From positions 1 to 30,474 of the IMG/VR virus record IMGVR_UViG_3300019776_000943: 30,474 nt of DNA. The stretch is one strand, 5' to 3'. Positions 1 to 30,474 of this stretch are shown here, piece after piece. Position 1 is the first letter of the stretch; every line of letters begins with the position of its first letter. The translations under genes and the position numbers were made by a program. This stretch comes from a virus. The notes below the pieces were generated by a model. It was not told where the DNA came from. It worked only from the letters and a program-made list of their open reading frames with translations, and searched no databases.

Positions 1-114
1 AGCATTATAAGCCGCGGCGTGACCCTTATGGGCAGGTTGAAATCTACCAGAATAAATTATAACCAATTTACCATCTCTTGTTTGCTCTGTAAAAAATTGA
101 TTGAAAGCTATCAT
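1..114 (-). CDS. HxGH-type nucleotidyltransferase, N-terminal part (runs off left edge)
   Basis: Only the first 38 codons are in the window. After a 15-residue leader comes a short hydrophobic strand (KLVIIYSG) and the sequence GRFQPAHKGH at residues 23-32. This is the nucleotide-binding HxGH motif (His29, His32) of the cytidylyltransferase/NMN-adenylyltransferase fold, which transfers AMP or CMP from a nucleotide triphosphate. The substrate cannot be told from this fragment; NadM-like NMN adenylyltransferase is one option. The start ATG (114-112) overlaps the TGA of the upstream gene as ATGA, so translation is probably coupled. The leader MIAFNQFFTE resembles the capsid-targeting peptide of T4 internal proteins. 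The fold call is good, the exact reaction unknown. Confidence 0.75.
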   Translation of the reverse strand, partial: MIAFNQFFTEQTRDGKLVIIYSGRFQPAHKGHAAAYNA

Positions 115-1424
115 TTGAATTTTTCTTCCTTTGAAACGGCCCAGTTAGCACGAGAAAATTCCAATCTATCTATCAACTTAACCATATTACCTGACTTATC
201 GATAGCAACAAACCCTTCACCCGGTGTAACTTTAAGGGTACCATCAGGTTGAGCTAAAAACTGTTTTGTCTTAATAGCTGCACTGTATTTGTTTATAAAA
301 ATCTTTTTAATTTCAGCAATTTTTTTAGTAAGATTAAAAATATTTACCATAGACATTTTATTAGCGTTAATAAATTGTATGGCTTTGTTTTTAGCTTCTG
401 TTTTGTTTGCTATTTGAGCATCTTTTCTTTTTATTTTAGCTTCTTTTCTGCTATCATCACTTTTTTCTATTTCAATTTTTTCGTTTTCAATTTTTTTAAT
501 TTCTTTATCCAATCTTATATTATACCACTCTATAAAACTATTAAATGATTCTTCCGGATCATCTACAAATTTATATTGACGTATTAAAGTGTTAATAAAA
601 ATATTAATCAAAGCATAAACACTACTAGGTAATGACGCCCAGTCCATAACGTTAGACGTTTTTTGTATAGATTTTAATAGTTCTTCAATATTGCTTTTTT
701 CGTCATCGGTTAAGGTAGCAATACCAGAAACATCTTTAAATTTTGCATCATCAAACCAAACTTCCGGTACTTGATTGAACTCTGATACATTAACGTCAGC
801 AGATTTTGATAATTCCTGTAATGATTTACCTGTATAACGCGTATGAAAAACAACACCAATTTGAGCATTTTTAACTCTATTACCGAGTTCTGAATTAGCT
901 TCTACAGCATAGGTAACAGTATTTGGTTTAAAGGCTATAAGCTTTTCACCTTGGAATTCTATTTCTTTAAGAGTAGCTTTGTCAAACATAAAATCACATT
1001 GATATATGTTGTCTTTTATTACTTTTGGTAAATAGAGTAATGCAAGTTTCATTTTTTCTGCTAAACCGGGATTTTGACCGTAATTTAATTGCACGTCCTG
1101 TACCGTATAAGCTATTTTTGGCACTTTAGCATCTGCGCTTTTTAAACCTACAAAAAACTTATTATTTTCAGGGTTATAACCACAAATAATAGCAGGAGCG
1201 CCGTCGTATTTAACAGTAGTAGTGACTCCAGAATCTACATTACTATTAAAAGAGTCGGATAACGCGTTAATAAATTGTATAGCTATGTTGAGACCCTCTT
1301 TTTGACGTGTTAAAATAAGCTCCTCTAAATGAGTAAGGTGTTTAATAATACCTGTTTGTTGCTCTATAACAAAGCACTTACTAATACTCTCTTTATAAAA
1401 GCTATTAAAAGCTTGTTCGATCAT
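111..1424 (-). CDS. Phage protein with ligase-type nucleotidyltransferase motifs
   Basis: A 437-residue protein; from memory it resembles a phage family of unknown function (possibly DUF6267), which I cannot verify. The sequence shows what look like the motifs of covalent nucleotidyltransferases (DNA/RNA ligases, capping enzymes). Motif I is K72-Y-D-G-A-P, with Lys72 as the candidate nucleophile. An acidic motif III-like CDFMFD lies at 143-148, and an IIIa-like FKPN segment near 165-168. Motif IV-like E403-G-F-V and motif V-like V415-K416-L-I lie near the C-terminus. About 200 residues, including a charged K/E-rich probable coiled coil (about 300-350), separate IIIa from IV, far more than in known ligases. 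The gene overlaps the next HxGH nucleotidyltransferase by 4 bases. If active it could adenylylate a nucleic acid or protein; loss of activity is equally possible. The N-terminus MIEQAFNSFYKE is capsid-targeting-like. Confidence 0.7.
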   Translation of the reverse strand: MIEQAFNSFYKESISKCFVIEQQTGIIKHLTHLEELILTRQKEGLNIAIQFINALSDSFNSNVDSGVTTTVKYDGAPAIICGYNPENNKFFVGLKSADAKVPKIAYTVQDVQLNYGQNPGLAEKMKLALLYLPKVIKDNIYQCDFMFDKATLKEIEFQGEKLIAFKPNTVTYAVEANSELGNRVKNAQIGVVFHTRYTGKSLQELSKSADVNVSEFNQVPEVWFDDAKFKDVSGIATLTDDEKSNIEELLKSIQKTSNVMDWASLPSSVYALINIFINTLIRQYKFVDDPEESFNSFIEWYNIRLDKEIKKIENEKIEIEKSDDSRKEAKIKRKDAQIANKTEAKNKAIQFINANKMSMVNIFNLTKKIAEIKKIFINKYSAAIKTKQFLAQPDGTLKVTPGEGFVAIDKSGNMVKLIDRLEFSRANWAVSKEEKFK

Positions 1425-1431
1425 AACGCTC

Positions 1432-1441
1432 TATTATTTAA
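1432..1441 (-). promoter_or_regulatory. TTAAATAATA box, copy 4
   Basis: Exact copy of the 10-mer, 7 bases upstream of the ATG of the ligase-motif protein. It overlaps the end and stop (CTT AAA TAA) of the Dps-like gene. Confidence 0.45.
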
Positions 1442-1802
1442 GCGTTAGGAGATAGCGTAGTTTATTAATAACTGCAAGAATTTCGTCTCTAATATTGAGA
1501 CAATCTGTATCTTTAGCTGGATCGTGCATTTCAGCAAACGGACCAGATAGATAATCATTTAACTGAATAAGAACGTCTTCTAAATCAATTTCATCTTGAT
1601 TAACTAGACCTAAATCGATGGGTGTTTCGAAAGTTATTCTACCGTATTTACCTTGATGTACTTCTACTAAGCTGTCGATTAAATCGTCTAAGTCGCTATA
1701 AGCATTGCCTAAAGCTTTATGGGCAGCATAAGAAAGTGTTTGCCAATGAAGAATTCTTAATTGGTTTTGTATTTTAATTAAATTGACAATTGCTTTGTCC
1801 AT
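1434..1802 (-). CDS. Dps/ferritin-like small helical phage protein
   Basis: A 122-residue, mainly helical protein. Near the N-terminus it has the pattern LHWQT (His19, Trp20), then His28 and an acidic helix with Asp36, Asp38 and Asp39. This resembles the first two helices of Dps/ferritin-like proteins, where His and acidic residues form the iron site. At 122 residues it is shorter than a typical Dps of about 160, so a complete four-helix ferritin is doubtful; it may be a phage-specific offshoot (DUF5856-type, from memory). It lies between an unknown Q-rich protein and the ligase-motif protein in the minus-strand operon, 9 bases upstream of the latter. Iron binding or DNA protection is inference only. 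Confidence 0.6.
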   Translation of the reverse strand: MDKAIVNLIKIQNQLRILHWQTLSYAAHKALGNAYSDLDDLIDSLVEVHQGKYGRITFETPIDLGLVNQDEIDLEDVLIQLNDYLSGPFAEMHDPAKDTDCLNIRDEILAVINKLRYLLTLK

Positions 1803-1818
1803 CTAGTCGCCAACTATA

Positions 1819-2157
1819 TTACACTTTATAATTAGCAATAAAACCTTGCAATATTTTCTGAACATTAGAGTCAGAAAGGACTTTAGTTACATCTGCCATG
1901 GTTTCAGTATCTGCTAACGCCTGCATAGCTTTAGCTGTATTTGGATCTGTTAAGCTGAAACCAGTATTTTGTGCTACTTTAGCAGGATCCTGTCCGGTTG
2001 ATGTTTTAACCAGGCTATTTGTTGCTTGATTAGAATTTGTTTGTTGCTGAGTAGCATTAGCGGAATTTGGTTGAACCCCAGCAGCTTGTTGTTGCTGTTG
2101 AGGCGTTACAGGTAGTGCTTCTTCTATTTTCTTTAAAACGGCATCGAATTTACTCAT
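1819..2157 (-). CDS. Hypothetical protein with Q/N/A/T-rich linker
   Basis: A 112-residue protein I do not recognise. It begins with a short amphipathic helix ending KKIEEA (residues 9-14). A low-complexity Gln/Asn/Ala/Thr-rich segment follows (about 18-50, including a run of five Gln), then a more regular C-terminal region likely to be helical (about 70-112). The (I)xE-A sequence at 11-14 fits the T4 prohead-protease cleavage pattern, so it may be a virion or head-internal protein; this is inference. The start ATG is preceded at 3 bases by TTAAATAATA, shared with three other genes of the operon. Confidence 0.6.
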   Translation of the reverse strand: MSKFDAVLKKIEEALPVTPQQQQQAAGVQPNSANATQQQTNSNQATNSLVKTSTGQDPAKVAQNTGFSLTDPNTAKAMQALADTETMADVTKVLSDSNVQKILQGFIANYKV

Positions 2158-2160
2158 ATA

Positions 2161-2170
2161 TATTATTTAA
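2161..2170 (-). promoter_or_regulatory. TTAAATAATA box, copy 3
   Basis: Exact copy of the 10-mer, 3 bases upstream of the ATG of the Q-rich protein. It lies in a 68-base gap that holds no other recognisable gene. Confidence 0.45.
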
Positions 2171-2225
2171 TCAGGAACAGTAAATTTCTAAGCGTATTTG
2201 GCGAAGGGCTTACAATTCTTTATCA

Positions 2226-2717
2226 TTAATTAGGGGTGCCGTTAGCTAAATCAACTGTGCCCATTGAAAAAGTTTTAGATTTTTTATTTTTCTTTTGAAA
2301 ATTATATAGAGCATTTTTATTCAAAAACTTTTTAAGCTTAGAGCTTATTAGTTTGTTATTAGTTAAAGCTCTCTGTACTGCGTATTCAGTATCTGGTGAA
2401 TCAAATTGACGAACTTTGACCCAAGGTACAGGCAATACTTTGAGAACACTTTGTAGGTGTTTGTCCGTAAATCCTACTTCTTTTGGTAGAGGATATACAA
2501 CAAGAGCTTTAGGATACTTTGAATTGCATTTTTGATACCCGTAACAAAGCTTCTCCAAACAATAATGATAAAAAAACTTTTGAATGTCTTTTGATTTGAA
2601 TGAGTAAGGTATTTTATATTTTTTACAAAATGCATACGACTCTTTAAGGGCGTCCACAAAGTACGGATAAAAATCAATACCACAGGCTTGAGACTTTGGA
2701 TATTCTTTAAAATGCAT
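2226..2717 (-). CDS. Hypothetical phage protein, Cys-rich N-terminal half
   Basis: A 163-residue protein of unknown function. The N-terminal half is rich in aromatic residues and has cysteines at 12, 31, 53, 58 and 64, which could bind a metal, though no standard zinc-finger spacing is visible. The C-terminal 40 residues are basic (KLKKF, KKNKKSK), consistent with nucleic-acid contact. The start codon overlaps the stop of the preceding gene by one base (TAATG), so the two are translationally coupled. No signal peptide or membrane segment is seen. Confidence 0.6.
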   Translation of the reverse strand: MHFKEYPKSQACGIDFYPYFVDALKESYAFCKKYKIPYSFKSKDIQKFFYHYCLEKLCYGYQKCNSKYPKALVVYPLPKEVGFTDKHLQSVLKVLPVPWVKVRQFDSPDTEYAVQRALTNNKLISSKLKKFLNKNALYNFQKKNKKSKTFSMGTVDLANGTPN

Positions 2718-3331
2718 TACTGTAATAATGCCTGAACTTGCTCTAGGGTCAAGCCATCTTTAATAGCATTATCAGCTGTTTCATGAAGTTGAGTAAAAAT
2801 ATCATTAATTTTTTGCTCATATTCTAAAAATGTTTTATGGTTTTCTTTATTATAGTTTAGTTTTGCTGTATTTTCTAAAATAGCAGTCTGATTTATGAGA
2901 TCTAATTTTGAACCGAGATATTTTTTAACTTTAAGAATTGTTTTAGTTTCTGAGGAATAAGCAGCTTTTTCTTGCTCTGTAATTGGCTCTTTAATCTTAT
3001 CACCTTTTTCATTTATAATGCCCAATTTATAAGCCTCAAAATCAGTAAAGTTTTTGTTAAGTTGTTGAGTTAAAAATTTATTTTTAAAAGATTCGTTAAA
3101 CATTTTATTATAATCAATACCATGGAGATGGATATCTCCAAACGGATTTAATTTACAACCTTTACCATAAGACGGGGAACCACAGTAAGAACATTTTTTA
3201 GAATCATCTGGATGAAAATGTACACCTTTAGGTGCAAATTTACAACCCTTTCCATAGGATGGAGAGTTGCAATATAAACATCTAGATATCGGCTTAAGAC
3301 CAGAAGTTTTTTTTTCGTCAATCAATTCCAT
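2717..3331 (-). CDS. Protein with two tandem Cys/His zinc-type repeats
   Basis: A 204-residue protein. Two near-identical repeats of about 29 residues occupy positions 18-70. Each has the arrangement C-x2-C-x8-C-x7/8-H-x-H (Cys18, 21, 30, His38, 40; Cys47, 50, 59, His68, 70), and both contain SPSYGKGC. The regular Cys/His spacing strongly suggests two small zinc-binding knuckles. The remaining 130 residues are charged and helical, without a motif I know. Similar SPSYGKGC repeats occur, from memory, in other large aquatic phages, but their function is not known to me. The start is preceded at 4 bases by TTAAATAATA. Nucleic-acid or protein binding through the zinc repeats is the most economical guess. 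Confidence 0.65.
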   Translation of the reverse strand: MELIDEKKTSGLKPISRCLYCNSPSYGKGCKFAPKGVHFHPDDSKKCSYCGSPSYGKGCKLNPFGDIHLHGIDYNKMFNESFKNKFLTQQLNKNFTDFEAYKLGIINEKGDKIKEPITEQEKAAYSSETKTILKVKKYLGSKLDLINQTAILENTAKLNYNKENHKTFLEYEQKINDIFTQLHETADNAIKDGLTLEQVQALLQ

Positions 3332-3335
3332 TATG

Positions 3336-3345
3336 TATTATTTAA
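3336..3345 (-). promoter_or_regulatory. TTAAATAATA box, copy 2
   Basis: Exact copy of the 10-mer, 4 bases upstream of the ATG of the zinc-repeat protein. It overlaps the last codons and stop (CTT AAA TAA) of the GIY-YIG gene. Confidence 0.45.
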
Positions 3346-3751
3346 GGAGGCTCTTAGGGGGAGTCCCGATACGAACATTAATAATACCATTGTAATAGTC
3401 ATCTCTCCGAAGAACATCCCTAGCTATTTGTTCTTTAATTTCTTCGTAACCTAATTCCCATTTTGAACCACAAACCTTTAAGATGCGAAACTCGAAGTTT
3501 TCTTTGCCATGCTTTTGTATATCTTCGTTTAGTTCGTTAGAAGATGAAGTATATGTCTTCCAGTCTGATTCTTTGTGATCTATTCTATTACGGGTTTTAC
3601 CCTTGAGTGGTTTACGTTTTATTTTACGTACACACTGCTTCTTACCGATATATTTTTTGCCGTTAACTTTATTGGTTATCTCATAGATAAAACCAAACAT
3701 GTTTTCGTGCAGATAGACATTTTCATTAATTAGCCAATGGCCGGTATCCAT
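3338..3751 (-). CDS. GIY-YIG family nuclease (Seg-like)
   Basis: A 137-residue protein with a GIY-YIG core: GFIYEITN at about residues 20-27 and KKYIGKKQ at about 32-39, separated by the expected short turn. A DWKTYTSSS segment then resembles the 'YYGSS' part of phage Seg-type GIY-YIG endonucleases. A catalytic Glu candidate lies in the later EEIKEQIARDV helix. GIY-YIG domains cut DNA using one metal ion. It is embedded in a coupled operon (start overlaps the upstream stop as TAATG; 6 bases to the next gene) rather than standing alone, so it could be a resident phage nuclease as easily as a homing endonuclease. Confidence 0.75.
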   Translation of the reverse strand: MDTGHWLINENVYLHENMFGFIYEITNKVNGKKYIGKKQCVRKIKRKPLKGKTRNRIDHKESDWKTYTSSSNELNEDIQKHGKENFEFRILKVCGSKWELGYEEIKEQIARDVLRRDDYYNGIINVRIGTPPKSLLK

Positions 3752-3972
3752 TATTTTTTCTTACGCTTCTTTCTGCCCTTACTTATATTACGGCGAAAGA
3801 TCTTGCCACCAAACAAACTTGTTGGTACACGAGCATCATCCGGATCTCCATAAACATTTTTTCCTGAAAACTGAGAACTACCCCCACCAGCTGTTCCATA
3901 TACAGATTCAGCTCCTCCAGCAACATTTTCTTCATTTAAAACATCCAATACTAATTTTTCTATATTAATCAT
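3751..3972 (-). CDS. Small basic-tailed phage protein
   Basis: A 73-residue protein. It has a short N-terminal amphipathic helix ending VLNEE (12-15), a Gly/Ser-rich flexible middle (about 18-38), the segment GDPDDARVP, and a very basic tail GRKKRKKK. I recall similar small proteins in aquatic T4-like phages but know no function. The basic tail suggests nucleic-acid binding. LNE at 12-14 fits the (L/I)xE pattern cleaved by T4-type prohead proteases, hinting at a virion location. The start ATG overlaps the upstream TGA (ATGA, 3969-3972). Confidence 0.6.
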   Translation of the reverse strand: MINIEKLVLDVLNEENVAGGAESVYGTAGGGSSQFSGKNVYGDPDDARVPTSLFGGKIFRRNISKGRKKRKKK

Positions 3973-4106
3973 TTTACTTTAACACACTTATTTACTCTAG
4001 TATCTCCTTTAAGTTTTGTTCCTGATCTACGATAACCTTTCCAGCATTTTGGATCTAATCTGCGTTTTTCTTTTTTTTCTGTAAAGAACTGCTTAAAAGA
4101 TTGCAT
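3969..4106 (-). CDS. 45-residue basic peptide, first gene of the minus-strand operon
   Basis: A short reading frame of 45 residues starting MQSFKQFFTE and continuing with a Lys/Arg-rich region that contains LDPKCWKGYR and a second Cys near the end (TRVNKC). The two Cys, the CWKGY motif and the conserved-looking lysines are typical, from memory, of small proteins in aquatic T4-like phages. Support comes from the start being followed by uninterrupted coding to an ATGA overlap with the next gene, and from the TTAAATAATA box 3 bases upstream, as at three other starts. The N-terminal ten residues align with the T4 internal-protein targeting peptide. The function is unknown; a packaged DNA-binding peptide is plausible. 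Confidence 0.65.
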   Translation of the reverse strand: MQSFKQFFTEKKEKRRLDPKCWKGYRRSGTKLKGDTRVNKCVKVK

Positions 4107-4109
4107 ATA

Positions 4110-4119
4110 TATTATTTAA
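4110..4119 (-). promoter_or_regulatory. TTAAATAATA box, copy 1
   Basis: Exact 10-mer (minus strand TTAAATAATA) ending 3 bases before the ATG of the 45-residue peptide. Identical copies sit just before three other starts in the operon. It resembles the T4 late-promoter box TATAAATA, but its closeness to the start codon would leave almost no leader, so a role as an AT-rich translation-start element is also possible. Confidence 0.45.
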
Positions 4120-4120
4120 G

Positions 4121-4148
4121 TTGTTTCCTACGTAAAAGAAGCTATTAT
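4121..4148 (+). promoter_or_regulatory. Possible sigma70-type promoter for uvsY-uvsW
   Basis: TTGTTT (4121-4126), a 16-base spacer and TATTAT (4143-4148) lie just upstream of the uvsY start at 4163. The geometry is close to a host sigma70 promoter. The implied leader is only about 8 bases. It stands back to back with the minus-strand operon start, so this 56-base gap would be a divergent control region. Confidence 0.3.
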
Positions 4149-4162
4149 ATTAGGTACTAGCT

Positions 4163-4582
4163 ATGGAAGACCAAGAACAGTCAGTTATTTCGTTAATTGA
4201 AAAATATAATGAAGAGATTAAAAAATACGTTACAGTTGACGAATTTAATATGAAGCAGGTTCAGATGGATCTGCCAGCTACTCGCCACTACTGGGTCGGT
4301 CGTCTTATGTACCATAAACAAGAGATTTTAAAGCTCAAAAAGCTCAGAAAAGAGGCTCAGAAAAAAATCGCTGATAAACTCGAGCATGAATCTCCTGTCG
4401 GGCTTAACCCTAAAACTTTAGAACAAGCACAACAAAATCACCCTGTTATTGCTAAGATTGATGGCCAGATTGCTGAGCACGACCTTATTGTTGAATACTT
4501 GGGTAAGATTGAGGCTAATTTTAGATCTATTTCGTTTGACATTAAAAATCTTATAGAGATTGTCAAACTTGAAACTACGTAA
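4163..4582 (+). CDS. uvsY: UvsY-like recombination mediator
   Basis: A 139-residue, largely helical charged protein matching T4 UvsY (137 residues) in length and pattern. It has a mid-protein YWVGRLMYHK segment, a basic helix (KKLRKEAQKKIADKL) and a C-terminal FDIKNLIEIVK helix like the FAIKHI segment of T4 UvsY. UvsY loads the UvsX recombinase onto gp32-coated single-stranded DNA by weakening gp32 binding and stabilising UvsX filaments. The position immediately before uvsW matches the T4 gene neighbourhood. Its stop overlaps the uvsW start by one base (TAATG). UvsX itself is encoded at 29542. UvsY is poorly conserved, so the call rests on pattern and context together. Confidence 0.8.
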   Translation: MEDQEQSVISLIEKYNEEIKKYVTVDEFNMKQVQMDLPATRHYWVGRLMYHKQEILKLKKLRKEAQKKIADKLEHESPVGLNPKTLEQAQQNHPVIAKIDGQIAEHDLIVEYLGKIEANFRSISFDIKNLIEIVKLETT

Positions 4583-6027
4583 TGGTAAATGTAACGTTTG
4601 ATTATGATACTTCTCGCAAAAAAGGTATAATAGTTTCAGACTATCTTCCTAATATTCGAGAACATTTTTCGGTTGAAGATAAACAGCAAGTCTTCAAACG
4701 TCGTTATGCTATTGGTTATAGACCTCAAACAAGACAATACGCTATAACACCGCAAGGTAGATTTGAGCCCAGACTACTCTTTTCGATTCTAGAGTTTTTA
4801 CAGACCCAGGATATACAGTTCAATATAGAATTAACTGATAAGTTTAAAGATATTATAGCTATACCTACTCTAAAAGAAGAGCTTATAAAGTTAAATCTTA
4901 ATCCAAGAGATTACCAAAAAGAGTCAGTTCTAGCAGCTATTAAAAATAAATCCGGTGTTATAGTGCTACCAACTTCAGCCGGTAAGACATTAGTGATAGC
5001 TTTACTTGTTAAATCAATTCAAGCTCAGTACGATTATAAAACCTTAATACTCGTACCTGATATTCAGCTTGTAGCTCAAACTTATTCTGATTTTCTTGAA
5101 TATGGAATAACAGAAGAAGAAATTACTAAATGGACTGGTTCAATAGAACCAGATAAGAATGCTAAGATAGTAATTTCAAATGCACAAATTTTACTTTCAG
5201 AAAAACAAGACCTATCTTTACTAAAAGATATAAAATTGCTTGTTATAGATGAAGTGCACAAAATTCGTTATGGAAACAAAATTAATAAAGTGGTGGAGCA
5301 AATTCCTGCACTATTTCGCTACGGACTTACAGGAACTCTGCCAGACAATAAAATCGACCAATGGAATATATTTGGGAAGATAGGACGGGTAATTTATTTT
5401 AAACAGTCTGCAGATTTAAGAGAACAGAAGTATATATCTCAAGTTCATGTAGCCGCTTTAAAATTAAATTACAACAATGTTCCACAATTCACTATTCCCT
5501 CTATGCATAACCCTACAGCCGGTTACGAAGAAGAAATAACATGGTTACAAACTAATAAGTTTAGAAACGATATTATAACTAAGCTTGTTAATAAAGCCGA
5601 TAAAAACACTCTTATAATGGTTGACCGAATAGCACACGGAGAAGAATTACTAAGAGTTCTTCAAGAAAATACAAATAAAGCGGTTCATTTTGTTCATGGT
5701 GCAGTAGAAATTGAAGAACGAGAAATGATTCGTAAATTAATGGAAGAACAAGACAATGTTGCTTGTATTGCTATTTCAAAAATCTTCTCAACCGGTATTA
5801 ACATTAAAAATCTTCATAACATTATTTTTGCTGCCATTGGAAAAGCTCGTATTAAGATCATCCAGTCAATTGGTAGATCATTGAGAAAACACGCCAGTAA
5901 AAAACGAGCTACAATTTTTGACATTTGGGATAATCTCCGTTACGGAAATAAACATGTAGTAGAACGGCTTGCTCTCTATGATCGAGAGCAAATACCTTAT
6001 TCAGTAACTGAACTAACAGAGCCTTGA
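4582..6027 (+). CDS. uvsW: UvsW recombination helicase
   Basis: A 481-residue superfamily-2 helicase close in size to T4 UvsW (about 500). Visible motifs are a Q-motif-like region NPRDYQ (107-112), Walker A PTSAGKT (130-136), DEVH box (223-226), motif III LTGTLP (249-254), GAVE and FSTGINI segments in the second domain, and motif VI QSIGRSLR (428-435). The N-terminal 90 residues correspond to the small DNA-binding domain of T4 UvsW. UvsW unwinds or anneals branched DNA, drives fork regression and Holliday-junction migration, and in T4 helps switch from origin-dependent to recombination-dependent replication by unwinding R-loops. It is translationally coupled to uvsY. Confidence 0.95.
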   Translation: MVNVTFDYDTSRKKGIIVSDYLPNIREHFSVEDKQQVFKRRYAIGYRPQTRQYAITPQGRFEPRLLFSILEFLQTQDIQFNIELTDKFKDIIAIPTLKEELIKLNLNPRDYQKESVLAAIKNKSGVIVLPTSAGKTLVIALLVKSIQAQYDYKTLILVPDIQLVAQTYSDFLEYGITEEEITKWTGSIEPDKNAKIVISNAQILLSEKQDLSLLKDIKLLVIDEVHKIRYGNKINKVVEQIPALFRYGLTGTLPDNKIDQWNIFGKIGRVIYFKQSADLREQKYISQVHVAALKLNYNNVPQFTIPSMHNPTAGYEEEITWLQTNKFRNDIITKLVNKADKNTLIMVDRIAHGEELLRVLQENTNKAVHFVHGAVEIEEREMIRKLMEEQDNVACIAISKIFSTGINIKNLHNIIFAAIGKARIKIIQSIGRSLRKHASKKRATIFDIWDNLRYGNKHVVERLALYDREQIPYSVTELTEP

Positions 6028-6051
6028 TTTTTATTTACTTTACTATATTAT
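6024..6051 (+). promoter_or_regulatory. Possible sigma70-type promoter for gp55
   Basis: TTGATT (6024-6029), a 16-base spacer and TATTAT (6046-6051) precede the gp55 ATG at 6059 by 7 bases. The arrangement parallels the candidate upstream of uvsY (same spacer, same -10). The ATG would fall at or next to the transcription start, so this is either a near-leaderless promoter or a chance match in AT-rich sequence. Confidence 0.25.
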
Positions 6052-6058
6052 ACACCTT

Positions 6059-6622
6059 ATGATTCGTAGAAAAAAAATTAAAGACGAGGACTTTAAAAAC
6101 GACCCTAATGAAGAAGATTTTAGCTCTTTATGGGATTCAGAACCAAAAGTTAAAAAGAAAAGAGTTCGTCGTACAAAAGAAGAACTTAAACCTAACTACG
6201 TCAATCCTATTGAAATGGAAAATCTCATTATTCGTTATTACGAAGAAGGTGGCAAAGACATTCCTCCTGACTTAGCTGATATGATTCAAAAGATTGCTAC
6301 GCGTCTCGGGTATGCACAAAACTTTATCAATTATTCTTATAAAGAAGAAATGATTGGGGATGCCATTATTAAAATGATTACAGCACTTACTCGTAAACGT
6401 TTCAAATGTAAGTCCGGATATAACCCATTCTCATATTTTACTAAAGTTGCTTATAGGGCATTTCAAAACCGTATTAAGAAAGAAAAGAAAGAACATGATA
6501 CAATTCATCGTTATCAAACTGAAGTATACTCTCTCCTTACAGAATCCGGTCAAATACCTTTTCAAAAGAATTCAAAATTTGATACTGAATACGATGATTC
6601 GTATCGCGTTGAAAACGAGTAA
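6059..6622 (+). CDS. 55: gp55, sigma factor for late transcription
   Basis: A 187-residue protein, the same size as T4 gp55 (185). A charged N-terminal 40 residues precede a sigma-region-2-like core. The core includes the KEEMIGDAIIKMI helix (about 96-108) and the NPFSYFTKVAYRAFQNRIKKE segment (about 122-142), closely matching the conserved NPFAYFTQ..AF..RIKKE part of T4 gp55. This part binds the beta' clamp helices of host RNA polymerase and recognises the T4 late -10 box TATAAATA. In T4 the late system also needs gp33 and the gp45 clamp, neither seen in this window. The gene overlaps gp47 by one base (TAATG). Confidence 0.93.
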   Translation: MIRRKKIKDEDFKNDPNEEDFSSLWDSEPKVKKKRVRRTKEELKPNYVNPIEMENLIIRYYEEGGKDIPPDLADMIQKIATRLGYAQNFINYSYKEEMIGDAIIKMITALTRKRFKCKSGYNPFSYFTKVAYRAFQNRIKKEKKEHDTIHRYQTEVYSLLTESGQIPFQKNSKFDTEYDDSYRVENE

Positions 6623-7683
6623 TGCATTTTAGTTCAAACAAAGTAGCCTGTATATCTGATATACATCTAGGTGTACATCAAAACTCTCAAACCTGGCATA
6701 ATATAGCTTTAGATTTTGCAAAATGGTTTGATAAAGAGCTTAAGTTACGGGATATAAGAGATATTATTATTGCTGGGGATATTTTTCATAATAGACATGA
6801 AATTGGTGTTAACACTATTCATTGTGCTTATGAATTTTTCGATATTCTTAAAAATTATAATATTCTTACTATTACTGGCAATCACGACTGCTATTACAAA
6901 GACAAATCAGATATTAATTCAATTTCTATTCTTGACGGTTATAAAAATGTAACAGTGTTTAAAGAAATTAAAACCGTAAATTTAAACGGTAAAGTGTTTT
7001 GTTTTTGCCCTTGGGGTGTACCCGTAGAAGAAATACCTCCTTGTGATGTTGTTATCGGACATTTTGAGATTCTTAACTTTAAGATGAATGCTCATAAAGT
7101 TTGCGATCATGGTATTGAAAGCGAATCTTTACTTGATAAAACTAAACTTGTTATTACCGGGCACTTTCATTGCCGAGATCATAGAAAATATAAAAACAAT
7201 AAAACAATTATCTATCTTGGTTCCCCGCATGAACTTGACTTCGGTGATAGAGATCAGGTTAAAGGTTTTACTATTTTAAATACCGATGACCTATCTCTTG
7301 AATTGGTCGAAAATAATATAACACCTAGACATAAGAAAATTAAAATATCTGATCTCTTAGACGGTAAAATTGCGTTAGAACATATTTCTACTGAATTACA
7401 AAATAATTTTGTTAGTCTTTGTGTAGATCGTAACGTCAACGAACAAATTCTTAACGTAATGCTTTCTAAATTCAGTCAATATAAACCAAAGCACGTTCGA
7501 ACCGATTTTAATATTTTTGAGGCCGTGCAGTTATCAGCAACCGAACTTAACGAGGTATCGATCGATATTGATACTGCATTACACGAGTTTATTAATCTTT
7601 TAGATACACCCGTGCCTAAGAAAGACATTTTGGATAAATGTATTGATCTATACAGAATTTCGCAAACAGTAAATGAGTACTAA
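6622..7683 (+). CDS. 47: gp47, Mre11/SbcD-type recombination nuclease subunit
   Basis: A 353-residue metallophosphoesterase. Metal-binding motifs are all present: D13-I-H15 (SDIHLG), GDIFHNR (Asp53), GNHD (86-89), GHFE (His147) and GHFH (180-183). It matches T4 gp47 (339 residues), which pairs with gp46 to make a nuclease that resects DNA ends for recombination and degrades host DNA. In T4 the two subunits are encoded close together; here gp46 lies 12.2 kb downstream, with a sugar-metabolism block in between. The last 11 bases overlap the first glycosyltransferase gene of that block. Confidence 0.95.
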   Translation: MHFSSNKVACISDIHLGVHQNSQTWHNIALDFAKWFDKELKLRDIRDIIIAGDIFHNRHEIGVNTIHCAYEFFDILKNYNILTITGNHDCYYKDKSDINSISILDGYKNVTVFKEIKTVNLNGKVFCFCPWGVPVEEIPPCDVVIGHFEILNFKMNAHKVCDHGIESESLLDKTKLVITGHFHCRDHRKYKNNKTIIYLGSPHELDFGDRDQVKGFTILNTDDLSLELVENNITPRHKKIKISDLLDGKIALEHISTELQNNFVSLCVDRNVNEQILNVMLSKFSQYKPKHVRTDFNIFEAVQLSATELNEVSIDIDTALHEFINLLDTPVPKKDILDKCIDLYRISQTVNEY

Positions 7684-8518
7684 AATTGGAGTAGGAATTA
7701 TAACTTGTGATAGGCCTGATTATTTGAAGGGTCTTCTAAAATCTTTAGATGATACTAATATTGATAGTCTTTATATTATTAACGATGGTAAACCGTTAAA
7801 AGAACATAATGTTAGTATTGAGTTAAATGAAAAGGTTCGCTTACACGAACAGACACCTCAAAGACAAGGTGTAGCAAAAGCTAAAAATCAAGCAATGCGA
7901 TATCTTCTTAATGAAAAATGTGATTATATTTTTGTTATTGAAGAGGATATGCTTATTTTAGATAAAGATATTTTTAACAAGTATATTGAAGCATATAAGC
8001 TATCAGGTATTCATCATTTTAACTACGGTCCTGGATCACCGTTTAATCGTAAACAAGATATTCAATTTGATCTGCATAATAGACATCTTCTTAAACAAGA
8101 CTCAGATGTAAATCCAAAAATAATTATTGAGTATTCAAAAGATGTCAAAGTAGCTCTTTATGAACATACTGTAGCTATGTTCTCATTTTTTACAAGAGAG
8201 ATTTTAGAAAAAGTAGGTCTCATTGATGAACAGTTTTATAATGCTTGGGAACATGTTGATCACACTTATAGAATTATAAAAGCCGGTTATCATCCCCCGT
8301 TTTGGTGGTTTGCAGATTTAGCTGATAGTCATAAACTTTTAACAGAAGCACCTGGAGCTATTGATAATTCTTCTATTGCGAATAAATCTGATGAGTGGGC
8401 TAAAAATGTCTATGGTGGTAGAGAACTCTATCTTAAAAAACATGGTCATTACCCGAACCAACCTCCGTTTGTTACAAAAGAAGAGGTTATACAAATTATT
8501 AAAAAACTTAAAAAATAA
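7673..8518 (+). CDS. GT-A fold glycosyltransferase (GT2-like)
   Basis: A 281-residue protein. The N-terminus GVGIITCDRPDYLKGLLKSL is the first strand and helix of family-2-type glycosyltransferases. INDGK (about 36-40) follows, then an acidic metal/nucleotide site IFVIEEDMLIL (EED at about 90-92) in the DXD position. A second acidic motif lies in the WEHVDHTYRI segment (about 202-211). These enzymes transfer a sugar from a nucleotide donor in the cytosol. No membrane helix is present. It is the first gene of the glycan block and starts inside the end of gp47, so it is expressed with the recombination genes. Donor and acceptor are unknown. Confidence 0.8.
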   Translation: MSTKIGVGIITCDRPDYLKGLLKSLDDTNIDSLYIINDGKPLKEHNVSIELNEKVRLHEQTPQRQGVAKAKNQAMRYLLNEKCDYIFVIEEDMLILDKDIFNKYIEAYKLSGIHHFNYGPGSPFNRKQDIQFDLHNRHLLKQDSDVNPKIIIEYSKDVKVALYEHTVAMFSFFTREILEKVGLIDEQFYNAWEHVDHTYRIIKAGYHPPFWWFADLADSHKLLTEAPGAIDNSSIANKSDEWAKNVYGGRELYLKKHGHYPNQPPFVTKEEVIQIIKKLKK

Positions 8519-8520
8519 TT

Positions 8521-9345
8521 ATGAAAAAAATTGCAGTTGGTACAAACTTATTTGGTCATGGTAGCAGACAAAATTTTGGTATACAAAGTTTATTAAAATG
8601 TAAGAAAAAATTTCCTAACTTTATTGATCTTTTCAATTTACAATTTGCAAATGAAAAAGATTTACGCGAACAAGAAGGATTTACTACACTTAAATGTCTT
8701 AAAAAAACAAGTAAAGATATTTGCAATGGAGATCGTGGTTTACCGATTGTTAAAGAAATGTTTGATAGCTTAGCTAATTTAAATTATGACTACTTTTGTT
8801 TTATTAATTCTGATATTATTGTTTCAACAAAATTTTTTGAAGAACTTTTACAAAACCAAGGATTTAATGCTTATGTTGGATCGAGATTAGCTATAGAAGG
8901 AGATAATATAAAAGATTTAAATTTTGAAATAAAAATAAACGATCCGGCGTCAATTGTTAAAAACAGCCATTATCAGGTTTCGGGGTTTGATGCCTTTACT
9001 ATTAATTCGAAATGGTGGAAAAAGAATCACAATTTATTTCCAGAATATGTTTATGCGGTTGTATATTGGGATACTCATTATGCTACTACGTTTTTAAAAA
9101 ATACAAACACTTATATGCAAAATAAAAAACCAACACTTTTTCATATAATACATAAAGATGTGTCCTCTGATCAATGTACAGAATTTACACATAATCAAAA
9201 TATTTTTTATGTAAAACATCGAGAAGATTTTGATAGGTGGCATTATTATTTTTTTAATGTCTTAATAAAAAGAGGTGTTGACAAAAATTATGTTTACCCA
9301 TTACCTAATGAATTAGAACTCGAAAAAATCTTTTTTAAAAAATGA
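8521..9345 (+). CDS. Glycosyltransferase-like protein
   Basis: A 274-residue protein whose central region resembles a GT-A glycosyltransferase. It has the acidic FINSDIIVS segment (about 94-102, SD in the DXD position), then YVGSRLAI and a VSGFDAFTINSKWW stretch like the acceptor-side region of such enzymes. The N-terminus VGTNLFGHGSRQ differs from standard GT2 starts. It begins 2 bases after the preceding gene and its stop overlaps the next start (ATGA). The codons are very AT-rich. No transmembrane segment is seen. The family cannot be fixed without a search; the specific substrate is unknown. Confidence 0.6.
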   Translation: MKKIAVGTNLFGHGSRQNFGIQSLLKCKKKFPNFIDLFNLQFANEKDLREQEGFTTLKCLKKTSKDICNGDRGLPIVKEMFDSLANLNYDYFCFINSDIIVSTKFFEELLQNQGFNAYVGSRLAIEGDNIKDLNFEIKINDPASIVKNSHYQVSGFDAFTINSKWWKKNHNLFPEYVYAVVYWDTHYATTFLKNTNTYMQNKKPTLFHIIHKDVSSDQCTEFTHNQNIFYVKHREDFDRWHYYFFNVLIKRGVDKNYVYPLPNELELEKIFFKK

Positions 9346-10211
9346 TTATTCAAATAACACAAACAAGAAGTGAATGTTTTTTAATAAAAGAACTACTACC
9401 TATATGGCAAAAATATGCTGATGGGTTCATATTTTATGATCATTTTTCTAATGATGATACAATTGAATATTTACAAGCCAATAAAAAGAAATATAACATT
9501 AAAATTATAACACCAAAATCAGACGAACATCCTGATAAGCATTTTGAAACACATTGCCGACAACAACTATTTGATGAAGCGTTTAAATACACAAATAAAA
9601 TAATTTGTCTTGACTCAGATGAATATTTAGATGGCACACTTAGTAAAGTAGAATTAGAAAAAATTTTAGATGACAATCCAGATACTGTTTTTTATAGTCA
9701 ATGGACACAATACGCAAGTAAAAATACATTACGAGTTGATGGAGATTGGTCAAAATCTTTAAACGATAGAATAGGCAGTTATCAGAACCGTTATACGTTT
9801 CCTCCTATGCAACGACACTCATTACATTTACCTCCGGCAAAAAAAGCTATTCCGATAAGTCCCGATAAATTATTTATTGCTCATTTGCAATGGTTAGATA
9901 AACGCTGGGTTGGTGTAAAGCAATATTTTTGGAAAGTTACAGATTATGTTACAAATAAAGTTCATGGACACACTATAGTAGGAAAAGAAGCTTATGATAA
10001 CTCAGTTAATAATTTTCAATGGAGTATTGCTGCAGCACCTGTTGAATTAAAAATACGAGATGATATATATAAAATTCAAGATATTAAACAGCATTATAAA
10101 TTAAAAGAAATTGTAAGGCTTACACTACAATATGATGTCCCTAATTTAGGCGACTGGGATATGGGTATTTATGATTATTGTATGTCGCAAAAAAATAAAA
10201 CAACTATATAA
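9342..10211 (+). CDS. Glycosyltransferase, GT2/GT92-like
   Basis: A 289-residue protein beginning with a strand and 'EC.LIKELLPIWQKYADGFIFYDHFSNDDT' pattern (quoted here by key residues). This is typical of glycosyltransferases that start with a conserved NE/EC-x-fLxeWl-type segment and an aspartate-rich turn (FSNDDT, about 39-44). A strong DXD-type motif CLDSDEYLDG lies at about 88-97. HGHT and HLQW segments in the C-terminal half may form the acceptor site. The enzyme would use a nucleotide-sugar donor; the substrate is unknown. It overlaps the preceding gene by 4 bases and is followed 8 bases later by the RfbH-type gene. Confidence 0.7.
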   Translation: MIIQITQTRSECFLIKELLPIWQKYADGFIFYDHFSNDDTIEYLQANKKKYNIKIITPKSDEHPDKHFETHCRQQLFDEAFKYTNKIICLDSDEYLDGTLSKVELEKILDDNPDTVFYSQWTQYASKNTLRVDGDWSKSLNDRIGSYQNRYTFPPMQRHSLHLPPAKKAIPISPDKLFIAHLQWLDKRWVGVKQYFWKVTDYVTNKVHGHTIVGKEAYDNSVNNFQWSIAAAPVELKIRDDIYKIQDIKQHYKLKEIVRLTLQYDVPNLGDWDMGIYDYCMSQKNKTTI

Positions 10212-10219
10212 TAGTCTTT

Positions 10220-11530
10220 ATGTTAAAAGAACAAATACTACAATTAGTAAAGCAATTTGTTGAAGAACAGACCGAACAAAAAAAATGGACACCAGGTAAA
10301 GATTGGGTACAATACGCCGGCCCATTTTTTAATGGAGATGAATATATTTCAGCTATAGAAACACTTTTAGAAGGCTGGTTGGTATTAGGTAAAAAAGGAA
10401 TAACCTTTGAAAATAATTTTCCAAAACTTTTAAATAAATCTCACGGCATTTTAACAAATAGCGGCAGTAGTTCTAACTTAATAATGATGTCCGCTTTAAC
10501 ATCAAAACGTTTATATAATTTCCCTAAAGGTACTAAAGTTATCACACCTATTGCAGGATTTCCTACCACAATAAATCCCATTTTACAGGTAGGTTTTGAA
10601 CCATTATTTGTTGATATAGATATTGATACACTAAATTTAAACCTCGAGCAAGTAGAAGAACAAGCTAAAAAAGGCGCAAAAGTTATTACCTTTGCTCATG
10701 TTTTAGGTAATCCACCGAATATGGAAAAACTAATGCAAATTATTAAAGACTATAATCTTATCTTACTAGAAGATTGTTGTGATGCATTAGGCTCTACATA
10801 TAACGGTCAACCTCTCGGAGGATTCGGAGAGTTTGCAAGTTGTTCTTTCTATCCCGCCCATCATATAACAATGGGAGAAGGGGGATTTGTTGCATGTAAC
10901 ACCCACGAACAAGAAATAGTAGCTCGAAGTTTTCGCGAGTGGGGCAGAGGTTGTTATTGTGTAGGTTTAAAAGCTAATCTTTTAAAAAACGGAACATGTG
11001 GTAATAGATTTTCTAATTGGTTGCCGTCTCTGCCTGACGAAATATTTGATCACAAATACGTATATGATGAAATAGGTTATAATTTAAAACCTATTGAAGT
11101 ACAAGCTGCAATGGGCATCGAGCAAATTAAAAAATTAGACATTATAGCTACTAAAAGAAAACACAACCATAAACGCTTATATAATATTTTTAAACAATAC
11201 GAGCAGCACTTTATATTACCTGAAGCTACACCTAATAGCGACCCTAATTGGTTTGCATTTGCTTTGACTATAAAAGAAGAATCCTTTTTTAAACGAAAAG
11301 ATATAGTAGAGTTTTTAGAACTTAATAAAATTCAAACACGTCCTTATTTTGCAGGTAATATTATGCTGCAACCTGCGTATACTGGTTTGATGGATACTGC
11401 AGAAATTATTTCAAAATACCCTAACGCCCGTAAGGTTACAACAGATACATTCTTTTTAGGTACAAGCCCGGTTATTACTGATGTCCAACTTGACTATATT
11501 GAAGAAAAGGTTAATTCATTTTTCAAATGA
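10220..11530 (+). CDS. rfbH: RfbH/E1-type 3-dehydrase for 3,6-dideoxysugars
   Basis: A 436-residue DegT-family PLP/PMP enzyme of the RfbH (DdhC, E1) type. In ordinary sugar aminotransferases a Lys binds PLP. Here the site reads YPAHHITMGEGG with the His214-His215 pair in place of Lys, the hallmark of PMP-dependent C3 dehydration. Cysteines for the [2Fe-2S] cluster of E1 are also present: Cys187-x57-Cys245-x-Cys247-x12-Cys260, matching the E1 pattern I recall (C-x57-C-x-C-x7-C) except for five extra residues in the last gap. With a reductase partner (E3) it removes the C3 hydroxyl of an NDP-4-keto-6-deoxyhexose (CDP in known cases). No E3-like ferredoxin reductase is seen here, so a host partner may serve. 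The stop overlaps the next start (ATGA). Confidence 0.9.
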   Translation: MLKEQILQLVKQFVEEQTEQKKWTPGKDWVQYAGPFFNGDEYISAIETLLEGWLVLGKKGITFENNFPKLLNKSHGILTNSGSSSNLIMMSALTSKRLYNFPKGTKVITPIAGFPTTINPILQVGFEPLFVDIDIDTLNLNLEQVEEQAKKGAKVITFAHVLGNPPNMEKLMQIIKDYNLILLEDCCDALGSTYNGQPLGGFGEFASCSFYPAHHITMGEGGFVACNTHEQEIVARSFREWGRGCYCVGLKANLLKNGTCGNRFSNWLPSLPDEIFDHKYVYDEIGYNLKPIEVQAAMGIEQIKKLDIIATKRKHNHKRLYNIFKQYEQHFILPEATPNSDPNWFAFALTIKEESFFKRKDIVEFLELNKIQTRPYFAGNIMLQPAYTGLMDTAEIISKYPNARKVTTDTFFLGTSPVITDVQLDYIEEKVNSFFK

Positions 11531-12225
11531 GAACATTAGTAATAACTGGAGGTGAAAGTAGTATTTGGGACGCTTTAAACTTAACCCTCCCTTCCAAATT
11601 TAAATGGTGTCAAAAATATGGTTATGACATTTTAGTAAAAAGAACATGGCCCGCTAAACCTGAATTTAATTTCGAAGAAGGGTTAAAGCATGTTGGATTT
11701 CTTCGAGTTGTTGCGTGTTTCGAACAATTAAAATATTATGATAATGTTATGTGGTTAGATGCTGATAGCATTATTACTAATCAAGAATATAAAATTGAAG
11801 ATTTTATAGATGATCAACATTGCTTTTTTGCTTCTTATAACTGGATGGTACCAGAAGGTACAAATAAAGAATTTACAACAGGTAATTTTATTATTAAAAG
11901 AACACCTTTCCCAGAAATTGAGCAATTATATAATTTGTTTATACAAACAAGTAAGTACTTTCTTGATCATATTTGTGTTGAATTAGCAACATTAAACACA
12001 ATATACAATACAACCCTTTTAAAAAGTGTAATGAAAATTTTACCGCATAGATATTTAAATGCATGTCCGGATTGTTTAATACAGACTCAAACATGGAAAA
12101 ATGATAATAATAGAACCGGTATAGTCTCTCCATGGAATGAAGATTGTTTTTTAGCGCATCTAACAGGTTGTTCTAATGTGGAAAGAGAGGAAGTATTTAA
12201 AAAGTATTTTAAAAAATATTTGTAA
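11527..12225 (+). CDS. Glycosyltransferase, GT34/GT77-like
   Basis: A 232-residue protein. The sequence KWCQKYGYDILVKRTW (about 26-41) followed by a DXD motif in MWLDADSIITN (Asp78-Ala-Asp80) and a C-terminal AHLTGC.N.EERE-like segment is the layout of galactosyl/mannosyl transferases of the GMA12/MNN10 (GT34) and related families. These are soluble or membrane-anchored in cells; here no membrane helix is present. A metal-dependent transfer from a UDP- or GDP-sugar is expected. The stop is one base before the next start. The acceptor is unknown. Confidence 0.75.
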   Translation: MRTLVITGGESSIWDALNLTLPSKFKWCQKYGYDILVKRTWPAKPEFNFEEGLKHVGFLRVVACFEQLKYYDNVMWLDADSIITNQEYKIEDFIDDQHCFFASYNWMVPEGTNKEFTTGNFIIKRTPFPEIEQLYNLFIQTSKYFLDHICVELATLNTIYNTTLLKSVMKILPHRYLNACPDCLIQTQTWKNDNNRTGIVSPWNEDCFLAHLTGCSNVEREEVFKKYFKKYL

Positions 12226-12226
12226 A

Positions 12227-13066
12227 ATGAGCTATATATGTTTAGATTCAATAGGCCTTTTTGGTGAAAGACTCGGTTCTCAAATGAACAATTTTGCAGC
12301 TATATACACTGCTGCAAAAGAAACAGGTCACACATTAGCTATAGAAAGAAATAAATTAAATGCAGGTACTGGTCAACAAATGATACTAGATGCATTTGAA
12401 TATCCTTTTACTCTTCTAGATGATACAAATAACTTTAAAATTATTGAAATTGAAGAATTTGCAAAATATTTTCCTAATGTAGAAAAGTTAAGTATTCATA
12501 AACTTAGTCAAAATATAAATTATAAGATTGTTGGAAGATTAGATAATGGTCATCGTATTTATTTTAATAATGCAGAACAAATTCAAAATAATCTTTTTAA
12601 ATTTAAATCTCAATATTTACAAGCAGCTCAAAATCTTATTAAACAACTTAAAACTACTAATAAACAAATAGTATCTTTACATTTTCGTCGAACAGATTAT
12701 CTAACCCACGCTTCTTATTGTTTAACGTTAAATTATTATCGAGAAGCATTATCTTTTTTTAATCCTGATATACATTGTCTTTTACTTTTTTCTGACGATA
12801 CGGAATTTTGCAAAACTGAAGTAGCCTCTTTTTTAAAAACTTTTCAACCTGTATGGGATACATATTATATAATAAACAATAGTTTTAATACCGATATGTG
12901 TTTAATGTCAATGTGTGATCACAATATTATTGCTAATAGTTGTTTTAGTTTTTGGGCAGCTCTTTTAAATAAAAACACCAATAAACAAGTAATATATCCC
13001 AAAAATTGGTTTGACCCCGAACCATCATCTTTTTCAAGTGATTGGATATCAGTAGCAACTATATAG
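12227..13066 (+). CDS. GT11-family (alpha-1,2-fucosyltransferase-like) glycosyltransferase
   Basis: A 279-residue protein counted from ATG 12227. This start is chosen over an in-frame ATG at 12176 because it follows the previous stop by one base and places the conserved N-terminal motif at the right distance. The motifs are those of family GT11: GERLGSQMNNFA near the N-terminus (compare GRLGNQMFQYA), HFRRTDY in the middle, and a C-terminal segment NSCFSFWAALLN followed by VIYPKNWF (compare SNSTFSWWGAWLN). GT11 enzymes move fucose from GDP-fucose to galactose or similar. GT11-like proteins can use other donors, so fucose is probable rather than shown. A 34-base gap follows. Confidence 0.85.
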   Translation: MSYICLDSIGLFGERLGSQMNNFAAIYTAAKETGHTLAIERNKLNAGTGQQMILDAFEYPFTLLDDTNNFKIIEIEEFAKYFPNVEKLSIHKLSQNINYKIVGRLDNGHRIYFNNAEQIQNNLFKFKSQYLQAAQNLIKQLKTTNKQIVSLHFRRTDYLTHASYCLTLNYYREALSFFNPDIHCLLLFSDDTEFCKTEVASFLKTFQPVWDTYYIINNSFNTDMCLMSMCDHNIIANSCFSFWAALLNKNTNKQVIYPKNWFDPEPSSFSSDWISVATI

Positions 13067-13100
13067 TTGATAGGCTATAATAATTTTTTTAAGTATAACA

Positions 13101-14063
13101 GTGAAAAAAATTGTATACATTACAGGATGTTTAGGATTTATAGGTTCATATGTAACTAAACTATGTTTATTAAAAGGCTGGTATGTTAAAGGAGTAGATA
13201 AGATAACATATGCTGCTAATAAAGAACTATTAAAAGAATTTCAAAAACATAAAAACTTTTCATTTGTACATTGCGATATTAATGATTTAAAATTCTTATA
13301 CGACTGTGATTACGTTATTAATACAGCTGCTGAAACACATGTAGGAAACTCTATAGTTAGTAGTCAGGAATTTGTTAAAAGTAATATAGACGGTGTACAT
13401 AATATTTTAGAACTTATAAAAAACTTTAGAGGGGAAAATTCCGGTAAACCTACCCTTATACATTTTAGTACTGATGAAGTTTATGGAGATATAGATAAAG
13501 GCTCTCATACCGAACAAGACTTGCTTAAACCGAGTAACCCATATTCAGCAACAAAAGCTGCAGCTGATATGCTAATAACTGCCTGGGGTAGAACACACCA
13601 AGTGCCCTATATGATTTTGCGACCTACAAATAATTACGGTATTGGTCAATACGTGGAAAAACTTATACCTAAATCAATAAAATATTTAACATTAGGACGT
13701 AAAATACCTTTACATAATAATGGTGAATCTTTCCGTAATTGGCTTCATGCTGAAGATACAGCCCGAGCAGTAATAACTTTAATAGAAAAAGGAACTATTG
13801 GAGAAATTTATAATGTAGCTGGAGGATTTGAACAAAAAAATATTGATACTGCAACTAAAGTTATTTCTACTTTTTTTGATAAAAAATATAGTGCTAATAA
13901 TGTACAAGAGTTTGTTGACTTTTCAGTTGTAAGACCAGGAGAAGACATTAGATATGCATTAGATGATTCTAAGATAAAAAAACTAGGTTGGACACCGATA
14001 GTTGATTTTAATACAGAATTATCTAATATTGTTGAGTACTATAAAGCAAGATTTATATGGTAA
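13101..14063 (+). CDS. NDP-glucose 4,6-dehydratase (RmlB-like SDR)
   Basis: A 320-residue extended short-chain dehydrogenase starting at GTG 13101. Motifs: NAD-binding TGCLGFIGS (8-16), DKITYAANKE (like DKLTYAGN of RmlB), HFSTDEVYGD with the Asp-Glu pair used for C6 dehydration, YSATKAAAD (YxxxK) and RPTNNYG. These features are those of dTDP-glucose 4,6-dehydratase, which makes the 4-keto-6-deoxy sugar nucleotide that RfbH-type enzymes, epimerases and reductases build on. The nucleotide (dTDP, CDP or other) cannot be fixed from sequence; the neighbouring RfbH-type enzyme would argue for CDP. No nucleotidylyltransferase for the sugar phosphate is seen in the block. Its end overlaps the next start by 7 bases. 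Confidence 0.88.
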   Translation: MKKIVYITGCLGFIGSYVTKLCLLKGWYVKGVDKITYAANKELLKEFQKHKNFSFVHCDINDLKFLYDCDYVINTAAETHVGNSIVSSQEFVKSNIDGVHNILELIKNFRGENSGKPTLIHFSTDEVYGDIDKGSHTEQDLLKPSNPYSATKAAADMLITAWGRTHQVPYMILRPTNNYGIGQYVEKLIPKSIKYLTLGRKIPLHNNGESFRNWLHAEDTARAVITLIEKGTIGEIYNVAGGFEQKNIDTATKVISTFFDKKYSANNVQEFVDFSVVRPGEDIRYALDDSKIKKLGWTPIVDFNTELSNIVEYYKARFIW

Positions 14064-15841
14064 ATAAAAAAGTTTTAGAATATATAATCGATTTTTTAAT
14101 CGAAAATAATATTAATACATTTTTTCTTGTTACAGGTGGTGCTATTGCACCAATGGTCGACTATATTGGTAGAAATGATAAAGCAAAATATTATTGTTTT
14201 CAACACGAACAATCTGCTGCAATGGCGGCCGAATCGTACTACAGAACAACTAATCAAATAGCTGCAGTTTTAAGCACTAGCGGTCCAGGTGCTCAAAATT
14301 TATTAAACGGCATTTGTGGTTGCTGGTATGAGTCGATTCCTTGTATATTTTTAACAGGTCAAGTTAGTACTTATGAATCCGTAGTATCGGTTAGTACAAC
14401 CCCTAGACAAGTAGGCTTTCAGGAAACACCTATAGTTGAATCCTTTAAACATTTTACAAAATTTTGTAAAAAAGTAGTAACACCTGAAAATATAGAACAA
14501 GACCTTATTGAAGCATTAACACATGCAGTTTCAGGCAGAAAAGGCCCTGTTCTTTTAGATCTACCAGTTGATATTCAAAATAGTGAAATACAAATTACTG
14601 ATAAACAATTTATTAATAAACAAGAAAATAATAATTTAGATGCTGAAATTAATTTATTAAATGAAAAAGTAGCTTTAAGTGAACGACCTTTAATATTAGT
14701 AGGTCATGGTGTAAGACTAAGCGGTGCACAAAATTCTATAAAGACATTAATCGAAAAACTTAATATACCTTTTGTAGCATCATGGGGCGGAATTGATATT
14801 ATATCTCAAGATCATCCTCTATTTGTAGGTGATATTGGTGTATATGGTAGTAGAAGCGGTAATTTTGCTATTCAAAATTGTGATTTATTAATATCGATAG
14901 GCTCAAGATTAGATACAAGACAAACAGGCGGTAATTTAGAAACTTTTTCTAGAGAATCTTTTAAAGTTATGGTTGATATTGACCGTAATGAAGTTTATAA
15001 AGATCGCGGAGTTAAAATTGACTTACCAATAGTAAGTGATGCAAGTTGGTTTATTGAAAGTTGGTTATTAACCTCCCCTGTAGTTAAAATATCAAAATCG
15101 TGGGAAAACTACATTAAAAATTATAAGGAACTTCAATTAGATAATCGTCCCTTAAAAGAAGATGTATTAACATCTTATGAATTTTTACAAGAACTTAATA
15201 AACATCTTCCGTCTAATGCTATAGTTATACCCGATGAAGGTGGTAATTTAGTTTGGACTATGCAATCTATTAAACCAAAAGCTCAACAACGTCTATTTTC
15301 TAATTTTGGTAATTCATCTATGGGGTACGGGCTTCCAGCTGCTATAGGAGCAGCTATAGGCAACGATAAACCAGTAATTTGTATTGACGGAGATGGCGGT
15401 TTTCAGATGAATATTCAAGAATTACAAACTGTAAAACATTATAACTTACCTATTAAAATTTTTATTATGAATAATAATTGTTACGGTATTATCAAGCAGT
15501 TTCAGGACGCTTATTTTGGTTCAAGATATACAGCTACGGAAGAAAAAGATTATACAGCACCTAACTTTGTTGATGTTGCTAAAGCATATGGTATATCAGC
15601 AATAGAAGCTAATAAAGAAAATTACAAGGAAATTATAGAATTTGCCATTCAAAAAGAAGGTAGTATACTTGTTAATGTCATTATAGACAAAGAACAAAAA
15701 TTAATACCTAAATTAGAATTTGGAAACCCCCTTGAAGATATGTCTCCATATTTGTCAGATGCCGAAATTAATAAAAATATGATCGTTAAAACACTACCCA
15801 GAAGAGACAATACTCAAGGATGGATAAATTTAAACAAATAG
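14057..15841 (+). CDS. TPP-dependent acetolactate-synthase-like enzyme
   Basis: A 594-residue three-domain thiamine-diphosphate enzyme. The catalytic Glu lies in HEQSAAMAAE (Glu51), followed by TSGPGAQN (74-81). The central domain has SWGG and GSRLDTRQTGG, and the TPP/Mg site is D444-GDGG with NNN at 472-474. It aligns with acetolactate synthase large subunits in length and order. In a sugar cluster with an RfbH-type enzyme, the best-known parallel is YerE, which decarboxylates pyruvate and adds the two-carbon unit to C4 of CDP-3,6-dideoxy-4-ketohexose. A genuine acetolactate synthase feeding the PanB reaction is the alternative. No regulatory small subunit is nearby. The family is certain, the role inferred. 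Confidence 0.88.
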   Translation: MVNKKVLEYIIDFLIENNINTFFLVTGGAIAPMVDYIGRNDKAKYYCFQHEQSAAMAAESYYRTTNQIAAVLSTSGPGAQNLLNGICGCWYESIPCIFLTGQVSTYESVVSVSTTPRQVGFQETPIVESFKHFTKFCKKVVTPENIEQDLIEALTHAVSGRKGPVLLDLPVDIQNSEIQITDKQFINKQENNNLDAEINLLNEKVALSERPLILVGHGVRLSGAQNSIKTLIEKLNIPFVASWGGIDIISQDHPLFVGDIGVYGSRSGNFAIQNCDLLISIGSRLDTRQTGGNLETFSRESFKVMVDIDRNEVYKDRGVKIDLPIVSDASWFIESWLLTSPVVKISKSWENYIKNYKELQLDNRPLKEDVLTSYEFLQELNKHLPSNAIVIPDEGGNLVWTMQSIKPKAQQRLFSNFGNSSMGYGLPAAIGAAIGNDKPVICIDGDGGFQMNIQELQTVKHYNLPIKIFIMNNNCYGIIKQFQDAYFGSRYTATEEKDYTAPNFVDVAKAYGISAIEANKENYKEIIEFAIQKEGSILVNVIIDKEQKLIPKLEFGNPLEDMSPYLSDAEINKNMIVKTLPRRDNTQGWINLNK

Positions 15842-15853
15842 TTAAATAGTTTT

Positions 15854-16789
15854 ATGCCTGCAGATAACAAAACCAAAAAAACAATATTGACCCTTAATCA
15901 AAACAAGCTTAAAGGAATTAAAACAGTAATCGTAACTGCTTATGACTACCCACAAGCTAGAATAGCAGATGCCGCCGGTGTTGATGGCATTCTTGTAGGG
16001 GATTCATTAGGTATGACAACACTTGGACATAAAACAACTATACCTGTGACAATGGATGATATGATCCGGTCATGTGAAGCAGTAAGTAAAGGTAATGAAA
16101 ATGCTTTCTTAATCGGTGATATGCCTTACATGTCATATCAACCCTCTGATCAAGTAGCTATCGAAAATGCAGGTCGTTTTATTGTAGCTGGTTGTGATAT
16201 GGTAAAAGTGGAAGGCGCAATGGTTGATAGGGTTAAAGCAATAGTTAATTCAGGTATTATGGTAATGAGTCATTTAGGGCTTACCCCTCATACTCGCGCT
16301 AAATTAGGCGGATATAAAGTACAAGGTAAAACTGCTGCTCAAGCTGAAATTGTTTTAAATCAGGCCCTTAAATTACAAGAAGCTGGTTGTTCCGCTCTTT
16401 TATTAGAAGCTATGCCAAAAGAACCAGCAGGAATGATAGCACGAGAACTAAATATACCCGTTTACGGTATTGGTGCTGGGGATGAAGTAGACGGACAATT
16501 AGTTATATTTCATGATTTAATGGGATTATTCTGGGAATTTAAGTCTAAATTTGTTAAACGTTATTGTGAAGCTGGTAAAATTATGACACAAGCGTTAACA
16601 GATTATGCTAATGAAGTCCGTAACGGTCAGTTTCCAACTCAAGAAAACTTCTATGAAATAAAAGAAGAGGAACTTGAAAAATTATTAGGTAATGAAAAAT
16701 GGAAATATGAATTAGATAAAGATTATTATAATAATAATAATCATAGTGTAACACCAATTACGGTTAATCCATCAGCTATTAAAAGATAA
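15854..16789 (+). CDS. panB: PanB-like ketopantoate hydroxymethyltransferase
   Basis: A 311-residue PanB homologue with the active site intact: Asp50 (VGDSLGMTTLGH), Asp89 (IGDMPYMSY), Lys118 and Glu120 (MVKVEG), His140 (SHLGLTPH) and the catalytic base Glu185 (LLLEAMP). PanB transfers a hydroxymethyl group from methylene-tetrahydrofolate to an alpha-keto acid, normally 3-methyl-2-oxobutanoate on the way to pantothenate and CoA. It lies directly after the TPP enzyme and abuts the next SDR gene (TAAGTG). A C-terminal extension of some 40 residues beyond the usual PanB length carries an Asn-rich stretch encoded by an ATA/AAT trinucleotide run that is also a perfect inverted repeat (16721-16742). 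A sugar-modifying role or a CoA-boosting metabolic gene are both possible. Confidence 0.92.
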   Translation: MPADNKTKKTILTLNQNKLKGIKTVIVTAYDYPQARIADAAGVDGILVGDSLGMTTLGHKTTIPVTMDDMIRSCEAVSKGNENAFLIGDMPYMSYQPSDQVAIENAGRFIVAGCDMVKVEGAMVDRVKAIVNSGIMVMSHLGLTPHTRAKLGGYKVQGKTAAQAEIVLNQALKLQEAGCSALLLEAMPKEPAGMIARELNIPVYGIGAGDEVDGQLVIFHDLMGLFWEFKSKFVKRYCEAGKIMTQALTDYANEVRNGQFPTQENFYEIKEEELEKLLGNEKWKYELDKDYYNNNNHSVTPITVNPSAIKR

Positions 16790-17695
16790 GTGAAAGTTTT
16801 GGTAACAGGAGCTAATGGATTTATTGGATCCAATCTTGCTAAAGCTTGTCTTAATAAGAAACATGATATATTAGCTATTTCTCGTAATACTACAAATATT
16901 TCTTGTTATAAAAATAAACAATGTAATATTCAAGATATTGATACATTAACAAAAGACATTACAACGTTTAAACCAAATGTAGTTATACATTGTGCATGGG
17001 ATGGTGGCAACAGTTATACAGATATTAATGATAAAAAGCAGTTTAATAATGTTACAAACAGCTTAAAATTATTAGATACGATCTCAAGTCTTAAAAATAT
17101 ACATTTTATATGCATAGGTAGTGCTGCTGAATATGGAAATTATAATGATCAAATAAATGAAAATTTTATAGAACATCCAATTAGTTTTTATGGTGTTTCG
17201 AAATTTTCATTTAAAATGCTTTCCAATATTTTTTGCAAAAAACATGATATTTTATGGTCTTGGGTACGACCTTTTTATACGTACGGCCCGCACGATGTTG
17301 CGACAAGACTAATACCAAAAACTATTATAAGTTGTTTAAAAAATGAAAAAATCGAATTAAACTCTTGTAATTCAATTATAGATTATTTATATATAGATGA
17401 TTTTGTTGACGGATTAGTAAATATTTTTGAAAATAAATTTGTCGGTGTTTATAATATATGTTCAGGTAAGCAATATGAAATAAAAACTATTATTAATAAA
17501 ATACAAAAATTATGTAAAAATAACTCTTCAATCGCTTTTAATAAAAATTTTGATAGAGAAAAATTTCCAAATTATATTTGCGGGGATAGTTCCAAACTAA
17601 TTAAACAGTCTAATAATAAATGGTATCCTAAAATTAATTTAGATGATGGACTTACTAAAACAATAATGCACTATGAAACAATTCTTAACAATTAA
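16790..17695 (+). CDS. NAD(P)-dependent sugar epimerase/reductase (SDR)
   Basis: A 301-residue extended SDR starting at GTG 16790, immediately after the panB stop. Motifs: TGANGFIGS (6-14), VVIHCAWDGG, GSAAEYGNY (active-site Ser region) and FYGVSKFSFKML (YxxxK). The C-terminal half carries the substrate-binding pattern of NDP-sugar epimerases and 4-reductases. In this block it is a candidate for reduction or epimerisation of the keto-sugar, a YerF-like side-chain reductase being one option. It overlaps the following methyltransferase gene by 23 bases. Confidence 0.82.
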   Translation: MKVLVTGANGFIGSNLAKACLNKKHDILAISRNTTNISCYKNKQCNIQDIDTLTKDITTFKPNVVIHCAWDGGNSYTDINDKKQFNNVTNSLKLLDTISSLKNIHFICIGSAAEYGNYNDQINENFIEHPISFYGVSKFSFKMLSNIFCKKHDILWSWVRPFYTYGPHDVATRLIPKTIISCLKNEKIELNSCNSIIDYLYIDDFVDGLVNIFENKFVGVYNICSGKQYEIKTIINKIQKLCKNNSSIAFNKNFDREKFPNYICGDSSKLIKQSNNKWYPKINLDDGLTKTIMHYETILNN

Positions 17696-18311
17696 AGAAA
17701 ACGGATGGCATTGGCCGGTGAATGGCGATTATACATGGCAAGCAGTTACAGGGGCTTTAGATATACATAATAAAATTACCCCTTATTTAAAACAAACAAA
17801 TGTAGCTATTCAAGCTGGTGGAAATGGCGGTTTAATGGTAGCACCACTAGCTAAAAAATTTAAAAGTGTATATACCTTTGAACCAGAACCTTTAAATTTT
17901 TATTGTCTTACAATAAATGTAACAAGTTCTAATGTATTTAAATATCAAGCATGCTTAGGCAATAAACGGGGAACAGTATGTTTAAACAATTTATTTTCCA
18001 ACGATAACGGCGCGTTTTACGTTGATGGAACAGGTGAAACCCCTGTGCTAATGATTGACGATCTCGGACTTACTGATTGTAATTTAATTTTTCTTGACAT
18101 AGAGGGACAAGAATATTTTGCACTACTTGGCGGTATTGAGACTATAAAAAAATATAAACCTGTAATTGTTATGGAGCATTGTATTCCCTGGATGCAGCGG
18201 TATAATATTTCTGTGACTGAAATTAACAGTTTACTAATTGATCAGTTAGGTTATAATTTAGTATCAACTTTTCAAGGCGATAGTATCTATGCATGTACTA
18301 AACAAAGTTAA
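17673..18311 (+). CDS. FkbM-family methyltransferase
   Basis: A 212-residue SAM-dependent methyltransferase of the FkbM type. The SAM-binding motif I region reads VAIQAGGNGGLMV (about 44-56), then YTFEPEPLNFYCL (motif II), a DDLGL turn and the FkbM signature LDIEGQEYFALLGG (about 140-153). FkbM enzymes O-methylate sugars or polyketides. In this block the likely target is a hydroxyl of the sugar or glycan. In motif I the usual DvGan is QAGGN, so the first acidic residue is Gln; whether this affects SAM binding is unclear. The start lies within the end of the preceding gene. Confidence 0.82.
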   Translation: MKQFLTIKENGWHWPVNGDYTWQAVTGALDIHNKITPYLKQTNVAIQAGGNGGLMVAPLAKKFKSVYTFEPEPLNFYCLTINVTSSNVFKYQACLGNKRGTVCLNNLFSNDNGAFYVDGTGETPVLMIDDLGLTDCNLIFLDIEGQEYFALLGGIETIKKYKPVIVMEHCIPWMQRYNISVTEINSLLIDQLGYNLVSTFQGDSIYACTKQS

Positions 18312-18326
18312 AACTAAGTATTAATA

Positions 18327-19094
18327 ATGAAAATATTAATTACAGGCGGTAACGGTTATATAGGAAAAACTCTATACAATTATTTAACTACAAAATACAA
18401 TACAACTGCTTTAACAAGACGGGATGTTGACTTAACTAACAATAAAAATGTTTTTAATTTCTTTAAAGATAAATTTTATGATGTTGTAATACATTGTGCA
18501 ATAATAGGTGGGAGCCGTCTTAAAAAAGATAATTGGAATGTATTAGACACCAATTTAATAATGTATTATAATTTGTTACAGTGTAAAAATAGTTATAATA
18601 AATTTATACATTTTGGTTCAGGAGCAGAGTTATACGCAAAAACAGAACCATACGGATTAAGCAAATTAATAATTCAAAAATCAATATTAGAAAAAGAAAA
18701 TTTTTATAATATAAGAATTTTTAATGTTTTTGATGAAAATGAATTATCAACAAGATTTATAAAGACAAACTTATTTAATTATATTAACAAACAACCAATA
18801 ACAATACATTGCGATAAAAAAATGGATTTTTTTTATATGAAAGATCTTATTAAATTAGTTGAATATTATATTACTAAAAACGTTTTACCAAAAGAAATAA
18901 ACTGTACATATAATAAAACATATTCATTATCTGAAATAGCGCATTTAATTAATAAACTTGATAAATTCAAAAGCAATATTATTATTGAAAATAAATATCT
19001 CGATCAAAATTATTGTGGAACTTATACCCCTTTAATAGATGACTATATTGGCCTGGAAAAAGGTATACAGCATGTTTTTACAAAACTAAAATGA
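18327..19094 (+). CDS. Short NDP-sugar reductase/epimerase (GDP-fucose synthase-like SDR)
   Basis: A 255-residue SDR, shorter than most (about 300). Motifs: TGGNGYIGKT (6-15), VVIHCAIIGG, HFGSGAELYA and PYGLSKLIIQ (YxxxK). The arrangement, with LTNNKNVFNFF after the nucleotide-binding domain, is closest to GDP-L-fucose synthase and dTDP-rhamnose-type reductases. If it makes GDP-fucose it would supply the two fucosyltransferase-like enzymes of the block, but the GDP-mannose dehydratase that should precede it is not seen. Codons are strongly AT-biased. The stop overlaps the next start (ATGA). Confidence 0.78.
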   Translation: MKILITGGNGYIGKTLYNYLTTKYNTTALTRRDVDLTNNKNVFNFFKDKFYDVVIHCAIIGGSRLKKDNWNVLDTNLIMYYNLLQCKNSYNKFIHFGSGAELYAKTEPYGLSKLIIQKSILEKENFYNIRIFNVFDENELSTRFIKTNLFNYINKQPITIHCDKKMDFFYMKDLIKLVEYYITKNVLPKEINCTYNKTYSLSEIAHLINKLDKFKSNIIIENKYLDQNYCGTYTPLIDDYIGLEKGIQHVFTKLK

Positions 19095-19852
19095 ACAATC
19101 ACCTTTTAATACAAAACTGTCAATCAGGCTTTTTTTCTGATTTTAATTTAATTACTTCTGGTTTACAATATTTTTATGATAATAAAATAACAGATTTTAA
19201 TGTGATATGGAAAAATATGAGATATCAAAATGATGATTCTAATATTTTTGAAAAATATTTTTTTACAAATAAACCTTTAGAAGCATTTCAAAATACTATA
19301 TATGCAGCTCAATTTGGTAATCTTTGGGCACCAGTTATGGATAGATCAATTTTCATAAAATATCATGAAGTTTTAAAATTCTACAAATATTTTGATAATA
19401 CAATTTTTAATTCTTTAAAAGAAGAAAGTAAAAAAATTATTCCGAAATCAACAATTGGTGTACATATAAGAGGTACGGACTGCACTCGTCATCGTCAATT
19501 TTTAAATGTTGATTATTATTGTCAGTTTATTGATAAAAAGCTTGAAACCAATACCTATAAAAATATATTTGTAGCTACAGACGAAGAACTTTTATTAAAT
19601 GAAATAAAATTACGTTACCCTAATCTTATTTTTAATGAAAATATTTTTCGAAGTAAAGATAAAAATGCAGTACATAATCATTTACAGTATTCTAACAAAG
19701 AAAAATTTGCGTTGGATGTAATAACAGATGGTATTTGTTTATCTTTATGCGAAGAAATAATACATACTTCGAGTAATGTTATTGGTTATGTCTTCATGTT
19801 AAACCCTCAAATTAAAAATGAACATATAGACATGTATCTACCACATTATTAA
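19091..19852 (+). CDS. NodZ/GT23-like (fucosyltransferase-fold) glycosyltransferase
   Basis: A 253-residue protein. The C-terminal half carries the features of the fucosyltransferase GT-B superfamily: IGVHIRGTDC (H-x-R-x-T-D loop that binds GDP-fucose), IFVATDEELLLNE (nucleotide-binding DE turn), and a terminal segment VITDGICLSLCEEIIHTSSNVIGYV like the 'D..LLS.CD..ig..SSN' part of NodZ and FUT8. The N-terminal part is poorly conserved. It would transfer fucose or a related deoxysugar; the acceptor is unknown. It is the last gene of the block and is followed by 43 bases before gp46. Confidence 0.72.
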   Translation: MNNHLLIQNCQSGFFSDFNLITSGLQYFYDNKITDFNVIWKNMRYQNDDSNIFEKYFFTNKPLEAFQNTIYAAQFGNLWAPVMDRSIFIKYHEVLKFYKYFDNTIFNSLKEESKKIIPKSTIGVHIRGTDCTRHRQFLNVDYYCQFIDKKLETNTYKNIFVATDEELLLNEIKLRYPNLIFNENIFRSKDKNAVHNHLQYSNKEKFALDVITDGICLSLCEEIIHTSSNVIGYVFMLNPQIKNEHIDMYLPHY

Positions 19853-19895
19853 ACAATTAGTAGATTAAAGTATGTTTACCTCTATACTATAGGGA

Positions 19896-21692
19896 GTGCG
19901 TTTAGTAAATTTTAAAACTCTATCTATCAAGAACTTCCTCTCTGTTGGAGAAGTACCAGTGACAATTAACTTCCAGGGCGGTGTTAATGTCATTACCGGA
20001 ACAAATTATGATAAAGAAGATTCTAAGAACGGCGTAGGAAAGTCTACTATAGCTGATGCTTTGTATTTTGCTTTGTTCGGAACAACAATTAGAGAGCTAT
20101 CAAAAGACCTCATAGTTAACTCTTTCTCTAAGAAAAAGTGTGAAGTGGTACTAGATATTGATATTGAAAACGGAAACGGTTTGTCCCAGTACCGTATCAC
20201 AAGAACCATTAATCCTACTAAATGTTATATAACTAAGAACGGTGAAGATATAACTCGTTCTACGATGGCTAAGACAAATGAGTATATTCAAAAACTCATT
20301 ATGTCTAATGGCAAGATTTTCCAAAACTCTGTCATCATGACAATCAATAATACGGTGCCTTTTATGGCTCAGTCTAAGATTGATAAGAGAAAATTTATCG
20401 AAAGTATTCTTAGTCTTGAAATTTTTTCTGAAATGCTTTCTAAGGCCAGAGAAGAGCATAATATCTTAAAGAAGGATTACGAAGTACTCTTTACTAAAGT
20501 AGAAGGAATTGAAAAAGGGTACAAGTTTAATAAAGAGCAGCTTGACACCTTTGAAGAGCAAAAAAAGCTAAAGATTGAAGGCTTAGTAAAACGTATTGAT
20601 GAAAGTAAAGTTAAAGTCGAAGAACTCAAAAAATCTATTAAAGAGCTTCCTGATGATGTTCTAGAGAAGCTTGATATCAAAATTAAGCAATGCAATGAAG
20701 AGTTAAAAGAGATACAAAATCAGTACAAGACTGCTTATCAAGTACTAGCAGATGTTAAAAGTAAGATTAGTCATATCGAGGGACAATTAAAAGGTATTGA
20801 AAAGGTTGGTGCTATTTGTACCACTTGTAATAGAGCGTATTCTGACGACGATCTCAAGCATAAAGAAACTAATAAAAAAGAGCTCAATAGTAAGCTAAAA
20901 GATCTTACTAAAGAATTAAATGCTGCACAAAAAGAACTCGATAAAGTAAACACATCTCAAGGTAAAAAAGAAAAAGAAATTAAAGATGTTCAGGATAAGA
21001 AAAGTGTCGTGAAAGATGTTCTCAGCAATAATAAAAACACCGAGACAAAGATCGGGCTTATTAACGATTCTATTCAAGAACTCTTAAAAGAAATTGAAGC
21101 TGTTAAAAAGCAGACTAATGAAGCTTTAGAAAACGTTGTAAAAGAGCTAGAACAAAAACTTAAGACAGGTAAAGAAGGCCTTGAAAAGCTTGATAAAGAT
21201 TGCTCTATACTTGAGTGTGTTAAATTTGTAGTATCCGAAGAAGGTGTTAAGTCATATATTGTTAAAAAAATCTTAGCTGTTCTTAACGGTAGAATGGCCT
21301 ATTACCTCGATAAACTTCATGCTAACTGCTTGTGCCAGTTTGATGAGTTCTTTGATGAGCAAATTACTGACGAAAAAAGCGAACATAAATCTTACTTTAA
21401 TTTTTCAGGTGGTGAGCGTAAGCGAATAGATTTAGCTTGTCTTTTTTCGTTTTTAGATATTCGTAGAATGCAAGGAGATGTTCACTTTTCAACGATCTTC
21501 TATGACGAGCTTTTAGACTCTTCTCTTGATGATAAAGGGGTTGAGCTTGTTTTAGATATACTTCGTGAACGTGCTCAGAAGCATAAAGAGAACTGCTATA
21601 TCATTACCCATCGCGGTACTACCATCACAGAAAAAATTGATAACACAATATTTCTGGAAAAGCGCAACAATTTTACCTATTTATTAGAATAA
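19896..21692 (+). CDS. 46: gp46, Rad50/SbcC-type recombination ATPase subunit
   Basis: A 598-residue SMC-like ATPase. The N-terminus KNFLSVG matches T4 gp46 in place. Walker A is split by a short insertion (GTN at 35-37, NGVGKST at 45-51), seen from memory in some phage homologues. A long coiled coil (about 180-430) is interrupted by a zinc hook C308-T-T-C311. The ABC signature SGGERKR (504-510), Walker B FYDELLD (535-541) and His572 follow. It partners gp47 in end resection and host DNA breakdown. The GTG start at 19896 is chosen because an upstream in-frame ATG (19872) is closed by a TAG; a GGGAG lies unusually close to the GTG. Confidence 0.95.
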   Translation: MRLVNFKTLSIKNFLSVGEVPVTINFQGGVNVITGTNYDKEDSKNGVGKSTIADALYFALFGTTIRELSKDLIVNSFSKKKCEVVLDIDIENGNGLSQYRITRTINPTKCYITKNGEDITRSTMAKTNEYIQKLIMSNGKIFQNSVIMTINNTVPFMAQSKIDKRKFIESILSLEIFSEMLSKAREEHNILKKDYEVLFTKVEGIEKGYKFNKEQLDTFEEQKKLKIEGLVKRIDESKVKVEELKKSIKELPDDVLEKLDIKIKQCNEELKEIQNQYKTAYQVLADVKSKISHIEGQLKGIEKVGAICTTCNRAYSDDDLKHKETNKKELNSKLKDLTKELNAAQKELDKVNTSQGKKEKEIKDVQDKKSVVKDVLSNNKNTETKIGLINDSIQELLKEIEAVKKQTNEALENVVKELEQKLKTGKEGLEKLDKDCSILECVKFVVSEEGVKSYIVKKILAVLNGRMAYYLDKLHANCLCQFDEFFDEQITDEKSEHKSYFNFSGGERKRIDLACLFSFLDIRRMQGDVHFSTIFYDELLDSSLDDKGVELVLDILRERAQKHKENCYIITHRGTTITEKIDNTIFLEKRNNFTYLLE

Positions 21693-21696
21693 CTTT

Positions 21697-22956
21697 ATGT
21701 CACAGTTCATTGTTCAGCAATCCGGTATACAACACTTAATGGGCGCCCCTATTGGTTTACCGCCTTTTATTCCATCCACTACACAAGTTTTACCAATTCA
21801 AGGTGGAGGGGTATTACCGCCACCAGAAATTCCAGGTCAAGGTTTACCAAGAGCTATTAACTATCTAGCAGATTACGGTGGATGTTCATTTTATAGGTGT
21901 ATGGCACCAAACTTAATGCTTAATCTCTATCAAAAAGCTGTGCTATTGGAACTTACCACGATGGTTCTTGATCCGAGATTTTATGCTGGCGTTAAAGCAA
22001 TTAAAATACAACGTCAGGCAACACCAATTCAAAGAGACTTTGTTAAGATGCTAAAAGAAATTTCTCGTCAAATGGGTAAAGACGGTTTTAAAATCATTTA
22101 CGAAATTGACGACATCGTCTTTAGAGAAGATATTCCCGATTTTAATCGTAATAAAGACGCATTTGTTGCTGATGAGATCCGTAACTCTATTTTAGAGATT
22201 CTCGATATGTGCGACGAGGTTACAGTCACTTGTGACTTTATGAAAGATTACTTTAACGAAAAGATGGGTGTAAAGAAAACAACTGTTATTCCTAATTATC
22301 TTCTTCGCTGGTGGTTTGATCGTTACTACAATCTTGACAAACTCGTTAAAAATTTCGAGAAAAATAAAAAGAAACCTATTGTATCAATTTTTGCTTCAGG
22401 TACACATGTTGATGTAACTAACCGCACAGGTCAAAAAGATGACTTTGAAATGGTAGTACCTGCAATTATTAAGACTAGAAAAGATTTTAAATGGCGCTTT
22501 TATGGTTGTTATCCGTTACCACTTAAACCGTTTATTGATAGAGGTGAAATTGAGTTTAAAGAGTGGGCCCCTCTTCCAGAATTTCCCGGAACTATGGCTG
22601 CTTCAGATACACAAGTAACTTTTGCTGCTCTTCAAGATAATAACTTTAATAGAGCTAAATCTAATATTAAACTTCTTGAAGCCGCGGCTTTAGGTATACC
22701 TTGTATCTGTCCTAATATGGTTACGTACAAAGATGCCAAACTCAAATACTCAAACGCTAATGAGTTTATCGATTGTATTAAAACTGCTACTAAAAATCAG
22801 CATACCTATGCCGATTATTGTAAGAAAGCTCGAGCTTATGCCGATAACTTCTGGCTTGAAGATGAAAAAAATCTCATGAAACATCATGAGGCATATTTTA
22901 CACCTTACGGATCACCTGATAGAAAATATTTGCTTGAGAGCAATCCTAAATCATAA
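21697..22956 (+). CDS. GT-B fold glycosyltransferase (GT4-like)
   Basis: A 419-residue protein. After a Pro/Gly-rich, probably flexible N-terminus (about 15-50) come a Rossmann-like domain with IIYEIDDIVF (about 132-141) and CDEVTVTCDFMKDYF, then a second domain. The second domain has VSIFASGTH, WRFYGCYPLP, IEFKEWAPLPEFPG and the donor-site signature SNIKLLEAAALGIPCICPN (about 326-344). This is the pattern of GT4-type retaining transferases, which use UDP- or GDP-sugars. It lies between gp46 and the DNA polymerase, outside the main glycan block and with less AT-rich codons, so it may be an older resident gene. DNA-base or protein glycosylation are both open. Confidence 0.85.
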   Translation: MSQFIVQQSGIQHLMGAPIGLPPFIPSTTQVLPIQGGGVLPPPEIPGQGLPRAINYLADYGGCSFYRCMAPNLMLNLYQKAVLLELTTMVLDPRFYAGVKAIKIQRQATPIQRDFVKMLKEISRQMGKDGFKIIYEIDDIVFREDIPDFNRNKDAFVADEIRNSILEILDMCDEVTVTCDFMKDYFNEKMGVKKTTVIPNYLLRWWFDRYYNLDKLVKNFEKNKKKPIVSIFASGTHVDVTNRTGQKDDFEMVVPAIIKTRKDFKWRFYGCYPLPLKPFIDRGEIEFKEWAPLPEFPGTMAASDTQVTFAALQDNNFNRAKSNIKLLEAAALGIPCICPNMVTYKDAKLKYSNANEFIDCIKTATKNQHTYADYCKKARAYADNFWLEDEKNLMKHHEAYFTPYGSPDRKYLLESNPKS

Positions 22957-22970
22957 TACAATAGGTAGTA

Positions 22971-25517
22971 GTGTATAGGAACGCATCATATAACCCACGA
23001 GAGGGAACTGTATATCTTAGAACTTGGACTGATGACGGTGCAAGAATTGATACAGAGGTTCCTTATACACCATATCTCTTTACAGAACAGAAAGATAGTA
23101 AAGATGCTACTTCTATCTTTAAAACCCCTTTAAAGAAGCATTACTTTAAGAACGGCTTTGAGCGTAATAAATTTGTACAAGAAACTAAGAATCCGAGGTT
23201 GTTTGGTAACTTACCTATTGACCAACAATTCTTAGTAGACAGGTTTAAAGAAGAGGTCCATAAAGCAGAGTTCTCACAATTCCCTCTTAAAGTTTACTTT
23301 ATAGATATTGAAACGTATTCACCAGGTGCTTTCCCTATTCCTAAATTTGCTAAAGACCCGGTCAACCTTATTACGATTTACGATACATTAGACGATAAAA
23401 TCTATACCTGGGGTCTTAGAAATGATTACAAACCAAAACTCTCAAATGTTACATACTACAAATGTAAGACAGAGGATGAAATGTTTGAGAAGTTTGTTAA
23501 CTTCTGGAAGAAAGACCCGCCCGATATTTTGACTGGCTGGAACACTGAGCAGTTCGACGTTCCCTATATTATTAATCGGGCTAAGAATTTGCTTGGCGAA
23601 GACTTTATTCGTCAGTTATCTCCCGTAGGACAAGTACACTATAGAGAGAACTTTGCTAAGTTTGGTAAAGAGATGGGTCGGTGGTACATAACAGGGGTAA
23701 GCTGTTTAGACTACATGGAAATTTATAAGACATATTCTAAAGGAGATCGTGAGTCGTTCTCTTTAAACTATATTTGTGAATACGAACTTGGGGAAGGTAA
23801 ACTCGCTTATAATGCTACATCACTTTCAGGTCTAGCCGATCAGGATTGGGATCAATTTGTTGACTATAATATTCAGGACGTTGATCTATTGCGCAAGCTT
23901 GAAGAAAAGCTTAATTACTTAAAAATTATCCGTTTGCTGTCTTATAAGGGCTGCACTAACTTCGAAAGAGCTCTAGGTAAAGTCTCAATTGTAACAGGAG
24001 CGATGACCCTTCAGGCACAGAAGCAAGGATATGTTATTCCCACATTTAAAAATGAAATAACAAGAGAATCTTTGGAAGGTGGCTATGTACGGGACCCTGA
24101 AAGAGGCCTTAAAGAAGCCATCGTTAGTTTTGACGTTAACTCTCTGTACCCTAATACTATTATTACTCTTAATATTGGGTCTGAAACTAAGCTAGGTAAA
24201 ATAGTTACAGGTGATCCTGAATCAGATAAAGAGGTTGAAATAAGACTTGAGTCAGGCGGTATGTTTAAAGTTACTACCGCAAAACTTAAAAAATTCTTAA
24301 TTGACGAGAACGTTTCATTATCCAAAGCTGGAGTACTATACTCTCAAAAATTTAAAGGTGTTTGTCCTAATTTGATTAATAGCATCTATGACGAACGTGT
24401 TCATGCACGTAATGAAATGCTTAAGCTTAAGAAGACAAAGCAAAAAGATAAAGAAACTATTGGTAAGATTCAGTACTTCGATACACTTCAATATACGTTA
24501 AAGATTCTTCTTAACTCCATTTACGGTACGTTTGCTAACAAACATTCAGCGTTCATGGATATTGATAATGCTTCATCCATTACTTTAACTGGTCAAGCTG
24601 TTGCTAAAGCGGGCGGTGCTATTGTAGATGCTTGGGCTAAAGAGAAGTTTGGCATTACCGAATCTCTTATTATTGCTGGTGATACCGACTCACTATATAC
24701 AACAATACAACCTATCCTTACTAAACTCAATTTACCTCTTGTTAAAGGTGGCTCCATTACACCTGAAGCTCATAAGATCGTTAACGCGATGGAAAAGCAT
24801 CTTAATACTGAGATTATTAACTGGGCTAAGTCTGAGCTTAACTCTGCTGATCCTCGATTTGTTTTTAAACGAGAAGCTATCGCTGATGTAGGCTCTTTTT
24901 TAATGAAGAAACGCTACATTATTCATATCTTAGATGAAGAAGGTGTTCCTACTAATAAATTCAAATATGTAGGTGTTGAATTGGCCCGGTCAACAACTCC
25001 TAAGGAGGTTAAGGCTTTGATTAAAAAAACTATTGATACAGCTTTCTTATCGAAAGATGTTAAAAAGACTAATGAAGTATTTCGTGAAGCTTATGATCAT
25101 TTTAAAAATCTCGATGTATCTGAAGCAGCTTTCCGTAAGGCTGTAAAAGAGCTTGAAAAGTATTCAGGTGGTGCTTCACTTCACAAGTTTAACCTTGGTA
25201 CACCTTGTCATGTTAAGGCAGCTCTGGCTTACAATTTTCTGCTTGAAAAGATGGGCATACAAACTAAGTACGAGTCAATTAATTCTGGTCAAAAGATCAA
25301 ATATTTCTATGCTATGAAAAACCCTTACGGGCTAGATGCTGTAGCGTTTGCTGGGGAGTATCCAAAAGAGTTTCATGAGATTAAAATCGACTACGATAAA
25401 ATGTTCGGTAAAATTGTTGTGCCCCCGATTGAGGCTGTTTACGAAGCCATTGGATGGAGAATTCCTGTAATTGGCAAAGAAGTTCAAACAGATTTATTTG
25501 ATTTATTTGGGGATTGA
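22971..25517 (+). CDS. 43: gp43, family B replicative DNA polymerase
   Basis: An 848-residue polymerase (T4 gp43 has about 900). Proofreading exonuclease motifs are intact: D112-I-E114 (Exo I), F195-D196 in GWNTEQFDVP (Exo II) and YNIQDVD (299-305, Exo III). Polymerase motifs: A, DVNSLYP (388-394); B, NSIYGTFAN (515-523); C, D571-T-D573-S. The C-terminus TDLFDLFGD resembles the clamp-binding tail of T4 gp43 (SLDFLFG), so it should dock on gp45. The GTG start at 22971 has an AGG about 8 bases upstream. It replicates the phage genome with the gp41/gp44/gp45/gp62 proteins, which are outside the window. Confidence 0.97.
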   Translation: MYRNASYNPREGTVYLRTWTDDGARIDTEVPYTPYLFTEQKDSKDATSIFKTPLKKHYFKNGFERNKFVQETKNPRLFGNLPIDQQFLVDRFKEEVHKAEFSQFPLKVYFIDIETYSPGAFPIPKFAKDPVNLITIYDTLDDKIYTWGLRNDYKPKLSNVTYYKCKTEDEMFEKFVNFWKKDPPDILTGWNTEQFDVPYIINRAKNLLGEDFIRQLSPVGQVHYRENFAKFGKEMGRWYITGVSCLDYMEIYKTYSKGDRESFSLNYICEYELGEGKLAYNATSLSGLADQDWDQFVDYNIQDVDLLRKLEEKLNYLKIIRLLSYKGCTNFERALGKVSIVTGAMTLQAQKQGYVIPTFKNEITRESLEGGYVRDPERGLKEAIVSFDVNSLYPNTIITLNIGSETKLGKIVTGDPESDKEVEIRLESGGMFKVTTAKLKKFLIDENVSLSKAGVLYSQKFKGVCPNLINSIYDERVHARNEMLKLKKTKQKDKETIGKIQYFDTLQYTLKILLNSIYGTFANKHSAFMDIDNASSITLTGQAVAKAGGAIVDAWAKEKFGITESLIIAGDTDSLYTTIQPILTKLNLPLVKGGSITPEAHKIVNAMEKHLNTEIINWAKSELNSADPRFVFKREAIADVGSFLMKKRYIIHILDEEGVPTNKFKYVGVELARSTTPKEVKALIKKTIDTAFLSKDVKKTNEVFREAYDHFKNLDVSEAAFRKAVKELEKYSGGASLHKFNLGTPCHVKAALAYNFLLEKMGIQTKYESINSGQKIKYFYAMKNPYGLDAVAFAGEYPKEFHEIKIDYDKMFGKIVVPPIEAVYEAIGWRIPVIGKEVQTDLFDLFGD

Positions 25518-25532
25518 TTTATTATTTTAACT

Positions 25533-26363
25533 ATGCTTATATCACACGAAACACCTGTATCGTTGCTTCCATACTCTTGGGGCTATAATGACTACGACTA
25601 TTGTTTGGTACATCTCTTACCTGAGAACCAAAAGTATAAAGACTTTTACTTTAAATCAGTAGAATACGGACGTAGAGTTTTACTTGATAATTCTATCTTT
25701 GAACTTGGAACTGCTTTTGATCCTGATCAGTTTGCTTATTGGGTTAAAGAGCTTAAACCTTTTGAGTACGTTATTCCTGATGTTCTAGAAGATTCTGCAA
25801 ACACCTGTATTTCTTTAGATAACTTTTTATCAAAATATTCTGATTTACCTGGTCGTAAGATTGGTGTTGTTCAAGGCAAAACTTACCAAGACATCGTTGA
25901 TTGTTATAGATATATTGCGCCGAGAGTTGATAAGATTGCTATCTCATTTGACTACTCTTACTATCTTGATAATTGTGACTGGTCTCAGATTAACGTCCCA
26001 GGCTTTGTTAAAAAGCAGGAAGAGAACAAGTGGTTAAAATACGCTGTTGGTCGGGTTAAGCTTTTAGACGATCTTTATGACGATGATGTATTAAATGTTG
26101 ATAAACCACATCACCTTTTAGGTGCATCTCTTCCTTGGGAGTTTGCATTATATGCTGATAATTACCTTAGCGAATATATTGAAACTATTGATACTTCAAA
26201 CCCGATTGTTGCAGGTATTCTTGGTAAGAGGTACGAGTCTGAATACGGATTATCTGAGAAGTGGTCAGTGAAGCTTGTAGACTTTATTGATGCTGAATTA
26301 ACTGAGCAACAAATCTATGATTCATTCTGGAATGTCACTCAGTTTAGAAAGTTTTGTAAGTGA
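25533..26363 (+). CDS. dpdA: TGT/DpdA-like DNA 7-deazaguanine transglycosylase
   Basis: A 276-residue protein with a divergent tRNA-guanine-transglycosylase pattern: LLDNSIFELG (Asp52, in the place of the TGT active-site DSGGFQ), VIPDVLED (82-87, compare the base-binding PD of TGT), IGVVQGKT (110-117, compare GIVQGG), LLGASLPWE (195-203, compare GGL.VGE) and TIDTSNP (Asp220, a candidate nucleophile). No zinc-binding C-terminal cysteines are present, as in phage DpdA proteins. DpdA swaps guanine in DNA for a 7-deazaguanine. The neighbours on its 3' side are a formyltransferase and QueF, which fit the same pathway. The subfamily cannot be fixed without a search. Its stop overlaps the next GTG start. 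Confidence 0.75.
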   Translation: MLISHETPVSLLPYSWGYNDYDYCLVHLLPENQKYKDFYFKSVEYGRRVLLDNSIFELGTAFDPDQFAYWVKELKPFEYVIPDVLEDSANTCISLDNFLSKYSDLPGRKIGVVQGKTYQDIVDCYRYIAPRVDKIAISFDYSYYLDNCDWSQINVPGFVKKQEENKWLKYAVGRVKLLDDLYDDDVLNVDKPHHLLGASLPWEFALYADNYLSEYIETIDTSNPIVAGILGKRYESEYGLSEKWSVKLVDFIDAELTEQQIYDSFWNVTQFRKFCK

Positions 26364-26902
26364 GTAGACCTTGGGTAACTTTGTTTAGTCAAACCGGCTC
26401 TGAGATATACAATATCTCAAAAAAGATTAATCGTGTACCTGATGTCATTATTACCAATAAACCTAAGGATAGGTTTTTAGAAATTAAACCTGAACTATTT
26501 GATGAATATAGTGACCGTTTTGTTTGGTTGCCTAAAAAACCAACAGTAGAAGAATATATCGAAGCTATTCCGTTTGGTTCATTTGTCACTCTTCATGGTT
26601 GGTTAAGAATTATTCCGCTTGAAGTTTGTGAAGCGTATGAAATTTATAATTTACATCCTGCACCAATTCATTTAGAAGGATACGACAAATATAAAGGAAA
26701 AGACCCTCAGGTTAGAATCTTTGAAGATAAAGCAAAATATTCCGGAAATGTTATTCATAAATGTATTCCGGAGTTAGATGCCGGTGAAATAATAGCTAGA
26801 AATAACTTTAATGTTAGAGGTTTAGATCTTGATACAATCTTTAAAATAACTCATGAAGCAGCTACAGAACTCTGGTGTAGCTTTTTGCAAAGTAGGGTAT
26901 AA
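26360..26902 (+). CDS. Formyltransferase, candidate dPreQ1 N-formyltransferase (DpdN-like)
   Basis: A 180-residue formyltransferase-fold protein of the PurN/Fmt superfamily. The catalytic triad is visible: Asn97 and His99 (NLHPAP) and Asp140 (ELDAGEII), with the VIHKC segment before it as in PurN (SGxTVH). It would use 10-formyl-tetrahydrofolate. Start is GTG 26360, overlapping the TGA of the transglycosylase gene (GTGA), so the two proteins are probably made together. A purine-synthesis role is less likely given the neighbours. A family of phage formyltransferases acting on the aminomethyl group of preQ1 in DNA (DpdN) has been predicted, and this gene fits that role. The specific substrate is inference. 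Confidence 0.72.
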   Translation: MSRPWVTLFSQTGSEIYNISKKINRVPDVIITNKPKDRFLEIKPELFDEYSDRFVWLPKKPTVEEYIEAIPFGSFVTLHGWLRIIPLEVCEAYEIYNLHPAPIHLEGYDKYKGKDPQVRIFEDKAKYSGNVIHKCIPELDAGEIIARNNFNVRGLDLDTIFKITHEAATELWCSFLQSRV

Positions 26903-26913
26903 TATAGATAGTT

Positions 26914-27462
26914 ATGAGAGTATCGTTTACAGGCGCGCAGAGTACTGGTAAGACTACATTACTGAATAAATGTAAAGAAATCTACAAAGATTATAAATTT
27001 GTAGACGAAGTTACTCGTTATGTTCGCCGGACATACGATGTAAAGATTAATGAGATAGGTGGCACAGAGACTCAGCTATACATTTTGGCTGAGCATATTA
27101 AGAATCATATGAGACCTGAAGAAAATTTAATGCTCGATAGATGTATTTTAGACGGATATGTTTATACAAAATATCAAGTAATGAATGGTAAGGTAAAAGA
27201 GGATGTATTGCATGCATTCAATAGTGTATTTACTTTACTATTTGATAAATTAGATTATGTTTTTTACACTGATCCGTTAGATGTAAAGCTCGTAGATGAT
27301 GGTGAGAGGAGTGTAGACTTTAAATTTAGAGACACTATAATCAATATATTTGAAGATGTTATTACATATAAAATGTCTTCTAAAAATAGAGAAAAAATAA
27401 TTAAGCTTCGTGGTACGGTTGAAGAGAGAATGAAAACAATTGACAAATATTTAAAACAATGA
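26914..27462 (+). CDS. NadR-like P-loop kinase/ATPase
   Basis: A 182-residue P-loop protein. Walker A is GAQSTGKTT (7-15). The segment FVDEVTRYVRR and a Walker-B-like LMLDRCILDGYVY (about 73-85) follow, then a FYTDP nucleotide-kinase strand. This is the pattern of the NadR C-terminal (AAA_28) kinase domain, which phosphorylates nicotinamide riboside. It sits between the formyltransferase and QueF genes, so a role on a nucleoside in the modification pathway is possible. So is NAD salvage together with the HxGH nucleotidyltransferase at the left edge. A perfect TATAAT (26898-26903) lies just upstream but without a good -35. The stop overlaps the queF start by 4 bases. Confidence 0.75.
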   Translation: MRVSFTGAQSTGKTTLLNKCKEIYKDYKFVDEVTRYVRRTYDVKINEIGGTETQLYILAEHIKNHMRPEENLMLDRCILDGYVYTKYQVMNGKVKEDVLHAFNSVFTLLFDKLDYVFYTDPLDVKLVDDGERSVDFKFRDTIINIFEDVITYKMSSKNREKIIKLRGTVEERMKTIDKYLKQ

Positions 27463-28403
27463 GTACAAACCTAAACGACATCGCTTCTAAATCCTTAGGC
27501 TCTTCAGCCTCTTATGCTGTTTATACTGATAAACATGATGCATCACTTCTTAACCCTATGCCCCGAGAACTAGCCCGGGAGGGTTGGGGTATTAAAGGAA
27601 ATGAGTTTGTAGGGTATGACACCTGGCATTGTCATGAAGCTACTTTTCTTCTTAATAGCGGCGCACCGATTGCTGGTACTTTAAAGTACACCTATTCTTC
27701 TGACTCAAAATATATGGTTGAGTCTAAGTCTGCTAAACTTTATCTCAACACTTTTGATATGTGTAAGATGGGTGGTTCCTTAGAAGAAGCTATTCTCAAT
27801 TACGAACTTCAAGTTAAAACAGACTTGGAGAAGGTTTTAGAGACTGGAGTTGATGTTAAATTTTTTAAATCCGGAGACGATATTAACGAAATCTTCCCTA
27901 TGTCGGGCTATATTGATCTTCAATCTTTTTTAGGTAAAGATTTAGAAAGTATTGAAATTACTGACTATAGTGCAGAGAAAAATCATCTTGAGTTTCAAAG
28001 TGCTAATTATTCTGGTTTTGGTTATAATGTAAAAGAAAATAAAGCGTTATATGCAAATCGATTCTTTACAAACGCTTTAAGGTCACGTTGTCGCCATACA
28101 AAGCAAAAAGATACTGGAGCAGCTTATATCTCTATTAATACATTAGGTTGTGTTGTTAAACCTGAATCAATCTTTAAGCAAGTTGTTTCATTGAGAGAGG
28201 TTAATGAGTTCCATGAATTCTGTGCTGAAAAGCTTTACACTGAAATTATGAAGTGCCCAGAGGTTGATTCCTGCTGTGTAACACTTTTATATTCCCGGCG
28301 CGGTTCTTTGGATATTAATCCAACAAGAGCTACTTCGTTTGATATGCTACCTCCAGTACTTATTAATCCGAAATATTACACTAAAAAAGCAATGGGTCAG
28401 TAG
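27459..28403 (+). CDS. queF: QueF-like NADPH-dependent preQ0 reductase
   Basis: A 314-residue protein matching the two-domain (E. coli-type) QueF along its length: YDTWHCHE (53-60), ESKSAKLYLNTF (88-99, the QueF signature), active-site Cys211 and Asp218 (SRCRHTKQKD), NEFHE with His252 and Glu253, and RRGSLDINP (280-288). All four catalytic residues of E. coli QueF (Cys190, Asp197, His229, Glu230) have counterparts with the same spacing. It reduces 7-cyano-7-deazaguanine to preQ1 with NADPH. In phages this supplies preQ1 for DNA. No preQ0 synthesis genes (FolE, QueD, QueE, QueC) are in the window, so preQ0 must come from the host or from genes elsewhere. Confidence 0.93.
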   Translation: MSTNLNDIASKSLGSSASYAVYTDKHDASLLNPMPRELAREGWGIKGNEFVGYDTWHCHEATFLLNSGAPIAGTLKYTYSSDSKYMVESKSAKLYLNTFDMCKMGGSLEEAILNYELQVKTDLEKVLETGVDVKFFKSGDDINEIFPMSGYIDLQSFLGKDLESIEITDYSAEKNHLEFQSANYSGFGYNVKENKALYANRFFTNALRSRCRHTKQKDTGAAYISINTLGCVVKPESIFKQVVSLREVNEFHEFCAEKLYTEIMKCPEVDSCCVTLLYSRRGSLDINPTRATSFDMLPPVLINPKYYTKKAMGQ

Positions 28404-28438
28404 ATTTTTATAAACAACTAACTTAATATATTAAACTT

Positions 28439-28807
28439 ATGGAACAAAACAAAATCGTAGTATTCTTCGACACAGTCGGTAGAACAATCTTAGGCGAAAA
28501 ATTAGAAGACAAAACAACTAAAGATATTCTTGCAATTAAGAATCCTGCAGTTGTTCATATCATGCCTAACCAGCAAACAGGCCAACTTCAGCTTCAAATC
28601 CTTCCTTTATTCTTCAAAGAGTTTCTAGCTGAAAAAGATGCCGGTACTGTTTGGAGTTACAACCGTGCCAATATTACTGAAGCTGTTGACGTAACTTTTG
28701 ACTTCAAACTTGAAGCTCAATACCGTCAAATTTTTGCTAACGTTCCAGCCCCTGCACCTCAGCAGCCACAAGGTTCGCCAGAAGTTATTCGTTTGTTCGA
28801 TGAATAG
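28439..28807 (+). CDS. Small hypothetical phage protein, acidic C-terminus
   Basis: A 122-residue protein I cannot name. The first 95 residues look like a mixed alpha/beta domain (IVVFFDTVGRTILGEKL, then AVVHIMP and LQLQILPLFFKEFL). A Pro/Ala/Gln linker (about 100-113) then leads to a short acidic tail EVIRLFDE. The folded domain, linker and short hydrophobic-acidic tail resemble phage proteins that dock on the sliding clamp through a terminal peptide, but this is only a shape argument. The start ATG follows an AT-rich TAATATATTAAA stretch. A terminator-like hairpin lies 15 bases past the stop. Confidence 0.6.
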   Translation: MEQNKIVVFFDTVGRTILGEKLEDKTTKDILAIKNPAVVHIMPNQQTGQLQLQILPLFFKEFLAEKDAGTVWSYNRANITEAVDVTFDFKLEAQYRQIFANVPAPAPQQPQGSPEVIRLFDE

Positions 28808-29451
28808 TTAGTATATCTTTTTAGAAGTATTTTACTTCTATTTTTAACTATACTACAAATAGGGTCAATAGTACAACCTAAAACTTTGCTAGCTTCTGTT
28901 GCAGAGCTGAATTGTAAAATTTTACCTGTTTGAGTATCGAATAACTTTACTTTTAAACTATGAGATGGTTTGCAGCCTTTTTTAGCTTTACTGATAGCTA
29001 AACAATGCTCTAAACTCTTTTTAACACCTTTCATAGCTTTACTAACACCTATACCTCTACGTTTTATAAGCTCTTTAGAAGGTTTTGGGTACTTTTTACC
29101 TAAATTAGCTCCGCCATTGCCACCTGTACCTTGTAGTTTAATATTATAACCATTCTTAATAGTATTAAATTTTTTAATATAAAACTCCTCTCTTTCTCGA
29201 CAATCTTGAACTTTTGTGTTTATTACATCTAGTACCTCGAAAACAAAATTCTTTATACCGTATTTGTTAATAGCATTTAAAAGTTTTTTATTGTAATAGG
29301 TATGTTTATGTTTTGCATATTGATTATATCTGACCCAAAAACCTTTACCACATTTACGAAATGTACTTCCAATATAAATTTTGTTATTTAGTAAATTTTT
29401 AATTTGATAAACACCGTTATTGTATCTATAATTTTTATTAATAAATTGCAT
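28759..29451 (-). CDS. GIY-YIG homing endonuclease with NUMOD-type tail
   Basis: A 230-residue protein. The GIY-YIG nuclease domain starts at GVY (13-15) and YIG (26-28), with Arg41 in the expected helix and Glu89 (REEFYIKKFNT) as the catalytic Glu. A KKGC/SKAMKG-type NUMOD3 region (about 115-160) and a NUMOD1-like helix-turn-helix (about 168-205, LFDTQTGKILQFSSATEASKVLG) follow, the DNA-reading parts of free-standing and intron homing endonucleases. It runs against the flanking plus-strand genes and its last 16 codons overlap the end of the 122-residue gene. The start is preceded by ATAAATAATA, one base from the left operon's box. It is probably a selfish insertion between that gene and uvsX. 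Confidence 0.88.
   Translation of the reverse strand: MQFINKNYRYNNGVYQIKNLLNNKIYIGSTFRKCGKGFWVRYNQYAKHKHTYYNKKLLNAINKYGIKNFVFEVLDVINTKVQDCREREEFYIKKFNTIKNGYNIKLQGTGGNGGANLGKKYPKPSKELIKRRGIGVSKAMKGVKKSLEHCLAISKAKKGCKPSHSLKVKLFDTQTGKILQFSSATEASKVLGCTIDPICSIVKNRSKILLKRYTNYSSNKRITSGEPCGC
28822..28845 (+). terminator. Rho-independent-type terminator hairpin
   Basis: A perfect 8-base stem TAGAAGTA / TACTTCTA (28822-28829 and 28833-28840) with a 3-base TTT loop is followed directly by TTTTT. It is 15 bases after the stop of the preceding gene and oriented to end plus-strand transcription. The stem is AT-rich, so it may be weak. It lies inside the 3' coding end of the convergent endonuclease gene. 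Confidence 0.6.
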
Positions 29452-29453
29452 AA

Positions 29454-29463
29454 TATTATTTAT
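29454..29463 (-). promoter_or_regulatory. ATAAATAATA, variant of the TTAAATAATA box
   Basis: Ten bases, two bases upstream of the ATG of the homing endonuclease, matching the operon box at 9 of 10 positions. It is closer to the T4 late consensus TATAAATA than the others. Late expression of the endonuclease is a possible reading. Confidence 0.35.
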
Positions 29464-29495
29464 TCTACTGCGAATAGTTTTTTAACTTCAGGCTT

Positions 29496-29503
29496 AATAA
29501 ATA
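29496..29503 (+). promoter_or_regulatory. Possible T4-type late promoter box before uvsX
   Basis: AATAAATA matches TATAAATA at 7 of 8 positions and lies 38 bases upstream of the uvsX ATG, which is a normal leader distance. In AT-rich DNA such a match can occur by chance, and uvsX is normally early or middle in T4. Confidence 0.22.
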
Positions 29504-29541
29504 TAAGTTGCAATACCAAAACTTTCATTCATTATTGATAT

Positions 29542-30474
29542 ATGGCTAAAAAGAATAATCCTTTAGACAGTCTCAAAGACATTTTTAAGTCTGTTGATGA
29601 TCTGAACCCCGATGCAGCAATTTTAGATGCTTCTACACTATCAACCGCTGACGATTGGATTGATACAGGCTCTTACGCCCTCAATGCTATCATTAGCGGT
29701 TCGATGTATAAAGGTATACCTGTAGGTCGTATCACGGGATTCTCTGGTCCTTCGATGGCTGGTAAAACCCTCATTATGAATAAGATCATGGCCAATGCCC
29801 AAAAGAAAGGGTATATTGCTGTTATCTGGGATTCTGAAGTTGCTGTTGATAAAAAAGGCGCCGCGGCTGTTGGTATGGATCCTGCAATGACAAAGTACTA
29901 CCCGGTTGAGACAATTGAAGATTGTCGTAACCAGATCTGTACTTTCCTCGATAATGTTATCAAAGCTGATAATCCTGATTTAAAGTTTATTGTTTCAATT
30001 GACTCTTTGGGTAATTTGGCTTCTGCTAAAGAAATTAGAGATACAACTGCTGGTAAAGACGCTTCTGATGTAGGACAAAGAGCCAAGGCTATTAAGTCGA
30101 TGATGAGAGTATTAACCTATAAAGCTGCTAAAGCTAAAGTTCCTATTCTTTTCTCAAATCACGTCTACGATTCAATGGAGATGTTCCCGACCTTGGTTAA
30201 GACTCAATCTGGAGGCAAAGGACCGATTTATCTTGCTTCAGTTTTAGTACAACTTTCCACTAAAAATGAAAAAACATCTGATAATCCGAATGAAGAATCT
30301 ATTGCAATCGCTCATAATATTTCAGGCGTTACTTTGGGAGCTCTTACTATTAAAAATAGATTTGTTCCTAATTACCTTAAAACTGAGTTATACCTCAATT
30401 TTAAATCAGGACTCGACAAGCATGCTGGCTTATTTGAAATTGCTGAAGCGTTTCAGGTTATTGAAAAACCGGGC
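29542..30474 (+). CDS. uvsX: UvsX recombinase, 5' part (runs off right edge)
   Basis: The first 311 codons of a RecA-family protein (T4 UvsX has 391 residues); the frame is open to the window end. Walker A is GPSMAGKT (69-76). WDSE (97-100) carries the catalytic Glu position of RecA. Walker B lies in FIVSIDSLGNL (149-159). Loop regions and a NHVYDSMEMFPTLVKTQSGG stretch (about 206-225) are typical of phage UvsX. UvsX forms the filament on single-stranded DNA that drives strand exchange; UvsY loads it and UvsW processes the products. The gene is separated from the rest of the replication genes by the endonuclease on the opposite strand. Confidence 0.95.
   Translation, partial: MAKKNNPLDSLKDIFKSVDDLNPDAAILDASTLSTADDWIDTGSYALNAIISGSMYKGIPVGRITGFSGPSMAGKTLIMNKIMANAQKKGYIAVIWDSEVAVDKKGAAAVGMDPAMTKYYPVETIEDCRNQICTFLDNVIKADNPDLKFIVSIDSLGNLASAKEIRDTTAGKDASDVGQRAKAIKSMMRVLTYKAAKAKVPILFSNHVYDSMEMFPTLVKTQSGGKGPIYLASVLVQLSTKNEKTSDNPNEESIAIAHNISGVTLGALTIKNRFVPNYLKTELYLNFKSGLDKHAGLFEIAEAFQVIEKPG

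Follow-up and report, generated by a model that had tools for sequence, protein, structure and literature searches.

Cui et al. reportedly defined, in 2023, the transglycosylase subfamily DpdA3 for full replacement of guanine together with a dPreQ1 formyltransferase, DpdN, that makes fdPreQ1, and to our knowledge cassettes of this fdPreQ1 type have been described from very few phages. That DpdA/DpdN pathway consists of a transglycosylase, QueF, and a formyltransferase, all of which recur in the locus described here, so the predicted chemistry is of an already known kind; the locus differs from it by a nucleoside kinase partner. The phages Dp-1 and HVTV-1, both with QueF, carry dPreQ1 in their DNA (PMC6884629). 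In Streptococcus phage Dp-1, a QueF-type enzyme and a DpdA account for this base, like the set predicted here, but the DpdA is of another subfamily, no kinase is annotated beside it, and ~1.7% of G is modified (PMC6884629). Campylobacter phages of the genus Firehammervirus have their guanosine replaced by deazaguanosine (PMC8713573), and a 2019 survey classed such phages as DpdA-less (PMC6884629). The base reported for CP220-type phages is dADG, which is a deazaguanine and not a derivative of preQ1 (PMC8713573, PMC6884629).

The locus lies on a 30,474-base virus fragment from IMG/VR (hereafter the window, meaning the whole stretch of DNA that was analysed) of a T4-like phage, with a UvsW-like helicase, gp47/SbcD, gp46/SbcC, the gp43 family B DNA polymerase (PolB), and UvsX as markers. 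Directly 3' of the T4-type polymerase, positions 25533-28403 hold four nearly overlapping genes, all on the plus strand:

22971..25517, plus strand: T4-type family B DNA polymerase, the syntenic upstream neighbour (PF00136, 1.5e-28; phrog_262, 3.8e-198)
25533..26363, plus strand: DpdA-like DNA guanine transglycosylase, 276 aa (phrog_19058 and an AlphaFold2 model)
26360..26902, plus strand: formyltransferase, a candidate dPreQ1 formyltransferase (DpdN-like), 180 aa, GTG start (PF00551)
26914..27462, plus strand: P-loop nucleoside-kinase-like protein, 182 aa (PF13521, AAA_28)
27459..28403, plus strand: QueF, type I NADPH-dependent preQ0 reductase, 314 aa (TIGR03138, PF14819)

The polymerase is context and stands outside the modification pathway. 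The first-pass annotation had placed the four reading frames at these coordinates, on this strand and right after the polymerase, as they were found, and had described them as one overlapping run, which is nearly exact: the first and third junctions are 4-base overlaps, and the second is an 11-base gap. No fusions between members of the cassette were found, and a nucleotide search of phages with the cassette region returned no match. Among the matches listed, over 50 non-redundant viral loci share this gene order, so the arrangement is not a product of chance.

Elsewhere in the window, a 12-kb sugar/glycan cluster (7673-19852) lies between gp47 and gp46 and encodes glycosyltransferases, a DegT aminotransferase, an NDP-sugar dehydratase and epimerases, an AHAS-like TPP enzyme, a PanB-like ketopantoate hydroxymethyltransferase, and an FkbM methyltransferase. 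A weakly glycosyltransferase-like ORF (21697-22956) separates gp46 from the polymerase, a short way upstream of the cassette; its product could act on DNA or on a surface glycan. A GIY-YIG/NUMOD1 homing endonuclease (28759-29451, minus strand; phrog_314, 3e-30) is encoded between p28439 and UvsX.

The nearest annotated phage, Flavobacterium phage vB_FspM_immuto_2-6A (NC_055915), has all four genes too, arranged in the same order (gp206-gp202), the first of them annotated by its submitters as DpdA, DNA guanine transglycosylase. In contrast to the window, which belongs to a T4-type PolB lineage, immuto has a family A polymerase and, following DpdA, an additional small ORF, and its genome contains FolE, QueD, QueE, and QueC, whereas the preQ0 genes of the window's phage lie outside the fragment.

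For the transglycosylase, the sole match in the family scans was the unnamed phrog_19058 (8.7e-49), with none in Pfam or NCBIfam, and a sequence-profile search of the PDB gave nothing meaningful, so that a structure prediction was needed. The AlphaFold2 model, for which the input was an alignment of 45 sequences from the window and viral contigs, had a pLDDT of 94.6 and a pTM of 0.91. Its first and second Foldseek matches in the PDB were a tRNA-guanine transglycosylase (7ovo) and the DNA preQ0 insertase DpdA (7ui4), and VIA-align placed it on the archaeosine TGT 1iq8 with a Z of 17.6 and an rmsd of 2.9 over 229 aligned residues. The protein had been called TGT-like from its sequence, with a structure unlike DpdA or TGT named as the result that would speak against the assignment; the model instead has the TIM-barrel fold of the TGT family. 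The TGT-type residues are D52, D83, Q114-G115, G197, and D220, of which D52, D83, G115, and D220 do not vary, and Q114 hardly varies, across the 45 sequences. By analogy of motifs, and not from superposed coordinates, the conserved aspartates in TGT-like positions are the putative general acid-base and nucleophile, and the QG loop is present. The classical C-terminal CxCxxC...H zinc site is absent from this protein, which has five cysteines, so it is not a classical tRNA TGT.

The transglycosylase is 45% identical to the immuto DpdA (gp206) and 40% identical, over 99%, to the Firehammervirus CP220 gp056, which we take to be a "DpdA3" enzyme of full guanine replacement; homology searches from the window end and from the CP220 end return the same family. 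A profile comparison with DpdA1 of 9g did not give a significant match, and the placement within the DpdA subfamilies therefore rests on the link to CP220 and immuto. In CP220, gp056 is followed directly by a member of the same kinase family (gp057, 33% identical to that of the window), but, unlike the window, CP220 gave no QueF match anywhere in its genome, and the examined region lacks a formyltransferase.

For the formyltransferase, the Pfam match (PF00551, 1.7e-7) was over the cut-off, PurN-type profiles matched as well, and the Formyl_trans_N fold carries the N-H-D triad looked for in a DpdN. This triad (N97/H99/D140) is intact and invariant in about 45 representatives below 80% identity, so that the earlier wording, a formyltransferase-fold protein, was right but loose; identity to the immuto counterpart is 43%. 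Linkage to QueF and joint loss with it support preQ1 or dPreQ1 as the predicted substrate, and the acceptor of the formyl group could be the free base, the nucleoside, or DNA.

The identification of QueF held up, with matches of its QueF_N and QueF domains to TIGR03138 (1.4e-44), PF14819 (7.3e-20), and PF14489, and with the nitrile-reductase residues C211, D218, E88, and H252 invariant in 40 representatives. The TIGR03138 score of 153 is under the equivalog cut-off of 293, as expected of a divergent phage QueF, and identity to the immuto QueF is 37%. None of FolE, QueD, QueE, and QueC is encoded in the window, itself a fragment; in its close relatives FolE, QueD, and QueE fall outside the span that the window covers, and in larger relatives FolE lies downstream of the cassette at a distance of ~7 kb, and QueD-QueE are roughly 23-30 kb from it. 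QueC was not found in the partial contigs of the closest relatives, and the host may therefore supply it.

Scans of viral contigs in IMG/VR returned at least 581 relatives of the transglycosylase and at least 501 of the formyltransferase. Among the matches listed, we compared 91 loci that were non-redundant at 90% and had at least 4 kb of downstream sequence; because their selection was based on similarity to proteins of the window or CP220, the counts describe this clade and not DpdA as a whole. The gene states were nested, from DpdA with the kinase, to these with QueF, to all of these with the formyltransferase. Within 4 kb, 57 of the 91 loci had the formyltransferase, kinase, and QueF, 21 had the kinase and QueF without the formyltransferase, and five had the kinase alone. 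Three more had the formyltransferase and kinase without QueF, and five had no partner at that distance; of these eight, two had QueF further along and four had a kinase-QueF pair ~6-8 kb off. Only one locus of the 91, on a 72-kb contig (L311), had a formyltransferase, itself a weak match, and no QueF.

Four loci (L026, L029, L033, and L035) share the window's PolB...p28439-UvsX arrangement and have the order PolB-DpdA-kinase-p28439-UvsX, with QueF and the formyltransferase lost together and DpdA and the kinase retained; in the tree, L035 falls within the formyltransferase-bearing clade of the window. This joint loss, and the near absence of the formyltransferase where QueF is missing, suggest that the formyltransferase depends on the product of QueF. 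The association of the two genes gave a Fisher p of 0.014 when kinship was ignored, and by independent pairs, with few independent gains or losses, it was not significant (median p 0.5).

The kinase (PF13521, 1.9e-14) had been described as a P-loop kinase, correctly if loosely: it has a fold of the NadR/deoxynucleoside-kinase superfamily. Its AlphaFold2 model (pLDDT 92.2) gave VIA Z scores of 18.7 to the NadR kinase domain (8x7f) and 17.0 to the deoxynucleoside kinases 1j90 and 2ocp (dNK and dGK, human dGK included). The motifs comprise an invariant Walker A (G7..GKT), Q54, D75-R76, and D129-G-x-R132, and in a profile match to a deoxynucleoside kinase Q54 and D75-R76 align with the MQ and DRS motifs of that enzyme; identity to the immuto counterpart is 31%. 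Among the matches listed, the kinase is near DpdA in 86 of the 91 loci and on the same contig in 90. Adjacency is not absolute, with the kinase beside QueF ~6-8 kb from DpdA in L074, L284, L290, and L295 and absent from the 25-kb fragment L298. Since the kinase stays where the formyltransferase and QueF are gone, we take it to belong with the transglycosylase and not with QueF. A main role in NAD salvage for the NADPH demand of QueF was rejected because the kinase is kept without QueF in CP220, L026, L029, L033, and L035.

In eight relatives of the window (L164:8381-10405, minus strand, and L165-L171), a second kinase paralogue, similar by profile (E 1e-36), completes a QueD-QueE-kinase run; an NMNAT-like nucleotidyltransferase near the L164 copy makes NAD salvage an alternative for that copy. 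CP220 likewise has a second kinase copy, beside a dUTPase. In phiST-like phages (L172:4043-5996), the genes immediately 5' of a distant DpdA homologue encode a phosphoribosyltransferase, a dCTP deaminase-like protein, and a third protein whose C-terminal domain is a P-loop kinase. The kinase profile matched nothing in 9g, Dp-1, or phiST, and the phiST protein is best regarded as a P-loop kinase at the corresponding position, orthology not being supported.

From the computed folds, active-site residues, gene order, nesting, and co-loss we infer, with a probability of roughly three in four, that the products of the four genes synthesize a predicted formylated 7-deazaguanine, fdPreQ1, and place it in phage DNA. 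In this pathway, preQ0 would be made by FolE, QueD, QueE, and QueC of the phage or host and reduced by QueF to preQ1, the DpdA-like transglycosylase would replace guanine bases with the 7-deazaguanine by way of a covalent intermediate of the TGT type, and the formyltransferase would place a formyl group on the aminomethyl nitrogen to give 2'-deoxy-7-(formylamino)methyl-7-deazaguanine. The replacement may be extensive, because this DpdA clade includes the Campylobacter protein from a guanine-replacing genus, and its likely purpose would be to shield the DNA against host restriction enzymes. The kinase would be an accessory to the transglycosylase, probably in the recycling of nucleosides or guanine. 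The first-pass annotation had predicted deoxy-preQ1 or fdPreQ1, and the modelled DpdA/TGT structure, the intact QueF residues, and the co-loss of formyltransferase and QueF lend support to that prediction; since the formyltransferase is hardly ever found without QueF and disappears with it, the evidence favours fdPreQ1 over plain dPreQ1.

As to the kinase alone, and compatibly with the fdPreQ1 pathway, it is possible, though we hold it only tentatively, that the enzyme recycles by-products, the released guanine being returned to GTP by a phosphoribosyltransferase and kinases to feed preQ0 synthesis. Phosphoribosyltransferase genes neighbour the cassette in immuto and in many relatives, and the phiST-type arrangement and the paralogue beside QueD-QueE fit such a role; however, guanine is a base whereas the kinase has a nucleoside-kinase fold, and no phosphoribosyltransferase was detected near the cassette within the lineage of the window itself.

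It is unlikely that replacement is pre-replicative, with the base swapped on deoxyguanosine or its nucleotide, the product phosphorylated by the kinase, and the polymerase incorporating it. The near-constant company of DpdA and a kinase of this fold (90 of 91 contigs, even without QueF and the formyltransferase) would suit such a scheme, as would the alignment of the invariant Q54 and the DR pair with the substrate-binding Gln region and DRS motif of a deoxynucleoside kinase, and the absence of any annotated kinase beside dpdA in 9g as in Dp-1. Enzymes of the TGT family act on polynucleotides, however, we know of no dADG nucleotides having been seen in Firehammervirus infection, and the paralogue beside QueE suggests a broader role for the kinase. 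The acidity of the transglycosylase family (median pI 5.4) might also seem to favour action on nucleotides, but overall charge is uninformative as a sign of DNA binding, as the 9g DpdA1 is acidic too (pI 5.6). Neither is a dGTP pyrophosphohydrolase, expected by analogy with Z-genome phages, a general partner: MazG and PRA-PH are limited to the immuto-like group and phiST, apart from two contigs whose partial MazG matches lie far from the cassette. We consider it improbable that guanine exchange in the nucleotide pool, with the kinase, yields whole genomes carrying formyl-aminomethyl 7-deazaguanine in place of G.

Quite improbable, finally, is that plain dPreQ1 or some other deazaguanine is the product, with the formyltransferase serving another pathway, such as glycan-cluster sugars or purine synthesis, since the sugar/glycan cluster of the window, the PurN-type matches, and the dPreQ1 of Dp-1 and HVTV-1 (PMC6884629) are outweighed by a formyltransferase that dozens of divergent phages, including some with differing neighbourhoods, encode between DpdA and QueF and that vanishes jointly with QueF.

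The numbers of IMG/VR relatives of the transglycosylase and formyltransferase indicate that the fdPreQ1-type cassette is widespread. The analysis also draws attention to a nucleoside kinase that almost always accompanies the transglycosylases of the clade associated with full replacement of guanine. Pool-level replacement, if true, would depart from the accepted post-replicative insertion, and the kinase partner makes the timing of every-G replacement, after or before replication, directly testable.
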